From assembly GCA_016209225.1 (NCBI GenBank), contig JACQWO010000058.1:1-64000 (forward strand): a DNA stretch of 64,000 nt, read 5' to 3'. Below, piece after piece: positions 1 through 64,000 of the stretch. The notes under the pieces were generated by a model, which did no database searches, was not told the DNA's origin, and was given only the letters and a program-made list of their open reading frames with translations. The translations under genes were made by a program, and so were the position numbers. Every line of letters starts with the position of its first letter. The first letter of the stretch is position 1. The DNA comes from Desulfobacterales bacterium (lineage in GTDB: Bacteria; Desulfobacterota; UBA8473).

Positions 1-146
1 ACTTGTAGTTAGATGTAATTTGTGATCATTCTAATAAAACTGCAATAAGCATTGTTTTTATGGTCTTTTGGTAAGGTGATTCTTGTAGAATCAAATAGTT
101 ACAGTTTTCATAATACTTTTTTTCGGAACAGTCTCTAATAGGTTAG

Positions 147-704
147 TTAGTTCGTTTTGAGTTCAAAGAACGAGATTAGAGTTGTGCCATATCTTCTTTG
201 ATCGGTCAAGATTAGCCTCTCTATTTCCCCTTCTATCGTTTCCGAAGAAGAGTGCTCAGCTATAACCAAAGAGGTATCTTTTAAAATATCTGATCGGGAT
301 ATCTTCACCAGTGCGTCTTTTAAAATACCCCTTCTATAAGGCGGATCCAAAAATATAAAATCGAATCTATTTCTCCACCTCTCCAGAATCTTTATTCCCT
401 TATCTACGGTAGTCCCTATTATTTGGCTAATATCAGTGAACCCACAGTTCCTAAGGTTCTTTTCTAATACAGGCAAGACATACCGACTACTCTCGATAAA
501 GACTGCTTTCAATGCCTCCCGACTTAATGCTTCTATTCCTAAATTCCCAGTACCTGCAAATAAATCCAAAACCTCCTTATCTTTGAAATCACGAGGTAGT
601 ATATTAAAGATCGATTCTTTGACCTTGTCAGCCGTGGGACGTGTATTTAAGCCTTTGTCAGAGAACAGCTTCCTTCCCTTGGCTTTACCACCGATAACTC
701 TCAA
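147..704 (-). CDS. rsmD: 16S rRNA (guanine(966)-N(2))-methyltransferase RsmD
   Basis: RsmD uses SAM to methylate G966 of 16S rRNA in the cytoplasm. The 185-aa product has the usual family length. It shows the N-terminal MRVIGGKAKGR segment, the SAM-binding LDLFAGTGNLGIEAL around residues 47-60 and the catalytic DPPY motif at about 120-123. The start codon is TTG (position 704), because the conserved MRVIGG begins there and no in-frame ATG lies upstream; the ribosome-binding site is weak. In many bacteria coaD follows rsmD, but the left edge of the window (1-146) shows no gene. Function is clear from motifs. Confidence 0.93.
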   Translation of the reverse strand: MRVIGGKAKGRKLFSDKGLNTRPTADKVKESIFNILPRDFKDKEVLDLFAGTGNLGIEALSREALKAVFIESSRYVLPVLEKNLRNCGFTDISQIIGTTVDKGIKILERWRNRFDFIFLDPPYRRGILKDALVKISRSDILKDTSLVIAEHSSSETIEGEIERLILTDQRRYGTTLISFFELKTN

Positions 705-802
705 TGATTTATCACTACATTAAAATTTATTGATTTTTAAGTATGAAGTGGGCAGAATCTTAACATATAACTAATGTTTGTCAAGAGCTTTTAAGAAGGT
801 CA

Positions 803-857
803 GGATAACGCAAAAAATCAGCGTGGCGTATTACGCATCCGCTACATGTTGTTAGAA
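803..857 (-). repeat. attC-like recombination site (minimal type)
   Basis: On the minus strand this lies directly after the stop codon of the 860-1264 gene. It begins with TTCTAAC and ends with GCGTTATCC, the half-sites expected of an integron attC (RYYYAAC and GTTRRRY) with deviations in the variable positions. Between them lies an imperfect stem (AGCG-GAT-GCGTA / TACGC-CA-CGCT) with unpaired bases. The length of 55 bp matches the shortest known attC sites. The match is moderate and is mainly supported by the better site at 1946-2029. Confidence 0.45.
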
Positions 858-859
858 AT

Positions 860-1264
860 TTATATTTTATTTGGTTTATAAATTACCGCTGCAATTATGC
901 CGCAAATGATGAATTCGATCATCCCGAAAATGAACCATTGCAGACATAATGAAAAAGGAAGAGGATACATCGCATATGAGTAAAATCCATAAGGAATATT
1001 TGCAAAAAGCCCGATGATTACACCATAACGAGCTCCTTCCGTTATACCCTTATTTTCGTAACCTTTGATAAATATGTAGGTAAATAAGAAAGCTAAAATT
1101 AGAGAACCTATATGTATTATCCACATTTTTGACATCATATCCGGTCTCCAAAGATTCATGCTTTCATATGTTTTGCCTAAAATTACCGTATGGACGATTG
1201 CGTCGATAATCTCGAAACCTAAAAACACCACCAGACTTGCTATAATGAATCGTTTTGCGTTCAT
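860..1264 (-). CDS. small integral membrane protein of unknown function
   Basis: This 134-aa protein has four likely membrane helices: residues 5-28, 46-67, 80-95 and 105-128. It has no catalytic motif. The pattern GARYGVIIGLFANIPYGF in the third helix region and RPDMMSK before the second helix resemble a family of small conserved membrane proteins found in diverse bacteria, but I cannot name a function. Translation probably starts at ATG 1264 behind an AAGGAGG sequence. It is the downstream member of three consecutive minus-strand genes with attC-like sequences at their 3' ends, so it may be an integron gene cassette. Confidence 0.7.
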   Translation of the reverse strand: MNAKRFIIASLVVFLGFEIIDAIVHTVILGKTYESMNLWRPDMMSKMWIIHIGSLILAFLFTYIFIKGYENKGITEGARYGVIIGLFANIPYGFYSYAMYPLPFSLCLQWFIFGMIEFIICGIIAAVIYKPNKI

Positions 1265-1293
1265 GTTAGCCCTCCTTTTTATTTTTTCAGGTT

Positions 1294-1357
1294 GTTAATT
1301 TGATTCAGGGGATGCTCAAAGTTGCCGGGTAGGATTTTCTTGAGCAACCGATTAGAC
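1294..1357 (-). repeat. possible degenerate attC-like hairpin
   Basis: This inverted repeat lies between the DUF1003 gene and the membrane-protein gene. The arms GATGCTCAAAG and CTTGAGCAACC pair with one or two bulges. The outer half-sites fit the attC consensus poorly, so I list it only because it occupies the position where a cassette junction is expected. Confidence 0.25.
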
Positions 1358-1363
1358 AACGGT

Positions 1364-1924
1364 TCACTGATTTTTCTTTAGGTTTTCAATTAATTGGCTT
1401 AGAAGCCTGAGCTGTTCCTGTTGGATTGAAATAAGTTCACTCCATTGCTTCTCCCTAAGCAAGTCTATTTTCTCATGAAGCGCCATTATTTCAAGCTCCG
1501 CCTTCAGGTTGACTTCGTAATCATGTTCCGCAGTCAGACGATCCTTATGGGCCTGTCGGTTTTGAGACATCAAGATTACCGGAGCTTGAATAGCGGCAAG
1601 CATGGATAAAAACAGATTCAGCAGAATGTACGGATATGGATCGAATGATTCACGGTACTTGATTAGAATAAACGAATTCAGGAGAACCCAAATAACCAGG
1701 ACAACCCCAAAGATTGATATAAAGGTCCAGGAGCCGCCAAAGGCAGCGACTTTGTCAGCCAGCCTCTGGCCAAAAGTCAGTTGCTCAGAAAAGTCTTTAG
1801 CAACATTTCTCGCAATGTGGGTTCTCGCGGCGAGATGATTAGCAACTTTCTTTTCTCGCTTACCAAGTTGCTCATATTTCGTGCGAAAATGCTTTTCTGA
1901 TATTTCGTCTACTTTCTTATTCAT
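1364..1924 (-). CDS. DUF1003 family membrane protein
   Basis: The 186-aa product belongs to the DUF1003 family. It has a soluble basic N-terminus, two membrane helices (SWTFISIFGVVLVIWVLLNS and YPYILLNLFLSMLAAIQAP) and a cytoplasmic coiled-coil tail starting around QNRQAHKDRLTAEHDYEVNLKAE, all typical of the family. The biochemical role of DUF1003 is unknown. I chose ATG 1924 over the longer ORF start at 1984 because AAAGGA sits 7 bases upstream and the extra 20 residues would be encoded by the attC-like site. Its placement between attC-like hairpins suggests a mobile cassette. Confidence 0.85.
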   Translation of the reverse strand: MNKKVDEISEKHFRTKYEQLGKREKKVANHLAARTHIARNVAKDFSEQLTFGQRLADKVAAFGGSWTFISIFGVVLVIWVLLNSFILIKYRESFDPYPYILLNLFLSMLAAIQAPVILMSQNRQAHKDRLTAEHDYEVNLKAELEIMALHEKIDLLREKQWSELISIQQEQLRLLSQLIENLKKNQ

Positions 1925-1945
1925 CGTGTTGTCCTTTGGATTGTG

Positions 1946-2029
1946 GGCTAACGCCCGCGAATGAGCCGCGAGCCTCTGTGACACACCTCACGAGACGAAT
2001 GGCACGACGGCTCCATTCGCTTGTTAGTC
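1946..2029 (-). repeat. integron attC (59-base element)-like site
   Basis: Read on the minus strand this 84-bp element runs from GACTAAC to GTTAGCC. Its inner arms GCGAATGGAGCCG and CGGCTCATTCGC are complementary except for one extra C, the kind of unpaired base that sets attC polarity. The ends CTTGTTAGTC and GCGTTAGCC, together with the internal GCGGCT, match the conserved parts of attC sites used in environmental cassette surveys. The stop codon of the upstream HEPN-like gene lies inside the first half-site, as in real cassettes. No integrase is in the window. Confidence 0.65.
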
Positions 2030-2515
2030 CTCTTCAGCCAGTTGCTTCATGTTACGTTCCACCGCTTCATGTATGATCCCATGCCGCGCTGCCCAGCCGA
2101 CCACGATGGAGTCGAAGTACTCGTCGAGTTCGTTTAGCTTGTCCGAGAGCTCGTCGAGCTCAGCGATCATTGTGACACGGCCGGTGGGGGTCACGAACAC
2201 AGCTGCTCTATCCCAGAAATAATGGTGAACCAGCCAGTTTCTCAGCTGTTGCGCTTCGCGAAGTCGCGGCTCGAAATCCGCTGGTAACGTAGTCGATTGC
2301 CGAAGGCGCGTCACGAGACTGCCGAAGGTCTTGCCAAATAACTCATCGAGTAGTTCGTCGTAACCAGTCCTCGTGATCTTGTCGGGTCCAGTGCCGTACT
2401 CGGTGGCCAGAGCCATTGCAAGTTGCCGCTCAAGACACTGAAGGACGTACATCGTCAAGCCGAACTTGGCGTACACGTCTCGAATTTGCGCAGATTCGTC
2501 GTCGATTTGTTCCAT
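2024..2515 (-). CDS. HEPN-like domain protein, possible RNase
   Basis: This 163-aa, mainly helical protein carries RNWLVHHYF around residues 93-101, which matches the R-N-x3-H signature of HEPN-superfamily nucleases. HEPN proteins often act as RNA-cutting toxins or host-defence effectors; that is family knowledge, and cleavage by this protein is inference. No antitoxin (MNT or other) is next to it. The gene is clearly more GC-rich than its neighbours (many TCG, CTC and GCG triplets), pointing to transfer. Its stop codon overlaps an attC-like site, and GTTAGGT lies shortly upstream of its start, so it looks like a single-gene integron cassette. Confidence 0.6.
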   Translation of the reverse strand: MEQIDDESAQIRDVYAKFGLTMYVLQCLERQLAMALATEYGTGPDKITRTGYDELLDELFGKTFGSLVTRLRQSTTLPADFEPRLREAQQLRNWLVHHYFWDRAAVFVTPTGRVTMIAELDELSDKLNELDEYFDSIVVGWAARHGIIHEAVERNMKQLAEED

Positions 2516-2781
2516 CGTTCCTCGAAGAGACCTAACAAGTTATTCTATAGTTAGTTCCTTAATAACTCCGCGCCTCAAGGGGTTCCTTCAGGCTCCATGC
2601 ATTAATAAGTTATGTTGTCTATCCAACCCATGATCCCCTGCCCTCTCAGATACCCCTTCATTATAAAATAATATATAATCTCTTGACAGATTTTTTGCAA
2701 CAATATATTTTTGGGTCATCTCCCAAAGAGTTGGTCGACGAAAAGGATTCAAGGGGTCAAGGATTCGAGGATTCGAGCGAG

Positions 2782-3153
2782 ATGCTTAAAAATTACAAAG
2801 AATTTAAGGTTTGGCAAAAGCCCTATCAGCAATGTTTAGAGATTTACAAAATAACTATAAAATTCCCAAAGGATGACAAGTTCGGTTTGACATAACAGAT
2901 CAGGCGGGCTGTTGTGTCCATTCCTTCCAACATTGCAGAAGGTTATGGACGCAAGACAACAGCAGATTATATCAAGTCTTTATATATTGCCTATGGATCA
3001 AACTGTGAACTGGAAACGCAGATAATGCTAGGCGGAGACTTAGGTTACATTGACAGTGATATACTTGAGAGTATCAAGGATGACATTCATGAGGTTGAAA
3101 GGATGCTCAAAGCATTGATAAAATCATTAGAAAACAAACACTTGAATCCTTGA
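2782..3153 (+). pseudogene. four-helix bundle (S23-type) protein, interrupted by in-frame TAA
   Basis: Two ORFs in the same frame together give one four-helix bundle protein of the 23S rRNA intervening-sequence protein family. The first part ends ...KDDKFGLT, then TAA at 2893-2895, then QIRRAVVSIPSNIAEGYGR. The family consensus here is GLTSQIRR, so a single TCA to TAA change explains the break. The start ATG 2782 precedes MLKNYKEFKVWQK, the usual N-terminus. The gene is bracketed by oppositely oriented copies of a GGATTCAAGG/GATTCGAGG motif. The family has no firmly established function; some members are encoded in rRNA insertions or by diversity-generating elements. Confidence 0.8.
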
Positions 3154-3294
3154 CTCCTCGAATCCTGTACCACTTTCTCCTAACTAATTGGGAGAAGAAC
3201 CATATTTTTATGTAGAAATAGGAGAACCCTGTATGCTGGTTATCACTTCCGCATTACAGGCACAATTTGAACAGCGTCAATAAGGAGGGGGACT

Positions 3295-4068
3295 ATGAAG
3301 AAAAAGATTGCCTTGTATCTATTGGTGTTACTTACTTTAAATCTCTATTTTATAAACACCCTGGCACAGGCAGAGGAAGGAACAGATGTGGAGACCATAG
3401 AGGTTACAGTAAGCGGTATGGGAGCAATTACTGAAGAAGGGATTGCTGACGCAAGAAAGGCTGCCATTAATGATGCCCTTAAATTAGCTGTAGAACAGGC
3501 TAGAGGGGTAATGGTTTCATCAAATACTGAAGTAAACAATTTTGTCATTGTAAAGGATGATGTTCTGTCAAAATGCAGGGGTTATGTTAAAAACTATAGG
3601 ATACTTGATGAAAACAAGCTGGATAAAGATAAGGCTTATAGGGTTTCTATAGTTGCCAATGTAGCCTTAAGGGATCCAAAGCTTAAAGCTCAGATAACCT
3701 TCGATGAAAAAACCGCTAAGCAGAAAATGCCGGCAATATTTGACGAGATCCGTGCCCTGAGTAATAAAACAAACCAACTGGCAGAGTTGATTGATTCAAA
3801 GGATACGCAGAATCTCAGAGAAAGTGGGTTTGAGGGGCTACTCCCAAGATACAAGACCTTGATTCAAGTATTGAGCGCTGTCCAGTTGCCAGAGGAGAGA
3901 ATGAAGCGATTTTTAATATTCAAAAAGGGTGTTCTCCTAAAGGCAAGCGCGACATTAACCTTTAAGGAGTTTCTTAAGACACGTGACTCAAAGGTTTTTC
4001 AAAATGCTGTTAGGTTAAACAGAAAAGGCAACATAATTCTGTCTATAATTATGAAAGGTTCTGGCTAA
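3295..4068 (+). CDS. secreted protein with FlgT N-terminal-like domain
   Basis: The 257-aa product has an N-terminal signal peptide (KKKIALYLLVLLTLNLYFI, cleavage likely after AQA around residue 26). Residues 34-130 match the FlgT N-terminal/LPP20-like pattern: a GMGAI turn, ARKAAINDALKLAVEQ helix, then GYVKNYRIL and a beta-rich YRVSIVANV segment. Proteins with this domain act in the periplasm and some help flagellar assembly, but no flagellar genes are nearby, so the role is open. The C-terminal half is helical and unassigned. A GGAGGGGG ribosome site lies just before ATG 3295. The gene stands alone. Confidence 0.65.
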   Translation: MKKKIALYLLVLLTLNLYFINTLAQAEEGTDVETIEVTVSGMGAITEEGIADARKAAINDALKLAVEQARGVMVSSNTEVNNFVIVKDDVLSKCRGYVKNYRILDENKLDKDKAYRVSIVANVALRDPKLKAQITFDEKTAKQKMPAIFDEIRALSNKTNQLAELIDSKDTQNLRESGFEGLLPRYKTLIQVLSAVQLPEERMKRFLIFKKGVLLKASATLTFKEFLKTRDSKVFQNAVRLNRKGNIILSIIMKGSG

Positions 4069-4148
4069 GAAGGTCAGGATATAAGAAGACAACCTCCAAA
4101 AGATAAGACTTAAAGGGATGAGATTTTAACTCCAGCAAAAGCAATCTA

Positions 4149-5048
4149 CTATAGTCTTCCCATCTCTTTTAATGCCTTTCTTAGCTTCTCTCTATTCTCT
4201 GGTCGTAACTCTACCAAAGGCAACCTTAGCCTCCCGGCTGGCAGCCCCATCATGCTCAATGCCTCTTTTACCGGTGCCGGGTTCGATTCTATAAATAGGG
4301 CATTAACTAAAGGGAGCGTCCGGTAGTGTATATTCCTTGCCTTTTCATATTCCCCTGCTTTGATCAATTTACACATCTCGGTATATTCCTTCCCGATAAC
4401 ATTCCCCACAGCACATATTACACCATCTCCCCCCAGGCACATCATGGGGTATGTCAGGGCATCTTCACCTGAGAGGACAAAGAACTTTTTGGAACTGTTC
4501 TTGGTGGCTCTTATTATCTCCATGGTCTGCATTAGATTCCCATTTGCATCTTTAAGCCCTATTATATTATCGATCTTTGAAAGTTCAATTATAGTTTGGG
4601 GCTCTATATTTCTGCCGGTTCTAGTGGGTACATTGTATATAAAATGAGGTATTTTGGTATTTTTAGCGATAGCCTCAAAGTGACGCATAAGCCCATCCTG
4701 GGTTGGCCTGTTATAGTAAGGGCCCACCTGAAGACTGGCATCAGCACCCACATCCTCAGCGTGTTTTGTCATATTAATAGCCTCCTGGGTACTATTAGAC
4801 CCGGTTCCTGCAATTACGGGTACCCTGCCGTTAACCTCTTTTACAACTATCTCAATTATTTGATTGTGTTCTTTGTGAGACAGGGTAGGTGATTCTCCTG
4901 TAGTTCCGCAGGGGACTATACCGTCCACCCCCTCCTCTTCAATAAGATAATTTACCAGCTTTATTAACCCTCCCTCATCTATTGAACAGTCATCCTTAAA
5001 GGGAGTAATTATGGGGATATGACAGCCAGTAAAGTCTTTTTGGTGCAT
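4149..5048 (-). CDS. dapA: 4-hydroxy-tetrahydrodipicolinate synthase
   Basis: DapA condenses pyruvate with aspartate semialdehyde in lysine and diaminopimelate synthesis. The 299-aa protein has full length for the family. Visible are the GTTGESPTL loop near residue 48, the tyrosine in FIYNVPTRTGRN, and the Schiff-base lysine in NIIGLKDANGN around residue 164. ATG 5048 follows a GAGGAGG ribosome site. It is the last gene of a leftward block that runs from tsaB through rpsB, separated from tsaB by only 20 bases, so it is probably co-transcribed with the envelope genes. Confidence 0.95.
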   Translation of the reverse strand: MHQKDFTGCHIPIITPFKDDCSIDEGGLIKLVNYLIEEEGVDGIVPCGTTGESPTLSHKEHNQIIEIVVKEVNGRVPVIAGTGSNSTQEAINMTKHAEDVGADASLQVGPYYNRPTQDGLMRHFEAIAKNTKIPHFIYNVPTRTGRNIEPQTIIELSKIDNIIGLKDANGNLMQTMEIIRATKNSSKKFFVLSGEDALTYPMMCLGGDGVICAVGNVIGKEYTEMCKLIKAGEYEKARNIHYRTLPLVNALFIESNPAPVKEALSMMGLPAGRLRLPLVELRPENREKLRKALKEMGRL

Positions 5049-5068
5049 GGTTGTTACCTCCTCTTTAT

Positions 5069-5770
5069 TTATAAAAGCTCTTTAAATTTTTCCTCGGCCT
5101 CTGAGGGACGCACATAGAAAGGCGTAAATGTATTTAAATCCAAAGTGTTATTCTTTTTAAATTGATCTAAACTCAATTTTGCAATATTTGCCGCACGGGG
5201 AAGTCTCAAATTTAGTGGGGCAAAGAATGCCATATCTCTAAGTACCTCTTTTATGAGTGTATGATAGACCTTTATAGCATCACCTAGAAAAACAACCTTT
5301 TCTTGAATCTTTTTTAGTAGCTCTCTTGGGTCTATTACCAAATCAGGTGTGAGTTTTCTCAGCCTGTTTTTTGTGTCTCTATTATACAATGCTGTATAGA
5401 CTTGTTTTTTTCTGGCATCTAATATTGGACAGGTAAGGTAGTCTGTAAAGGAAATATTTTCGGCTAAAGCATCCAGGGTTGAAATGCCAACAACAGGTTT
5501 GTTAGTTGCATAGGCAAGTCCCTTAATTGTACTTACGCCTATTCGGAGTCCTGTAAATGAGCCAGGGCCTATAGATACAGCGAATCCATCGACTTTATCT
5601 ATGGAAATCTTTGAATCTCGTGTTACACAATCGATGGCCAAAAGCAGCCTTTCGGAATGGGTGATGTCGATATTCAGCAGATACTCAGATACAAGTTCAT
5701 CGCCATCTACTAAGGCTACACTTCCAGCCATGGTTGAAGTTTCTATTGCCAATACCTTCAAAGGAGGCAC
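5069..5770 (-). CDS. tsaB: tRNA threonylcarbamoyladenosine biosynthesis protein TsaB
   Basis: TsaB is the non-catalytic partner of TsaD in making the t6A modification of ANN-decoding tRNAs. The 233-aa product shows the ASKHA fold signature LAIETSTMAGSVAL at the N-terminus and the conserved VSIGPGSFTGLRIGVSTIKGLAY block around residue 65. The annotated start is GTG 5770 (residues MPPLK); TTG 5761, preceded by AAAGG at good spacing, is an alternative that would begin at KVLAIETS. It lies between dapA and rseP in the same direction. Confidence 0.92.
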   Translation of the reverse strand: MPPLKVLAIETSTMAGSVALVDGDELVSEYLLNIDITHSERLLLAIDCVTRDSKISIDKVDGFAVSIGPGSFTGLRIGVSTIKGLAYATNKPVVGISTLDALAENISFTDYLTCPILDARKKQVYTALYNRDTKNRLRKLTPDLVIDPRELLKKIQEKVVFLGDAIKVYHTLIKEVLRDMAFFAPLNLRLPRAANIAKLSLDQFKKNNTLDLNTFTPFYVRPSEAEEKFKELL

Positions 5771-5785
5771 CTTTCCGAGAGAAGC

Positions 5786-5834
5786 CAGGAGTCAGGAGTC
5801 AGAATGCAAAAGTTTTTTCTATTCTGACTCCTCG
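5786..5834. repeat. intergenic palindrome, GGAGTCAGAAT type
   Basis: The spacer between rseP and tsaB holds CAGGAGTCAGGAGTCAGAAT and, after a short A/T loop, ATTCTGACTCCTCGG. The two arms are inverted copies. A related motif, CATTCTGACTCCC, occurs inside the palindromic element at 17.66-17.79 kb. It could fold in RNA between the two genes. Confidence 0.6.
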
Positions 5835-5837
5835 GTA

Positions 5838-6905
5838 TTATTTAGCAAATATCCGGCTCAAGTCATTGTAAAATACAAAGATTATCAACAGGACTATGAT
5901 AACCAGGCCAACTTGCTGGGCAGCCTCCCTCTTCTTGACACTGAGTGGTTTCCCCATGATAGCCTCCAGGAGGAAGAAGAATAAATGACCACCATCGAGG
6001 ATAGGGATAGGAAAGAGGTTTACTATGCCCAGATTGATACTTATTATTGCCATAAAGAAAAGAAAATTCGAAATTCCTGCCTGGGCCTGTTTCCCAGCCA
6101 TCTGTATTATTAGGATAGGACCACCCAGGGTATTTGCAGGCACCGTTCTTTCAATGAGTTTTATGATGGTTATTCCCATCAATTTAACAAGAAACCATGT
6201 CTGTTGAGATCCCTTTACAATAGCCATAAAAGGATTATATCTCTCGGTAATAAATTTATCTGATACGCTTATACCGATCTTGTAAATCTTTACATCTTCC
6301 CCAAAGATATTTTTGTCAGTAAAGAGCGTTGGCATGAGTTTGGTCTCATAGTAACTGTCATCTTTTTTTAACTTAATGGCCAGTTCCTCTCCGTTACTAT
6401 GCTGGATAATCTTTGTTAAGTCTTCCCAACGTGAGACTTCCTTTCCATTTATGGCAACAATTTGGTCGCCTTTTTTAATTCCGGCCTCATAAGCAGGAGA
6501 CCTGTCTACAACATCGCCTATCTGGGTTGTCAGGACTGGAACTCCCAGCATGTAAATTACGGAAAGGACAAATACAGCAAATATTATGTTAAATAAAGGT
6601 CCGGCGAACACAATCCCTGCCCTTTTTAGTACGGATTTGTGGGAGAAGGATTTGTCTAGGTCATCTTCTGATACTTTTTCTTCCTCCCCGGGCTCCTCTC
6701 CAATCATCTTTACATATCCCCCTAGGGGGATAGCAGAAAGAAGGTATTCGGTTTCTCCAATTTTCTTACTCAGTATTTTGGGACCGAAACCAAGGGAGAA
6801 CTTGAGTACCCCAACACCGCTTATCTTTGCAACGATAAAATGTCCCAATTCATGAACAAAGATTAGTACCCCCAGTAGAACTATCGCAGAAATTGCAGTT
6901 ACCAT
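5838..6905 (-). CDS. rseP: RIP-type zinc metalloprotease RseP
   Basis: RseP-type site-2 proteases cut transmembrane helices, in particular anti-sigma factors. The 355-aa protein has the HExxH zinc motif HELGH at residues 18-22 in the first membrane helix, a PDZ domain around 115-190 (AGIKKGDQIVAINGKEV), and the second metal motif NLFPIPILDGGH near residue 300. Three to four helices complete the family layout. ATG 6905 follows an AAGGAG site. It is 21 bases downstream of dxr, the usual neighbour in Proteobacteria. Confidence 0.95.
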   Translation of the reverse strand: MVTAISAIVLLGVLIFVHELGHFIVAKISGVGVLKFSLGFGPKILSKKIGETEYLLSAIPLGGYVKMIGEEPGEEEKVSEDDLDKSFSHKSVLKRAGIVFAGPLFNIIFAVFVLSVIYMLGVPVLTTQIGDVVDRSPAYEAGIKKGDQIVAINGKEVSRWEDLTKIIQHSNGEELAIKLKKDDSYYETKLMPTLFTDKNIFGEDVKIYKIGISVSDKFITERYNPFMAIVKGSQQTWFLVKLMGITIIKLIERTVPANTLGGPILIIQMAGKQAQAGISNFLFFMAIISINLGIVNLFPIPILDGGHLFFFLLEAIMGKPLSVKKREAAQQVGLVIIVLLIIFVFYNDLSRIFAK

Positions 6906-6926
6906 TCAACACTCCTTGTAATTTAG

Positions 6927-7961
6927 CTAGACAAGCACCTTTGCCTTCATCCGAGCCCAACTATCGGCTTCCAATGCATCTTGTATTGTGTTTATTTCTT
7001 TTACCTTATAAGAATTCATGGTCTGTTCTATAATATTGGGTATCCCTGTGAACCCTATTTTATTGTTTAAAAACGCCTCCACTGCTATCTCATTGGCGGC
7101 ATTGAGGACAGCAGGCATTGTTCCTCCCTCCTCAACTGCCCTGTATGCCAATCTGAGAGCAGGAAATCTTTTCTCGTCCGGGAGGTCAAAGGTGAGTTTG
7201 TCAATCTCAAGGAGGTTTAAGGAAGGAAGTTCCGTTGGAAGACGTTCAGGATATGCAAGGGCATAAGATATCGGTCCCCGCATATCTGGCAACCCCATTT
7301 GGGCAACAACCGAGCCATCAATATATTCTACCATTGAGTGAACTATACTCTGGGGGTGAATATGGACGTCGATCTTTTCATGAGGAATATCGAATAACCA
7401 TCTGGCTTCAATTACCTCCAATCCTTTGTTCATTAGAGATGCTGAATCGATGGTGATCTTCTTTCCCATCTCCCAGATAGGGTGGTTTAGGGCTTCCTGA
7501 ATTGTGACATTTGCGAGTTCTTCCTGGGAACAGTTTAGAAACGGCCCCCCGGAAGCCGTTAAAATTATCCTTTTTACGTCCTTCTTTTGATGCCCCAGCA
7601 GGGATTGGAAAATAGCGCTATGCTCGCTGTCAATGGGGAAGATAGTGACGCCGTTCTCTTTCGCCTCTTTCATTACTATCTTTCCTGCCATAACCAGTGT
7701 TTCCTTGTTATTAGTTCCTTCAATACCATAGAGGATTTCTATGTCTAGCGGGGCTAATTCTTCTTTCAGCCTCTTGGCAAGAGGTTTATTCAATACGGAT
7801 ACCACTTTTGGTTTAAATTTGGTAATCTGCTCTTTTAGTAATTGGATATTAGACCCAGCCGAAAGGGCTACTATTTCGTATTTATCCCTGAACCTTTCGA
7901 TTATATCTAACGTGTTGACACCGATTGAACCTGTGGAACCCAAAATAGCCAGTTTCTTCAC
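6927..7961 (-). CDS. dxr: 1-deoxy-D-xylulose 5-phosphate reductoisomerase, with apparent internal deletion
   Basis: Dxr converts DXP to MEP, the committed step of the MEP isoprenoid pathway. N-terminal LGSTGSIGVNTLDII, the DSEHSAIFQ loop, ILTASGGPF, the IDSASLMNKGLEVIEA metal/substrate block and HPQSIVHSMVE are all present. At 344 aa it is short for a family of about 380-400. The loss is local: after LYGIEG the chain jumps to TNNKETLVMAG, whereas the family normally has about 40 residues here, ending in GK-x-(I/V)ALANKE. Reading frame is preserved. The start is GTG 7961 after a GGAG site. Either the NADPH domain is truncated or the assembly lost about 120 bases. Confidence 0.9.
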   Translation of the reverse strand: MKKLAILGSTGSIGVNTLDIIERFRDKYEIVALSAGSNIQLLKEQITKFKPKVVSVLNKPLAKRLKEELAPLDIEILYGIEGTNNKETLVMAGKIVMKEAKENGVTIFPIDSEHSAIFQSLLGHQKKDVKRIILTASGGPFLNCSQEELANVTIQEALNHPIWEMGKKITIDSASLMNKGLEVIEARWLFDIPHEKIDVHIHPQSIVHSMVEYIDGSVVAQMGLPDMRGPISYALAYPERLPTELPSLNLLEIDKLTFDLPDEKRFPALRLAYRAVEEGGTMPAVLNAANEIAVEAFLNNKIGFTGIPNIIEQTMNSYKVKEINTIQDALEADSWARMKAKVLV

Positions 7962-8002
7962 CTAGTACTCCAAGTCATATCTGTTCTAAAGAATGAACAT
8001 GC

Positions 8003-8092
8003 GTAACTACTCAGGTTCAAAGTTCCAAGGTTCACGGTTCAAGGTTAGAGCAACCAACCGTGAACTGTGAACCTGACAACCTGAATAGTTCT
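8003..8092. repeat. shared-end palindromic element, copy A
   Basis: It begins GTAACTACTCAGGTT and ends AACCTGAATAGTTC, the same ends as the elements at 14.56, 40.2, 51.5 and 63.1 kb. The interior is a different palindrome made of GTTCACGGTTCAAGG-type repeats and their complement (AACCGTGAACTGTGAACC). It sits between cdsA and dxr. Confidence 0.75.
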
Positions 8093-8146
8093 GAGATGAT
8101 TATCTAGCCTTTACTGTCCACTCACGACACGGCTACTTATCTCTTT

Positions 8147-8947
8147 CTACAGAACTATAATGGCGTAATAATAAAGAAAGGGCGCCGAAAAGAGGATGCT
8201 GTCAATCCGATCTAATATGCCCCCATGTCCGGGCAGCAAACTGCCAGAGTCTTTTACCCCAGAGCTTCTCTTTATCATTGATTCACACAGATCCCCCACC
8301 TGTCCCATTATCCCCAGACCTACGGCCAAAATTAGGCAGTGATAAATCTCCAGTTGATCTAGAAAGTATTCTCTGAAGATTAAAGCGCCTCCTATATTTC
8401 CTGCGAATCCCCACAGTGATCCCTCTATAGTTTTGCCCGGACTAATCCTTGAATACAGTTTATGCCTTCCAAGGTAACTGCCCCCATAATAAGAGGCGGT
8501 ATCCCCCATAAAGGTTACTGCCAGGGTGAAGAAAACCCATTGTTTACCAAGGGGTAATTCCCTGATTAAAGTAAGATGCGGTAAGAGGAGTCCTATGTAA
8601 AAGATTCCAATTAGAAGTTTCCCAAGGCTGGGGACTACCGAGCTTAAATCTTCAACATTTATCAGAAAGAAAATAAGCAAAAAAACAATAATAAAAGTGG
8701 AAACACCTAATATGAAATGGTCATCTCCCCTGTAAATACCATATGCTGAAAGCGATCCCAAAAGGATCCCTAATATCTTTTCTTTCCTGTGAGTTCTGGG
8801 TAAAACCAAAGTATAAAACTCATGAGTCGCCAGTATTATTGTAACTAAAAGGACACAAAAAAAGACCTGTTCTGAACCGTAACCTACCACAAGAATAAGG
8901 AGTGGTATAAGGAATAATGCCGTTAGCCATCTCTTTAATTCCATCAT
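8147..8947 (-). CDS. cdsA: phosphatidate cytidylyltransferase
   Basis: CdsA makes CDP-diacylglycerol from phosphatidic acid and CTP in the inner membrane, feeding all phospholipid synthesis. The 266-aa product has about seven membrane helices. The family signature is seen near the C-terminus: SRISPGKTIEGSLWG followed by QVGDLCESMIKRSSGVKDSG and LPGHGGILDRIDSI. Its ATG overlaps the stop codon of uppS by four bases (ATGA), showing translational coupling. Order uppS-cdsA-dxr-rseP is the common bacterial one. Confidence 0.95.
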   Translation of the reverse strand: MMELKRWLTALFLIPLLILVVGYGSEQVFFCVLLVTIILATHEFYTLVLPRTHRKEKILGILLGSLSAYGIYRGDDHFILGVSTFIIVFLLIFFLINVEDLSSVVPSLGKLLIGIFYIGLLLPHLTLIRELPLGKQWVFFTLAVTFMGDTASYYGGSYLGRHKLYSRISPGKTIEGSLWGFAGNIGGALIFREYFLDQLEIYHCLILAVGLGIMGQVGDLCESMIKRSSGVKDSGSLLPGHGGILDRIDSILFSAPFLYYYAIIVL

Positions 8948-9696
8948 ACCCCTTTCTTCTTCCTGCCCTTTATCTGAGTGCTCGTTAGGCCAAACCTTCT
9001 TTCTCTAGACTGAAAGTCCAGTATAGCTTCAATTAAATCTTCTTTTTTAAAATCGGGCCATAGGGTGTCGGTAATGTATATTTCCGTATAAGCCATTTGC
9101 CAGAGCAGGAAGTTGCTAATTCGATGTTCACCACTGGTCCTAATTAAGAGATCTGGATCTGGGATTCCAGCAGTAAATAGATAGTTAGAAAAGAGTTCCT
9201 CTGTAATATTCTCAGGTTTTATTTTTTTAGCCTCACAATCACTGATGATCTTTCTAACCGCATGGATAATATCGTCTCTGCCTCCATAACTTAATGCCAG
9301 ATTTAGGATCATCCCTTTGCATGCTTTGGTTTTTTCAATGGTATCTGTCAAAACCTTATATACCTTATTGGGCAGATTCTCGAGGTCGCCAATTGCGTTA
9401 AGTCGTATATTGTTCTCCAGCATCTCGTCCAGTTCCTCAAAAAGATATCTTTTAAGAAGGTGCATCAATGCATTTACTTCACCCTTTGGACGATTCCAAT
9501 TCTCCATAGAAAAGGCATAAAGGGTCAGCACCTCAATGCCCAGTTCTCTACAGGTCTTTACTGCTTCTCTTACTGCTTCTGCTCCCTTTTGATGTCCAGA
9601 TACTCTATTGAGAATCCTTTTCTTTGCCCAACGGCCGTTGCCATCCATAATAATTGCAATATGTCTCGGAAGTTTATCTTTATTCAGCTTCTCCAT
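8944..9696 (-). CDS. uppS: isoprenyl transferase (undecaprenyl diphosphate synthase)
   Basis: UppS extends farnesyl diphosphate with isopentenyl units in cis to give the C55 carrier lipid for cell-wall synthesis. The 250-aa protein has HIAIIMDGNGRWAKKR with the catalytic aspartate near residue 18, YAFSMENWNRP near residue 65, and the C-terminal RTSGEHRISNFLLWQMAYTE substrate block. ATG 9696 has only a weak ribosome site. It overlaps cdsA by four bases. Length and motifs are typical. Confidence 0.95.
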   Translation of the reverse strand: MEKLNKDKLPRHIAIIMDGNGRWAKKRILNRVSGHQKGAEAVREAVKTCRELGIEVLTLYAFSMENWNRPKGEVNALMHLLKRYLFEELDEMLENNIRLNAIGDLENLPNKVYKVLTDTIEKTKACKGMILNLALSYGGRDDIIHAVRKIISDCEAKKIKPENITEELFSNYLFTAGIPDPDLLIRTSGEHRISNFLLWQMAYTEIYITDTLWPDFKKEDLIEAILDFQSRERRFGLTSTQIKGRKKKGV

Positions 9697-9978
9697 AATT
9701 ATTTGCCAAGCTAATGTTTTTAAAACTGGTTATTTTAAGCTAAAAGCGAGGAGCTAAGGGCAAGAAAATGTTTTACTATCACCTTTATCCCCTTACCCTT
9801 CGCCTAATAAAAATGTTTACCTATAGGTTAGAGCTAAAATTAGCATAAGTAATATGATTTTTCAAGTAAAGATTATAGGCAGGTTAAATGTTCCTTTCAG
9901 ATGGATTAAAAGGATACTTTAAGAGTGAGAAGGGATGAGACCGAAAAGTGACGGGGGAAGTCTAGAAACTTTTAATAT

Positions 9979-10149
9979 TTATTCCTGAATTATTGCTTCT
10001 GTTGGACATACGTCTACACAAGTACCACACTCTGTGCATTCGTCTTGGTTAATTACGTATATATCGTCATCTTCTTCAATAGCTTGAGAAGGGCACTCTT
10101 CTGTACAGGTTCCGCACGATACACAGTCATCAGTAATTTTATAGGGCAC
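9979..10149 (-). CDS. 2x[4Fe-4S] ferredoxin (56 aa), not in the ORF track
   Basis: A short gene starting at GTG 10149 behind a perfect GGAGGTT ribosome site encodes 56 residues beginning VPYKITDDCVSCGTC. It has two CxxCxxCxxxCP clusters, DCVSCGTCTEECP and ECTECGTCVDVCP, so it is a complete clostridial-type ferredoxin that carries electrons in the cytoplasm. It was missed by the ORF track because of its size. It lies between frr and uppS in the same direction, an unusual place, with 30 bases to frr. The redox partner cannot be told. Confidence 0.93.
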   Translation of the reverse strand: MPYKITDDCVSCGTCTEECPSQAIEEDDDIYVINQDECTECGTCVDVCPTEAIIQE

Positions 10150-10178
10150 AGATTTTAACCTCCGTAAACTAGTTGGAA

Positions 10179-10736
10179 CTAGATTTCCAGCACCTCTTTC
10201 TCCTTAGCTGCTAAAGTCTCGTCCGATTTTTCCACATATTTGTCTGTGATTTTCTGAACTTCACCTTGAAGTTTAAACAGCTCATCTTCAGAGATTTCTT
10301 TTTCTTTCTTCATCTCTTTGAGCATATTATTGGTTTCCCTTCGGGCATTCCTGATGGATACTTTACAATCTTCGGCCATCCCTCTAACCACTTTAATCAG
10401 TTCCTGCCTTCGCTCTTCTGTTAAATTGGGTATTGAGATACGAATGAGCTTCCCATCATTAATTGGGGTGAGGCCCAAGCCGGATTTTTGTATAGCCTTT
10501 TCGATTTCTCCTATAATCTTAGTATCCCATGGTTGAATTGTAATTAATCTAGCCTCCGGAACAGATAGAGTAGCAATCTGATTGAGTGGCGTAAGTTCTC
10601 CATAGTATTGGACTTTAATTCCATCGAGTAAAGATAAAGATGCCCTTCCTGTTCTTACCTTGCTAAATTCTCTCCTAAGGCTTTCAATGGCATCTTCCAT
10701 ACTATTTTCAAGTTCTTCAATAACCTCTTCTTTCAT
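10179..10736 (-). CDS. frr: ribosome recycling factor
   Basis: Frr, with EF-G, splits post-termination ribosomes. The 185-aa product has full family length and shows the conserved [21 protein letters not shown] near residues 26-46, the [20 protein letters not shown] stretch near 93-112 and the long helical ends that form the three-helix bundle. Its ATG overlaps the end of pyrH by four bases. Order rpsB-tsf-pyrH-frr is conserved across bacteria. Confidence 0.97.
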
Positions 10737-11455
10737 GTCTCACCCGTAATCCTAGTTCCTATTCTTTCGCCTAAAATGGCTTTTTTAATATTACCTGGAA
10801 CCATTAGGTTGAAAATGATTATTGGTAAATTATTGTCCCTGCATAAAGATACGGCCGTAGAGTCTATCACCTTGAGGTTTTTGTTCAATACTTCAGTATA
10901 GCTTAATGCCTCAAATTTTTTAGCATCTCTATCTATTGTGGGGTCACTGGTGTAGACACCATCAACCTTTGTTGCCTTCAGCATTACATCGGCGTTGATT
11001 TCTTTTCCCCTCAAAGCAGTTGCAGTATCGGTAGTAAAATAGGGATTACCTGTTCCTGCAGCAAATATTACAGCCCTTTTCTTCTCCAGGTGTCGTATGG
11101 CCTGTCTAGATATATATGGTTCTGCTATTTGCCGCATCTCTATGGCAGATAAAACCCTGGTGGGTACTCCAAGTTTTTCCAGCCCATCCTGCAGAGCCAG
11201 GCTATTAATCACAGTGGCCAACATTCCTATATAGTCGGCTGAAGAGCGGTCCATCCCTTGGGCAGTGGCCTTTATCCCACGGAAAATATTCCCGCCGCCT
11301 ATAACAATTGCTATCTCTATGCCTAGTTCAAGGACATCCTTAATCTCGGATGAAATGCTGTTTATAACAGCAGGGCTGATTCCATATTCCTCATCGCCCA
11401 TCAGTGCCTCTCCACTCAGTTTAAGGACAACCCTTCTAAAATTAGGCTTTTTCAT
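10733..11455 (-). CDS. pyrH: UMP kinase
   Basis: PyrH phosphorylates UMP to UDP with ATP. The 240-aa product has the amino-acid-kinase fold: [18 protein letters not shown] at the start, [27 protein letters not shown] and the [27 protein letters not shown] segment. The ORF track starts at GTG 11470, inside tsf. I prefer ATG 11455 ([18 protein letters not shown]) since family members start only a few residues before this motif; either choice overlaps the end of tsf. Confidence 0.95.
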
Positions 11456-12056
11456 TATCCAGATTTTCACTCAATTGGTAACGGGAAAAACGTCTTATGG
11501 ATATATTCTCCCCCATCTTGGCTATTAATGTATCGACTAATTCCTTAACAGAGAGTTCGGGTTCTTTAACATAGGGCTGTTCCAGTAAGCAGACATCACA
11601 AAAGTACTTTTCTATTTTTCCATCGACGATTCTATCAATTATCTTTTCAGGTTTCCCTGAGTTTAATGCCTGACCCTTATATATCTCCCTTTCTTTTTCT
11701 ATAACCTCTTCCGGAATAAATTCTCTTTTCAAATAAAGGGGATTTGAGGCAGCTATGTGCATAGCTATATTTTTTACAAATTCCATAAAATCCGCTGCCT
11801 TAGCTACGAAATCAGTTTCACAATTAACCTCTACAAGTACCCCCAGCTTTCCCCCAGGGTGGATATAAGCCTCTATAATTCCTTCTTTAGAAATCCTACC
11901 TGTCTTCTTAGCTGCTGCCGCCAGCCCTTTTTTTCTCAAGTAATCTATGGCCTTATCAATGTCACCTCTGGTTTCCTCCAGGGCCTTTTTGCAATCCATA
12001 ATTCCAGCACTGGTTTTCTCACGCAGACTCTTAACAACAGATGATTTAATCTCCAT
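11442..12056 (-). CDS. tsf: elongation factor Ts
   Basis: EF-Ts exchanges GDP for GTP on EF-Tu. The 204-aa protein has the N-terminal UBA-like domain with [21 protein letters not shown] and [14 protein letters not shown], then the core with [14 protein letters not shown]. It is the short form, with one core subdomain, like the roughly 200-aa versions of several bacterial groups and unlike the 280-aa E. coli protein. ATG 12056 follows AAAAGGG. It is followed by an overlapping pyrH and preceded by rpsB. Confidence 0.96.
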
Positions 12057-12122
12057 AACCCTTTTTAATTACCTCGTTTGCTAAATTTTCTATTACTTAT
12101 CAAGCTAACAACCTCAGTTGTA

Positions 12123-12902
12123 TTATACCTCCACCCGATTTTGAACCACTTCTTCCTCACTATCTTTAATTTCAAGGGACATCTCTTCTTCTCTAGCTTC
12201 GGCTTCTATCTTTTCCTCAAGTTTCTTTCGTCCTTCCAGACAAGCATCTGCAGTCTTTGAAGCAAATAACCGTATAGCTCTAATAGCATCGTCATTTCCT
12301 GGTACGACATAAGTTATATCATCAGGATCACAGTTTGTATCTACTAAGGCAATACTGGGGATACCAAGTTTCTTTGCTTCAGCAACGGATATCCTCTCCT
12401 TTCTAGGATCGATAATCAAAATGGCACCCGGAAGTTTGCCCATATCTTTGATCCCGCCAAGATTCTTCTCCAATTTTTCTCTCTCCTTCTCGATCCTTAG
12501 TACCTCTTTCTTTGTAAGACTACCAATAGTGCCATCGGTTTTCATAGCCTCAATCTTTTTTAATCTATCTATGCTCTGCTTGATAGTTTGAAAATTCGTT
12601 AATGTTCCTCCAAGCCATCTGTTGGTAATATAAAACATATTACATCTCTTGGCTTCTTCCTCAACGGCATCCTGAGCCTGTTTTTTTGTTCCTACAAATA
12701 GAACTGATTCTCCTTTGGCTACTGTTTCAACTACGAAACTATAAGCCTCCCTGAATAATTGAACAGTCTTTTGCAGATTGATTATGTAAATCCCATTTCT
12801 TGCCCCAAAAATATACTCTTTCATTTTTGGGTTCCATCGCTTTGTCTGATGTCCAAAATGAACACCAGCCTCTAGCAATTGTTTCATTGTAATATTCAGC
12901 AT
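12123..12902 (-). CDS. rpsB: 30S ribosomal protein S2
   Basis: S2 binds the head-body junction of the 30S subunit. The 259-aa product begins [32 protein letters not shown] and contains [22 protein letters not shown] and the [12 protein letters not shown] region, all family hallmarks, plus an acidic C-terminal tail. ATG 12902 follows GAGGAGG. It is the first gene of the leftward rpsB-tsf-pyrH-frr unit, so the promoter should lie in 12903-13000. Confidence 0.97.
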
Positions 12903-13014
12903 CCATTAACCTCCTCGGTTGGTCCCCACATTCCTTCTATCTCCCTATTGCTGGATATGTTTTATGTGTTAAATCCTATTAATCAGCCTCTGCAATTCAG
13001 ACACTAGACTTTTC

Positions 13015-13140
13015 TGTAACCGTTCACGGTTCTCAGTTTACAGTTCACGGTAATTACAACAGCAGGCTTAAGCCCGCTGTTTATATAAAGCTTGAAGCAT
13101 TTTTGCCAACTGTTAACTGCAAACCATAAACTGTGAACGG
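13015..13140. repeat. palindromic repeat family 3, copy 1
   Basis: Upstream of rpsB lies a composite palindrome: CCGTTCACGGTTCTCAG and CAGTTCACGGTAATTACAAC, then AGCAGGCTTAAGCCCGCTG, then TTATATAAAGCTTGAAGCAT and a TAACTG/CAGTT-rich end. The reverse complement of almost the whole 125-bp unit occurs at 26084-26213. The rest of the 426-bp gap (12903-13328) shows no gene; it must hold the rpsB promoter. Confidence 0.8.
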
Positions 13141-13328
13141 ATACCCTTTATCTTTGTGTAATCTCTGGCCACTTTCTCCCCTTCAGTCTAATGTCTGATG
13201 TCTATGGTCTACTGTCTGAATCACAGAACTAGTCTTACGTCGTCCTACAAATCTGAGGATACAAAATTTATTTAGATAGCACATCGTGTTTTATATTGCA
13301 AGGAAAAATTTTTCTCAACCTTTTTATT

Positions 13329-14516
13329 TTAGGTTCTATAGTTAGCATTTATAGTTACATATTCCGGAGACAAGTCAGTGGTAAAGACCCTGGCTTCACT
13401 TGAGCCACTGTTCAAATCTATTACAACCTTAAATTCTTCTTTCTGGAGTACTTTGGATGCCCTTTCTTCCTGTTGAATTCCTGTACCGACTCCGTTTTTA
13501 ACCACCATTATATCTTCAAAAGATATGTTGATCTTCTCTGGATGAATATCGACGCCTGATGCTCCAATGGCAGAAACGATTCTTCCCCAATTGCAATCTT
13601 CTCCGAAAAAAGCTGTCTTTACCAGGTTTGAATTTGCAACACCGAAGGCTACTTTGGCTGCATCATGGTACTCTTTTGAATTTATAACGCTGATCTCAAC
13701 AAATTTTGTGGCCCCCTCCCCGTCCTTAACGATCATACTGGACAACGTTATTAGAACATCTACCAATAGGTTTCTAAAAAGCTCAAGATCCTGAGAACGT
13801 CCGGTTATAGTTGGATTTTTAGCCTTTCCGTTGGCTAGAACCATGGCCATATCATTAGTGCTGGTTCCACCGTCTATACTTATACTGTTAAAAGAACATC
13901 TGATGCTCTCTTTAAAGACCTTTTCTAAGGTTTCAGCTTCAATAGCTGCATCTGTCAGGATGAACGAAAGCATAGTAGCCATATTGGGCATTATCATCCC
14001 TGCCCCTTTCGCTACGCCGCATATAGTAATCTCTTTAGCGCCGATTGTTTCTTTTTTCCACACCACCTTGGGGTGTGTATCAGTGGTCAATATTGCCTCT
14101 GCTGCGGAAAGGATTCCATCAGGGGTTAGTCCCTCTACAAGTTGAGGAATATTTTTGGAGATTATTTCTATGGGAAGTCTTTTTCCAATCACCCCTGTTG
14201 AAGCAACCAAAACCAGGGCTTCGTCTATCTTCAGCTTCTGTGCAGCGAGTCTAGACATTAATTGGGCATCTTCTAAACCTGCCTCTCCAGTGCATGCGTT
14301 AGCATTACCGCTGTTTACAACAATCGCCTGACATAAATGCTTTTTTGCCTTTTCTATGCTTACCAAAATCGGTGCAGCCTTAACCCTATTTTGAGTAAAA
14401 ACTGCTGCTGTGGCAGCCGGTGTCTCTGAATAGATTAGGGCTAAGTCTTTTGCTTTATTCCGTTTGATTCCTGCCGAGATTCCACTGGCTAAAAACCCTG
14501 GCACAATAAATCTCAT
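13329..14516 (-). CDS. argJ: bifunctional glutamate N-acetyltransferase / ornithine acetyltransferase ArgJ
   Basis: ArgJ moves the acetyl group from N-acetylornithine to glutamate in the cyclic arginine pathway, and bifunctional forms also use acetyl-CoA. The 395-aa precursor cleaves itself before the nucleophilic threonine in PNMATMLSFILTDA; that motif is intact near residue 185, with KGAGMI before it. The C-terminus NANYRT is the family end. ATG 14516 follows AAGGGG. It lies downstream of secA in the same direction, separated by a palindromic repeat. Whether it has the acetyl-CoA activity cannot be told. Confidence 0.95.
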   Translation of the reverse strand: MRFIVPGFLASGISAGIKRNKAKDLALIYSETPAATAAVFTQNRVKAAPILVSIEKAKKHLCQAIVVNSGNANACTGEAGLEDAQLMSRLAAQKLKIDEALVLVASTGVIGKRLPIEIISKNIPQLVEGLTPDGILSAAEAILTTDTHPKVVWKKETIGAKEITICGVAKGAGMIMPNMATMLSFILTDAAIEAETLEKVFKESIRCSFNSISIDGGTSTNDMAMVLANGKAKNPTITGRSQDLELFRNLLVDVLITLSSMIVKDGEGATKFVEISVINSKEYHDAAKVAFGVANSNLVKTAFFGEDCNWGRIVSAIGASGVDIHPEKINISFEDIMVVKNGVGTGIQQEERASKVLQKEEFKVVIDLNSGSSEARVFTTDLSPEYVTINANYRT

Positions 14517-14560
14517 ATGGTTATCCCCTTTTTTGAATTAAGTCCTTCCATACCTGATTA

Positions 14561-14689
14561 GTAACTATTTAGGTAGGCACAAAGGCACAGAGCACCAAAG
14601 GCACAAAGTTAGGAAAAAACAACGAAACGACCCTGCTCCGCTCTGCTTTGTGCCTATGTGCCTTTGCCACTTTGTGCCTGAGTAGTTAC
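14561..14689. repeat. shared-end palindromic element, copy B
   Basis: It starts GTAACTATTTAGGT and ends GCCTGAGTAGTTAC. The interior is a palindrome of CACAAAGG/CCTTTGTG-type units (GGCACAAAGGCACAGAGC on the left, CTTTGTGCCTATGTGCC on the right) around a GACCCTGCTCCGCTCTGC centre. It is nearly identical to the element at 51506-51626. It lies between secA and argJ. Confidence 0.85.
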
Positions 14690-14701
14690 CCTGATTTTAA
14701 C

Positions 14702-17359
14702 TTAGGCATTTCCCACTTGACCCCTTTGAAGACAGCACTTCTTGTATTTTTTCCCACTACCACAAGGGCAGGGCTCATTTCTACCCGTCTTGTTGTCTCC
14801 CCTTTTAACAGGTTGCTGCTTCTCAGTTTGCGATTCCTCTTCGCCCCTGGATAGAAAAAAACGTTGTTGTCTTGTCGGAACCACTGATGAAAAATCTTCC
14901 TCCCTGGCTAGTTGAACCCTGTATAATTTCTCTAAAGCGTCTTCTTTAATCCGGTTAATCATATCCATGAACATTCCATAACCTTCTCTTTGGTATTCAT
15001 GAAGGGGGTTCTTCTGACCATATCCTCTGAGTCCAATGCCTTCTCTTAGGTGATCCATAGCCAGAAGATGATCCTTCCAGAGGCTGTCAATAGTCTGGAG
15101 ATAGATAATCTTCTCCAAATAGCGCATTGCGGGTTCACCTAACTCTGTCTCTTTTCTATTATAGAATTCTCTGCTCTGAGAGCTTATCAATTCAATTAGC
15201 TTTTCTTGGCTCAAACTATCAACATGGGTATGGTCGAAATCTACCCGGAAAGAGAACTGTTTGTGAATGGCTTCATTTAAACCTCTAATATCCCACTCAT
15301 CTGGATAGGGTTTTTCGTCAACATAAACCCCGGTGATCTCTTCAGCCACTTCCTCTGTGATTTCTTCGATACTCCCTTTTAAGTTTTCACTGCTCAATAC
15401 TTCTCTACGTTCTTTATAGATTACTTCTCGTTGTTTATTCATAACATCATCATATTCCAGCAGATGTTTACGTATGTCGAAATTATGACCCTCCACCTTA
15501 CGCTGCGCATTCTCTATTGCCTTACTGACTAATCCATGTTCGATAGGTTGACCCTCTTCCATCCCTAATTTATCCATGATGGTAGATATTCTTTCTGACC
15601 CAAATATCCTTAGTAAATCATCTTCCAAAGAGAGGTAAAATCTGGAGGAGCCGGGATCGCCCTGTCTGCCTGACCTTCCTCTCAACTGGTTGTCAATACG
15701 ACGGCTCTCATGCCTTTCTGTGCCCAGGATATGCAATCCCCCCAGGGCTATAACCTCCTCTTTTTCTCTACGGCATATCTGCATCATTTGGTCCAGTATC
15801 TCTTGGTATTTTTCTGAATGAATATCTTTCTCTGCCTTTTCTGCAGCCAAAAACTCCGGATTTCCACCCAGAATAATGTCGGTTCCTCTCCCAGCCATGT
15901 TTGTCGAAATTGTTACAGCATGCTTTCTGCCTGCCTGGGCTACGATTTCGGCCTCTCTCTGATGGTGTTTGGCGTTTAAGACATGGTGTTTGATCCCTTG
16001 CTTTTTCAGCATTTTACTTAACTGTTCAGACTTCTCTATGGAGATGGTTCCCACCAATACAGGGCGTCCTATCTTGTTTAACTCTTTTATTTCGTTAATA
16101 GCAGCATTGAACTTCTCTCTTTCTGTTTTATATATAATATCTGGATTGTCTCTTCTTATCATAGGCATATTGGTTGGCATGACCATGACATCCAGATTAT
16201 ATATCTTCTTGAATTCTGCTGCTTCCGTATCGGCAGTTCCGGTCATCCCTGCCAATTTCTCATACATCCTGAAGTAATTTTGAAAGGTAATAGAAGCCAG
16301 GGTTTGATTTTCGTTTTCAATCCTGACATTCTCCTTTGCTTCCAATGCCTGATGCAGACCGTCACTGTATCTTCTCCCCGGCATTAACCTTCCGGTAAAC
16401 TCGTCAACTATTAATACTTCGTTATCTTTAACCACATAGTCGATGTCTTTCTTAAACAAGGTATGTGCTTTCAATCCTTGATTTACATGGTGCAGGATTT
16501 CAATATTCCTTGGATCATAGAGGTTTTCAATGTGAAGTAATTTTTCAACTTCACCAACCCCTTTTTCTGTTAGGGCAACCGTTCTTGTCTTCTCCTCAAT
16601 AGTATAGTCGTTCTCATTTTTAAGCCGTGGGATGATTCTGTTGATTTGATAGTATTTGTCAGTGGATTCCTCAGTAGGGCCTGATATAATAAGAGGCGTT
16701 CTGGCTTCATCTATTAATATACTATCTACCTCATCTACAATTGCATAATGAAGCTTGCGTTGTACATAGTCATCCAGGCTGAATTTCATATTATCTCTTA
16801 GATAGTCAAAACCAAACTCATTGTTTGTACCATAGGTGACATCAGAATTATATGATTTCCTCCTACTTTCATCATCCATATCGTGTACAATTACACCTAC
16901 GGACAAACCCAAAAATCTATATATTGTTCCCATCCATTCGCTGTCTCTCTTCGCCAGATAGTCGTTTACTGTAACTATATGAACCCCTTTTCCTTTCAAG
17001 GCATTGATATAAGCGGGGAGCGTAGAAGCCAGGGTTTTACCTTCACCGGTCTTCATCTCTGCAATCTTCCCTTTATGGAGAACTATGCCCCCTATCAATT
17101 GGGCATCGAAATGACGTTCCCCTAAAACCCGTCTTGATGTCTCTCTGACCACCGCAAAGGCCTCCGGTAAAATTTCATCCAGTGGTTCTCCCCTTTCAAT
17201 TTTTTCTTTAAACTCAGGAGTTTTAGCCTGTAATTGGTGGTCTTTTAACTTATTAATATCTGGTTCTAAGTCGTTAATGGAAACAACCAAAGGCTGTAGT
17301 TTTTTCAGTTCTCGCTCATTTTTACTTCCGATTACCTTCTTTAATACAGTTCCAATCAC
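14702..17359 (-). CDS. secA: preprotein translocase ATPase SecA
   Basis: SecA drives protein export through SecYEG. The product of about 885 aa has all domains: Walker A in [28 protein letters not shown], the second ATPase lobe with [17 protein letters not shown] and [30 protein letters not shown], and the C-terminal zinc tail [18 protein letters not shown]. The ORF track begins at TTG 17374. I prefer GTG 17359, giving [18 protein letters not shown], because GGGAG lies 8 bases before it and family members start close to LLKK-(I/V)-x-GSKN. Confidence 0.96.
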
Positions 17360-17374
17360 TTCCCAGTCTCCCAA

Positions 17375-17657
17375 TAAGATGAAAAGATAATTAAATGATT
17401 ACTTTATGGTTGCAGTTTGATAAATACTCGAACATAAACTTTCAGTTTATACTACTACAAAAAACAAAAACACACAAGACAGTTATAGCTATGGAAATGT
17501 AATGGAAACACACGTTGAGATTGTTATAAGTCTCAACAACATATAATGTAATATTCTCCCGATCCTATCGGTGATTATATCAAGAACCTTTGGGCGTCTG
17601 TTGCCGCTTGAAGAAAAAGCTGGAAGGGCAGGTTTGAAAGGCCAAGCCGTTTTATAT
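17375..17657. other. intergenic region upstream of secA, no gene recognised
   Basis: No coding frame with a ribosome site is seen here. It is A/T-rich near secA, where its promoter should be. It contains a small inverted repeat TTGAGATTGTTATAAGTCTCAA near 17.51-17.54 kb. The stretch near 17.59-17.64 kb looks coding-like in composition but has no usable frame. Confidence 0.4.
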
Positions 17658-17785
17658 TAAAAACTCAGGAGCCAGGTTTCCTTTTCATTCTGACTCCCTG
17701 TCTGCCGCCTGCCTGTGCGTGTCAGCACGCATACAGGTGCCGGCACAGGCAGGCTGAATTTTGGTTCCTGGCTCATGAGTAGTTA
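17658..17785. repeat. shared-end palindromic element, copy C (left end decayed)
   Basis: The right end ATGAGTAGTTAC matches the shared end; the left end reads AAAAACTCAGGAGCC, keeping only CTCAGG. Inside, CAGGAGCCAGG pairs with TTCCTGGCTCATG, and a GC-rich core CCTGCCTGTGCG ... GGCACAGGCAGG pairs with itself. It ends 12 bases from the stop codon of the substrate-binding protein gene. Confidence 0.65.
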
Positions 17786-17796
17786 CTATATTTTTT

Positions 17797-18999
17797 CTAT
17801 TTGGAAACCTTCCATCCAGTCACAGGGACAAACTTTCCACTGCTCGGATCAGCCTTAAAGACCTTTACCGAATTCAGCCCCTTATGATTACTGGAACTAA
17901 AGTTTACTGGACCGGAGAGCCCTTTCATGTCAAAATCCTTTATACTTTCCAAAGCCGTTACCAGCCGCTCTCCATCTATGTCCCTACCGGCCCTCAAAAG
18001 TCCTTCCTTCAATACTGTCGTATATGTCCAAAGCCCTGAGTAGTACTTACCCCGATATGGTTTTTCTGTACCAGGTGCGTATTGGAGGGTTACCTTCCTC
18101 ATGAAAGCCACACCTTCACCCTCGTCATACCAGGAGGCCCAACAAGCTACTCCATAGAATTTCTCTGCTGCCGATCCTGCCACATGTATAACCTCGTCAC
18201 CCACTGCCGCTATGTTCCCAAAGACATGTACATCCATACCAAACTTCTTTAATTCCCTCAAAAGTAGACTGGTAGGTTGGAGAAGAAAACCGCACAATAC
18301 TATGTTGTTTACATTATGCCTTTTCATACTCATTACCTGGGATGTGGCATCGAGGGAACCAGGGTTTAATACCTCTTTTGTTACCGGAGTCAGTTTGTGG
18401 AATTTTAGCCTCTCAATTGCAGGTCCGAGGTCAAGTTTTCCTGTCTCGTTATCAGGGTAAACCAGGGCAACCCTAGGATCCTGAGGCTTAAGGTCCATCA
18501 TATAATCGATTATGGCCCTCATTCCATTGGGGTAGATTTCAAATACACCAAAGATATATCTTTTTACAGGTGAGATGGTTTTTTCATTGGGCGGTACCGC
18601 TATGGTTGGTATCTTTTCCTTTTCTATGTGTCGAAAGAGGATGTTGGTTGCCCCTGAAGATGTAGGACCGATCAGTGCTAAAATCTTATCCCTGTAAAGG
18701 AGTTTTTTGAAAGCGGCTATGGCCGGGGGGATTGCATATCTGTCATCCTCAACTATAAATTTTACCTTCCTGCCGTTGATCCCACCATGTTCATTGGCAT
18801 ATCTGAAGATGTTTCTTGCAGCGTGGGTTGCGGGTGCAATACCATCGGCTGCAGGACCGGTTTGATCCAGTATACTCCCGATCGTTAATGTATCACTGGT
18901 TACCCCTCTTCGGTCATCAGCATATCCCTTGCTCATAAGAGTAAAGATACAGATCAGAACTCCACAAATGGCACAAAACAATTTGGATTTCATTTTCAT
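17797..18999 (-). CDS. branched-chain amino acid/organic acid ABC transporter substrate-binding protein (paralog 1)
   Basis: This is a periplasmic type I solute-binding protein of the LivK/HAAT family. The 400-aa product has a signal peptide (KSKLFCAICGVLICIFTLMSKGYA), the N-terminal DTLTIGSILDQTGPAADG strand-loop, IGPTSSGATNILF for ligand contact, and two Rossmann-like lobes. ATG 18999 follows GGAGG; the ORF-track extension is not needed. The neighbouring gene is a close paralog. No permease or ATPase is adjacent, but the livFGHM operon at 44-50 kb lacks its own binding protein, so these two may serve it. The ligand is unknown; related proteins bind amino acids or aromatic acids. Confidence 0.87.
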   Translation of the reverse strand: MKMKSKLFCAICGVLICIFTLMSKGYADDRRGVTSDTLTIGSILDQTGPAADGIAPATHAARNIFRYANEHGGINGRKVKFIVEDDRYAIPPAIAAFKKLLYRDKILALIGPTSSGATNILFRHIEKEKIPTIAVPPNEKTISPVKRYIFGVFEIYPNGMRAIIDYMMDLKPQDPRVALVYPDNETGKLDLGPAIERLKFHKLTPVTKEVLNPGSLDATSQVMSMKRHNVNNIVLCGFLLQPTSLLLRELKKFGMDVHVFGNIAAVGDEVIHVAGSAAEKFYGVACWASWYDEGEGVAFMRKVTLQYAPGTEKPYRGKYYSGLWTYTTVLKEGLLRAGRDIDGERLVTALESIKDFDMKGLSGPVNFSSSNHKGLNSVKVFKADPSSGKFVPVTGWKVSK

Positions 19000-19104
19000 T
19001 GCACCGCCTCCTTTGTTTAATAAGTTCATACTGAAAAACAGTAAAAGATAAACCTATTCGCTATTTATATGGTTAAATATAGGGCATTTAGAATATATTT
19101 TTTT

Positions 19105-20310
19105 CTATTTGGAAACCTTCCATCCTGTCACAGGGACAAACTTTCCAGTACCTGGGTCAGCCTTAAAGACCCTTGCCGAATTTATCCCCTTGTGATTACT
19201 GGAACTAAAGTTTACTGGACCGGAGAGCCCTTTCATGTCAAAATCCTTTATGCTTTCCAGAGCCGTTACCAGCCGCTCTCCGTCTACATCCCTGCCTGCC
19301 CTTAACAGCCCTTCATTCAATACCACACCAATTGACCAGATGAATGTGTGTGTCTTCCCCCGATATGGCTTTTCTGTACCAGGTGCATATTTGAGGATTA
19401 CCTTCCTCATGAAAGCTACACCTTCACCATCGTCATACCATGAGGCAAAAGGGCTTGCTGCATAGTATTTTTTTGCTGCTTCCTTGGCAACATGTATAGC
19501 CTGTTCGTCGGCTGCCGCTGTGTTTCCAAAGACATGTACATCCATACCTAACTTTTTTAACTCCCTCAAAAGTATACCGGTAGGTTGGGTAAGAAAACCG
19601 CACAATACTATGTTGTTCACCTGATACCTTTTCATACTCATTACCTGAGATGTGGCATCAAGAGAACCAGGGTTTAAAACCTCTTTTGTTACGGGAGTCA
19701 GTTTATGGAATTTCAGCCTCTCAATTGCAGATTCGAGGTCCAGTTTTCCTGTCTCATTATCAGGGTAAACCAGGGCAACCCTGGGATTCTGAGGCTTCAG
19801 ATCATCTATCATGTAATCAATGATAGTCTTCATTGTATTGGGATAGGTTTCAAATACAGCAAAGATATATCTTTTAAAAGGTGATACGTTCTTATCATTA
19901 GGTGGTATCGCCATGGTTGGGATCTTTTCCTTTTCTATATGTCGAAAGAGGGTTACAGTTGCCCCTGAAGATGTAGGCCCGATCAGCGCTAATATCTTAT
20001 CCCTGTAAAGGAGTTTTTTGAAAGAGGCTATGGCTTGGGGGATTGCATATCTATCATCCTCAACTATGAGTTTTACCTTCCTGCCGTTAATCCCACCCTG
20101 TTCGTTGACATATCTGAAGATGCTTCTTAAGGCGTTGGTTCCGGGTAGAGTCAGATCGGCTGCAGGACCGGTTTGGTCGAGTATAACCCCGATCGTTAAT
20201 GTGTCACTGGTTACCCCTCTTGGCTCATCAGCATATCCCTTGCTCATAAAAGTAAAGACATATGTCAGAACGCCACAAATGGCACAAAACAATTTGAAGT
20301 TCATTTTCAT
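19105..20310 (-). CDS. branched-chain amino acid/organic acid ABC transporter substrate-binding protein (paralog 2)
   Basis: The 401-aa product is highly similar along its whole length to paralog 1, from the signal peptide (MKMNFKLFCAICG) to the identical end VPVTGWKVSK. Differences cluster in a few loops, for example ADLTLPGTNALRSIFRYV against ADGIAPATHAARNIFRYA, and around the hinge segment after VFGN, which suggests ligand specialisation. The upstream leader (AAACCTATTC-CTATTTATAT) is also duplicated, so the tandem copy carried its own control region. ATG 20310 follows GGAGGC. It acts in the periplasm. Confidence 0.88.
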   Translation of the reverse strand: MKMNFKLFCAICGVLTYVFTFMSKGYADEPRGVTSDTLTIGVILDQTGPAADLTLPGTNALRSIFRYVNEQGGINGRKVKLIVEDDRYAIPQAIASFKKLLYRDKILALIGPTSSGATVTLFRHIEKEKIPTMAIPPNDKNVSPFKRYIFAVFETYPNTMKTIIDYMIDDLKPQNPRVALVYPDNETGKLDLESAIERLKFHKLTPVTKEVLNPGSLDATSQVMSMKRYQVNNIVLCGFLTQPTGILLRELKKLGMDVHVFGNTAAADEQAIHVAKEAAKKYYAASPFASWYDDGEGVAFMRKVILKYAPGTEKPYRGKTHTFIWSIGVVLNEGLLRAGRDVDGERLVTALESIKDFDMKGLSGPVNFSSSNHKGINSARVFKADPGTGKFVPVTGWKVSK

Positions 20311-20602
20311 TACACTGCCTCCTTTTTAATGGTTTCTGAATTCGCACTGAAAAACAGAAAAAGGTAAACCTATTCCCTATTTATATAGTTAAATATAGGG
20401 CAGATGTCAATCGAAATTTTCTACTGGCATTAGATACCCTCGTAGTTCTTTTTTCTAACATGATAAGTAGGCAAGCCTTTAGCAGATAAGCATTTTTTTT
20501 CTTCCAATTTAAAATAAATCATGTTATGTATTCCTATCTTACTATTTTCCCTGATCTGTATCCTGCTTGCAATTTTATAATCAGTTAACAAAGGAGTGAA
20601 GT

Positions 20603-20905
20603 ATGTTTCATATTGCCGACAAAGCCAAAGATAAGCTGAACCATTTACTAACGGAGGAAGGAAACAAAGGTAAATTATTTAGACTGGATATGAAAGGGAT
20701 GGGGTGATCTGGCCCTAAGTTCGACCTGGTTCTGGATGAACCAAAGGAAAATGACAGTATAGTCCGAGAAGATGGGATTGACTTCTTGCTTTCCCCAGAA
20801 ACTGCCCTTAGGATTAAGATTTTCAAGGATATAAAAATAGACTATTCAGATGGGGTTTATACCGGTGGCTTTAAAGTTAAAGCTGGCTTCCTTTCAGGCT
20901 GTTAA
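20603..20905 (+). CDS. HesB/IscA-like selenoprotein (in-frame TGA read as selenocysteine)
   Basis: Starting at ATG 20603 behind AAGGAGTGAAGT, the frame reads MFHIADKAKDKLNHLL ... RLDMKGMG, then TGA (20705-20707, codon 35), then SGPKFDLVLDEPKENDSIV and continues 65 more codons to TAA. The joined 100-residue protein matches the HesB/IscA-like family, whose members have GG(C/U)SGP-x-(L/F)-x-(L/M)-x-LDEP at this place; in several Desulfobacterota the residue is selenocysteine. A hairpin GGTTC-TGGAT-GAACC sits 20 nt after the TGA, at the usual distance for a bacterial SECIS, with CCT/AGG extending the stem. The role in the cell is not known; family relatives bind iron or FeS clusters. Confidence 0.85.
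20725..20747 (+). promoter_or_regulatory. bacterial SECIS-like hairpin
   Basis: The sequence CCT-GGTTC-TGGAT-GAACC-AA-AGG lies 20 nt after the in-frame TGA if counted to GGTTC. The five-base stem, a short loop with G in its first positions and a lower stem closed across an AA bulge fit what SelB needs in bacteria. This was folded by eye only. Confidence 0.65.
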
Positions 20906-21049
20906 ACCCTATCATCTCCCAGCAAGTATTTTTTGAGAATAGGATTGACGATACCCTCCCTCGCCTGCCTTTTATACCTTTTGTTTCAACCTATGATTAT
21001 TCAAATTAACCTCTCTTTCTTTTCCATCTACCTTTAAAATATCCATTTA

Positions 21050-21186
21050 TTGATAGGCTCGTAAAAAGTCTGAAAACCCCATATTCTGTCATTCCCGTTA
21101 AAACGGGAATCAAGTTTTTTCAAGTAGTTACATGCTCTATGGATTCCGGATTCCGCCGTAATGACGACTTTTACGAAGCCGTCATT
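21050..21186. repeat. TAAAAAGTC-ended palindromic element, copy R4
   Basis: It starts TTGATAGGCTCGTAAAAAGTC-like and ends GACTTTTACGAAGCCGTCA, as do the elements at 28.0, 31.3 and 41.3 kb, but its interior is different: GTCATTCCCGTTAAAACGGG and GGATTCCGGATTCCGCCG ... AATGAC. It lies in the 587-bp gap between the selenoprotein gene and the dehydratase gene; no coding sequence is seen in that gap. Confidence 0.7.
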
Positions 21187-21262
21187 TATTGATTCAAGCA
21201 TTTATTATCAATACCCAGTAGAAGTTCCTTGACAAAAAATCAATCTATAAGGTAAAAATAAT

Positions 21263-21425
21263 GTAACTATTCAGGCACAAAGAGACAAAGGCACAGAGGC
21301 ACAAAGAATAAGAAAAAAGCAAAAAACAACACCTGCCTGCCGGTAGGTAGGGAGACAACCGTATCGCTCGACAAAAATTTACCTTCTTTCGTGTTTAAGT
21401 TGAAAGCCTTGGGTTGAGTAGTCCA
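21263..21425. repeat. shared-end palindromic element, copy D (degenerate)
   Basis: The left end GTAACTATTCAGG and the CACAAAG units match copies B and F. The right part has lost the matching arm, leaving GGTTGAGTAGTCC. It also contains CCTGCCTGCCGGTAGG. It ends about 70 bases before the next gene. Confidence 0.5.
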
Positions 21426-21492
21426 CAATGCTGATGAATCTTGAGTAGGAAATAGTGGATATTCTTATAACCATAGGCCATGCGGGATAACT

Positions 21493-22617
21493 GTGGTGCA
21501 TTCAATTGATAGTATGGAGAGGTTGAGGGATGAGTTAAACTCATTTCCTCAGAATGAATCCATAAAGAAATGGAAGAATCAGGGGAAAAAGGTAATTGGG
21601 TGGGTATGCAACTATGTCCCTGAAGAGATTATTTACGCTGCCGGTTTCCTCCCCATCAGGATTATGGGGCATGAAGGTGTCATAAGCAGAGGGGATGATT
21701 ATCTGCAAAGCAATATGTGTCCTTACATTAGGGGGTGTTTAAGCCAGGGCTTAGAAAAAAAGTATGACTTTCTGGATGGTATTATCTTTGCCCACACCTG
21801 TGATGCCGTTTGCAGACTCTTTGATAATTGGCGGATATATGTAGGGGCACCTTACTCTTACCTGCTGGACCATCCTCATAAAATTTCCGATTCTTCTCAA
21901 CAGTATCATTATCGGCAATTGGAAAAGCTAAAAAAATCTCTGGAGGATTTATCGGGTCAAGAGATTACGAACTCATCTCTGAAGGAGGCCATTGATATAT
22001 ACAATGAAAACCGCATGCTGTTAAAGCAGATCCATCGCCTTATGGCAGGAGATAATCCCCCACTATCCGGGGTGGAGGTATCTGATATCATTCGATCGAG
22101 CATGATAATGCCTAAAGATCAAAACAACTTACTCCTAAAAGGGCTTTTGGCTGAACTTGTGGCGAGAAAGAGTCCTTCCGCCCCTGGTCCCAGGTTAATG
22201 ATCAGCGGCAGCATAATGGACAATGCAGCATTTATTCGATTGGTAGAGGAGTGTGGAGCTGAGGTAGTTACCGATGATCTATGTTCAGGAACAAGGTATT
22301 TCTGGGATAGTGTCGAAAATAATCAAAACCCGCTGGCTGCTATTGGACTTCGATACCTTAATATGGTCCCCTGTGCCTGTATAGAACCCCCTTTCCCCAG
22401 ATTTGAATACGTGTTTAATATGATAGAAGAATATAGGGTTGATGGTGTAATTCTCTATGGACTCATGTTCTGTGATACCTTTCAATATGACTTCGTAGGT
22501 CAAAGGAAAAGGTTAGAGGAGAAGAATATCCCGGTATTGGAGGTTGAACTGGAACACCCATCATTGGGGTTAGGTCAGCTAAAGACAAGAATTCAGGCAT
22601 TTTTGGAGATGTTATGA
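21493..22617 (+). CDS. 2-hydroxyacyl-CoA dehydratase / benzoyl-CoA reductase family subunit (HgdB/BcrC type)
   Basis: The 374-aa protein belongs to the family of FeS subunits that receive high-energy electrons for 2-hydroxyacyl-CoA dehydration or benzoyl-CoA reduction. The three expected cluster cysteines are visible: NMCPYIRGC, FAHTCDAVC and LMFCDTFQYD. GWVCNYVPEEIIYAAGFLPIR is the family N-terminus. The start is GTG 21493 or an internal ATG seven codons later; no strong ribosome site decides. A second subunit of the same family lies at 24.86 kb. No ATP-dependent activase (HgdC/BcrAD) is in the window. The substrate cannot be told. Confidence 0.85.
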   Translation: MVHSIDSMERLRDELNSFPQNESIKKWKNQGKKVIGWVCNYVPEEIIYAAGFLPIRIMGHEGVISRGDDYLQSNMCPYIRGCLSQGLEKKYDFLDGIIFAHTCDAVCRLFDNWRIYVGAPYSYLLDHPHKISDSSQQYHYRQLEKLKKSLEDLSGQEITNSSLKEAIDIYNENRMLLKQIHRLMAGDNPPLSGVEVSDIIRSSMIMPKDQNNLLLKGLLAELVARKSPSAPGPRLMISGSIMDNAAFIRLVEECGAEVVTDDLCSGTRYFWDSVENNQNPLAAIGLRYLNMVPCACIEPPFPRFEYVFNMIEEYRVDGVILYGLMFCDTFQYDFVGQRKRLEEKNIPVLEVELEHPSLGLGQLKTRIQAFLEML

Positions 22618-23255
22618 TTATCGATCTGCATATTCATACGAAGCCGACTTCAAGGTGCAGTGATTTGGATCCGGTGGAATTGATAGAAGAGGCAAAGAGG
22701 ATAGGACTGGATGGCGTCTGTCTTACAGAACATGATAAGATCTGGGCTCTAGATGCAATCCATAAGCTGAGGGAAAAACATAACTTTTTAGTACTGGGGG
22801 GTGTAGAAGTAACCTCTATGGATGGGGATATTCTGGTCTTTGGGCTTGAGAAAGAGATTGCAGGTATTGTCTCTGTCGGGGAATTGAGAAGATTGGTAGA
22901 TGGGGTTGAAGGGGTAATGATCGCATCTCATCCTTTTCGGGGGGCATTCATAGAGGGGAAAGAGTTTTTCATACCGGGTCTGACACTGAGCGTTGAAGAA
23001 GCATGTAAAAAACCGTTCTTGAAATTTATGGACACCATCGAGTCTCTCAATGGACAAAACAGCGATCTTGAAAATGAATTCACTGTGAAGGTCTGCCAGA
23101 AGCTCAATCTGAAGGGTACCGGAGGAAGTGATGCCCATTCTCATATAGAGGTAGGACGATCTGTTACCATATTTGAAAACAGGATCGAGGATGAAAAAGA
23201 CCTTATTAGAGAACTGAAGGCAGGAAGGTTTAGTGCGGAGATGTTTCGTCAGTAA
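22614..23255 (+). CDS. PHP domain metal-dependent phosphoesterase-like protein
   Basis: The 213-aa protein has the PHP motifs: DLHIHTKPTSRCSDLDP at the N-terminus, LTEHDKIWA, an ASHPFRGA loop and the C-terminal GGSDAHSHIEVGR, which together supply the histidines and aspartates of a metal site. PHP proteins hydrolyse phosphoesters, sometimes of small molecules or nucleic acids; the target here is unknown. Its ATG overlaps the stop codon of the dehydratase-like gene (ATGATTA), so the two are translated together, which ties it to that pathway or its regulation. Confidence 0.83.
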   Translation: MIIDLHIHTKPTSRCSDLDPVELIEEAKRIGLDGVCLTEHDKIWALDAIHKLREKHNFLVLGGVEVTSMDGDILVFGLEKEIAGIVSVGELRRLVDGVEGVMIASHPFRGAFIEGKEFFIPGLTLSVEEACKKPFLKFMDTIESLNGQNSDLENEFTVKVCQKLNLKGTGGSDAHSHIEVGRSVTIFENRIEDEKDLIRELKAGRFSAEMFRQ

Positions 23256-23290
23256 AAAGGCTAATCTCAAACTCAAATGGAGGAATTGGA

Positions 23291-24760
23291 ATGGAAGAGA
23301 AATTTGAAGGGTTGGAGAGGGCATTTAATCCAAGGTCTGTCGTTGTAATTGGAGACAAAAGGCAAAACAATAATTACTCATTTCTGAGAGCACTGGCTAC
23401 CTTTTGTGGAAATGTTTATTCTGTCAATGTCGATCCGGGAGAGTTTCCTGGCATCGAAGCCCTGGGTGTTAAGAACTATACAAGCCTTTTAGATGTTCCC
23501 GATCCTATTGATTACGCCATCGTTGCTGTCCCTAGACAGATAGCCCCGATAATATTGAAGGACTGCATTCATAAAAGAGTAGGGGGAGTAAGCCTGTTTA
23601 CCTCTGGTTTTGCAGAGACCAGAACCAGGGAAGGGATGGAGCTGGCAGATACGATTACAAAGATGGCAAAAAAAGGGGGGCTCAACCTCATTGGACCTAA
23701 TTGCATGGGTATATTCAATCCCAAAATCGGTCTGAGAAATACACCGGATCAATACGCAGGAAATGGGGGTTCGGTAGGTTTTATATCACAGAGTGGAGGG
23801 CATGCGATAAACTTCAGTATAGTAGGGCACAATAATGGGATAGAGATAAGCAAACTGGTAAGTTATGGTAACGGCTATGTCCTGGACAGCACGGATTATT
23901 GTGAATATCTATTGAGAGACGAGGAGACAAAGATTATAGCCCTTTACATAGAGGGCATCAAGGATGGGAGGCGTTTCTTCAATCTGCTTAGGGAAGGAAC
24001 GAAGGTAAAACCAATCCTCATCTGGAAAGGTGGTCAGACAAGGGAAGGTTCAATGGCTACTGCTTCCCATAGTGGGTCCATGGCAGAATCGAGCCTTATG
24101 TGGGAGACAGTCATCAAACAGTGTGGTGCCATCAAAACAGACAACCTGGAAGAGTTGGTTGATACGGTTATGATGTTACTCTATGCACCTGCTGTCAAGA
24201 AGAACAGGGTTGGCCTGGTCTCTCTTAGCGGAGGACAGTGTGTCAATATGACCGATGTCTTTACGAAGCAAGACTTTACAGTCCCATTGCTCACAGAGAG
24301 ATCATACAAGGAGCTTTCTTCCATCTTTGCCATTGTGGGTGCGAGCTATAGAAATCCCATTGATCTGGGAGGAAACCTGTCACTGTCTGAAAGTACTCGC
24401 CGGGCTTTGTTGGGGAGAGATGACATCCCCAGCAGGGAAAGGCTCCTGGATATAACCCTGAATATTTTGGACAATGATGAGAATATTGATTCTGTTGTTA
24501 TTGAGATGTCTGCACATCTGATGGAATGGTTTAAAGAGGCATTCCCTGATTTTGCTGAATACTTTTACACCACGCTGGCAAATTTCAGGAAGAAGTCGGG
24601 GAAACCTATCATAGTTATTATCCCCCCTTCAAAGGTCGAGATAGGGGCAATCGAGATGAAACAAAATCTCTTAAAACATGGTATCGTCAGCTTTCCCAGC
24701 TTTTCAAGAGGGGCCGAGGCATTGGGGAAGGTAATTGGACATTACCGACAAAACCGCTAA
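23291..24760 (+). CDS. NDP-forming acyl-CoA synthetase, CoA-ligase (alpha) part
   Basis: The 489-aa product resembles the alpha part of ADP-forming acetate-CoA ligase/acyl-CoA synthetases. Residues 8-130 form the CoA-binding Rossmann domain (FNPRSVVVIGDK), followed by the ligase domains with GPNCMGIFNP, VGFISQSGGHAINF and SHSGSMAESSLMWE, where the His is the likely phosphorylation site. The ATP-grasp beta domain is absent here and not found elsewhere in the window, so a partner is needed from another locus or the protein only shares the fold. It is 35 bases downstream of the PHP gene after a GGAGG site, so part of the same operon. Confidence 0.8.
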   Translation: MEEKFEGLERAFNPRSVVVIGDKRQNNNYSFLRALATFCGNVYSVNVDPGEFPGIEALGVKNYTSLLDVPDPIDYAIVAVPRQIAPIILKDCIHKRVGGVSLFTSGFAETRTREGMELADTITKMAKKGGLNLIGPNCMGIFNPKIGLRNTPDQYAGNGGSVGFISQSGGHAINFSIVGHNNGIEISKLVSYGNGYVLDSTDYCEYLLRDEETKIIALYIEGIKDGRRFFNLLREGTKVKPILIWKGGQTREGSMATASHSGSMAESSLMWETVIKQCGAIKTDNLEELVDTVMMLLYAPAVKKNRVGLVSLSGGQCVNMTDVFTKQDFTVPLLTERSYKELSSIFAIVGASYRNPIDLGGNLSLSESTRRALLGRDDIPSRERLLDITLNILDNDENIDSVVIEMSAHLMEWFKEAFPDFAEYFYTTLANFRKKSGKPIIVIIPPSKVEIGAIEMKQNLLKHGIVSFPSFSRGAEALGKVIGHYRQNR

Positions 24761-24859
24761 AAAACAGTGAAGTAAGCTGCCCCATCCCCTTAATCCCCCA
24801 CCAGGGGAGAGGAGACGTCAAACCAGTTAATCAGGCTCATGTTTATTAAGGGAGAAGAA

Positions 24860-26089
24860 ATGAGTTCAGAAAGTTTGAGTAGCTCAAAGAAACAACTGAG
24901 GACGGCAAGGTTGGTGTGGCCCCTGGCAAAGGACTATTATGCCAAGGCAAGACAGGCTAAGATAGATAAGAAGCTGGTTGTTTGGACCATACTTATGGCA
25001 CCATTCGAGCTATTGCATGCGATGGATGTGGTTCCCATGATGACCGAACATTTCTCGTCTCTTTTGGCAATAAAACAGAAGATTGTGCCTTACCTTGAAT
25101 TAGCCGAGGGTATGGGATACACAAGGAATTCATGCTCTTTTCACAGGGCTGTAATTGGATTCGCTTTATCTGGAGAAGAATTGATGATACCAGAACCGGA
25201 TTTTTTTGTAAGCGCAACCAATGCATGTGATGGGGGTGTCAAAGTCCATATACCTGTAACAGAACGATTTGGGATTCCATATTATATTATAGATTCTCCC
25301 TATAATACCTCCGAAGGTGGGATGTCTGTTATTGAGGAAGAAAAGGTAGAATACTACAGGTACCAACTCCAGGAGTTGATCTCCATCATTGAGGAGTTGA
25401 CACACAAACCCCTTAATGAAGACAGGCTTAAGGAGACCATTGGATTTGCCAAACAGGCCAATGATCTATGGCTTGAGATAAATGAACTGCGAAAATCTGT
25501 GCCCTGCCCCATGAGTGTGGCTGAAGAGGCAACAACCATATATCCGCTGATGCAGTTGTTGGGGACCAGGGAGGCTGTTGGTTTTTATCAAATGTTATTG
25601 AATGAAGTTAAAGAACGGGTGAAGGAAGGAAAGGGGATTGTGGAGAATGAAAAGCACAGACTACTCTGGCTTGGACCTATTATTAACTATGATACAAGTC
25701 TATTGAATTACTTTGAGGAGTTCGGGGCAGTACTGGTTAAGTCAGATATGGATTACATATACCTTGGTGATCTGGACCCGGAAGACCCATTGGATAGCCT
25801 GGCGAGAAAATATGTTTCAAATTTTTTCAATGGTATTATTGAAAATCGGATCCGCATCACCAAAGAGATGGTCAGGGATTACAAGATAGATGGGATGATT
25901 ATCTATTCTCATCGTGGATGCAGGCTATTCTGTGGTGGTCAGAGGTCGGTAATGGACGCAATCTCTGAGGAGTTTGGGGTCCCTTCCCTCCTGATAGGCG
26001 GCGATCTCTCTGACGTAAGGGATTATAACAGGGATCAGGTTAGGAATCAGATAGAAAACTTCATGGACATGCTGGATAGTAAACGTTAA
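24860..26089 (+). CDS. 2-hydroxyacyl-CoA dehydratase / benzoyl-CoA reductase family subunit (HgdA/BcrB type)
   Basis: The 409-aa protein is a second member of the dehydratase/reductase family with cysteines in RNSCSFHRAVIG, SATNACDGGVK and HRGCRLFCGGQ. It presumably pairs with the 21.5-kb product to form a heterodimer. ATG 24860 is preceded by AGGGAGAAGAA; the ORF-track start at 24839 would add seven residues. Family members catalyse electron-driven dehydration of 2-hydroxyacyl-CoA or ring reduction; which one applies here cannot be settled. The order HgdB-like, PHP, acyl-CoA synthetase, HgdA-like is unusual because the two subunit genes are not adjacent. Confidence 0.85.
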   Translation: MSSESLSSSKKQLRTARLVWPLAKDYYAKARQAKIDKKLVVWTILMAPFELLHAMDVVPMMTEHFSSLLAIKQKIVPYLELAEGMGYTRNSCSFHRAVIGFALSGEELMIPEPDFFVSATNACDGGVKVHIPVTERFGIPYYIIDSPYNTSEGGMSVIEEEKVEYYRYQLQELISIIEELTHKPLNEDRLKETIGFAKQANDLWLEINELRKSVPCPMSVAEEATTIYPLMQLLGTREAVGFYQMLLNEVKERVKEGKGIVENEKHRLLWLGPIINYDTSLLNYFEEFGAVLVKSDMDYIYLGDLDPEDPLDSLARKYVSNFFNGIIENRIRITKEMVRDYKIDGMIIYSHRGCRLFCGGQRSVMDAISEEFGVPSLLIGGDLSDVRDYNRDQVRNQIENFMDMLDSKR

Positions 26090-26213
26090 CAGTTCACAGT
26101 TGGCAGTTAACGGTTGATAAAAATCAAAAATGCTTCAAGCTTTATATAACAGTGGGCTTAAGCCTGTTGTTGTAATTACCGTGAACCGTGAACTGAGAAC
26201 CGTGAACAGTTAC
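26084..26213. repeat. palindromic repeat family 3, copy 2 (inverted)
   Basis: This is the reverse complement of the unit at 13015-13140: GTTAACAGTTCACAG, ATGCTTCAAGCTTTATATAA, AGTGGGCTTAAGCCTG, TAATTACCGTGAACCG and GAGAACCGTGAACAG occur in the mirrored order. It starts within the last codons of the dehydratase gene and fills the space before coaE. Confidence 0.8.
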
Positions 26214-26241
26214 AATCATTGAAAGGGGGATAAAGGATTTG

Positions 26242-26841
26242 ATGAAGGTAATTGGACTTACAGGTGGGATTGCTACTGGTAAGAGTACAGTCTCAGGGAT
26301 TCTTTCAAGGCTGGGTGCTGAAATTATAGATGCCGATAAGATCGGTCATCAGATATATCTCCCAAATACCGAGGCATGGAAGGATATTATTGCTGCCTTT
26401 GGAGAGGATATTCTTCTCCCGGATAAGACTGTAAATAGACCCAAACTGGGTGGTATAGTGTTCAATGATAAGGCAGCCTTAAAAAAACTGAATCAGATTG
26501 TACATCCCAGGATGTACAAGGAGTTTGAAGAAGAGATAAAGATAAAAAGGAAAAAAAACAAAAACAAAGGTGTGGTAGTATTGGATGCAGCAATATTGAT
26601 CGAGGCAAACTGGCTGCCTTTAGTAGATCAGGTATGGGTAGTGGTTGCAGACCAGGATACTGTGATAGATCGTCTATGCTCAAGGAATGGATTCACTAAA
26701 GAACATGCCCGGTCCAGGATATCATCTCAACTCTCAGATGAAGAGAGGAGAAAGTATGCTGATGTAGTTATTGAAAACAATGGTACTATGGCAGGGGTCG
26801 AACAACACGTACATGAAGCATGGAAGAGAATCTGTCTATAG
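26242..26841 (+). CDS. coaE: dephospho-CoA kinase
   Basis: CoaE phosphorylates dephospho-CoA in the last step of CoA synthesis. The 199-aa protein has the P-loop GLTGGIATGKSTVSGIL at the start, IDADKIGHQIY, VLDAAILIEANW and CSRNGFTKEHARSRISSQLS. ATG 26242 is preferred to TTG 26239. The next gene, a small secreted protein, follows 15 bases downstream. It sits inside a set of CoA-thioester genes, which may be chance. Confidence 0.95.
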   Translation: MKVIGLTGGIATGKSTVSGILSRLGAEIIDADKIGHQIYLPNTEAWKDIIAAFGEDILLPDKTVNRPKLGGIVFNDKAALKKLNQIVHPRMYKEFEEEIKIKRKKNKNKGVVVLDAAILIEANWLPLVDQVWVVVADQDTVIDRLCSRNGFTKEHARSRISSQLSDEERRKYADVVIENNGTMAGVEQHVHEAWKRICL

Positions 26842-26856
26842 AAAAGGAGGGGGGCA

Positions 26857-27267
26857 GTGAAAAAGGGATTATATCTTATTGCGTTTTTAACAGGATTTCT
26901 TTTAATTACAGGTATGGGAGGGCTGGGAGGAACACCCTCTGGCAAGATTCCAACCCCGGAAAAGGATTTTTCTGCTACTCTTATCGACAAGCAAGATGTA
27001 GTTACTAAATGCAAACAGATCAGCAGGGATGGGGATGTTTTCTTCTTGGGTAAAAAGGGTAGAGGAACAGTTACCATTCCCTTCGAAAAGGTTAAAACAG
27101 CAGAGTTTCAAAACGGAAAGGGCTTAGTGATTGCCGTGCTTAAACTGATAGACGGACAGACTATAGAGATTGAGGTGGATAAGAGTCAGAGATTCTATGG
27201 GAATGTAAATTTTGGTACTTTCCAGATAGAAATAACCGATCTTAAGAAGATTACATTTACCCATTAA
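26857..27267 (+). CDS. small secreted protein of unknown function
   Basis: The 136-aa product starts at GTG 26857 after AGGAGGGGGG. It has a signal peptide (KKGLYLIAFLTGFLLITG), then a beta-rich domain with SATLIDKQDVVTKCKQISRDG, RGTVTIPFEKVKTAEF and GQTIEIEVDKSQRFYG. No family was recognised with certainty; the pattern of short strands resembles small periplasmic domains that sense or bind ligands. It lies between coaE and rlpA in one direction and may be translated with them. Confidence 0.6.
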   Translation: MKKGLYLIAFLTGFLLITGMGGLGGTPSGKIPTPEKDFSATLIDKQDVVTKCKQISRDGDVFFLGKKGRGTVTIPFEKVKTAEFQNGKGLVIAVLKLIDGQTIEIEVDKSQRFYGNVNFGTFQIEITDLKKITFTH

Positions 27268-27307
27268 CTTGCCAGGGTGCTAATAGTCAAAAAATCTGGG
27301 ATAAAGG

Positions 27308-27955
27308 ATGAATGTCAAATTTAGAACCTCCCTTTTTCTGTCTATATCGGTTATTCTAGTAGCGCTGTGTTCCTGCGCGGCACCTAAATACCGCTATTAT
27401 CCGAAGCCGTCGGAGAGGGAAGTGGAGGTAGGGGTAGCCTCATGGTATGGGTCGGATTTTCATGGCAAACCAACGTCCAGTGGAGAGAGATATAATATGT
27501 ATGATCTGACAGCCGCCCATAAACTCCTGCCTCTTGGCACCTATGCAATGGTTACAAACCTGGATAATAGGAGGTCGGTAGAGGTAAAGATAAATGATCG
27601 AGGTCCATTTGTAGGAGGAAGGATCATTGACCTTTCTTTTGGTGCAGCAAAAGCCTTAGATATGGTAGATTGTGGAATTGCTATGGTTAGAGTGGAGGTG
27701 ACAAAGAGGGTGAAGTTCTATGACATACCATATACCCTCCAGGTAGCTTCCTTTAAAGAGGAGAGCAATGCTTTAGTTTTAAAGAAAGAATTGGACAAAA
27801 AATATAAGGATGTCTATATTGTAGCTACCACAATCTCGAATATGGAATACTATAGGGTTAGGTTGGGATACTTTAAATCAGAGGAGTCTGCCAAAAAGGA
27901 AGCTCAAAGACTTATTGAGGACAATTATACTGTCTTTATCACAAGGAGAGATTAA
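27308..27955 (+). CDS. rlpA: RlpA-like lytic transglycosylase lipoprotein with SPOR domain
   Basis: RlpA-type proteins cleave glycan strands that lack stem peptides at the division septum. The 215-aa product has a lipoprotein signal with lipobox LCSC near residue 23. The double-psi beta-barrel runs over about 38-125 (GVASWYGSDFHGKPTSSGE ... KINDRGPFVGGRIIDLSFGAA), with the catalytic-type Asp and His context of RlpA. A SPOR peptidoglycan-binding domain (YTLQVASFKEESNALVL) covers about 140-213. It should sit in the outer membrane facing the periplasm. Confidence 0.9.
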   Translation: MNVKFRTSLFLSISVILVALCSCAAPKYRYYPKPSEREVEVGVASWYGSDFHGKPTSSGERYNMYDLTAAHKLLPLGTYAMVTNLDNRRSVEVKINDRGPFVGGRIIDLSFGAAKALDMVDCGIAMVRVEVTKRVKFYDIPYTLQVASFKEESNALVLKKELDKKYKDVYIVATTISNMEYYRVRLGYFKSEESAKKEAQRLIEDNYTVFITRRD

Positions 27956-27973
27956 GGAGCGTATACAAGAGAT

Positions 27974-28130
27974 TTGATGACGTCGTAAAAAGTCAAAAAT
28001 CAGACGGCACAGTAAAAAGCTTCAGATGCAAGGCGCGCAAATCCGAAGGAATGAGGCGTACTTACTTGTACGCTGCAATGACTGAGGATGCAGCGGAACG
28101 CCGCAGATGGACTTTTTACGAAGCCGTCAA
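27974..28130. repeat. TAAAAAGTC-ended palindromic element, copy R1
   Basis: A 157-bp imperfect palindrome from TTGATGACGTCGTAAAAAGTC-like to GACTTTTTACGAAGCCGTCA. Interior motifs are CAGATGCAAGGCGCGCAAAT, GAGGCGTACTT ... TGTACGC and AACGCCGCAGATGG. Copies R2 and R3 share ends and interior. It lies between rlpA and the HdrC-like gene and could fold as a long RNA hairpin. Confidence 0.88.
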
Positions 28131-28159
28131 GGATTTGAATTAACAAAAGGATATACCCG

Positions 28160-28618
28160 ATGATAAGTATAAATACAGACCTTAGAAGAAAAATACTGGA
28201 AAATAATGAGGACATAAAAAAATGCTATCAGTGTTCTACCTGTAGTGCCAGTTGCCCTGTGTTAAAATATGATCCGGACTTTAACCCTCGAATCCTCATT
28301 ATAAAGGCTCTATATGGCTCGGAAGATACCCTTAAGTCAAAGGAGTTTTGGAAGTGCCTTTCCTGCGATAGGTGTAATGAAAGGTGTCCCCAGGGCGTTA
28401 ATCCATATAATGTTTTGCTTAAGCTTAAGAATTTTTTATTCTCACAAAACCTGGCGCCAAAAGAGAGGATAGATGCCAGAGAGCTAATTATAACCAGTGG
28501 CTTTTCTTATCCTATTTCATCAGCAGTAAACAGAAAAAGAGAGAGCATAGAGTTGGAGGCATTGGAGTCTATAGGTGAAGAATTAAAGAAAATAGTAGGA
28601 ACAGAGGGGGCAGAATGA
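28160..28618 (+). CDS. HdrC-like 2x[4Fe-4S] electron-transfer protein
   Basis: The 152-aa protein has two CxxCxxCxxxCP clusters: CYQCSTCSASCP near residue 20 and CLSCDRCNERCP near residue 70, then a helical tail, the layout of heterodisulfide reductase subunit C. It would pass electrons to the HdrB-like partner whose ATG overlaps its stop codon (GAATGAAG). No HdrA flavin subunit is adjacent. In sulfate reducers HdrBC-like pairs serve several complexes, so the electron donor and acceptor are undefined. Confidence 0.87.
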   Translation: MISINTDLRRKILENNEDIKKCYQCSTCSASCPVLKYDPDFNPRILIIKALYGSEDTLKSKEFWKCLSCDRCNERCPQGVNPYNVLLKLKNFLFSQNLAPKERIDARELIITSGFSYPISSAVNRKRESIELEALESIGEELKKIVGTEGAE

Positions 28619-29511
28619 AGCAATACGCTTTATTTGCGGGATGTACAATAAAAGCTGCACTTCCTCATATAGAGATGGTAGCCAGGAAGGTTTTACCCTT
28701 GCTGGATATAGAGCTTAAAGAGTTGGCATTTGCCTGCTGTCCTAATGCCGATTTCAGATCTACGGACGAGTATTCCTGGTTGGTAGTCGCTGCAAGGAAC
28801 CTTGCTTTAGCTGAAAAGGAGGGTTTAGAGATACTGAGTCTATGCCCAGGCTGTACCCAGACCCTTAAAGAGGCAAATATGATATTAAAAGATGATGACT
28901 CCTTGAGGGCAAGAATCAATAAAAGGTTGGAAAAGATCGGCCTCATATTTAAGGGAACCACAGAAGCCAATCATCATTTGGTCATTCTCCACCAGCAGAT
29001 TGACATACTTCTCCAAAGGGTTACTATACCACTTTACGGTATAAAACTGGCAGTCCATACAGGCTGTCACCTGCTCATGCCAAGTCGGATAATGCAATTT
29101 GATAGCTCCGAACAGCCAAAAAAACTGGAGGAACTTGTAAAAATGCTGGGGGGTACTATCATAGATTATCCAGAGAAAACCCTTTGTTGTGGATTTGGTT
29201 TGTTCGGCTCACATAAAGGGACCGCATCGAGGATTATTAGAGACAAAGTTGAATCTGCTTTTTTGGCTGGAGCTGAAGCCTTTGTCGTTCCATGTCCAAG
29301 CTGCTTTCAACAGCTTGACAGGAATCAATTGGTTGCAAAGAGGGAACTGAAATTTGAATATCAGCTCCCTGTATTTTATTATCTTCAGTTGGTAGGGTTG
29401 GCTATGGGATTTGACCTGGATGAAGTTGGGTACTACCATGGGAGGGTGAGATCGCCCGAATTGGAGGAGAAGATTAAATCGCTGGTGAAAAAAGCAGTGG
29501 TTAATATTTGA
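28615..29511 (+). CDS. HdrB-like CCG-domain protein
   Basis: The 298-aa protein holds two cysteine-rich CCG domains. The first reads FAGCTIKAALPH ... FACCPNAD ... LCPGCTQTL, the second HTGCHLLMPS ... TLCCGFGLFG ... VPCPSCFQQLD. In methanogen HdrB such motifs bind noncubane FeS clusters that cut disulfides; homologues in sulfate reducers act on various thiols or quinone-linked systems. It is translationally coupled with the HdrC-like gene and is followed 38 bases later by the mutase, so the three may be one operon. Confidence 0.87.
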   Translation: MKQYALFAGCTIKAALPHIEMVARKVLPLLDIELKELAFACCPNADFRSTDEYSWLVVAARNLALAEKEGLEILSLCPGCTQTLKEANMILKDDDSLRARINKRLEKIGLIFKGTTEANHHLVILHQQIDILLQRVTIPLYGIKLAVHTGCHLLMPSRIMQFDSSEQPKKLEELVKMLGGTIIDYPEKTLCCGFGLFGSHKGTASRIIRDKVESAFLAGAEAFVVPCPSCFQQLDRNQLVAKRELKFEYQLPVFYYLQLVGLAMGFDLDEVGYYHGRVRSPELEEKIKSLVKKAVVNI

Positions 29512-29549
29512 GATTTCTGAATCGAGATGTTTGAGAAAGGAGATTAGTT

Positions 29550-31229
29550 ATGAGTAGTAAAGAAAAAATTAAATCAACGAGGCGGTTTGATGTTTGTCCG
29601 GTTACAGAAACCTCGGCCGGCATCCCCTTAAAGGAGGTTTATGGTCCTCAGGATTTGGAGAATGTCGATTATAAGAATGAAATTGCAAATCCTGGAGAAT
29701 ATCCTTTCACAAGGGGTATCTGGAACAATATGTATCGTGGTAAATTATGGACGAGAAGGGTATTTACCGGCCTGGGTTCTACAGCGGACACTAATGCGAG
29801 GTATAAGTACTTATTGGGAAAGGGGGCCTCAGGCCTGTACTGTTTCGGGGATACCATAACCCATCAGGGGATTGATCCGGACCATCCGCTAGCCCAGGGA
29901 TATGCAGGGGTCAGTGGGGTTTCCATAGTTTGTTTGCAGGACATGTACGATCTCTTCGACGGCATATCACTGGAAGACGTGAGTGTCTCTTTCAACAATC
30001 CATGTATGGCAGCCACGGTGGTATATTCTGCCTTTGTTGCGTATGCAGAGGACATGGGATACGATCTTAAGAAGATCAGCGGCTCCATTCTGAATGAACC
30101 GATTCATCTGGTCTATAGTATGTTTGAGACCAATGCCAAGCCATTGGACCTTGCAGCAAAATTGGCCACTGATGTGATAGAGTATTCTATAAAAAATACC
30201 CCAAGATGGCACCCCATAGCCCCCAATGCTTATGACATGCATGAAAAAGGGGCCAATGCCATCCAGGAAATGGCATTTACCATTGCCATTATGGAGGAAT
30301 ATATTCAGAGGATGATAAAGAGGGGGTATGATATAGATGAATTTGCTTCCAGGGTAAATGTGTTTGGATGTGCCTGTGATATAGATTTCTTTGAGGAGAT
30401 ATGCAAATTCAGGGCTGCCAGAAGGGTGTGGGCCAAATTGATGAAAGAAAAATACGGCGCAAAGAAACCTGAATCTTGTAGACTGTACTTATCGGTTCAC
30501 ACATCAGGTAATTCTCTGACGGTGCAGCAACCAGTGAATAATGTAGCAAGGGTTACCCTGGAATCACTGGCATGTGTCCTGGGTGGTCTTCAATCCTTTG
30601 ATCCGGCAGGATACGATGAAGGCTATTATATCCTCACCGAGCATTCGGCTTTAACATCTTTGAATATCCACAACATACTTGCCTATGAATCAAGGGTGGC
30701 AAGTGTAGCCGACCCATTGGCAGGTTCCTATTTCATTGAGTCCCTCACAAACAAGATGGAAGATGAGATGTTTAAGGTCATAAATAAGATAAATGATATG
30801 GGTGGTGCTATTAAGGCTACAGAGTCAGGGTGGATCGGTTCGGAGATGGACAAAGAACTCATCAAAGAACAAAAGGAGATAGAAGAAAAGAAGAGAATTA
30901 TAGTAGGGATGAACGAGTTTATTGTTTCAAAGGAGGAAGAGGTGCCAATAGAGGTTGGCAGAGATAGGCCTCTAGAAGAACAGATGGCCACCTCCAAGAA
31001 AAGGGAAGATAAGATCAAGAAACTTAGGGAGACAAGAGATAAAAGGAAAACAAAAGATGCATTGGAAAACTTGAGGGAGGTCGCCGGTAAGGGTGAGGGA
31101 CACAATCTGGTGCCGTTAATGATGGAATCATTAAGGGCAAAAGCAACCCTGGGGGAAATATTAGGGGTGATTCGTGAAGCGAATGGTGCGAGCTACGATC
31201 CTTATAAGATTTTGCAGTACTCTCTTTAA
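29550..31229 (+). CDS. B12-dependent acyl-CoA mutase large subunit, divergent, substrate unknown
   Basis: The 559-aa product aligns along the whole catalytic (substrate-binding) part of methylmalonyl-CoA mutase: YPFTRGIWNNMYRGKLWT, DPDHPLAQGYAGVSGVSI, FRAARRVWAKLM, GNSLTVQQPVNNVARVTLE and YESRVASVADPLAGSYF. The pocket is changed. By ungapped local alignment, the positions of Tyr89, Gln197, Arg207 and His244 of the Propionibacterium enzyme are Phe72, Leu181, Met191 and Asp229. Loss of the carboxylate-binding Arg and of the catalytic His argues against methylmalonyl-CoA as substrate. The B12-binding domain is a separate gene at 31.5 kb. The C-terminal tail from about 415 is charged and helical. 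ATG 29550 follows AAAGGAG. Confidence 0.85.
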   Translation: MSSKEKIKSTRRFDVCPVTETSAGIPLKEVYGPQDLENVDYKNEIANPGEYPFTRGIWNNMYRGKLWTRRVFTGLGSTADTNARYKYLLGKGASGLYCFGDTITHQGIDPDHPLAQGYAGVSGVSIVCLQDMYDLFDGISLEDVSVSFNNPCMAATVVYSAFVAYAEDMGYDLKKISGSILNEPIHLVYSMFETNAKPLDLAAKLATDVIEYSIKNTPRWHPIAPNAYDMHEKGANAIQEMAFTIAIMEEYIQRMIKRGYDIDEFASRVNVFGCACDIDFFEEICKFRAARRVWAKLMKEKYGAKKPESCRLYLSVHTSGNSLTVQQPVNNVARVTLESLACVLGGLQSFDPAGYDEGYYILTEHSALTSLNIHNILAYESRVASVADPLAGSYFIESLTNKMEDEMFKVINKINDMGGAIKATESGWIGSEMDKELIKEQKEIEEKKRIIVGMNEFIVSKEEEVPIEVGRDRPLEEQMATSKKREDKIKKLRETRDKRKTKDALENLREVAGKGEGHNLVPLMMESLRAKATLGEILGVIREANGASYDPYKILQYSL

Positions 31230-31272
31230 TGTTAAAAAGGGGGCGAGGATTCAAGGATTCGAGGGTTCAAGT

Positions 31273-31429
31273 TTGATGGACTCATAAAAAGTCAAAACTG
31301 GGATGGCAAAGTAAAAAGCTCCAGATGCAAGGCGCGCAAATCCTGAGGAGTGAGGCGTACTTAGGGGTACGCTGCAACGACGAAGGATGCAGCGCAACGC
31401 CGCAGATGGACTTTTTGCGAAGCCATCAA
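31273..31429. repeat. TAAAAAGTC-ended palindromic element, copy R2
   Basis: A 157-bp imperfect palindrome with ends TTGATGGACTCATAAAAAGTC-like and GACTTTTTGCGAAGCCATCAA. It is almost identical inside to R3 (GGGATGGCAAAGTAAAAAGC, CTGAGGAGTGAGGCGTACTT). It separates the two mutase subunit genes. Just before it, GAGGATTCAAGGATTCGAGG repeats the motif that flanks the broken four-helix gene at 2.7 kb. Confidence 0.88.
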
Positions 31430-31475
31430 GTTTATCAACCAGATACTATCTAACTAAAAGAGGAGTAATTAAGTG

Positions 31476-31898
31476 ATGAAAGGTTCCGACAGAAAGATAA
31501 AAGTAGTAGTGGCTATGCCTGGATTGGACTGCCACGATAGAGGGATCATATATTTGAGCCATGTGCTTAAAGAAGCAGGCATGGAAGTGGTTTATCTGGG
31601 GAAGTTCAATACACCTGAATACATAGTCAATACAGCGATGGAAGAAGATGCCGATGTCATTGCCCTGAGTTACTTAAATGATCATCTGTATATGATATTT
31701 TTCCCAAGGGTTATAGAATTGCTTAAAGAGAAAGGATGCAGCGATATATGTGTAATGGCCGGAGGCAGGATCATAGAGGAAGATAGACCTAAACTTCTGG
31801 AATTGGGAATAACAGGATTCTTTGGACAGAGTACCCCTACCAAGGATATGATTCAACATATAGAAGATAGGGTAAAAAGAGAGAGGTGGAAACAATAA
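31476..31898 (+). CDS. B12-binding small subunit of acyl-CoA mutase
   Basis: The 140-aa protein is the stand-alone cobalamin-binding domain of a mutase. GLDCHDRGIIYLSHVLKEAG contains the DxHxxG motif whose histidine replaces dimethylbenzimidazole as the lower cobalt ligand; VVYLGKFNTPEYIVN and VMAGGRIIEEDRPKL are the other family segments. ATG 31476 is preferred over GTG 31473; AGAGGAG lies upstream. It should form a complex with the large subunit at 29.55 kb, from which it is separated only by a palindromic element. A mutase chaperone (MeaB) is not in the window. Confidence 0.92.
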   Translation: MKGSDRKIKVVVAMPGLDCHDRGIIYLSHVLKEAGMEVVYLGKFNTPEYIVNTAMEEDADVIALSYLNDHLYMIFFPRVIELLKEKGCSDICVMAGGRIIEEDRPKLLELGITGFFGQSTPTKDMIQHIEDRVKRERWKQ

Positions 31899-31902
31899 TA
31901 TC

Positions 31903-31931
31903 TTGACACCCCAAGAAACCAATGTTATAAG
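31903..31931 (+). promoter_or_regulatory. sigma-70-type promoter for sat
   Basis: TTGACA (31903-31908) and TATAAG (31926-31931) are separated by exactly 17 bases, 86 bases before the sat start codon. The near-consensus match fits strong expression of a central respiratory enzyme. Confidence 0.7.
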
Positions 31932-31963
31932 AAGGCGTTGGTGAAGTTATTCACTCATAGAAT

Positions 31964-31994
31964 GTCCTTGTTACCTGGGGTCAGTAACAAGGAC
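31964..31994 (+). promoter_or_regulatory. 5' UTR hairpin upstream of sat
   Basis: GTCCTTGTTAC and GTAACAAGGAC form a perfect 11-bp stem around a 9-base loop (CTGGGGTCA). It lies between the sat promoter and the GGAGAG ribosome site and is followed by A, not T, so it is not an ordinary terminator. It could stabilise the mRNA 5' end or bind a regulator; that is inference. Confidence 0.6.
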
Positions 31995-32016
31995 AAAAAA
32001 GAAGGAGAGAAGTAAA

Positions 32017-33207
32017 ATGATTAAACCGTTTGGATCTGATAAACTCAATCCGTTGTATGTAGCTGATGATGCGAAACGAAAAGCACTAATTAAAGAGGCC
32101 GAAGGCCTGCCCTCCGTGGTCATATCTTCCGCGGCAGCGGGAAATGCTGTCATGTTAGGCTCTGGTTACTTCAACCCACTTAAAGGGTACATGAACGTAG
32201 CCGATGCTGTAAGTGTGGCTGAGAAAATGCAAACAACTTCCGGCTTATTCTGGCCCACGCCTGTTTTGAACGTACTCAAGGACGCTTCTGCCATTAAAGG
32301 CGCTAAACGCATTGCACTTCGCGACCCCAATGTTGAAGGGAACCCGGTGTTGGCGATCCAGGAGGTTGAAGCAATCGAAGAGATAAGTGCAGATAAGATG
32401 AAATTAATGACAGAGAAGGTTTTCCGCACCACGGATATGAAGCATCCAGGGGTTAACGCCTTCAACTCAGTGGGTAACATCGCGGTCTCTGGTCCTATTC
32501 AGGTATTAGGCTATTCCTATTTTGAAAAAGAGTTTCCCGAAACCTTTCGTACCGCTACCCAGCTTCGGGACGTAATTGCAAAAAGGGGCTGGAAAGAGGT
32601 AGTTGCCTTCCAGACCCGTAACCCAATGCACCTAGCCCATGAAGAGCTGGTTAAGATGGCTATGAAAGAGTACAATGCAGATGGCGCTGTTATTCATATG
32701 CTGTTGGGCAAATTGAAGGCAGGTGATATCCCCGCCGATGTTCGCGATGCATCTATACGTAAAATGGTAGAGCTCTACTTTGAACCCAATTCAGTTGAAA
32801 TAGCGGGTTATGGTTTTGATATGTTATATGCAGGTCCTCGTGAAGCTGTATTGCATGCCATATTCCGTCAGAATATGGGCGCTACTGTCCTGATCGTTGG
32901 CCGTGACCATGCCGGAGTGGGCGACTATTATGGTGGTTTTGATGCACAGACTATCTTTGATGATGTTCCTAAGGGAGCCATGGACATTAAGATTTTCAGG
33001 GGTGATCACACTGTATGGTGCAAGAAGTGCGATAAGGTAGTCATGATGCGTGACTGCCCCCACGGTAAGGACGATTACATAATGCTTTCCGGTACAAAAG
33101 TTCGTGACATGTTAGCCGCCGGTGAAGATTTGCCACGTGAGTTTTCCCGTCCGGAAGTAGCCAGGATACTGATGGCTTACTACAAGAGCGAAGCTGGAAA
33201 AGCGTAA
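32017..33207 (+). CDS. sat: sulfate adenylyltransferase (ATP sulfurylase)
   Basis: Sat activates sulfate with ATP to APS, the first step of dissimilatory sulfate reduction. The 396-aa protein shows the QTRNPMHLAHEEL nucleotide motif, LLGKLKAGDIPADVRDASIR, GRDHAGVGDYYGGFDAQ and the C-terminal zinc-type segment CKKCDKVVMMRDCPHGKDD. Length matches the homo-oligomeric form of sulfate reducers. ATG 32017 follows GAAGGAGAG. It has its own promoter and is closed by a strong terminator, so it is a single-gene unit; aprBA and pyrophosphatase are not in the window. Confidence 0.97.
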   Translation: MIKPFGSDKLNPLYVADDAKRKALIKEAEGLPSVVISSAAAGNAVMLGSGYFNPLKGYMNVADAVSVAEKMQTTSGLFWPTPVLNVLKDASAIKGAKRIALRDPNVEGNPVLAIQEVEAIEEISADKMKLMTEKVFRTTDMKHPGVNAFNSVGNIAVSGPIQVLGYSYFEKEFPETFRTATQLRDVIAKRGWKEVVAFQTRNPMHLAHEELVKMAMKEYNADGAVIHMLLGKLKAGDIPADVRDASIRKMVELYFEPNSVEIAGYGFDMLYAGPREAVLHAIFRQNMGATVLIVGRDHAGVGDYYGGFDAQTIFDDVPKGAMDIKIFRGDHTVWCKKCDKVVMMRDCPHGKDDYIMLSGTKVRDMLAAGEDLPREFSRPEVARILMAYYKSEAGKA

Positions 33208-33230
33208 AAAATACCACTACCTGAAAAGCA

Positions 33231-33274
33231 AAACGCCCTGAGAATGCTTAGTAGACATCCTCAGGGCGTTTTTT
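33231..33274 (+). terminator. Rho-independent terminator after sat
   Basis: ACGCCCTGAG and CTCAGGGCGT form a perfect 10-bp stem, followed by a run of T (TTTTTTAT). It lies 25 bases after the sat stop codon. Confidence 0.92.
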
Positions 33275-33346
33275 ATGGTTCTTTTAAATATTTCCCCCGA
33301 GTGCCTAATCCCTATACCAGAGCAAGCGTTAATGGCCCTGGGGTTC

Positions 33347-34366
33347 TTAGACTTCAGCAAGGTTATAACCCATTTCAGCGAACACCGGCGATAATTTTTT
33401 TATAGAAAATTTCTCGTGCTGTTTTACAGCCCTTTGAAATCGAAACCACTTTGTTTCTTCTTTAATGATACCTTCCTTCCAGTAGTGCTTGTCTTGAAAC
33501 AATGTAAAATGAGCCATAATACCATCGTGAGTATCCCTTAGACCTCTTGTCTCAGTTTCTATAGCTTCATCAAACCATTCTAGCTCATCAAAATCAGTAA
33601 GCCAGTCAATCTTATCTTTATACCCTTTAGAGCGTTCTCGTTCGCAATAGTTTAAATTCCCGGTATAGGTTCTGCCTTGCAAAGCAATAATTTCTTTTTC
33701 AAGAGCATGCCATTTATTGAAATTATTGTTATTCCCCAAACCCTGCTGGTAGTCACAGTATTTTCTGAAAAGCTCTTTTGCGGCCGAAAGAAAACGGTGC
33801 AGATTATTGGTTTCCGCTTCTACCAATCTGGTGTCCACCCACAAATGGCTCACCCAGTCAGGGTGATGCTCCGCATCAGCGTGTCCAATATCCGGTTTTA
33901 CATTTAGACCAATGTTGTTAAAGTAATCGTACCAGCCAACAAAGTTTTGATGTGCCCATGTATCAACATAACTGTGTGATGCAATGCCTATCCTGAAAAG
34001 CCTTGTTTGTTCGTCTGCCTTGAATGCATCATCAATTATTTCGTTTGCATTTTTGCTATTAGGCGTTGTATTTAGTATATGCCTTTTCCCGTCTCGACGT
34101 CTGGCTGACCATGCTTCAGGTTCCCCTGGTATGAAATGGAAGATAGGGTATATTCTCATGAGTTCGTTTTTAGGCTTAAGAATATCCATAGTTTGACTAA
34201 TATAATTGCAATATTTTTCACCTTTTGATCTATCTTCAATCTCAAGACAGAGATCATTCTCGTCCACATACTGTGAGGCATATGCGATTATCCTGGCATC
34301 ATCTGTGCCAAATCCTGCCTTATGTGCAATAAGCCCAGTCAGAAAGTAATGAAACTCAATATCCAT
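33347..34366 (-). CDS. DUF6765-like, possible phospholipase C/P1-nuclease-fold protein
   Basis: The 339-aa protein begins DIEFHYFLTGLIAHKAGFGTDDA and ARIIAYASQYVDEND, which resembles the DUF6765 family. Histidines and aspartates in IASHSYVDTWAHQNF and DIGHADAEHHPDWVSH are spaced like the zinc ligands of phospholipase C/P1 nuclease-type folds, so a metal-dependent hydrolase is possible but unproven. No signal peptide is present. ATG 34366 follows GGAGAA. It is read leftward towards the sat terminator and has no evident functional partner. Confidence 0.6.
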   Translation of the reverse strand: MDIEFHYFLTGLIAHKAGFGTDDARIIAYASQYVDENDLCLEIEDRSKGEKYCNYISQTMDILKPKNELMRIYPIFHFIPGEPEAWSARRRDGKRHILNTTPNSKNANEIIDDAFKADEQTRLFRIGIASHSYVDTWAHQNFVGWYDYFNNIGLNVKPDIGHADAEHHPDWVSHLWVDTRLVEAETNNLHRFLSAAKELFRKYCDYQQGLGNNNNFNKWHALEKEIIALQGRTYTGNLNYCERERSKGYKDKIDWLTDFDELEWFDEAIETETRGLRDTHDGIMAHFTLFQDKHYWKEGIIKEETKWFRFQRAVKQHEKFSIKKLSPVFAEMGYNLAEV

Positions 34367-34418
34367 GGTAATCGTTCTCCGTTATCAGATTAACCCTTAA
34401 TTCTAGGCTAATAGCCTT

Positions 34419-36992
34419 TTAATTTTCCCAAGTTATAAAAAGAGGGGTAAAAGGATGGACAAGATCAGGATGTTTTGGGACTGCCCTTGCTGTAAAGCCA
34501 TATCTTCCACTAACAGGGAGGGAGATTTCTGTTTGATACAGGTATTCACCCCCTGTATTTTCAATAGGTTTCATATCAACTACTTGTCCATCTATAATCT
34601 GATCATAAGTGTCCAGTAATCCATAGTAAATCTGGACAGTTACATCATCCTGGGTAAGTTCACCCAGACGTGCCATAACCCTTATAGGATATTTATCCCC
34701 AGCATATATGTCTTTCTCTGAGACTATGTTATCTGTATGCAAGTGTATTTGAGGCCATCTTTCTTTTATCTTTTTCCGCCATTCTGCCAGGTTTTTAGCT
34801 TTTAATGCAGAATCTTTTAAAAGATTCTGTCCTCCTCTACCTGCAGATAGATAAAACTTCTCCGTATATTCAATTAACATCCTATGGGTATTAAATACCG
34901 CCCCTAATTTTTTTATCGAACTTTTCATTTTTGCTATCCACTGCCTGGGCAAACCAACCCTGTCTATTTTATAATAAAGAGGTATTACCTCTTTTTCTAA
35001 AAGATTATAGAGAGATTCACTTTCAATGCAGTCTTGCTCCTCAGGGTTTGCATAAATTTCTCCACTCCCAATTGCCCATCCTGTATCCTGCTGATACCCT
35101 TCACACCACCAACCATCAAGGACGCTTAGATTTATTGCTCCATTTACCGCTGCTTTCATTCCACTTGTTCCAGATGCCTCAAATGACCTTCTTGGAGTAT
35201 TAAGCCATACATCTACCCCTTGCACCAGGTAACGAGCCACATTTATATCATAATCTTCCAAAAAAACTATATGGTTCCTTAAATTATTATCCTGTATAAA
35301 ATGAATAATAGATTTTATTAAGTTTTTACCGTCATTATCTTGTGGATGGGCTTTTCCAGAGTAGATTATTTGCACAGGCATTTCAGGATTGGTCAAAATT
35401 TGAATTAATCGACAGGGGTTTTTAAAGAGAAGATGCGCCCTTTTATAAGTAGCAAATCGACGGGCAAACCCTATCGTGAGTGCCTGAGGATTTAAAACTT
35501 CTTGAGCAGTCTCTGCTTCTGTGAAACTTGCACCACGGTTTAAGAGTTGTTTTTTAAGGAGATTTCTTGCGAAGAAAACCATCCTCTCCTTTCTTATTTG
35601 ATGGATTTTCCACAATTCTCCATCAGGAATTCGATCAACCCCTTCCCAGGTTTCGAAATCTTGAGGTCTTTCAACAGATCGTGGACCCAGGTAGCGGTCA
35701 AAAAGGTCTCCTAGATCATGGCTTATCCATGATCTAGGATGGATACCATTTGTTATGGAGGCAATTGGAACCTCTTTTGCAGGAAGTGCAGGCCATAGCT
35801 TTTCCCACATATTCCTTGAGATTTCGCCATGTAGTTTACTCACACCATTGCAAAAGGCAGCAAGATTAAGGGCAAGCACTGTCATGCAAAACGTTGGGGA
35901 CTTGCCAGGTTCCTCCTGACCAAAGGATAAAAATCTATTCCAGCTTAACCCAAGATCAGATGCGAATTTATTAAAATACTTTTTCACTAAATTTGGATCG
36001 AAGTGCTCGTTACCTGCTGGAACCGGAGTATGTGTGGAAAATACATTGGATGCCCAAACAATCTCTCCGGCTTCAAAAAATCTAAGGTTATATTTTACCA
36101 TAAGGCTGCGAATTCGTTCCAAGGCTAAAAAAGCTGAGTGTCCTTCATTCATATGATAGACAGTGGGTTTAATGCCAAGGGCTTCCAGTGCCCTAACCCC
36201 ACCTACTCCCAGAAGGATTTCCTGTCTTATCCTGATGTCTCTGTCTCCACTGTATAACTGGCTTGTAATCATACGATGATTGGGAGAATTTTCAGGAATA
36301 TTGGTGTCAAGAAGGTACAGGTTGACCCTTCCAACTTCTACCCTCCAGATTTGAGCCTTAACGGGGGTATTTTCATAATCTATACTGATGAATATTGGTT
36401 TCCCGCTTTTGTCTCTTTCAAGGATTACTGGCATATTATACCAATCATTTTTTGGGTAACATTCCTGCTGCCAACCATCCAGATTAAGATACTGTTTAAA
36501 ATATCCTTCCTGATAGAGAATACCCACACCCACCAGTGGGATGCCAAGGTCACTTGCCGCCTTTAGGTGATCACCAGACAGAATTCCAAGCCCTCCGGAA
36601 TAGATGGTCAGCCCTTCGTCAATACCATATTCACTGGAAAAATAAGCGGCCAAGAAATCCTTATCTTTACCGTATTTTTCCTTAAACCAGGTTGGCGCCT
36701 TTAAATAGTCGGAAAATTTTTCATAAACATCCTCAAGGTTTGCCAAAAAACTTTCATCTTTGCTTGCCTGGTCCAGAATATCTTGAGGAAGACGGCCCAA
36801 CATCAAGATGGGATTTTGATAAGAGTCTTCCCAGAAGTTTCCCTGATGTCCAAGTTGAGGGACAAATCCAAGTCTCATAAATAAATAAACTGCTTCCCAA
36901 TTCCAACAGAACCAGTAATTCATAGCAAGTTTACGGAGTTTTTCAAGATTCTTAGGTAATTTTGGGATAGCATAGACTGTCTTAATCTTCAT
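34419..36992 (-). CDS. glgP: alpha-glucan (glycogen/maltodextrin) phosphorylase
   Basis: GlgP releases glucose-1-phosphate from alpha-1,4-glucans. The 857-aa product is of the GT35 subtype with an N-terminal DUF3417 region (LRKLAMNYWFCWNWEAVYLF) and a C-terminal extra beta domain. EYGIDEGLTIYSGGLGILSGDHLKAASDLG, the NEGHSAFLALER loop and EASGTSGMKAAVNGAINLSVLDGWW, which lies by the pyridoxal phosphate site, are present. ATG 36992 follows AGGGGG. It stands alone, which suggests use of storage glycogen. Confidence 0.94.
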   Translation of the reverse strand: MKIKTVYAIPKLPKNLEKLRKLAMNYWFCWNWEAVYLFMRLGFVPQLGHQGNFWEDSYQNPILMLGRLPQDILDQASKDESFLANLEDVYEKFSDYLKAPTWFKEKYGKDKDFLAAYFSSEYGIDEGLTIYSGGLGILSGDHLKAASDLGIPLVGVGILYQEGYFKQYLNLDGWQQECYPKNDWYNMPVILERDKSGKPIFISIDYENTPVKAQIWRVEVGRVNLYLLDTNIPENSPNHRMITSQLYSGDRDIRIRQEILLGVGGVRALEALGIKPTVYHMNEGHSAFLALERIRSLMVKYNLRFFEAGEIVWASNVFSTHTPVPAGNEHFDPNLVKKYFNKFASDLGLSWNRFLSFGQEEPGKSPTFCMTVLALNLAAFCNGVSKLHGEISRNMWEKLWPALPAKEVPIASITNGIHPRSWISHDLGDLFDRYLGPRSVERPQDFETWEGVDRIPDGELWKIHQIRKERMVFFARNLLKKQLLNRGASFTEAETAQEVLNPQALTIGFARRFATYKRAHLLFKNPCRLIQILTNPEMPVQIIYSGKAHPQDNDGKNLIKSIIHFIQDNNLRNHIVFLEDYDINVARYLVQGVDVWLNTPRRSFEASGTSGMKAAVNGAINLSVLDGWWCEGYQQDTGWAIGSGEIYANPEEQDCIESESLYNLLEKEVIPLYYKIDRVGLPRQWIAKMKSSIKKLGAVFNTHRMLIEYTEKFYLSAGRGGQNLLKDSALKAKNLAEWRKKIKERWPQIHLHTDNIVSEKDIYAGDKYPIRVMARLGELTQDDVTVQIYYGLLDTYDQIIDGQVVDMKPIENTGGEYLYQTEISLPVSGRYGFTARAVPKHPDLVHPFTPLFITWEN

Positions 36993-37219
36993 AATACCCC
37001 CTGTTCTTGATATTCTTATATCTATTCTTTTTGCTATGTAAATTTCCTTATTTATCCCTTAGAAAGATTAAATATATAATATAATGCTAAACATATCAAG
37101 GAATTTTGCCTGTTTTTTATAATCGCTAATTTATTGAGTAGGAACTTTCTTTGAGATTGTTTCCCCTTCGCTTTGCTCCAAGGATACTTGGGGCGATTAC
37201 GCTTCCTCTCGGGGAAGAC

Positions 37220-37448
37220 CGTTTCAATCCTCGCTCCCGCACGGGGTGCGACCTGGGATATCAAGGTGAAGATGAGGGTTCCTAGTTTCAATCCACGCTC
37301 CCGCACGGGGAGCGACAAGTGAACTGAGGGCTCTGGCGAGCGAACTCGAGGAGTTTCAATCCACGCTCCCGCACGGGGAGCGACCCATGACTGAGTCGGC
37401 CAGACATCTGATTTACGTTTCAATCCACGCTCCCGCACGGGGAGCGAC
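37220..37448 (-). CRISPR. short type I-C CRISPR array (4 repeats, 3 spacers)
   Basis: Four 32-bp repeats lie at 37220-37251, 37285-37316, 37353-37384 and 37417-37448, with spacers of 33, 36 and 32 bp. On the plus strand they read GTTTCAATCCACGCTCCCGC... ending GGGGAGCGAC; the inner ACGCTCCCGC-type palindrome is typical of I-C repeats. The three repeats nearest cas2 are identical and the farthest one (37220) has two changes (CCTCGCT, GGTGCGAC), as expected for the old, leader-distal end. Transcription should run leftward from the cas2 side. Array size is very small. Confidence 0.95.
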
Positions 37449-37633
37449 TGTATTCCTGTAACCTTTTAAAATTCAACCAATTTTTACTATATTTTTGCGG
37501 ACTACACTTTTTCGCCCGTAAAATTGTCTGCTCTTGGCTCCATAGCCTCTAAATACATTAGTAATTTAAGCATGTTATCCTCATTGCGAATCCCCCGGCA
37601 AAACTGGGTGACCTTCGGGTTCGCAGACCACTT
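37449..37633 (-). promoter_or_regulatory. CRISPR leader region
   Basis: This 185-bp A/T-rich stretch separates cas2 from the first, best conserved repeat. It has no coding frame. By position it should hold the leader where new spacers are inserted and the array promoter. A hairpin-like CGAATCCCCCGGCAAAACTG ... CCTTCGGGTTCG lies next to cas2. Confidence 0.5.
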
Positions 37634-37924
37634 TTAAATAATTAACGGTCCCTCCTGATCAAAGGCCTTCTTAGCGCCTATATGCTCAACCCGTCTTTTC
37701 CAATTTGAACCGAGAAAATAAAACCTCAGACTATCATCCTCCGGATCAATTTCATCAATTAGCCTTTGGCGAAGAAATGCCCATTGCGCCGGATCTACAA
37801 TACACTCAAAAACCGAAAACTGAACTCTTTGCCCATAATCCTCGCAGGCCTTTGCTACCCGATGCAAACGCCTTGATCCGCCAGGTTTAGAGGTAGCCAC
37901 ATCGTAGGTCACCAGCACAAACAT
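37634..37924 (-). CDS. cas2: CRISPR-associated protein Cas2 (type I-C)
   Basis: Cas2 joins Cas1 to insert new spacers. The 96-aa protein has the ferredoxin-like fold with MFVLVTYDVATSKPGGSRRLHRV at the start, including the conserved aspartate, QRVQFSVFECIVDPAQW in the middle and RFYFLGSNWKRRVEHIG near the end, matching the I-C/I-A-like Cas2 group. It is 13 bases downstream of cas1 and directly precedes the leader. It appears intact. Confidence 0.95.
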   Translation of the reverse strand: MFVLVTYDVATSKPGGSRRLHRVAKACEDYGQRVQFSVFECIVDPAQWAFLRQRLIDEIDPEDDSLRFYFLGSNWKRRVEHIGAKKAFDQEGPLII

Positions 37925-37937
37925 AGCTCACTTCTCC

Positions 37938-38969
37938 TCATTTCCAGATAAATGGGGGGTATCCATCCATGTCTCCCCGCAGATAACGGGCAAATAACAT
38001 GGCCTGAATGTGAAACAACAATCCAATCGTTATCTTCTCTTCGATAAAAGGATGCATGATCTCTTCCTGCTTCCGGTTCTGATAAGAAACCAGAACTTCC
38101 TTCCGCGTTTCATCGGACATTGTTACGGCACCGGTATCTGCTTTCTTGAAACCTTTTTTCTGTACCTGTTTCAGGTTAATCAATGAAAGGGTTAACCTGT
38201 CGGCAATAAACGGCCTCAACTCCTCCATCATATCCAGCGCCAGACCTGGCCGACCGGGACGATCACGGTGAAGGAAACCCACTGCCGGATCCAATCCCAC
38301 AGTTTCAAGAGCCGAACGAACATCGTGCATGACCATCGTATAGAGGAAGGAAAGCAGACAATTCACATTATCGAGCGGCGGTCTGCGATTTCTCTCTTCA
38401 AACAGGAAATCTTCCTTTTGAGCGGTAATGAGATGGTTGAAGACACTGAAATAAATGTGCGCCATATCGCCTTCCATTCCCCGCAGCACATCAAGATTCG
38501 CTTCGGACTTGATGCGGTTTAACGTATTGCTCAATCGCTGCGATGCCCGGCTTATCGCTTCTGTATCAATCTTGTCAGAATGATCTCTGAGCGCTCTTTG
38601 TAATACCGTGCGGCAGTTAGCCAGCTTTCCGGTTAGTAACGCTCTTGCGACATCCGCTGAGGCTTTCAAATCATCAGCTCGCCGGTACTGTTCCCTGCGC
38701 AATAAAACATTCCCTGACACCGGTCCTTGCACCCTTGCCATGAATCGCCCATACTCTGACAAAAAGCTGATACCCACACCGTTTTCAGCACAAAATCCCA
38801 TGAGAAAAGGGCTGCAGGATACATTGCCAAAGCAGACAATCCCGCCTATCGTATGGACAGGAATGCGCAGCTTAACTTCCTTTTCCACCTTGACAACTAC
38901 AGTCTCTCCTTCTTTCGCAAGGTAGGCTCCCTGGGTAGTCACAAAAAGCGTATTAAGATGTCTTTTCAT
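37938..38969 (-). CDS. cas1: CRISPR-associated endonuclease Cas1 (type I-C)
   Basis: Cas1 is the integrase of spacer acquisition. The 343-aa product shows NTLFVTTQGAYLAKEGE at the start, the N-terminal beta domain, then the catalytic helical domain with MEGDMAHIYFSVFNHL (Glu), CLLSFLYTMVMHDVRSALE and VGFLHRDRPGRPGLALDMMEELRPFIADR (His and Asp/Glu), so all metal ligands are there. It overlaps the end of cas4 by 17 bases. The gene looks functional although the effector genes are absent. Confidence 0.95.
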   Translation of the reverse strand: MKRHLNTLFVTTQGAYLAKEGETVVVKVEKEVKLRIPVHTIGGIVCFGNVSCSPFLMGFCAENGVGISFLSEYGRFMARVQGPVSGNVLLRREQYRRADDLKASADVARALLTGKLANCRTVLQRALRDHSDKIDTEAISRASQRLSNTLNRIKSEANLDVLRGMEGDMAHIYFSVFNHLITAQKEDFLFEERNRRPPLDNVNCLLSFLYTMVMHDVRSALETVGLDPAVGFLHRDRPGRPGLALDMMEELRPFIADRLTLSLINLKQVQKKGFKKADTGAVTMSDETRKEVLVSYQNRKQEEIMHPFIEEKITIGLLFHIQAMLFARYLRGDMDGYPPFIWK

Positions 38970-39530
38970 ACTCCCTCACCATGCTGCCTAAATAACGTTT
39001 TACTGAACTCCTTTTCCCAATAGCCTTTGGCAGGCAAAGCTGAAAAAGGGAACAGTTATCACATTTCGGCTTATAAACCGGCCTGGGGGTTTGTCCGGAC
39101 GAGATCAGCTCGTGAACCCGTTTTGCTGTTTCCTCAGTTTCCCGCCTCAATCTTTCATCAAAGACGACCTCATGGCGGCGGTGGGTTTTTCCATAATATA
39201 GAGCACCGCTCGGAACCTCAATCCCCAGCATTTCTTCCAGACATAAAGCCTGAGCGCACAGTTGCACCGCATCGCAGCTATCCTGCTTCGGTTTTCCCCG
39301 CTTGTACTCCACCGGAAATGGCTGCCATTTATTTTCGCCAGGCACTCGATGAAACTCAATGACATCAGCAACCCCGGTTAATCCCATCCGAAGCGAGCGG
39401 AGAGCAACCCCGCGCTCAATCCGCACCTCACCCCGGCTTTCCGAATCCTGCTCATGAACCCGCTCATGGAGTATACGTCCTTCCGCCGTGAGGCGATTCT
39501 CCTCCCAGACTTGCTCAGATCATCTTCATT
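38953..39530 (-). pseudogene. cas4: cas4, 5' part deleted and frameshifted
   Basis: From 39516 leftward one frame reads EQVWEENRLTAEGRILHERVHEQ and then into the annotated ORF (VRIERGVALRSLRMGLTGVADVIEFH), with the later cluster cysteines CDNCSLFQLC intact. Just before it, in another frame, is NEDDL, the remnant of the normal MYxEDDL start. About 20 residues that should lie between, including the first cluster cysteine (FCxRQ), are gone. So Cas4, a RecB-type nuclease that trims prespacers, is broken here. A short in-gene initiation could only give a fragment. A palindromic repeat sits at the breakpoint side (39530-39560). Confidence 0.85.
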
Positions 39531-39560
39531 ATAAGTCTTATAAGTCATATATGACCTATT
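39530..39560. repeat. 31-bp TATAAGTC-rich repeat, copy 1
   Basis: It contains TATAAGTCTTATAAGTCATA and ends GACCTATT. A copy with two mismatches lies at 39729-39759. It abuts the broken cas4 start and the end of the four-helix-bundle gene. Confidence 0.8.
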
Positions 39561-40128
39561 TCCCGCTTTTGCGCATTTGAGATCGAGTACGATAGAGCCT
39601 TTCTGTAAAACCACCTTCTTTTAAAAACTCTTTTTCCAGAACACGAAGTTGTTGATCGAGGAGGTAATTTGCCTGGTGAATGACACAGATCATGGTGTTG
39701 GCTGCAATTTCGGGAGAACTGGTTTCGATATAAGGCTTATAAGTCATATAAGACCTATTCTTTCTGTAACAAAGCCCCCGAACCTCTTTCGCTTTCGAAT
39801 GCTCCTTGCCCCAAAGAGGCAGCTCTTTTTGACGCAGATAGTCCTGAAAATCCAGCAGCAACTCCTCCAGGCTCGCCCGTGCCACGCCGATGAGCTTGAG
39901 TTCGAATTTTTTGGAAGTACCTGAGGCCATGCTCCCTTCAGCAATGTTTTGCTTGCCGCTGCGGGCTGCCTGTACCATCTGGTCATGGGTGCGGGAGCGG
40001 CGGTCAATGAAGCGGTTGCAAAACACTACCGTGGCATCATAAACAATTTCGGCCATCTGATAGGATTGTAGCTCCCGGTAGCCGCCATGGGGTGGGATGA
40101 GTTTGGGAGGTTCTTTTTGGTTAGTCAT
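39556..40128 (-). CDS. four-helix bundle protein with in-frame repeat insertion
   Basis: The 190-aa protein is of the four-helix bundle family: ELQSYQMAEIVYDATVVFCNRF, MVQAARSGKQNIAEGSMASGTSKKFELKLIGVARASLEELLLDFQ and the C-terminal ANTMICVIHQANYLLDQQL. Between helices 3 and 4 it carries NRSYMTYKPYIETSSPE, encoded by a 31-bp palindromic repeat that also occurs next to cas4. Such repeat insertions inside this protein family keep the frame. Function is unknown. The gene occupies the place where the I-C effector genes (cas3-cas5-cas8c-cas7) would normally lie. ATG 40128 has no strong ribosome site. Confidence 0.8.
   Translation of the reverse strand: MTNQKEPPKLIPPHGGYRELQSYQMAEIVYDATVVFCNRFIDRRSRTHDQMVQAARSGKQNIAEGSMASGTSKKFELKLIGVARASLEELLLDFQDYLRQKELPLWGKEHSKAKEVRGLCYRKNRSYMTYKPYIETSSPEIAANTMICVIHQANYLLDQQLRVLEKEFLKEGGFTERLYRTRSQMRKSGK
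39729..39759. repeat. 31-bp TATAAGTC-rich repeat, copy 2 (inside a gene)
   Basis: It contains TATAAGGCTTATAAGTCATA and ends GACCTATT, and encodes NRSYMTYKPY in the four-helix bundle protein. Two mismatches separate it from copy 1. Confidence 0.8.
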
Positions 40129-40216
40129 GGTATATTACCTCAAAATATAATTTCTTCCGGCCACTGTTTAATTTCAATTAATGGATTCTTCTTATCATCA
40201 GATGGAAGATTATCCG

Positions 40217-40371
40217 TAACTATTCAGGTAGATAGACTGAAGGCGGTAGGCTTTTAGGAATAAATCATGCGTGGTCACACAAAACTTCGGGGCATTGAGG
40301 GAACTGCTTTATCAATATGTTTGAAAGATACTTCAGCCTTCAGTCTTCAGCCTAAACACCTGAGTAGTTAC
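40217..40371. repeat. shared-end palindromic element, copy E
   Basis: The ends are perfect: GTAACTATTCAGGT and ACCTGAGTAGTTAC. The interior arms are AGATAGACTGAAGGCGGTAG and CTTCAGCCTTCAGTCTTCAG, related to the GTAGGCTGAAG/CTTCAGCC class of copies G and H. About 60 non-palindromic bases (GTGGTCACACAAAACTTCGG) lie in the centre. It fills most of the 380-bp divergent gap between the four-helix bundle and DUF3047 genes; nothing else is seen there. Confidence 0.85.
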
Positions 40372-40508
40372 GTGTGGATTAATCTATGTATTTTAAAATC
40401 TAACAGGTTATCCGTGAATTTTCAATTAAAATATAATCCCTGTTTGTAAAATGCCCTTAGATTGGCATAATTGTCAATAAGACTCGGTTTTTCCAGATAA
40501 TCTTATTT

Positions 40509-41273
40509 GTGGTTTATAATTTTTTTTGTTATAGTAGATCAATAATTATGATACTTAGAGAATGGAGATTTAAAACTTTGGAAAAGATAAAGAGGTTGCA
40601 ATGTATATATAAAGCCATAACAATCACTATGGTTATTTTGTTTTTAACTTACGCTTCTGCCGTTGCCGGCGATAAAAACGTAATAGTGATAGACAAATTT
40701 TCAGGACAAACGGATGAAAATGGAGTGCCTTTGGGATGGGAATTAGAGGAGAAAGAAGGGAAGGCAGATATCAGGAGCGAACATGTAAGAGATAATTTCT
40801 ATCTTCATTTTGTGAGCCGAGGGTCCTCCTTTGGGGTTAAAAAAAAGGTCGAATTCAGGATTCAGGATTTCCCCATCTTAAACTGGAAATGGAAGGCAGG
40901 TAAACTCCCGAAAGGCGGAGACGTCAGGGAAAAGAGCAGCGACGATCAGGCAGCTCAGGTTTATATAGCGTTCCCAAAATTTCCAGCCAAGGTAAATACC
41001 CAAATAATCGGTTATATATGGGATAATGAAGCACCCAGGGGGAGCATAGTTACCAGTAAATACTGGTCTAAATTGAAGTATATTGTATTACGGAACAAAA
41101 CGGATAAACTGAATCAATGGTTTAAAGAACGGCGTAATGTATATGAGGATTATAAAATGCTCTTTGGAGAAGAACCCCCTGAGGTAGGTGGAATATCCCT
41201 GTACATCAACTCCCAGCATACCAAAAGCTCTGCTGAAAGCTACTTTGATGACGTCTATTTTACAAAAAGATAG
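40509..41273 (+). CDS. DUF3047 family secreted protein
   Basis: The 254-aa ORF belongs to DUF3047, a family of extracytoplasmic beta-sandwich proteins of unknown role. Seen are FSGQTDENGVPLGWELEEKEGKADI, FPILNWKWKAGKLPKGGDVREKSSDDQAAQVYI, NTQIIGYIWDNEAPRGSI and the end GGISLYINSQHTKSSAESYFDDVYF. A signal peptide (AITITMVILFLTYASAVAG) shows export. The start is unclear: ATG 40549 (MILREW) or the TTG that gives LEKIKRLQ are more likely than the far upstream ORF start, which would lengthen the signal region unduly. Confidence 0.82.
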   Translation: MVYNFFCYSRSIIMILREWRFKTLEKIKRLQCIYKAITITMVILFLTYASAVAGDKNVIVIDKFSGQTDENGVPLGWELEEKEGKADIRSEHVRDNFYLHFVSRGSSFGVKKKVEFRIQDFPILNWKWKAGKLPKGGDVREKSSDDQAAQVYIAFPKFPAKVNTQIIGYIWDNEAPRGSIVTSKYWSKLKYIVLRNKTDKLNQWFKERRNVYEDYKMLFGEEPPEVGGISLYINSQHTKSSAESYFDDVYFTKR

Positions 41274-41296
41274 ACTCCGGTTTTTCCATCAACCCC

Positions 41297-41454
41297 TGAT
41301 GGAATTGTAAAAAGTCAAAATTGGGATGGCAAAGTAAAAAGCTCCAGATGCAAGGCGCGCAAATCCTGAGGAGTGAAGCGTACTTTTAGGGGTACGCTGC
41401 AACGACGAAGGATGCAGTGCAACGCCGCAGATGGACTTTTTAAGAAGCCATCAA
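41297..41454. repeat. TAAAAAGTC-ended palindromic element, copy R3
   Basis: An imperfect palindrome with ends GATGGAATTGTAAAAAGTC and GACTTTTTAAGAAGCCATCAA, nearly identical inside to R2. Its right end supplies the TGA stop codon of the HD-domain gene, so the element abuts or was inserted into that gene's 3' end. Confidence 0.88.
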
Positions 41455-42758
41455 CCCTCAATATCTTTCCAATAGCTTTTGTAGTCGATAGACAGGACAT
41501 TTAGCCCTTCTTTTTTATCCACGCTTACCTTACCCTTCTCTATAATCTCCTCAATCTGACCCGGTTCGTTCAACCTTTGATGGAAGTCTGTCTTTAGGTT
41601 CCAAAGGGGGTATCCCTTGAATATAACATTCCATAAAGCGCCAGGAATACATTCAGCATTAATCTTTTCTTCTTTCTGTATTCTACTGTTTATGTTAACT
41701 AAGAGATGGAAGAGATTGGGGTTTACCCTGGTATCTTCGGTGAGGTGCATCTTTTTGCCTGTTCCACCGTAACTAAGGGGGATGAGTACCCCCAGCCCGT
41801 ATTTGAACTGAACCTGATCGATTTTGTTGAGATAATTATCCTTAAAGCCATTCCAATCTGTTGAAAGACCTTCTCTTTCAGCATACCTTCTAAAGCCGTC
41901 ATTTATCATACCTGCATAAAAATCAAAGGTCAAATGAGGTTTTTTTCCAATCTTAGAGAATGCCATCATATAGCCCATCAAACGCCAATCCAGATGCTTT
42001 CTGGACTTCTCCCTCAATCCCTTTATTATCTCGCCGAGATCACCACTTTTTGCAAATATCTGTCCCATCTCCTGCCTTATCACAAGGTAGTTGTCTATCA
42101 TATTTGGAGAGATATCATTTGTATGGTAGCCCCAGACATCTATCATTGTAAAAAGGGTCAGAGCATCTACAAAGAGTTTTATGGACGGGTTGTCCTTAAG
42201 TATGGTCTGGAATTCCTCATCTTTTAGAAGGGGCTCAAAGCACATATAGGAGGATTCTCCAGTATACAGAGTGCCTATCAGCAGATGATACTGGACCACC
42301 TTCCGTATTAAAATTGCTTCTTTTTCTGATAGCCCCTTATCGTTTAATAGATAGAATTCTGAGATCATCTCAGCACTCTTTTCGTTGTGCCTTCTCTTAT
42401 CCTCAAGTCTGCCAATATCATGTAGCCACAGGATTGTCGGCATCATTATAGGTGAGGATGAAGATATGGAGCGGGCCAGGTCATAAACCTCTCTGATGGC
42501 GGTTCTATCCAATCCACTCTCGGGGAAATCCCCGGAACAAATTCTGTTATACGCGGCTTGAGTCTGAAATGTGTGAATCAAAGTCCTCGTGAATTCATGA
42601 GGGTCTTCCTCAAGCCCTTTCCGAAATATCTCATCAAGAGGAGGAAATAAATGAATTAGGTTGTTAAACTCTGCGGTATTATCAATTTGTTCTCTATTAT
42701 GGTTTAGCCAGTCAAAAGAGATACCTTCTGAAAATTTGAGTAGTTTATTAAAACCCAT
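41451..42758 (-). CDS. HD-domain protein, putative metal-dependent phosphohydrolase
   Basis: The 435-aa product has an HD core with ILWLHDIGRLEDKRRHNEKSAEMI near residue 130 and KVVQYHLLIGTLYTG further on, giving the His-Asp pair and later His ligands. The rest of the chain is not assigned. HD proteins hydrolyse nucleotides or phosphate esters; the substrate here is unknown. ATG 42758 is preferred to the ORF-track start (42953): GGAGG lies 9 bases before it, and the longer form would overlap the upstream gene by 160 bases. The two HD genes are probably one transcription unit. The stop codon lies inside repeat R3. Confidence 0.72.
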   Translation of the reverse strand: MGFNKLLKFSEGISFDWLNHNREQIDNTAEFNNLIHLFPPLDEIFRKGLEEDPHEFTRTLIHTFQTQAAYNRICSGDFPESGLDRTAIREVYDLARSISSSSPIMMPTILWLHDIGRLEDKRRHNEKSAEMISEFYLLNDKGLSEKEAILIRKVVQYHLLIGTLYTGESSYMCFEPLLKDEEFQTILKDNPSIKLFVDALTLFTMIDVWGYHTNDISPNMIDNYLVIRQEMGQIFAKSGDLGEIIKGLREKSRKHLDWRLMGYMMAFSKIGKKPHLTFDFYAGMINDGFRRYAEREGLSTDWNGFKDNYLNKIDQVQFKYGLGVLIPLSYGGTGKKMHLTEDTRVNPNLFHLLVNINSRIQKEEKINAECIPGALWNVIFKGYPLWNLKTDFHQRLNEPGQIEEIIEKGKVSVDKKEGLNVLSIDYKSYWKDIEG

Positions 42759-42792
42759 ATCATATTTCCTCCGATCATTTATTGCCCCGTTC

Positions 42793-43782
42793 TTAATCAT
42801 CATTCTCTTCTGGTCCGCCTGAGGCGGATTGTACATTAGTGTCCTTATAAATGTATCTTTCAAACAACCTGTGATATCCGGTCCATTTGGAGTTATTGCC
42901 CTTTTCCTTTTCAATGAATTCTTGAAAACCCCTGATCTTTGAATCCATATCATCGAGGTAGTACAGAATTATGGCCTCTTGTGTTTTTGGTCTTTTAGGA
43001 GAGCCAAACTCATAATAACCATGATGACTCAGGATGAGATGTTTTAACAGCATGGCTAAATCATTCGGAAAATCTGTAATCTCTGCAATCTTATCCGTAA
43101 TCATTCCAACCCCAATGGTAATATGGCCCAAAAGCCTTCCTTCATCAGTATAATCAAAAGACCCTTCGTAGGAAAGTTCATGGATCTTGCCAATGTCGTG
43201 CAGTATTCCCCCTGTTAAGAGAAGGTCAGCATTTATACCCTTGTAATGCTTTACCACGCCTAAAATCAGTTTTCCAATTGTAAGCGTGTGTTCCAATAGC
43301 CCCCCTATATAGACATGGTGTAATCCTTTGGCTGCCGGAGCAATCTTGAACAGTCTTGTGAATTCCTCTTCTTCAAAGAAAAGGTCCAAAAGCTCTTTCA
43401 AGTATATGTTCTTTACTTCTTTGGATATCTCGGCTAACTCTCCAAACATCATCTCGATATTCTTATCGGTTCTCGGTAAGAAGTCATTGATAAATATCTC
43501 TTCTTTAGGACACTTCTCCAGATCAAAGATTACCAATTGGAGGTCGTTTTGATATCTGGTTACCCTGGATTTTACCCTGATAAAATCGTCTTTTTCAAAT
43601 AGGGCAGAGAGATGTTTTGCATTCTCCCAAACCCTTGCCTCTATATCTCCTGTTTTATCTCCTAGCTTTAGGTTAAGATAAGGCTTTCCATTCTTCGATG
43701 TACCCAGATTTTTCCCTTTTACCAGGAATGTACTATCGATCTTATCGTTTTCCGTTATATCTTCAATAAATATCTTGTTCAT
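42793..43782 (-). CDS. YhaM-like 3'-5' exoribonuclease (OB fold + HD domain)
   Basis: The 329-aa protein has an N-terminal OB-fold (FLVKGKNLGTSKNGKPYLNLKLGDKTGDIEARVW) and a C-terminal HD domain (GLLEHTLTIGKLILGVV, GGILHDIGKIHELSYEG, LLKHLILSHHGYYEFGSPKRPKTQEA), the YhaM/CBF1 architecture. Relatives degrade RNA from the 3' end with metal ions. ATG 43782 follows AAGGGG; the ORF-track start adds 15 unneeded residues. The family call is firm, the cellular target is not. Confidence 0.88.
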   Translation of the reverse strand: MNKIFIEDITENDKIDSTFLVKGKNLGTSKNGKPYLNLKLGDKTGDIEARVWENAKHLSALFEKDDFIRVKSRVTRYQNDLQLVIFDLEKCPKEEIFINDFLPRTDKNIEMMFGELAEISKEVKNIYLKELLDLFFEEEEFTRLFKIAPAAKGLHHVYIGGLLEHTLTIGKLILGVVKHYKGINADLLLTGGILHDIGKIHELSYEGSFDYTDEGRLLGHITIGVGMITDKIAEITDFPNDLAMLLKHLILSHHGYYEFGSPKRPKTQEAIILYYLDDMDSKIRGFQEFIEKEKGNNSKWTGYHRLFERYIYKDTNVQSASGGPEENDD

Positions 43783-44042
43783 CTCAAAATACCCCTTTGG
43801 CAGCCGAGACGGCTGTCCTACCTGCAATTTTCATCATTCTTTGTGAGCCAATGGCTCATGAATGTTTATTTTGTGATTATCTCTTGGATGGAAAAACTTG
43901 CTCAGATTTACTTTGAACAGTCAACTGCAAACTCAGTTCATATTGTTGCGGGTCTAAACCCAAATCATAGTGAGACCATTCTTACACAATGGATATTGAA
44001 AGTCAAGGGAGGAAGGGTAGAGGGACAAAAGAAACAGCATCA

Positions 44043-44080
44043 AAGTAAAAATGCCCCTTAATAAGGGGCATTTTTACTTT
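44043..44080. terminator. bidirectional Rho-independent terminator
   Basis: AAAGTAAAAATGCCCCTTA and TAAGGGGCATTTTTACTTT form a near-perfect 19-bp stem with A and T runs on both sides. It lies downstream of livM, so it probably ends the leftward paaK-liv transcript. Confidence 0.92.
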
Positions 44081-44173
44081 GAAAAGGCATTAACATTTTT
44101 CAGGGTTTTACCCAATCGGTAATAGGTGCCAATCTATATTTAGTTTCGTCAGGTATAAATATTTTGAAAGGAA

Positions 44174-45217
44174 CTAATATGTAAACGGCCACGACTTATA
44201 GTATATTTTGGTTTTGATCCAGCGTCCGTATATACCGGTAGGTTCAAAGATAAGAAAGAGGATTATTGCCAGTCCGAATGCCATTACCTTTACCTCAAAG
44301 AACCTGTCTACCAGAACAGGGTAACTAGTGCCAAATACGTCCGCTGCTATTCTTATTCCTTCAGGGAGCATGGTTACAAACATTGCCCCAAAAACAGAAC
44401 CCAGGATTGACCCCATCCCTCCGATGATGATCATGGCAAGGTAGTCTATGGATAGGGTAATGGGAAAATGTTCCGGACTGATATCCGTTATATAATAAGC
44501 ATATAAACCACCTGCCAGCCCCGCATAGAATGAACTGACAAAGAATGACGTTACCTTGTACCTTGCCAGATTTACCCCCATTACCTCAGCCGATATGTCC
44601 CTGTCCCTTATGGCGACCCAGGCTCGGCCTACCTTGGTTCTGATAAGATTTCTGGCAAAGAGCATAGCCATGACGACTATTGGCATAATCAGGAAGTAAA
44701 ATGCCCTGTCGTTATCGATTGCATGACCAAAAAACTTTGGCGACGGTACACCCATACCTGTGGAACCTCTTGTCAGACCCTCCCATTTTATTATTACATA
44801 CTGAACAATAAAACTGAATGCAAGGGTGCTCATTACCAGATAAAGCCCCTTAAGTCGGAGTGATGGTACCCCAACTATCAATCCGGAGGTTGCCGTAATC
44901 AGAGCCGCGACCGGTAGTGCAAGCCAGAAAGGGAAGCCTGCGTCAGCGGTAAGGATGGCAGTGGAGTATGCCCCTATGGCAATAAATGCCCCGTGTCCCA
45001 GAGATATCTGACCGGTAAACCCTGTTAATATATTAAGCCCCAGGGCACCAATGGTAGCTATTGCTGCCAGGTTTACAACATAGGTTAAATATGGACCTGC
45101 CCAGAATGGGAAAAAAATCATAAAGACAACAAGTCCTGCCATCCACAACTTTATCCAGATGGTCTGAAATATTGCCGTATCTGCCTTATAGCTTGTTTTG
45201 AAATCTCCACTGGTCAT
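44174..45217 (-). CDS. livM: branched-chain/organic acid ABC transporter permease LivM
   Basis: The 347-aa inner-membrane protein has eight or more helices and the family loop YLVMSTLAFSFIVQYVIIKWEGLTRGSTG followed by RDRDISAEVMGVNLARYKVTSFFVSSFYAGLAGGLYA, where it contacts the ATPase subunits, and IIGGMGSILGSVFGAMF. It is the last gene of the leftward operon paaK-livF-livG-acyl-CoA ligase-livH-livM. ATG 45217 follows AGGAGT. Substrate is set by the binding protein, which is not in this operon. Confidence 0.93.
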   Translation of the reverse strand: MTSGDFKTSYKADTAIFQTIWIKLWMAGLVVFMIFFPFWAGPYLTYVVNLAAIATIGALGLNILTGFTGQISLGHGAFIAIGAYSTAILTADAGFPFWLALPVAALITATSGLIVGVPSLRLKGLYLVMSTLAFSFIVQYVIIKWEGLTRGSTGMGVPSPKFFGHAIDNDRAFYFLIMPIVVMAMLFARNLIRTKVGRAWVAIRDRDISAEVMGVNLARYKVTSFFVSSFYAGLAGGLYAYYITDISPEHFPITLSIDYLAMIIIGGMGSILGSVFGAMFVTMLPEGIRIAADVFGTSYPVLVDRFFEVKVMAFGLAIILFLIFEPTGIYGRWIKTKIYYKSWPFTY

Positions 45218-45229
45218 CTATGAGGTACT

Positions 45230-45303
45230 CCTTTCTTTTCGTAAATCGTAAGTCGTAAATCGTGATTTTTCACTCTTCATTCTTCACTCTTCATTTTTCA
45301 CTC
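45230..45303. repeat. short tandem repeats between livH and livM
   Basis: The spacer has CGTAAATCGTAAGTCGTAAATCGTG-type units followed by CTTCATTCTTCACTCTTCAT units. These are simple direct repeats with no coding frame. Confidence 0.7.
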
Positions 45304-46203
45304 CTACACACGTTCTATCTCTTTGGTACCGAAAAGACCGTAAGGTCTTATCATCATAATCAGGAGGAGAATTATAAAAGCAGCCACCTCTTTAACCCCT
45401 CCACCGAATAGGTGATCCAGGTACCCCCCGGCCAGGTTCTCCAATACCCCTATTAGTACTCCTCCAATCATTGCGCCTGCGATACTGTCCAAGCCTCCCA
45501 TAACGGCGGCAGGTAAAGCCTTTAATCCTATAAAATAGAGATTTAGATTTAGAAGATTTATATTTGCCAGGAAGATACCGGCTATCGAAGATACCACCGT
45601 TGCTATCAACCATGACACAGCCACTACCTTCTTTACACTTATACCCATCAGGAAGGCTATATCCTGATCATCGGCCGTTGCCCTCATGCCGATACCCATC
45701 GTAGTGAATTTAAAGAACGCCAGGAATACTATCATAACTGTAATAGCCATTATCATTGCCCATAGATGTACATGGGAGACTGCTATAGTCCCAAGCATAA
45801 GCGGTTCTTCTGAAAAAGGACCTGGAAATACATAGTTTAAAGGCCCCCATATCATCCCTATTATACTTCTGAATACCGTACCCAGACCGATCGTTATCAT
45901 TACTATAGCAAGTATAGGTTCACCTATCATAGGTCTTAGGATGACGCGTTCCAGCAGGATACCCAGGATAGCTGAGAAGACGAGGGTAATCAGGAATGCC
46001 GGGATATAAGGGATCTTGTATGTAGTGATAAGGTTAAAACAGAAATAGGCCCCAAGCATCATCAACTCACCTATTGCCAGATTTAGTACATCTGTTGCCT
46101 TGTAAATGAGGACAAATCCTAAGGCAATTAAGGAATAAACACTCCCTACTGTAATCCCGCTTACTACTAATTGAGCCAGAAAATGTAACTGATCACTAAA
46201 CAT
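45304..46203 (-). CDS. livH: branched-chain/organic acid ABC transporter permease LivH
   Basis: The 299-aa permease has about eight helices, the start GITVGSVYSLIALGFVLIYKATDVLNLAIGELMMLGA and the C-terminal ALPAAVMGGLDSIAGAMIGGVLIGVLENL with the ATPase-contact region ATADDQDIAFLMGISVKKVV before it. It pairs with LivM to form the channel in the cytoplasmic membrane. ATG 46203 follows GAGGAGAG. Same operon as its neighbours. Confidence 0.94.
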   Translation of the reverse strand: MFSDQLHFLAQLVVSGITVGSVYSLIALGFVLIYKATDVLNLAIGELMMLGAYFCFNLITTYKIPYIPAFLITLVFSAILGILLERVILRPMIGEPILAIVMITIGLGTVFRSIIGMIWGPLNYVFPGPFSEEPLMLGTIAVSHVHLWAMIMAITVMIVFLAFFKFTTMGIGMRATADDQDIAFLMGISVKKVVAVSWLIATVVSSIAGIFLANINLLNLNLYFIGLKALPAAVMGGLDSIAGAMIGGVLIGVLENLAGGYLDHLFGGGVKEVAAFIILLLIMMIRPYGLFGTKEIERV

Positions 46204-46238
46204 CTCTCCTCCTCGTGTTTTTTCTTTAATTAATTTCT

Positions 46239-48053
46239 TTACACATCATGCCCTGTCTCGTGTATCTCCTCAATAATATCCCTATACATCTCACGAACAG
46301 CTGCCCTTCGTACTTTCTGTGTAGCCGTCATTTCATCCTCATCGTGATCCAGCTCTTTGGAGAGTAACGTAAACTTTTTGATCTGCCTGTCGTGGGCAAG
46401 GGTCTTATTTACCTTCCTTATCTCCTCCGCAATCAGTTCATATACTTCGGGTCTCATGGAGAGGTTTTTGAATGTAGTATAGGGTATCTTTTGATTCATT
46501 GCCCATTTACCCACATACGGGTAGTCTATCTGAACAAGAGCAGCCAGATACTCCTTGCCTTCGCCAACTACTATTGCTTCCATTATAAGCGGACTGAACT
46601 TCAGCTTATTCTCTATCTCATCAGGGGCTATCATTTTACCATCGGAAGAGATGAATATATCCTGCCTCCTGCCCAGAACGTGGAGATAGCCTTCATCATC
46701 CATGTAAACCAGGTCGTTGGTACGCATCCAACCGTCTCCTTTGGTTTCCTCTGTTGCCTTTGGGTTTTTATAATAACCCTTAAACATAGCTGGAGTTTTG
46801 CATATAAATTCCCCTTCCTCGGTTATCTTGTATTCAATACCGGGTAATACCTTACCCGCGGTTCCAATCTTAAATCCCCTTCCCTGATGGGTAGTGGCGA
46901 TGCCGATTTCGGTCATTCCATAGAGCTCTCTCAGTTTGATACCGATGGCATAAAAGAATCTGTTCATCTCCGGAGCAACGGCGGCACCGCCGGTATACAT
47001 CAACCTGGTTCTTAAGAAACCCATATGATCCTGAAGTGCCCTGAAACATAGGAGATATGCAAGGAAATTCAAAACCCTCCAGTAGAAAGGTATCTTTTCT
47101 CCTTTCTGATCAAAAGCGCATATCCTGTAACCAATGGGCATTGCAATCTTATAACACAGCCTTTTTACCCAGGTGGCATCCTGCATCTTTATCTGTATGG
47201 CAGAGGAGAGCCTTTCATATATCCTGGGAACTGCTAAAAAGAAGGTGGGTGATATCTCCCTGATATTCTGTTCTACTGTAGAAGTATCCTCAGCGAAGTT
47301 CACTGTGCATCCTATATGGACAGGTATGATCACAGACATAAGCCTTTCTATGGCATGATTCAAGGGGAGAAAGGAAAGAACAGTGTCGTTTTCATATACT
47401 GGATTTGCCTGGGTTAACCCTGACAACAGATGTTTGATAGTGCTATGTGTGTACATCACCCCTTTGGGTTTTCCGGTTGTACCCGAGGTATAGAGCATCA
47501 TATTCACGTCATCTGGGTCGATTTCATCCATCCGTTTATCAAAGAAGGAAGGATCTTTTCTGTCTAACTCCTTGCCCATCTCTAGTACATCGTAAAAGTC
47601 GATGATAAAAGGATCATTATAGTTTCGAAGCCCCTTCATGTCCATTACAATGCATTTCAAAAGATGGGGTTGTCGATCCCTGAACTCCAGGACTTTATCT
47701 GTCTGTTCCTGATCCTCTGCAACGATGAACTTGGCCTGGCAGTTGTCCACGATATACCTGACGCCTTCAGCGTAGTCGACTGAATAAATTCCTACTGTAA
47801 CGCCTCCTGCTGCCTGTATAGCTATATCAGCATAGACCCATTCTTTACAGTTCTCGCCAATAACGCATACATTGTCTCCTTTTTCAAGACCAAGGGCGAT
47901 CAATCCCAGGGCAAAGTTTCTGACATGTTCTCCATATTCTTTCCATGTTATCTCCTGCCAGATACCAAATTCCTTTTCCCTCAGTGCAACCCTTCTATCC
48001 CCATACTTTTTTACCTGCTCAAAAAACTTATGAGGAAAAGTATCCTTTGTCAT
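46239..48053 (-). CDS. AMP-forming long-chain/aryl acyl-CoA synthetase
   Basis: The 604-aa protein is an ANL-family ligase. MMLYTSGTTGKPKGVMYTH is the P-loop, ELYGMTEIGIATTHQGRG the A5 motif, GWMRTNDLVYMDDEGYLHVLGRRQDIFISSDGKMIAP the A7-A8 hinge. It resembles long-chain fatty acyl-CoA synthetases in having the large N-terminal domain. ATG 48053 follows GGAGG; the ORF-track start is nine codons longer. Placement between livG and livH suggests that the imported acid is activated at once by this enzyme; a second ligase heads the operon. Confidence 0.92.
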   Translation of the reverse strand: MTKDTFPHKFFEQVKKYGDRRVALREKEFGIWQEITWKEYGEHVRNFALGLIALGLEKGDNVCVIGENCKEWVYADIAIQAAGGVTVGIYSVDYAEGVRYIVDNCQAKFIVAEDQEQTDKVLEFRDRQPHLLKCIVMDMKGLRNYNDPFIIDFYDVLEMGKELDRKDPSFFDKRMDEIDPDDVNMMLYTSGTTGKPKGVMYTHSTIKHLLSGLTQANPVYENDTVLSFLPLNHAIERLMSVIIPVHIGCTVNFAEDTSTVEQNIREISPTFFLAVPRIYERLSSAIQIKMQDATWVKRLCYKIAMPIGYRICAFDQKGEKIPFYWRVLNFLAYLLCFRALQDHMGFLRTRLMYTGGAAVAPEMNRFFYAIGIKLRELYGMTEIGIATTHQGRGFKIGTAGKVLPGIEYKITEEGEFICKTPAMFKGYYKNPKATEETKGDGWMRTNDLVYMDDEGYLHVLGRRQDIFISSDGKMIAPDEIENKLKFSPLIMEAIVVGEGKEYLAALVQIDYPYVGKWAMNQKIPYTTFKNLSMRPEVYELIAEEIRKVNKTLAHDRQIKKFTLLSKELDHDEDEMTATQKVRRAAVREMYRDIIEEIHETGHDV

Positions 48054-48066
48054 AGAAGTCCTCCTT

Positions 48067-48879
48067 TTAATCTTCTTCAACCCGTCTGCCGACTACTAAA
48101 TCCTCTGAACCCAGATAGGCTTTAATTACCTCAGTATCTTTCTGTATCTCACCGGCAGTGCCTTCAGCTATCTTTTCTCCGAAGTCTATAGCAGCCACCC
48201 TGTCGGAAATATCCATTACTACACCCATATCATGTTCAACAATTATACAGGTTATTCCCAGTTCTTCATTTATATCCAGGATAAACCTGGCGATGTCTTC
48301 AGTCTCTTCCAGATTCATTCCTGAGACCGGCTCATCCAGTAGGATGAGCTTAGGATCCATTGCCAGTGCCCTTCCCAGTTCTACCCGTTTCTGGGTTCCA
48401 AAGGGCAGGTTTCTGACCACCTGTTTTCTTACTGCTTCCATTTCAAGGAAATCTATTATCCATTCTGCCCTTTTTCTATGTTCGATTTCCAGACGCTGTG
48501 CCTTTCCCAAATAGATACCCCCTGCTATTACACCGCAATTTATGATATGATGCCTGCCCAGCATAAGATTATCAAGAACAGTCATGTTTTTGAAGAGTTC
48601 CACATTCTGAAATGTTCGGGCGATCCCCAGCCCTGATACCTGGTGGGCTTTGAGTTTCAGGATATTATGGCCTTCAAAGGTAATCTCCCCCCTTTGGGGT
48701 GTATAAACCCTGCTTATGCAGTTGAAGACCGTTGTCTTCCCTGCACCATTAGGGCCTATAATAGAGAATATCTCCCCCTTTTTAATCCCTAAGCTCACAT
48801 TATCCAATGCCACTATCCCACCAAACCTCATAGACAGGTTTTTTATCTCTAACTGATATCCATTTGACTGCTGATGCAT
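48067..48879 (-). CDS. livG: ABC transporter ATP-binding protein LivG
   Basis: The 270-aa ATPase has Walker A GPNGAGKTTVFNCIS, the signature LPFGTQKRVELGRALAMDPKLILLDEP (LPFGT for LSGGQ, common in LivG) and the switch His in CIIVEHDMGVVMDISD. It sits on the cytoplasmic face of LivHM. ATG 48879 follows AAGGAG. Thirteen bases separate it from the ligase gene. Confidence 0.95.
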   Translation of the reverse strand: MHQQSNGYQLEIKNLSMRFGGIVALDNVSLGIKKGEIFSIIGPNGAGKTTVFNCISRVYTPQRGEITFEGHNILKLKAHQVSGLGIARTFQNVELFKNMTVLDNLMLGRHHIINCGVIAGGIYLGKAQRLEIEHRKRAEWIIDFLEMEAVRKQVVRNLPFGTQKRVELGRALAMDPKLILLDEPVSGMNLEETEDIARFILDINEELGITCIIVEHDMGVVMDISDRVAAIDFGEKIAEGTAGEIQKDTEVIKAYLGSEDLVVGRRVEED

Positions 48880-48928
48880 AACCAACTCCTTTTAAACCTT
48901 TAATATCCTTTTTTAAACCTTAACCTCA

Positions 48929-49720
48929 TTAACTCAACCACCTTTTCCTCCTCTTGTAATGCTTTACATCCTTGTAGCTCTTCTTTTGAGCATCCCCAGT
49001 CAAACCCAGGTAAAATGTCTTTACGTCTTCATTCTCTATTAATTTCTCGCTCTTGTCATCCATTACGATCTTGCCATTTTCCATAATATACCCATAGGTT
49101 GCGTGAAGGAGGGCGACGTTTGCATTCTGTTCCACAAGGAGGATACCCGTCCCTTCCTCCTGGTTAATACGCATAATAACGTTGAATATCTCTTTAACAA
49201 CCAGTGGAGCCAACCCGAGAGAGGGTTCATCCAGCATCATAAGTTTAGGCTTCGACATCATGCCCCTGCCAATAGCCAGCATCTGCTGTTCCCCTCCACT
49301 GAGATAACCAGCCAGTTGATTTTTTCTCTCTTTCAGGAGGGGGAATAAATCCATCACGAAATCGTAGTCTCTATTTATATTTTTGTCTTTACGGGTAAAT
49401 GCGCCTACTCTAATGTTTTCATCAACTGTAAGATCATCGAATACCCTTCTCCCCTCAGGAACCTGGCATATCCCCATCTTGACTACCTGTTCAGGACTTT
49501 TTTCATTTAATCTTACCCCGTTGAATTCTATAGATCCATCCTCTATCTCCCCATCCTGAGACTTTAGGATACCTGATATTGCTTTAAGGGTAGTACTCTT
49601 TCCAGCACCGTTAGACCCTAAGAGGGCAACGATAGCCGTATCCGGGACTTCAAAAGAAATGCCCCTCACAGCTGCGATGACATCATTGTAAACAACCTCA
49701 ACATTGTTTAAGGTCAACAT
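48929..49720 (-). CDS. livF: ABC transporter ATP-binding protein LivF
   Basis: The 263-aa ATPase has Walker A GSNGAGKSTTLKAISG, the signature LSGGEQQMLAIGRGMMSKPKLMMLDEPSLGLAP, and a C-terminus extended by about 25 residues (LTGDAQKKSYKDVKHYKRRKRW) beyond the usual LivF end. It pairs with LivG. ATG 49720 lies 9 bases after a GGGGGG run. The 421-bp gap to the paaK-like gene upstream may hold a separate promoter. Confidence 0.94.
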   Translation of the reverse strand: MLTLNNVEVVYNDVIAAVRGISFEVPDTAIVALLGSNGAGKSTTLKAISGILKSQDGEIEDGSIEFNGVRLNEKSPEQVVKMGICQVPEGRRVFDDLTVDENIRVGAFTRKDKNINRDYDFVMDLFPLLKERKNQLAGYLSGGEQQMLAIGRGMMSKPKLMMLDEPSLGLAPLVVKEIFNVIMRINQEEGTGILLVEQNANVALLHATYGYIMENGKIVMDDKSEKLIENEDVKTFYLGLTGDAQKKSYKDVKHYKRRKRWLS

Positions 49721-50141
49721 AAGATTTTAATTCCCCCCTTCTAAAATCCTTATTTTCTCCCTTTAACAGGAGACATATAATACATTTGTTAAAATTTACT
49801 CTTGATTATGAAAAAACGTATTATAAAGTAAAGATGAAAGTAATGTAGTGCTTGTTAAAGATAAAAGAGATAGTCTCTCAAAGCCCTCAAATTGATTGAG
49901 TTCAGAGCAGCTTCTTCAGATGTACAGGAGATAGGGTGATTGGACAGTAGACAGGATGTTAGAAGTGTAAAAACAAGATCAGCGCTCAATTGAAAAGGTC
50001 TACCCCATCTTTTTAATTTTGACTAGGTAACGACGCAACAGCACAACAGAACCTTTCGGCTTTAAAAATAAAAAGGTCTGTTTAACTAATATAAAAACAT
50101 GTGATATGTCAAGAAGAATCTTAATCCCAAAAAACCTTTTC
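49721..50141. other. intergenic region between livF and the PaaK-like gene
   Basis: No gene with a ribosome site is seen. On the minus strand TATAAT occurs about 90 bases before livF, but no convincing -35 box is at the proper distance. Short stretches near 49.95-50.05 kb are repeat-like (GACAGTAGACAGG; CGACGCAACAGCACAACAG). Confidence 0.35.
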
Positions 50142-51428
50142 TTAAACCTTCCTTCTATCGTCCACCAGTGGGGCATCTTCAGGGAGTGTCCCTTTTTTAA
50201 CCAATTCAAGCTGGGGGGTTACACGAATGGCAACTTTTAAATCATTTACCAATCTTTCTTTTATACCTTCTAAGTTAAGGGGTTCTTTGTATTCAATCTT
50301 TATAGTAAGTTCATCGCGAAGCTTTGGTCTTTCTACAATTATTTGATATTTACCCAATTCCGGATAATTATCGAGGACGTTGTCTATCTGTCTGGGAGAA
50401 ATAAACATCCCCTTTATTCTTGGTATATCTCCCACACGGCCTAAGATTCGTTTTAGCCTCGGTGTAGTCCTACCACAGGAACATGGCTCCAGATTTAAAC
50501 CTTCAGTAATATCCCCTGTCCTATAGCGGATAATAGGCATAGCCTTTCTGCTAAAGTCACAGCCGCATATCTCCCCACTTTCTCCCCAGGTTACAGACTG
50601 TCCTGTCTGAGGGTCCAATATCTCTACAAGGACATCTGGATCAAGGTGCATGCCACCGCCTTCTGGGCACTCAGCGGCAACTATCCCAAGGTCTGCTGTA
50701 CCATACAGTTCCCGGACCTTTGCCCCAAATGTTTCTCCTAATGCCTTTTTGCCAGCTTCTGTCCTCACTTCACCAAAGACTTGGACAAGCCTGATAGAGA
50801 GGTCTTTATTTGGATCAAGCCCCATCTCCATTGCTGTCTCTGCCAGCTGTTGACAGAAAGTGGGAAATCCAAAAAGGATAGTGCAGTTGGTCAGCTTCAT
50901 CACTTCTATATGTGTTCTGGTCATGCCAACCCCCCCCGGAAGTACTGCAGTACCAGCCCTTTTCATAGCATCATCCAGGAGTTTACCTGCAATTACCCAA
51001 TTATAGTTAACTGTACAGTCCACTATATCGTCTTTGCGGGCACCCATGGTGAAGAGCGCTCTCGCTGCACCCTCCACTACGTAAACCCAATCTTCCTGTG
51101 TAAATGGATAGATGATTGGGCCAGGGGCGTAAAACAGCTGGTTGAGTTCCTCTGGGTCGACTGCTAATAAGTCTCCAAAGGGTGGATTTTGAGCTTGAAT
51201 TTCCATTATTTTGGACTTTGAGATGAAAGGTATGCCCTTTTGATAGTCCTCAAAGGACTTAATATCCTCTGGTTTCACTCCAGCCTCGTTAAAACTCTTC
51301 TTGTAATAAGGAGAGTTTTTATAAGCGTATTTTAACTGTTTCTTTGCTCTATCTAATTGATGCTCTTTCAATCTTTCCTGAGGCATGGTTTCCAGTTCTT
51401 TGCTCCAATATTTATTCTTCCCTGCCAT
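50142..51428 (-). CDS. phenylacetate-CoA ligase (PaaK)-like protein with altered P-loop
   Basis: The 428-aa protein is of PaaK length and shows PaaK features: YYKKSFNEAGVKPEDIKSFEDYQKGIPFISK, LPGGVGMTRTHIEVMKLTNCTILFGFPTF, VRELYGTADLGIVAAECPEGGGMHL, PIIRYRTGDITEG, CGRTTPRLKRILGRVGDIPRIKG and the final Lys segment KKGTLPED. The usual SSGTTGKPT phosphate loop near residue 95 is instead YAPGPIIYPFT, lacking the Ser/Thr-Gly pattern. It may still bind AMP-acyl intermediates or may be a subfamily with another acyl donor. It heads the leftward transporter cluster. Confidence 0.85.
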   Translation of the reverse strand: MAGKNKYWSKELETMPQERLKEHQLDRAKKQLKYAYKNSPYYKKSFNEAGVKPEDIKSFEDYQKGIPFISKSKIMEIQAQNPPFGDLLAVDPEELNQLFYAPGPIIYPFTQEDWVYVVEGAARALFTMGARKDDIVDCTVNYNWVIAGKLLDDAMKRAGTAVLPGGVGMTRTHIEVMKLTNCTILFGFPTFCQQLAETAMEMGLDPNKDLSIRLVQVFGEVRTEAGKKALGETFGAKVRELYGTADLGIVAAECPEGGGMHLDPDVLVEILDPQTGQSVTWGESGEICGCDFSRKAMPIIRYRTGDITEGLNLEPCSCGRTTPRLKRILGRVGDIPRIKGMFISPRQIDNVLDNYPELGKYQIIVERPKLRDELTIKIEYKEPLNLEGIKERLVNDLKVAIRVTPQLELVKKGTLPEDAPLVDDRRKV

Positions 51429-51505
51429 TAATTGCCTCCTTTTATTTTGAATAAAGGCCCTCGATTTGTACTTGCTTGTTTTTCATGAGTTGAGCTACTT
51501 TATAA

Positions 51506-51626
51506 GTAACTATTCAGGTAGGCACAGAGCACCAAAGGCACAAAGTAGGAAAAAAACAACGAAACGACCCTGCTCCGCTCTGCTTTGTGCCTATGTGTTT
51601 TTGCCACTTTGTGCCTGAGTAGTTAC
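51506..51626. repeat. shared-end palindromic element, copy F
   Basis: Ends GTAACTATTCAGGT and CCTGAGTAGTTAC. The interior equals copy B nearly base for base (CACAGAGCACCAAAGGCACA, CGAAACGACCCTGCTCCGCT). It lies in the 348-bp divergent gap between the PaaK-like gene and the kinase gene. Confidence 0.88.
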
Positions 51627-51716
51627 CTTTATAATAATATTTACATTTTCAGTCAAGGGAAAAATTAAGTTTGCGTTCACTTAGTAGTTCGTCTTGATGG
51701 TTACTTATTTTCCGTC

Positions 51717-51746
51717 TTGACTTACTTCTTTTGATAAAGATATAAT
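51717..51746 (+). promoter_or_regulatory. sigma-70-type promoter for the two-component genes
   Basis: TTGACT (51717-51722) and a perfect TATAAT (51741-51746) are separated by 18 bases, 30 bases before the kinase ATG. Confidence 0.65.
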
Positions 51747-51776
51747 TGCCAAGTCAACAGATTAGAAGAGGGTTTT

Positions 51777-53321
51777 ATGCCTTTTTTTTCATTCTCTCAT
51801 AAAAATGAGTGGAGTCTTAAGACTAAATTCTATCTTATCTCCGGTTTTTTGATCCTAATGGTTATCATTATGGTGGCTTTTTCCATTTACAGAGAGTGCT
51901 GTTTAACAAGGGAGATCCTGGAACGGGGAAAGAAAGAGCTGGTAGGAGTGTTTGCGGTTTCTATTTCTGATGCCGTAATGAATGAGAAACCAGAGATGGG
52001 GAAGAAATGGGAGTTGTTAGATAACTATATTGGCCGGATTATGGCTAACGAAAACTTGAATATAGGGTATGTTGTTGTTGCCGATACCTCGGGCCGGATA
52101 ATAAGAGATCGTTATAATGAACGTTTCGAGGGATACAGAGAGATTCATCTTGGGCAAACTACTTTGCAAGATACTCTCCCTGGTAATACCCTAATTCGAA
52201 GATATAAAGCTGACCAGGAAATGTTGGAAATTTCCACCCCTCTTATCTATGGCTCTAGGAAAGTGGGTTATTTAAGAATTGGATTTTATTTGCAGAATTT
52301 GCAAGACAATTTGCTCAAACGATATTTGGTTAAACCTTACAATGAAATAATTCTTTTAGCTGTCGGGCTTATAGCCCTCACGTTCATTATCGTCTATGTC
52401 TTAATATTAAAGATTATCCAGCCTGTTCTGAAACTGACAGACGATCTGAGGGAAGTTAGCAGGGGGAATTTGTCCATCCGATCTTCTATCAGCCACAAGG
52501 ATGAAATAGGGTTTCTGAGTCAGGCTTTTAACTCCATGATGGATAACCTCAATCAAGCGAGAAGGGAACTTAGGCGCACCCATGCTCACATGATTCAGAC
52601 TGAGAAGATGGCAGCTATGGGGAAACTGGCAGCGGGTTTGGCCCATGAGATCAATAATCCCTTAGGGGGTGTTCTAACCTGTCTTGAAACTCTCAGGCAA
52701 GACTCACAAGATGAGGAGTTGAGGGCCAAGTACTTTAACCTGATCCAAACGGGTCTGGAACGAATACGCAAGACAGTTAAACAACTCTTAAATTTTGGCA
52801 AGCAAAGGAATTTTCAGCCCGAACCAACTGATATTAATATGTTGATGAACCGGACGTTGGAGATGACCTCCCATCACTTTTCTTCAAATCGTATTACCGT
52901 CCAAAAAGAATTTTATGAAGATATTCCAAAGATATTAGCAGATCCTCATCAGTTGATTCAGGTTTTTGTGAACCTTATATTGAATGCCATCCAAGCTATG
53001 CCAGAAGGGGGAGACCTTTGGATCAAGACCTGTCAAGAGGATGCAAATGTGAGTATAATAATAAGGGATAGGGGATGCGGGATTCCAAAGGAAAACCTGG
53101 ATAGGATTTTCGATCCTTTTTTCAGCACAAAGGAACACGAACAAGGAACAGGGCTTGGTCTTTCTGTCAGTTACGCAATTATTCAGGACCATGCTGGGGA
53201 AATTGAGGTGGAAAGCGAAGAAGGCTTTGGAAGTCAATTCATGATCCTTTTGCCTATCAATCATCATAAAGAGAAAACCCACAAATCGTTTTTAAGGGGG
53301 CTCCAGGATGGAGAGAGGTAA
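51777..53321 (+). CDS. membrane sensor histidine kinase
   Basis: The 514-aa kinase has membrane helices at about 14-38 and 190-213 that enclose a periplasmic sensing domain, then HAMP ([27 protein letters not shown]), the phospho-acceptor helix [20 protein letters not shown] and the ATPase domain with N, G1 and G2 boxes ([39 protein letters not shown]). It is of the NtrB/ZraS-like class that partners sigma-54 regulators. The regulator gene overlaps its end by 14 bases. The signal is unknown; the periplasmic part is Cache-like in size. Confidence 0.94.
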
Positions 53322-54681
53322 GGTTTTACTTATAGATGATGAGCCTATCTTACTGGTGACAGTCTCCGATGCTTTAGCCAAAGCCGGATATACGGTGGAG
53401 ATGGCTGAAAATGGCCAAAAAGGGCTTATGATGTTCCAAGAGGGGTCATTTGATATAGTACTGTTAGACATGGTCATGCCTGATATATCCGGTATGGATA
53501 TTCTTAGAGAAATGAAGGGTCTGTATCCCCAAACAATTGTAGTCATGATTACAGCACATGGCACAATTGAAAAGGCTGTGGAGGCAATGAAATTAGGTGT
53601 CCACGATTTTATTGCAAAGCCTTTTTCTCTCGATGAACTGATTTTGAAACTCCAAAATATCAGCTCTTTTCAGTGTTTAAAAGAAGAGAATGTCTATCTT
53701 CGTCAGCAACTGGAGAAAAAATACCACTTTGGTAATCTGATAGGAAAATCCCATAAGATGCAGGAGATTTACGAACTTATAAAAACCGTTTCACAAACAG
53801 ATTCAACGGTTCTTATTCAAGGTGAGAGCGGAACTGGAAAAGAATTGGTTGCCAATGCCATCCATTTTAATAGCCGTCGCAAAAATGATCCTTTCATTAA
53901 GGTGAGCTGTGCTGCCCTGTCTGAGACGATTCTGGAATCGGAACTGTTTGGTCATGAAAAAGGTGCATTTACAGGTGCAATTCAAAGAAAGCTTGGCCGA
54001 TTTGAATTGGCAAATAAAGGGACGCTCTTTTTGGATGAAATCGGCGATATATCACCTACAGTTCAGGTCAAATTACTGCGCGTTCTTCAAGAAAGAGAAT
54101 TCGAGAGAGTAGGTGGTACTAAAACTGTCCATGTAGATGTTAGGATAATCAGTGCTACAAAATACGATATGGATGAGATAAAGACCGAACGCCTTCGGGA
54201 GGACCTGTACTACCGTTTAAACACGATTACTATTCAGCTTCCATGCTTGCTTGAACGTAAGGAAGACATCCCTCTTCTGGCTAAATATTTCTTTAATGAG
54301 TTTAGAGGGAGGACTTCCAAAAGCATACTTGGATTTACAGAGGGGGCATTGGACCTATTGGAACAATACGAATGGCCTGGGAATATTCGAGAGCTGAAAA
54401 ATGTTGTGGAAAGGGCGGTAGCCATCTGCCGCACAGAGAAATTGCAAATTGCTGATCTCCCCCAGGAGATACGAGAGATTCGCTTGAAAAAGAAGCTTAT
54501 CCAGCACGAGATTGAAACCTTGAATAACGTATTAAAGGCTGTGGAAAAAGAATACCTCCAAAAAATCCTTCGAATAACACAGGGGCGGAAGGCTGAAGCT
54601 GCTGATCTTCTGGGCATAAGCCGCAAGACCCTGTGGGAAAAAATTAAAGAACACCAGATGTCTGATAAGTCTCCTTCATAG
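53308..54681 (+). CDS. sigma-54-dependent response regulator (NtrC family)
   Basis: The 457-aa protein has a receiver domain with phospho-acceptor in IVLLDMVMPDISG, an AAA+ domain with GESGTGKELVANAIH, the sigma-54 contact loop GAFTGA, LFLDEIGDIS and the arginine finger region, and a Fis-type helix-turn-helix (RKAEAADLLGISRKTLWEKIKEH). It needs phosphorylation by the partner kinase and enhancer sites to open sigma-54 promoters. A near-consensus sigma-54 promoter lies 287 bases downstream, in front of the next gene, and is the obvious candidate target. Confidence 0.95.
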   Translation: MERGKVLLIDDEPILLVTVSDALAKAGYTVEMAENGQKGLMMFQEGSFDIVLLDMVMPDISGMDILREMKGLYPQTIVVMITAHGTIEKAVEAMKLGVHDFIAKPFSLDELILKLQNISSFQCLKEENVYLRQQLEKKYHFGNLIGKSHKMQEIYELIKTVSQTDSTVLIQGESGTGKELVANAIHFNSRRKNDPFIKVSCAALSETILESELFGHEKGAFTGAIQRKLGRFELANKGTLFLDEIGDISPTVQVKLLRVLQEREFERVGGTKTVHVDVRIISATKYDMDEIKTERLREDLYYRLNTITIQLPCLLERKEDIPLLAKYFFNEFRGRTSKSILGFTEGALDLLEQYEWPGNIRELKNVVERAVAICRTEKLQIADLPQEIREIRLKKKLIQHEIETLNNVLKAVEKEYLQKILRITQGRKAEAADLLGISRKTLWEKIKEHQMSDKSPS

Positions 54682-54967
54682 ACACCAAGACACCTTCTTT
54701 GCAAAGCCCCTTCGTTACTTTTTCGTAACATGGTTTGAATTTGAAATAACTTCTTGAAAGCAAAGGAAAATTCTATTTTTAAAGAAAAACGCTCATTGAA
54801 AAATGTTACATTTCCTTCCCCTTTGGGCTATCCGTTTATGAGTTCACTATTTTCCAGAAGATAGCCTGACGTGAATATATTCAGCTTTTCAGTAGTCCCT
54901 AACTATATGTTATTAAGGATATTTAACGCTGCGATCTAATCCCATATCATAGTCAGGATATTCTTCA

Positions 54968-54982
54968 TGGCATGCTTTTTGC
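54968..54982 (+). promoter_or_regulatory. sigma-54 promoter (-24/-12)
   Basis: TGGCATGCTTTTTGC has the invariant GG and GC dinucleotides with exactly 10 bases between them and matches the TGGCAC-N5-TTGC consensus in all but one position. Transcription should start about 12 bases later, near 54994, just before the ferredoxin-like gene. The gap upstream (54682-54960) is where enhancer sites for the adjacent regulator would lie; GTTACTTTTTCGTAAC at about 54713-54728 is a possible inverted-repeat site. Confidence 0.8.
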
Positions 54983-55016
54983 GATTCTTTTCATTTATTA
55001 ATAATTCCAGAGAGTA

Positions 55017-55259
55017 ATGAGTATTGCCTCTATGTTTCGGATTCTAATAGATGAAGAAAAGTGTAATTGTTGTGGATTGTGCGTGGACGTTTGCCCCAAT
55101 GAGATACTGATTAAGAGAAAATATGGTTGTGCCCCTCTGATAACTGAGGGAGAATGCTTTGGATGTGAGAACTGTATAGTAGTATGCGAGACAGGAGCAT
55201 TGAGCATTGTTGGGGAGGGTGCTGAATTTTCAAGAGATGTGGATCCTTTGATTGATTGA
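55017..55259 (+). CDS. 2x[4Fe-4S] ferredoxin-like protein
   Basis: The 80-aa protein has two cluster motifs, KCNCCGLCVDVCP and CFGCENCIVVCE, the second with Glu instead of Pro after the last Cys. It probably shuttles electrons in the cytoplasm. It is the first gene after the sigma-54 promoter and may start at ATG 55017 or at the Met in position 6 (MFRILIDEEK); neither has a strong ribosome site. It leads a set of four small genes that ends just before dsrA. Confidence 0.88.
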   Translation: MSIASMFRILIDEEKCNCCGLCVDVCPNEILIKRKYGCAPLITEGECFGCENCIVVCETGALSIVGEGAEFSRDVDPLID

Positions 55260-55341
55260 TAGAAATGTAGGGGCGGGTTTCAAACCTGCCCCACTAAAGA
55301 TGTGCCAATGTTTACTAATAAGGGAATAAGGAGGTGCCTAT

Positions 55342-55665
55342 ATGGCAGATTATTACATTAATATCTTTTTGGATAATGAAAAATTCAAGAAGATTGAAGA
55401 TGCTGGGTTAGCAGATCAGGTTAAGGAGATAAGTGGTAAAAAGGCGATTCAGGTTGGTCTCTCCCAGAAGGAGCATAAGAAGATTTGCAAGAGTTTCCCG
55501 AACGTAACCACAGACCCTTCCAATGCCTGTGTGCTTCCAGAGGAGGCTGAGAATACCCTTATGGGTTTTGTGGTAAATATGAGGACTCTGGATGTTATGA
55601 AGGCTGCTATAATGAAGCTTTATAATCCTCTTGCGGGCAAGGAGATCCGTTCAAAATTACACTGA
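55342..55665 (+). CDS. conserved-looking small protein of unknown function
   Basis: The 107-aa product starts at ATG 55342 after GGAGGTGCC. It is soluble, mixed alpha/beta, lysine-rich, with two cysteines (KKICKSFP, SNACVLPEE) that could be redox-active or bind a metal. No family was recognised. Position between a ferredoxin and dsr genes under the sigma-54 promoter suggests a link with electron flow or sulfite reduction, but that is inference. Confidence 0.6.
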   Translation: MADYYINIFLDNEKFKKIEDAGLADQVKEISGKKAIQVGLSQKEHKKICKSFPNVTTDPSNACVLPEEAENTLMGFVVNMRTLDVMKAAIMKLYNPLAGKEIRSKLH

Positions 55666-55837
55666 TAATGTTTCTACTAAAGATCCCATTCAAAAGGAAT
55701 TATTAGGTTTCCGGACGCTCTTACAAAAAAGTAATTGACTTTTTGAAGGTGCAGTGGTATCTTGCAAAAGTTTGTGAATGAGTATTCATTCAATTTAATT
55801 TTATCACTACGAAGATGAAATAATTGGGATATTTAAG

Positions 55838-56179
55838 ATGGGTAGACTTGCCTCTGAAGAGGAGAAGAGGAAGAAGGCAATCTTCGAGGGCATGTCCGCC
55901 AGGAGCAAGAAAAGAATCCTGGATAAGGGATACGATAACTGGGATCCTTTTTTGCAGCCGAATGACCCAATCGATATCAGGGTGGACCAAGGAAGACATA
56001 CTGCATGGGAACTAGCAAAGAACTTTCTTCAAACACGCAGTCACGAAGAGTACAGCAATGATTATGGCCAAGGGGTATGGGAGATCTGCACAGGAATTAT
56101 TAGCGATAAAGACCGATACAGGGCGATGTATGAGTTTTCATGTTGGTATCGAGACCTCTTAAAGAATGGTGAGCAATGA
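55838..56179 (+). CDS. small protein of unknown function
   Basis: The 113-aa product is charged and helical at the N-terminus (EEEKRKKAIFEGMSARSKKRILDKGYDNWDPF) and has the end RDRYRAMYEFSCWYRDLLKNGEQ-like segment with one Cys. No domain was recognised. Its stop codon overlaps the ATG of the TPR gene (GCAATGAG), so the two are translationally coupled and may interact. No typical ribosome site is seen; GGGATATTTAAG precedes ATG 55838. Confidence 0.6.
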   Translation: MGRLASEEEKRKKAIFEGMSARSKKRILDKGYDNWDPFLQPNDPIDIRVDQGRHTAWELAKNFLQTRSHEEYSNDYGQGVWEICTGIISDKDRYRAMYEFSCWYRDLLKNGEQ

Positions 56180-56799
56180 GTGAAGAGTTGCCCATAGAAG
56201 AGTATATCAGGGATCTCAGGCATAGATTGAAGGAGAACCCGGGTTGTGCACTTACCCATTACAACTTAGGGATTGCGCTTGTAAAGCAGCACAAATGGGA
56301 TGAAGCGATATCCGAATTTGAAGAGGCTATAGATGAGAGCCCTAGCATGGTAGAGGCACACATCAACCTGAGTGGGATATATTTCCAAAAGGGAGAAATT
56401 GAGAAGGGTATCGATCTCTGTAAGAGAGTTATAGAATTAAGGTCTGATTTTGCCATTCCCTATGGGAATTTAGGGTTTGCCTATTTAGAACAGGGGGAAG
56501 TAGGGAAGGCAATTGATATGCTCCATGTAGCAGTTAAGAAAGACCCAAAATTTGTTCAGGCTCTGAGTACCCTTGGAAGCGCCTATCTCAGACAGGGGAA
56601 GGTCGAAGATAGTATTAAGTTTGGTAAGAAGGCTATTGATATTGCCCCGAACTTTGCAGTCGCACATAATAACCTGGCCATTGCCTACTTCGAAAAAGGA
56701 GAATTCAAAAAGGCAATGGAACATTGTGATAAGGCGGCAGAGTTTGGTTTTGATGTACACCCGGATCTCTTGAAGGAATTGGAAGCTTATCGTTCTTAA
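56176..56799 (+). CDS. TPR repeat protein
   Basis: The 207-aa protein consists of about five tetratricopeptide repeats, for example CALTHYNLGIALVKQHKWDEAI, VEAHINLSGIYFQKGEIEKGI, AIPYGNLGFAYLEQGEVGKAI and AVAHNNLAIAYFEKGEFKKAM. TPRs bind other proteins, so it may help assemble or scaffold a complex, possibly with the preceding 113-aa protein with which it overlaps. It is cytoplasmic (no signal peptide). dsrA follows 246 bases later with its own control region. Confidence 0.9.
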   Translation: MSEELPIEEYIRDLRHRLKENPGCALTHYNLGIALVKQHKWDEAISEFEEAIDESPSMVEAHINLSGIYFQKGEIEKGIDLCKRVIELRSDFAIPYGNLGFAYLEQGEVGKAIDMLHVAVKKDPKFVQALSTLGSAYLRQGKVEDSIKFGKKAIDIAPNFAVAHNNLAIAYFEKGEFKKAMEHCDKAAEFGFDVHPDLLKELEAYRS

Positions 56800-56857
56800 A
56801 TATTTTAATTAATGGCAGGATAACTTGATTGCATAGGAATTTCCACATTTTTAAATA

Positions 56858-56896
56858 ACTTTAGGCACTTTAAACTTTAGCTCACTTTAGGCACTT
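56858..56896 (+). promoter_or_regulatory. iterated ACTTTAGGCACTT sites upstream of dsrA
   Basis: ACTTTAGGCACTT occurs twice, at 56858 and 56884 (26 bases apart), with a third partial ACTTTAG at 56874. Sites lie about 150-190 bases before dsrA. They could be an operator for a dsr regulator. No convincing -10/-35 pair was found near them. Confidence 0.45.
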
Positions 56897-57045
56897 AACT
56901 TGATATAGTTCTAAATTGTTATCCCTTGCCTTGATCAGAGGGTTTGAACATAATTGCCGATGTTCTTTGGGAGGGGGTGAGTAGATACACAATTCATATT
57001 AATTAAGAAGTAGTTTAAATTTAACTTAGGAATGGAGGTATTTTG

Positions 57046-58353
57046 ATGGCAAAACATAAGACTCCTATGCTCGATGAGCTAGAGAAGGGAAAGTGGCCAA
57101 GCTTCGTCTCTGATATTAAGCAGGAGGCAGAAAACAGGGAGAAAACCAATGTCGATTTGCAGGCTCCAAAGGATGCCTGTAGTGACCTCCTTGGCCTTCT
57201 TGAACTTACTTATGTAGACAAAGTGGTCCACTGGAAACACGGTGGAATTGTTGGTGTCTTTGGATACGGCGGTGGTGTCATAGGCAGGTATTGCGACCAG
57301 CCTGACCAATTTCCCGGTGTGAGAGATTTTCATACAATCCGTGTCAACCAACCTTCAAGTAAGTTTTATTCCACTGAATTTTTGAAGCAACTGTGTGATT
57401 TGTGGGAGAGACGCGGTAGTGGACTTACCAACATGCACGGTTCTACCGGTGATATCATATTGCTCGGTACTACCACACCGCAGATAGAAGAGATCTTTTG
57501 GGAGCTTACCCATAACCTTGATCAGGACCTTGGTGGTTCGGGTTCCAACCTTAGAACTCCGTCCGACTGTATAGGAATGGGTCGCTGTGAATACGCCTGC
57601 TACGATACTATGGCTTTGTGTTACAACCTCACTATGGAGTATCAAGACGAGTTGCACAGGCCTGCATTTCCGTATAAATTCAAGTTTAAGTTTGACGGCT
57701 GTCCCAACGGTTGTGTGGCCTCTATAGCTAGAGCTGACATGTCGGTTATCGGTACATGGCGGGATGACATCCGCATCGATCAGGAGGCTGTCAAAGGATA
57801 TGTAGGTGGTGAGTTCAAGCCCAATGCAGGCGCCCATTCCGGACGTGACTGGGGAACCTTCGATATCCAAAAAGAGGTGATTGGTCTCTGCCCGACCCAC
57901 TGTATGGAGTGGGATGGAAAGAAGCTTAAGATTGATAATAAAGAATGTACCCGCTGTATGCATTGTATCAATGTAATGCCCAGGGCACTGAGGATTGGGC
58001 AGGACACCGGAGCCTCTATACTCTTTGGTGCTAAAGCCCCGATCTTAGAGGGTGCACAGATGTCTACATTGACCGTACCGTTTATGAAGATTGAAGATCC
58101 CTATGATGAACTCAACGGTTTGATTGAAAAAGTCTGGGATTATTGGTCTGAAGAAGGTAAAAATCGAGAGCGCCTCGGTGAGATGATCCAGCGAGTGGGG
58201 TTTCAGAAGTTTATAGAGGTCTGTGAACTTGAGCCGGACCCTCGAATGATCCAGGAGCCCCGATCGAACCCTTACATCTTCTGGAAGGAAGAAGATGTTC
58301 CAGGTGGATGGGATCGGGATGTTAAAGAATTTAGAAAAAAACACCAGAGATAG
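57046..58353 (+). CDS. dsrA: dissimilatory sulfite reductase alpha subunit
   Basis: DsrA with DsrB forms the cytoplasmic siroheme enzyme that reduces sulfite, leaving the sulfur on DsrC. The 435-aa protein has DCIGMGRCEYACYD (C-x5-C) and FDGCPNGCVASIA (C-x3-C), which bind the coupled siroheme-[4Fe-4S], and an inserted ferredoxin domain with CPTHCMEW ... ECTRCMHCINVMP. ATG 57046 follows GGAGG at 7 bases; TTG 57043 in the ORF track is less likely. DsrD nearby marks the reductive type. Confidence 0.98.
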   Translation: MAKHKTPMLDELEKGKWPSFVSDIKQEAENREKTNVDLQAPKDACSDLLGLLELTYVDKVVHWKHGGIVGVFGYGGGVIGRYCDQPDQFPGVRDFHTIRVNQPSSKFYSTEFLKQLCDLWERRGSGLTNMHGSTGDIILLGTTTPQIEEIFWELTHNLDQDLGGSGSNLRTPSDCIGMGRCEYACYDTMALCYNLTMEYQDELHRPAFPYKFKFKFDGCPNGCVASIARADMSVIGTWRDDIRIDQEAVKGYVGGEFKPNAGAHSGRDWGTFDIQKEVIGLCPTHCMEWDGKKLKIDNKECTRCMHCINVMPRALRIGQDTGASILFGAKAPILEGAQMSTLTVPFMKIEDPYDELNGLIEKVWDYWSEEGKNRERLGEMIQRVGFQKFIEVCELEPDPRMIQEPRSNPYIFWKEEDVPGGWDRDVKEFRKKHQR

Positions 58354-58365
58354 GAGGTTATGTGA

Positions 58366-59481
58366 ATGGGCTACGATCCAAAAGATCCTTTAAAGGATAG
58401 AATAACCGATATAGGTCCGCGAAATTATGAAGATTTTTTGCCCCCTGTAATTAAGGAGAATTATGGGAAATGGTTGTACCATGATATTCTTGAACCGGGC
58501 GTGCTTGTGCATGTTTCCGAAACAGGTGCAAAGGTTTACACTGTGAGGGTAGGTGGCTGCCGGCTTATGAGTGTGACGCATATTAGAGAGATATGCGAGA
58601 TTGCTGATAAACACTGTGGCGGACATCTAAGATTCACTACACGCAATAACATTGAGTTTATGGTAGACGATGAGTCAAAGTTGAAACCGCTTATGGAAGA
58701 TCTTGAAAGCAGAGAATTTGCAGGTGGATCAAAGAAGTTTCCAAAGGGTGGTACCGGTGCCGGTCTCACCAACATAGTTCATACCCAGGGGTGGATTCAC
58801 TGCCATACCCCTGCAATAGATGCCTCGGGTATAGTAAAGGCTGTGATGGATGAGTTGTTTGATGATTTTAAGGATATGAGATTCCCCGCACATGTTCGCA
58901 TTTCCCTTGCCTGCTGCCTCAATATGTGCGGTGCAGTACACTGCTCTGACATTGCTATTCTCGGCATTCATCGCATGCCGCCCATGCTCGACCACGAGCA
59001 TCTTGGCAATATGTGTGAGATCCCCCTGGCCATCGCTGCATGTCCTACCGGAGCTATCAAACCGGCCACAGTGGATGGCAAAAAGAGCGTTGCGGTTAAC
59101 AATGAGAGATGTATGTTCTGTGGTAATTGTTATACCATGTGTCCCAGCATGCCCTTAGCTGATGAAGTGGGCAGTGGCGTTGCCCTTCTGGTGGGTGGTA
59201 AGATATCAAACAGGATAAGTGAACCCAAGTTTTCCAAGGTTGTGGTTCCCTTCATTCCTAATGAACCCCCCCGTTGGCCCTCAACAGTAGATGCGATCAA
59301 GAAGATACTGTATGCCTATGTGGAAGACGCAAAGAAATATGAGCGCCTGGGTGATTGGGCAGAAAGGATCGGCTGGGAGAGGTTCTTTGAGAAGACAGGT
59401 TTGCCTTTTACAGGGCATCTTATAGATGATTACCGCTTCGCGTATACGACATGGCGGCAGAGCACACAATTTAAATTTTAG
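58366..59481 (+). CDS. dsrB: dissimilatory sulfite reductase beta subunit
   Basis: The 371-aa subunit contributes the catalytic siroheme site. [14 protein letters not shown] and [22 protein letters not shown] are family segments; [16 protein letters not shown] carries cluster cysteines and [14 protein letters not shown] the ferredoxin cluster. It is 12 bases after dsrA with AGGAGG before ATG 58366, so the two are co-translated. It ends [12 protein letters not shown], a typical C-terminus. A palindromic element separates it from dsrD. Confidence 0.98.
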
Positions 59482-59490
59482 AGAAAAGAG

Positions 59491-59580
59491 CTAACTGCCC
59501 AGGTGGATAGCCTGTAGGCAGTTGGCCTGTAGGCAGTGACTAATAGCCTTCGGCCTACAGCCTAAACAACCTGAGTAGTA
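59491..59580. repeat. shared-end palindromic element, copy G
   Basis: Ends CTAACTGCCCAGGT and ACCTGAGTAGTA. The interior pairs GATAGCCTGTAGGCAG with CTTCGGCCTACAGCC. Like copy H, it carries GCCTGTAGGC/GCCTACAGCC units. It lies between dsrB and dsrD and could alter expression between them. Confidence 0.75.
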
Positions 59581-59597
59581 AAGAAAAGAGGTGCTAA

Positions 59598-59837
59598 ATG
59601 GGTATCGAAGAGGATAAGCAGCTTATACTCGATACGTTGAAGTCAAAAAAAGGCAAGACGAAGTTCTATTTGAAAGACTTCAATGGTATGTTTCCAGACA
59701 GAAAGCCAAGGGACGTAAAGAAGCTAGTGAACCAAATGGTGACTGAGGGGCTCCTTGAGTATTGGTCGAGTGGTAGTACTACACTCATCGGACTCAAGGG
59801 TGCCGGCAAGCAACACGATGCTGAGGATGAGGAGTAG
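59598..59837 (+). CDS. dsrD: dissimilatory sulfite reductase accessory protein DsrD
   Basis: DsrD is a 79-aa winged-helix protein found with dsrAB in sulfate and sulfite reducers; reports describe it as an activator of DsrAB. Here GKTKFYLKDFNGMFPDRKPRDVKKLVNQMV forms the helix-turn-helix and YWSSGSTTLIGLKGAG the wing. ATG 59598 follows GAGGTG. Its presence is the best marker for reductive Dsr in this window. cbiA follows 13 bases after. Confidence 0.95.
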   Translation: MGIEEDKQLILDTLKSKKGKTKFYLKDFNGMFPDRKPRDVKKLVNQMVTEGLLEYWSSGSTTLIGLKGAGKQHDAEDEE

Positions 59838-59850
59838 AAAAAGTAAAGAA

Positions 59851-61332
59851 ATGGTCGTAAACTGTTCAAGGATAGCCTTCTCTGCCCTGCGAGGAAACTC
59901 AGGCAAGACTCTCCTGACGGTAGGGATAGCAGCCTGTCTTCGCAAGGAGGGGAAGACGATTTCTCCTTTCAAAAAGGGTCCTGATTATATAGATGCAGCC
60001 TGGCTTGGATTGGCAGCTGGTCGGCATTGTTACAATCTGGATGCCTTCTTGATGGGAAGAGAGGGTATCTTTTCTTCCTTTTCAGTCCATACTAACCTAA
60101 CCCATGGTGCCCTGGTGGAGGGCAATAGAGGCCTTTTCGATGGTATGGATCCGCAGGGGAGTTATAGCACCGCCGAGCTTACAAAGATGCTTCAGATCCC
60201 AGTGATTCTGGTAGTCGATTGTAGTATGACAACACGTACTGTTGCCGCCATGATACTTGGCTGTCAACATTTTGATCCTGAAGTTGCTATAAAAGGAGTT
60301 GTCCTAAATCGGATTTCAGGGAACCGTCACGAATCCATTGTGCGTACTGCGATAGAAGAGAAATGTGGAGTTCCTGTATTAGGGGCTATTCCCAAAATAA
60401 AGGGTGGGGCTTTTCCAGAGAGGCATATGGGATTAGTTCCGCCCCAGGAACACCCGGAGGCCAGTAAAGCTGTAGATGAAGCTGCCAGGATTGTTGAACT
60501 ATATATAGACATAGAGAGAATATGGAAGATTGCAGTTGATGCCCCTTTTTTGAGTTATAATGATCCGATTGAAGATGTGAAAGAAAAGGGATTGCCTGTA
60601 AATCCATCAACAAGGCCACGGATTGGAGTAATTAAGGATTCAGCTTTCTGGTTCTACTATCCTGATAACCTGGAAGCCCTGGAAAAGCTTGGGGCGAAAA
60701 TAGTGGAGTGCAATGCCCTTGTTCAGAATGAGCTCCCTCCCATAGATGCCCTCTACATAGGGGGAGGTTTTCCTGAGACCCATGCCGAGAAGTTAGCATC
60801 CAATCAAGATTTAAAAAGGTCTCTGCGTCAGGCTGTGGAAAGAGGGCTTCCCGTTTATGCTGAGTGTGGAGGGCTGATGTATTTGGGGAAACAACTGATC
60901 GTTGAAAAGAAGACATTTCCAATGGTGGGAATTTTCCCCCTGACCTTTGCTTTGCAAGGAAGACCTGAGGGTCACGGGTACACTATCCTGGAGGTAGATC
61001 AACCCAATCCTTATTTTGGGGTAGGAGAAACCTTGTGTGGCCATGAATTTCACTATTCGAAAATCCTCGATTGGGGAAAAGATCGGCTTGCCTCTGTATT
61101 TAGGGTCAAGCGAGGATATGGTATTGATGGGAGAAGGGATGGCCTCTGCTATAAGAATGTCCTGGCTACATACTCTCATTTGCATGCTTTAGGAACAGAT
61201 AAGTGGGCCAGAGGCTTATTTGATCAGGCCGCTTTTTATAGCCGGAAACATGATAAAAATAGAGAAGATGCGTCTTTCTGTGGAAGACGGCTCCCCGTTG
61301 CTCTGAATTTCCAGGAAGAGAGATATTGGTAG
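59851..61332 (+). CDS. cbiA: cobyrinate a,c-diamide synthase (CbiA/DsrN)
   Basis: CbiA amidates two carboxylates of cobyrinate with glutamine and ATP. The dsr-linked homologue (DsrN) is thought to amidate siroheme. The 493-aa product has the dethiobiotin-synthase-like ATP domain (ALRGNSGKTLLTVGIAACLRKEG, FKKGPDYIDAAWLGLAAGR) and a class I amidotransferase domain with nucleophile in PVYAECGGLMYLG and GHEFHYSK. ATG 59851 is my choice; the ORF track runs into dsrD (59755). Alternatives are ATG 59827 and similar upstream codons. Confidence 0.93.
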   Translation: MVVNCSRIAFSALRGNSGKTLLTVGIAACLRKEGKTISPFKKGPDYIDAAWLGLAAGRHCYNLDAFLMGREGIFSSFSVHTNLTHGALVEGNRGLFDGMDPQGSYSTAELTKMLQIPVILVVDCSMTTRTVAAMILGCQHFDPEVAIKGVVLNRISGNRHESIVRTAIEEKCGVPVLGAIPKIKGGAFPERHMGLVPPQEHPEASKAVDEAARIVELYIDIERIWKIAVDAPFLSYNDPIEDVKEKGLPVNPSTRPRIGVIKDSAFWFYYPDNLEALEKLGAKIVECNALVQNELPPIDALYIGGGFPETHAEKLASNQDLKRSLRQAVERGLPVYAECGGLMYLGKQLIVEKKTFPMVGIFPLTFALQGRPEGHGYTILEVDQPNPYFGVGETLCGHEFHYSKILDWGKDRLASVFRVKRGYGIDGRRDGLCYKNVLATYSHLHALGTDKWARGLFDQAAFYSRKHDKNREDASFCGRRLPVALNFQEERYW

Positions 61333-61336
61333 TAGG

Positions 61337-62158
61337 ATGGAAGATGTACGAGTTGCTGCGGTGATGATGTGCTCAGTTGTGGGAAAAACGTCTGATAACC
61401 TTTTGCGAATTGAATCGTTTGTCAGGGAGGCTGCTGATAAAGGGGTTCATGTGATCTGCTTTCCTGAGGCGAGTATAACCGGTTACAGTGTCCAGGAGAC
61501 AATCAGCTCCTACGCTGAGCCTATTCCAGGTCCTAGCAGTGATGCCTTAGTTAGCATTTCTAAATCTACCGGGTTAACAATATTGAGTGGTCTGATAGAA
61601 AGAGGGGATGGAGATAGCCTTTTTATCAGTCATATTGTGACCTCACCCCATGGACTGGGTAATGTCTACAGGAAACTCCACCTTGCTCCCAATGAGGGGA
61701 ATATATACAGCCATGGCAATGATTTTCCCACTTATAGACATGCCAAAATGATCTTTGGCATTGAACTCTGTTATGACACGCATTTTCCTGAATTGACCAC
61801 TATCCTGGCGTTACGAGGGGCGGAGGTTCTTTTTCTGCCTTATGCCTCTCCACGAGAGACATCCGTGGAAAAGGGGGAACGATGGTTACGATATCTGTCT
61901 GCACGTGCTTATGATAACAGCATTTTTGTGGTGGCATGCAATCAGGTAGGCAACTATGATGAAGGTGGTGCGTTTCCCGGAGTGGCACTGGTATTGGACC
62001 CAAAAGGTCATATAATAGTAGATGCCTATGGCGAAGAGGAGAAGATCGTCATAGCTGATTTGAGGGCGAGTGATCTGATAAAGGTACGAGAGAGTAAAAT
62101 GGGTTTCTTTTTGAACCGTCGTCGCCCTGAGATATATGGTGAACTTTCGGTTTCATGA
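61337..62158 (+). CDS. carbon-nitrogen hydrolase (nitrilase superfamily) protein
   Basis: The 273-aa enzyme has the Glu-Lys-Cys triad: FPEASITGYS, YRKLHLAPNEG and GIELCYDTHFPE. It hydrolyses amides, nitriles or N-carbamoyl compounds; the substrate is unknown. It begins four bases after the cbiA stop codon, so they are one transcript. As CbiA makes amides, an amidase next to it is notable, but a direct link is a guess. It is not one of the standard dsr genes. Confidence 0.9.
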   Translation: MEDVRVAAVMMCSVVGKTSDNLLRIESFVREAADKGVHVICFPEASITGYSVQETISSYAEPIPGPSSDALVSISKSTGLTILSGLIERGDGDSLFISHIVTSPHGLGNVYRKLHLAPNEGNIYSHGNDFPTYRHAKMIFGIELCYDTHFPELTTILALRGAEVLFLPYASPRETSVEKGERWLRYLSARAYDNSIFVVACNQVGNYDEGGAFPGVALVLDPKGHIIVDAYGEEEKIVIADLRASDLIKVRESKMGFFLNRRRPEIYGELSVS

Positions 62159-62247
62159 GTTGACCCTACAATTCTGAATTCAGATACATTAGATTTTAGT
62201 TGAGGTTACATATAACGATCAAAAAACAACAAAAGGAGGTAAGAAAT

Positions 62248-62568
62248 ATGCCACAAATTGAAATTGGAGGAAAGACCTACGAAGTTGATGAAGATGGTTT
62301 CCTTCAGGAACTTGACAAATGGAGTAAAGAATTTGCGCAGGGTTATGCAGCAGTGGAAGGTATTGAAGGAGAACTTACGGAAGACCATTGGAAGCTTATC
62401 AATTATATAAGGGATTACTATACCCAGTATGGTATTGCCCCAATGATCAGAAAGCTCTGCAAGGATTGTGACTTTAAACTGAAGTATATATACGAAATGT
62501 TTCCATCAGGACCGGCAAAAGGGGCTTGCAAACTGGCAGGACTTTCTAAGCCTACCGGGTGTGTATAA
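62248..62568 (+). CDS. dsrC: sulfur-carrier protein DsrC
   Basis: DsrC takes up the sulfur released at DsrAB as a trisulfide and passes it to DsrMKJOP. The 106-aa protein has both functional cysteines in the flexible C-terminal arm GACKLAGLSKPTGCV (11 residues apart), so it is true DsrC and not the single-Cys TusE. MPQIEIGGKTYEVDEDGFL is the usual N-terminus. ATG 62248 after AAAGGAGG is clear; the longer ORF start (62200) is not used. It likely has its own transcript start, since 90 bases and TTGACC lie before it. Confidence 0.97.
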   Translation: MPQIEIGGKTYEVDEDGFLQELDKWSKEFAQGYAAVEGIEGELTEDHWKLINYIRDYYTQYGIAPMIRKLCKDCDFKLKYIYEMFPSGPAKGACKLAGLSKPTGCV

Positions 62569-62579
62569 TTTGTAATAGT

Positions 62580-62682
62580 TCACCGTCTACCGTTTTCCGT
62601 TCTCCGATACCCCTCTTCATGGGCACAGGCAAAGAGTTAAACAAGGTCAACAGAGAAACGGATAACGGTCAACAGACAACAA
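62580..62682. repeat. intergenic palindrome after dsrC
   Basis: TTCACCGTCTACCGTTTTCC and the segment AACGGATAACGGTCAACAG are imperfect inverted copies enclosing about 55 bases. It may form a hairpin between dsrC and the OsmC gene and act as terminator or mRNA stabiliser. Confidence 0.55.
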
Positions 62683-62697
62683 ATTTAACGGGAAGTT

Positions 62698-63090
62698 ATG
62701 GACCTCGTCAATATCAAGCATGAAGGTGGGCTCTGTTTTTCGGTCAATGTACGGGATCATCGATTTCTGGTGGACATGGCAAAAGATGAAGGTGGGTCTG
62801 ATAAGGGTATTTCGCCAGCCGAATTGTTGATTGCGGCCCTGGGATCGTGTGTTGGCGCTCACATCGCCAGGTATTGTCAAACAGCCAATATCTCCCACGA
62901 GGGGATGGAGATTAACTTGACGTTCCAGATTGCTGCAGAAGGGAACGAGCGGAGAATTTCTGGTATCGTGGGGGATATATCTCTCCCACAGGACCCAGGC
63001 TCCCGCTCTAAGGCTATCTTAAGAGCAGGGAAAAACTGTATTATCAGAAATACATTAACCAAGGGACCTGAAATCGATTTGGAGTTATAG
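62698..63090 (+). CDS. OsmC family protein
   Basis: The 130-aa protein has the OsmC/YhfA fold: DKGISPAELLIAALGSCVGAHIARYC with the first active Cys and RAGKNCIIRNTLTKGPEIDLEL with the second. Such proteins reduce organic peroxides with thiols or act on sulfur-bound substrates. Between dsrC and the RsbRD-like gene it might handle sulfane sulfur or oxidative stress. ATG 62698 has a weak GGGAAG site. Confidence 0.9.
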   Translation: MDLVNIKHEGGLCFSVNVRDHRFLVDMAKDEGGSDKGISPAELLIAALGSCVGAHIARYCQTANISHEGMEINLTFQIAAEGNERRISGIVGDISLPQDPGSRSKAILRAGKNCIIRNTLTKGPEIDLEL

Positions 63091-63095
63091 CTTTT

Positions 63096-63197
63096 GTAAC
63101 TGCTCAGGTGGATAGGCTGTAGGCAGTTAGCCTGTAGGAGGAAATTATGTGCGACTAACAGCCTTCAGCCTATAGCCTGAACAACCTGAGTAGTAAC
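63096..63197. repeat. shared-end palindromic element, copy H
   Basis: Ends GTAACTGCTCAGGT and ACCTGAGTAGTAAC. The interior pairs GATAGGCTGTAGGC and GCCTGTAGG with GCCTTCAGCCTATAGCC. A related interior without the shared ends is present at about 63.88-63.93 kb (GTTAGGCTGTAGGCTGAAGC). Confidence 0.85.
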
Positions 63198-63213
63198 TAG
63201 CTTTTAATCCTTT

Positions 63214-63783
63214 GTGAGTGACTATTCTACAATGTTGGAAAATTTTTTGAGACAAAAGAGGGCCACCATTCTGAAAAGGTGGTTTGACATGATACTGGAG
63301 ACTTACCCCCCTGATGCTTCAAGTTTTTTGAAGCAGGAGAAGAACCAGTTCGCTAATCCGGTGGGAAATACTATATTACAGGAGATAGAGGATATATATG
63401 AAGAGCTTCTCCATGGGAGAGACTCTGAGAAACTCTCCGACTTTCTCGACAGGATTATCAAAATCAGGGCGATTCAGGATTTTTCTCCCGCCCAGGCCGT
63501 GGCATTTATCTTTCATTTAAAGAATGCGGTAAGGGAGGAATTGGGAGGTGAAATTCGTAACGATCAGCTCTTTGAGGAGTTATTGGAATTTGAGCACCGA
63601 ATAGACAAACTCGCCCTTATCGCCTTCAACACGTATATGAAATGCCGGGAGAAGGTTTACGAGATCAGGGTAGCTGAGGTGAAAAACAGGGTCTTCAGCT
63701 TGCTTAAGAGGGCAGATATGATAGGTGAGATTTCAGAACAGGAACTGGATATCAGAGAGGAAAACATTGATAGCGTAGTATAG
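63214..63783 (+). CDS. RsbRD N-terminal domain protein, expected upstream of dsrM
   Basis: The 189-aa, all-helical protein matches the RsbR/RsbRD N-terminal domain (LENFLRQKRATILKRWFDMILETYP ... IIKIRAIQDFSPAQAVAFIFHLKNAV ... LLEFEHRIDKLALIAFNTYMKCREKVYEIR), a globin-like sensor fold. In several sulfate reducers such a gene precedes dsrMKJOP. It starts at GTG 63214 or at ATG in codon 7. The remaining 217 bases to the window edge contain a palindrome and a GAGGTGG ribosome-site-like sequence at the very end, suggesting that dsrM begins just outside. Confidence 0.85.
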   Translation: MSDYSTMLENFLRQKRATILKRWFDMILETYPPDASSFLKQEKNQFANPVGNTILQEIEDIYEELLHGRDSEKLSDFLDRIIKIRAIQDFSPAQAVAFIFHLKNAVREELGGEIRNDQLFEELLEFEHRIDKLALIAFNTYMKCREKVYEIRVAEVKNRVFSLLKRADMIGEISEQELDIREENIDSVV

Positions 63784-63869
63784 GAATTTCCTTTTTGAAC
63801 GGAGATGAACACAGTCGTTTTGTTGGTTTGATTAGTTTCATTGGTTCAACGTTAATCAGAACTAACCGA

Positions 63870-63935
63870 ACCGGTTTAGACTGTTAGGCTGTAGGCTGAA
63901 GCTAATAGCCTATAGTCTACAGCCTAAAGTCTATA
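63870..63935. repeat. palindrome related to repeat copies G and H
   Basis: GTTAGGCTGTAGGCTGAAGC and CTATAGTCTACAGCCTAAAG are inverted copies. The interior motif is shared with copies G and H, but the GTAACT/AGTTAC ends are missing. Confidence 0.6.
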
Positions 63936-64000
63936 ATTATCTGCGGGTATCGGCGAAAATCTGCGTCCTAATTAATTTGAAATAATGAGGTGGTAGCAAA

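Follow-up and report, generated by a model that had tools for sequence, protein, structure and literature searches.

We lean toward reading the gene pair at positions 29,550 to 31,898 of the window (the whole 64,000-nucleotide stretch of Desulfobacterales DNA analyzed here) as an active two-subunit adenosylcobalamin (AdoCbl)-dependent acyl-CoA mutase belonging to a separate Asp244 clade, which would act on a hydrophobic mono-acyl-CoA, use Asp229 and/or His317 in place of the His244 of methylmalonyl-CoA mutase (MCM), and feed beta-oxidation. The sequence-based case for a mutase draws on the fold, the intact B12 subunit, Tyr243 and Glu370, a clade with 100/96 support, coordinated substitutions, dN/dS ratios, and beta-oxidation contexts, and points to activity, reaction direction, substrate class, and the parts played by Asp229 and His317 as predictions.

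As a first-pass annotation of this DNA had proposed, the pair combines the mutase fold with the DxHxxG cobalamin motif, and its profile match, barrel fold, and motif-bearing partner place it in the MM_CoA_mutase superfamily (PF01642). The large subunit (559 aa; 29550..31229, forward strand) scored 517 bits over the whole PF01642 profile, and the B12-binding small subunit (141 aa, GTG start; 31473..31898, forward strand) matched PF02310 (67 bits) and TIGR00640 (105.6 bits), with the cobalamin motif intact (G-L-D-C-H-D-R-G). An AlphaFold2 model of the large subunit (pLDDT 87.5, 38-row alignment) was closest among solved folds to 2-hydroxyisobutyryl-CoA mutase (HCM; HcmA/HcmB, PDB 4r3u; Foldseek TM 0.90), with MCM next (range 0.82–0.90 for MCM and HCM). 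HCM has the same two-subunit architecture and is also the best sequence match (36% identity). The subunit genes are separated by 243 bp (31230..31472), a length that varies among orthologues. This spacer contains a copy (31328–31348) of a dispersed intergenic repeat, CAAGGCGCGCAAATCCTGAGG, which also occurs at 28029 and 41351 (three matches versus 0.01 expected) and on several other contigs within the genus.

His244 is the textbook residue easing the radical 1,2-shift in the MCM family, and in MCM structures it contacts the carbonyl, Tyr89 and Arg207 contacting the carboxylate. Its mutation in MCM is reportedly strongly damaging, so an Asp at this position might mean altered chemistry. An H244A mutant of MCM is listed as PDB 1e1c. 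In the window enzyme, Tyr243-His244 correspond to Tyr228-Asp229 (codons 30231..30236, forward strand, as for all codons below) within the motif N-A-Y-D-M-H-E-K-G. Asp229 was already matched to His244 in the first pass, and the match is secure because no gap interrupts this motif when the protein is aligned by phmmer with solved MCM and HCM ('SGYHxxEAG' versus 'NAYDMHEKG'). The alignment is equally secure for Leu181 in place of Gln197 (30090..30092), as had been claimed, and for Phe72 in place of Tyr89 (29763..29765), although the idea that the latter change is unusual was rejected, since Phe occupies position 89 in 41 of 103 His-type enzymes. Met191 had been named as the counterpart of Arg207, but Phe192 is the alternative placement (codons 30120..30125); which of the two applies depends on one extra residue that the window protein has at around 184–192, where model confidence is low (block 191–200, pLDDT 66); neither placement gives an Arg or Gln.

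The earlier observation was right and understated, as the pocket also shows His328 replaced by Ser315 and Gln330 by His317 (Ser315-Val316-His317, codons 30492..30500), Asn366 by Ala353 (30606..30608), and Ala116 (Asp117 in HCM) by Phe99 (29844..29846). A histidine has been gained at a shifted barrel position, 330, whereas Arg207 has no counterpart. Of the shifted His and Arg that the first pass named as evidence against its own reading, one half is thus seen, and the catalytic histidine may have moved rather than vanished. In the model, Asp229 lies at a helix start directly after barrel strand 220–224 and His317 within strand 314–318, so that they follow each other along the barrel as positions 244 and 330 should. 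The two residues may meet at the thioester carbonyl.

The MCM signature (Tyr89 and Arg207 as carboxylate anchor, with His244) is not present in the window enzyme (Phe72, Met191/Phe192, Asp229), which shares the fold, cobalamin motif, Tyr243, and Glu370 with MCM from P. shermanii and human but is without Tyr89, Arg207, Gln197, His244, His328, and Gln330. That of isobutyryl-CoA mutase (ICM; Phe89 and Gln207, with His244) is incomplete, with Phe72 present and Gln207 and His244 absent. ICM and the pivalyl-CoA-binding IcmF resemble the window enzyme in Phe at position 89 and in the hydrophobic acyl site and carboxylate-free substrate predicted for it, whereas ICM-type sequences (Phe89/Gln207, e.g., C91) retain Gln207, Gln197, and His244, and IcmF is a fusion protein of distant similarity (154 bits). 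Nor was the HCM signature (Ile90 and Asp117, with His244) found; in MCM numbering, HCM has Ile90, Asp117, Gln197, Gln207, His244, His328, and Gln330, versus Phe72, Phe99, Leu181, Met191/Phe192, Asp229, Ser315, and His317 in the window enzyme. Ethylmalonyl-CoA mutase/MeaA belongs to the same family, and a suspected MeaA-like paralogue (C66c, L013), which has both His244 and Arg207, falls among the His enzymes in the tree. The features that define the Asp244 clade (Asp244 and His330, without His328 or Arg/Gln207) are all present, as Asp229, His317, Ser315, and Met191/Phe192.

These differences recur across a comparison set of 157 sequences (<90% identity), 36 with Asp and 103 with His at position 244, in which relatedness was limited solely by the identity threshold, so that the counts do not represent independent events. 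Arg or Gln at position 207 occurs in 102/103 His enzymes versus 0/36 Asp enzymes, where the residue is aromatic in 26. His328 is nearly confined to the His group (100/103 versus 2/36), with Gly, Ala, or Ser in 33 of the Asp enzymes, while position 330 is Gln in 100/103 His enzymes and His in 33/36 Asp enzymes (versus 1/103). Cys366 (29/36 versus 3/103) and Ile or Phe at position 116 (31/36 versus 0/103, with Ala or Asp in 100/103 His enzymes) follow the same division. All 103 His-type sequences keep both His244 and Gln197, consistent with the prior statement that known mutases retain the histidine, and Gln197 persists in 23/36 Asp enzymes. It is lost in the window enzyme and its nearest kin, so this subclade may differ from the majority of its clade. 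Tyr243 and Glu370 are retained in all 36 Asp enzymes, Glu370 being invariant in both groups and Tyr243 present in all sequences except one. Judged by these alignments, the active site is a coordinated rebuild and not a single odd residue. With His244 replaced and matching changes at positions 328, 330, 366, 207, and 116, the clade offers a natural experiment on radical control and substrate range.

The same substitutions could instead reflect a different AdoCbl reaction, as also raised in the first pass, in which a heteroatom group is eliminated or migrates and the thioester does not undergo a 1,2-shift. With His244, His328, and Arg/Gln207 lost together and His330 and Cys366 gained, most polar contacts of the classical reaction are gone; moreover, 2-hydroxyacyl-CoA dehydratase-like genes lie near the mutase in the window and at locus L075. 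We regard this as distinctly improbable, given that conservation extends to the whole fold, Tyr243, Glu370, and the partner subunit, and that the beta-oxidation modules in which the clade's genes lie (see below) suit a skeletal shift.

Under the favored reading as an acyl-CoA mutase, the small subunit would bind AdoCbl as in MCM, homolysis would yield a 5'-deoxyadenosyl radical that takes a hydrogen atom from the acyl chain within the large-subunit barrel, and the CoA-thioester group would migrate between adjacent carbons, as expected from fold and family. The second anchor (Arg/Gln207 and Tyr89) and the Ala116 site have become hydrophobic (Phe192/Met191, Phe72, and Phe99, together with Leu181), which makes a hydrophobic acyl group (branched, alicyclic, or aryl) lacking a second carboxylate the most likely one. 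The new substrate suggested in the first pass is likely. Asp229 and/or His317 would provide the hydrogen bond to, or partial protonation of, the thioester carbonyl in place of His244, and the product would enter beta-oxidation after removal of a blocking branch point. To our knowledge, IaaGH is the single mutase precedent for bulky hydrophobic (aryl or alicyclic) acyl-CoAs; rearrangement of a bulky aryl acyl-CoA is one kind of reaction suspected for the window enzyme, a likeness drawn from description. More tentatively, it is possible that an undescribed AdoCbl mutase clade polarizes the thioester carbonyl with a relocated Asp229-His317 pair instead of His244 and rearranges such acyl-CoAs in degradation pathways that are anaerobic or, in some cases, aerobic. 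A single substrate assignment would open a set of pathways in uncultured sulfate-reducer-like genomes and could yield new catalysts for branched or aromatic acyl-CoAs.

A careful IQ-TREE analysis of 60 sequences placed the window enzyme in a 23-row clade (20 Asp, 3 Asn/Ser; support 100/96), apart from MCM, ICM-like enzymes, HCM, and the suspected MeaA-like protein, and a quick tree of 91 rows agreed. The HCM clade is separate from that of the window enzyme. The divergent mutase subclass that had been proposed therefore holds up, albeit as a broad clade and not a single divergent enzyme. Within it, all 5 rows of the window's subclade (support 100/100) so far come from the window's own family. 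Strong Asp-type matches (≥583 bits) beyond this family were found in 11 genomes from 8 families among 395 sampled genomes of the phylum, and MAGs of Rokubacteria and Nitrospirae supplied further named relatives. An Asp-type mutase is also encoded on a plasmid of Paraburkholderia sp. PGU19, a cultured strain; this enzyme fell inside the clade in the quick tree and was left out of the final tree as its branch was too long. When 369 genomes sampled from the class to which a gammaproteobacterial MAG belongs were searched, none of the 11 strongest matches was an Asp-type enzyme, and no recognizable IaaG turned up in these genomes or in the searched plasmids; checked matches from an HCM-query scan of the phylum were all His-type MCM/ICM-like. 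A search of the open-access literature found no description of the clade, which is apparently uncharacterized, a judgment that takes IaaG and the Desulfosarcina cetonica/Desulfococcus biacutus mutase from their published descriptions.

The window's own genome encodes 17 mutase large subunits (one split) in 3.1 Mb, an unusual radiation of the family, and matches to the window protein (E ≤1e-60) number 11–23 per genome within the family and 0–7 elsewhere. An N-x-Y-D motif is common to five paralogues in this genome and to homologues in at least 8 other families of the phylum. Two further paralogues (C5a and C63) have Tyr-Asp but retain His328, are without His330, and fall outside the 23-row clade, so Asp244 may have more than one origin. 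In several other mutases of this genome (G000, loci L009–L014), position 244 is Val (C2, C87a), Tyr (C5b), or Asn (C66a). Elsewhere, Ala244-type mutases (Tyr-Ala-His; L063:9593-11296 and L070:5809-7512) are encoded beside Asp-type ones, a single B12 subunit gene separating the two.

Orthologues of the large subunit are 97–99% identical in 4 other species of the genus and 85–91% identical in 3 genomes from 2 other genera of the family, with dN/dS ratios of 0.032–0.048 (strong selection). Pocket residues are identical in the orthologues of the 4 other genus species and nearly so across the rest of the family; such conservation, with the low dN/dS, puts the pocket composition beyond chance. It also bears on whether the protein is a paralogue that has lost catalysis or plays a structural part, as the degenerate small subunit does in heterodimeric MCM, which loss of His244 and other catalytic positions in a genome with 17 paralogues might suggest through decay. 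Set against dN/dS of 0.03–0.05, an adjoining intact cobalamin-binding partner gene, motif conservation across phyla, and MeaB chaperone genes at several loci, this explanation is very unlikely.

The mutase lies in a genome with a sulfate-reducer gene set (dsr-type sulfite reductase and sat; 95 contigs), and in the window no beta-oxidation operon surrounds it, the nearest genes being those for Hdr-like proteins and sat. The iron-sulfur proteins encoded immediately upstream (28160..29511, forward strand), one HdrC-like and one HdrB-like, are syntenic in 4/5 genus members, in the order (CoaE)-RlpA-HdrC-HdrB-mutase-B12 subunit-sat. G004 differs in that its Hdr genes have moved away (L054), and the mutase there is near an acyl-CoA ligase, an ECH, and a FabK/nitronate-monooxygenase-like gene, while one orthologue in G006 sits amid several ECHs, a CaiB-type transferase, and a fumarylacetoacetate-hydrolase-like gene. 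Possible pathway partners, by analogy, include two HGD-D (2-hydroxyacyl-CoA dehydratase/benzoyl-CoA-reductase-like) subunits, between which lie a PHP protein and the alpha subunit of an ADP-forming CoA ligase (21493..26089, forward strand). A block of LivM, LivH, an AMP-dependent acyl-CoA ligase, LivG, LivF, and a PaaK-like ligase (44174..51428, reverse strand) possibly serves uptake and activation, as a similar Liv-ligase block adjoins the Asp-type mutase in L189; the window's ligase and transporter genes are 13–20 kb from the mutase, however, and a pathway link drawn by analogy over that distance counts against the mutase reading. The genome has 14 HGD-D matches. No PFL-like glycyl radical enzyme was found in it, which makes an alkylsuccinate (fumarate-addition) mutase role unlikely, and no BamA above cut-off, on which ground the classical benzoyl-CoA pathway was rejected. 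Elsewhere in the window (37220–39426), cas4-cas1-cas2 accompany a 4-copy array of a 33-nt repeat (spacing 64–68), with no effector genes recognized among the neighboring ORFs.

Across the clade, gene neighborhoods were compared within an 8 kb radius for 30 Asp-type and 64 His-type loci with enough flanking sequence. Methylmalonyl-CoA epimerase, found at 12/64 His-type loci, was never within 8 kb of the Asp-type enzymes (0/30), a difference from MCM (p = 0.008, one of several uncorrected tests on loci from related genomes that are not independent). Asp-type loci were enriched in LivH (4/30 versus 0/64), LivG (6/30 versus 1/64), SDR (8/30 versus 3/64), and AMP ligase (4/30 versus 0/64), as well as LivM, a phytoene-dehydrogenase-like oxidoreductase, and TetR. 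Among the clearest operons (L189, L075, L019/L068/L204, and L123/L195), that of L189 reads Liv transporter-ligase-B12 subunit-mutase-ACAD-ECH-ACAD-SDR-ECH and that of L019/L204 SDR-mutase-ECH-ACAD-thiolase. The PGU19 plasmid operon (ACAD-ACAD-ECH-mutase-B12-MeaB-SDR) is surrounded by DUF1302/DUF1329, MMPL, and ring-hydroxylating dioxygenase genes. At L075 there are, in addition, a 2-hydroxyacid dehydrogenase, an indolepyruvate ferredoxin oxidoreductase, and two HGD-D genes whose window homologs lie at 21493 and 24839, neighbors that point to 2-hydroxy- or aryl-acid metabolism. In L076 and L078, the order TetR, Asp-type mutase, B12 subunit, MeaB continues with another mutase, this one of His type, as though one rearrangement led on to the next.

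Some of these gene orders also bear on whether the clade already has a measured activity, either as the 2-hydroxyisobutyryl-CoA mutase of acetone degradation in sulfate reducers (D. biacutus, D. cetonica) or as IaaGH. D. cetonica tags 105214–105217 encode SDR-MeaB-small-large (PMC7888143), the order seen around Asp-type L195 and PGU19; HGD-D proteins are acetone-induced in that organism, which we counted toward identity with the acetone HCM, and IaaGH, a phenylsuccinyl-/benzylmalonyl-CoA mutase, is an accepted aromatic mutase of the MCM family (PMC8360864). Nonetheless, we consider a known activity unlikely. Characterized HCMs (PM1 and A. tertiaricarbonis; Py2 by motif) carry His244 and Asp117, both absent from the window enzyme, and no TDP lyase was found within ~10 kb of the examined Asp-type mutases. 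The acetone route was set aside as unlikely on the grounds that TDP enzyme homologs do not adjoin Asp-type mutases and that the TDP-mutase clusters found in the phylum (L267, L270) are of Asn244 type; 12 further TDP-homolog regions yielded no mutase.

Two other mutase arrangements were observed. On a Shinella plasmid (L154:7878-9578), an HCM-like mutase with Asp at HCM position 117 lies beside an aminotransferase, MeaB, ECH, and a ligase. In G272 (L267:13225-19016 and L268:509-2853, with parts in L269 and L270), GntR, an Asn244-type mutase (Tyr-Asn, 586 aa), a B12 subunit, a PaaK-like ligase, a TDP-dependent lyase, and an HGD-D-like pair form a cluster that perhaps represents a ketone or 2-hydroxyacid activation pathway.
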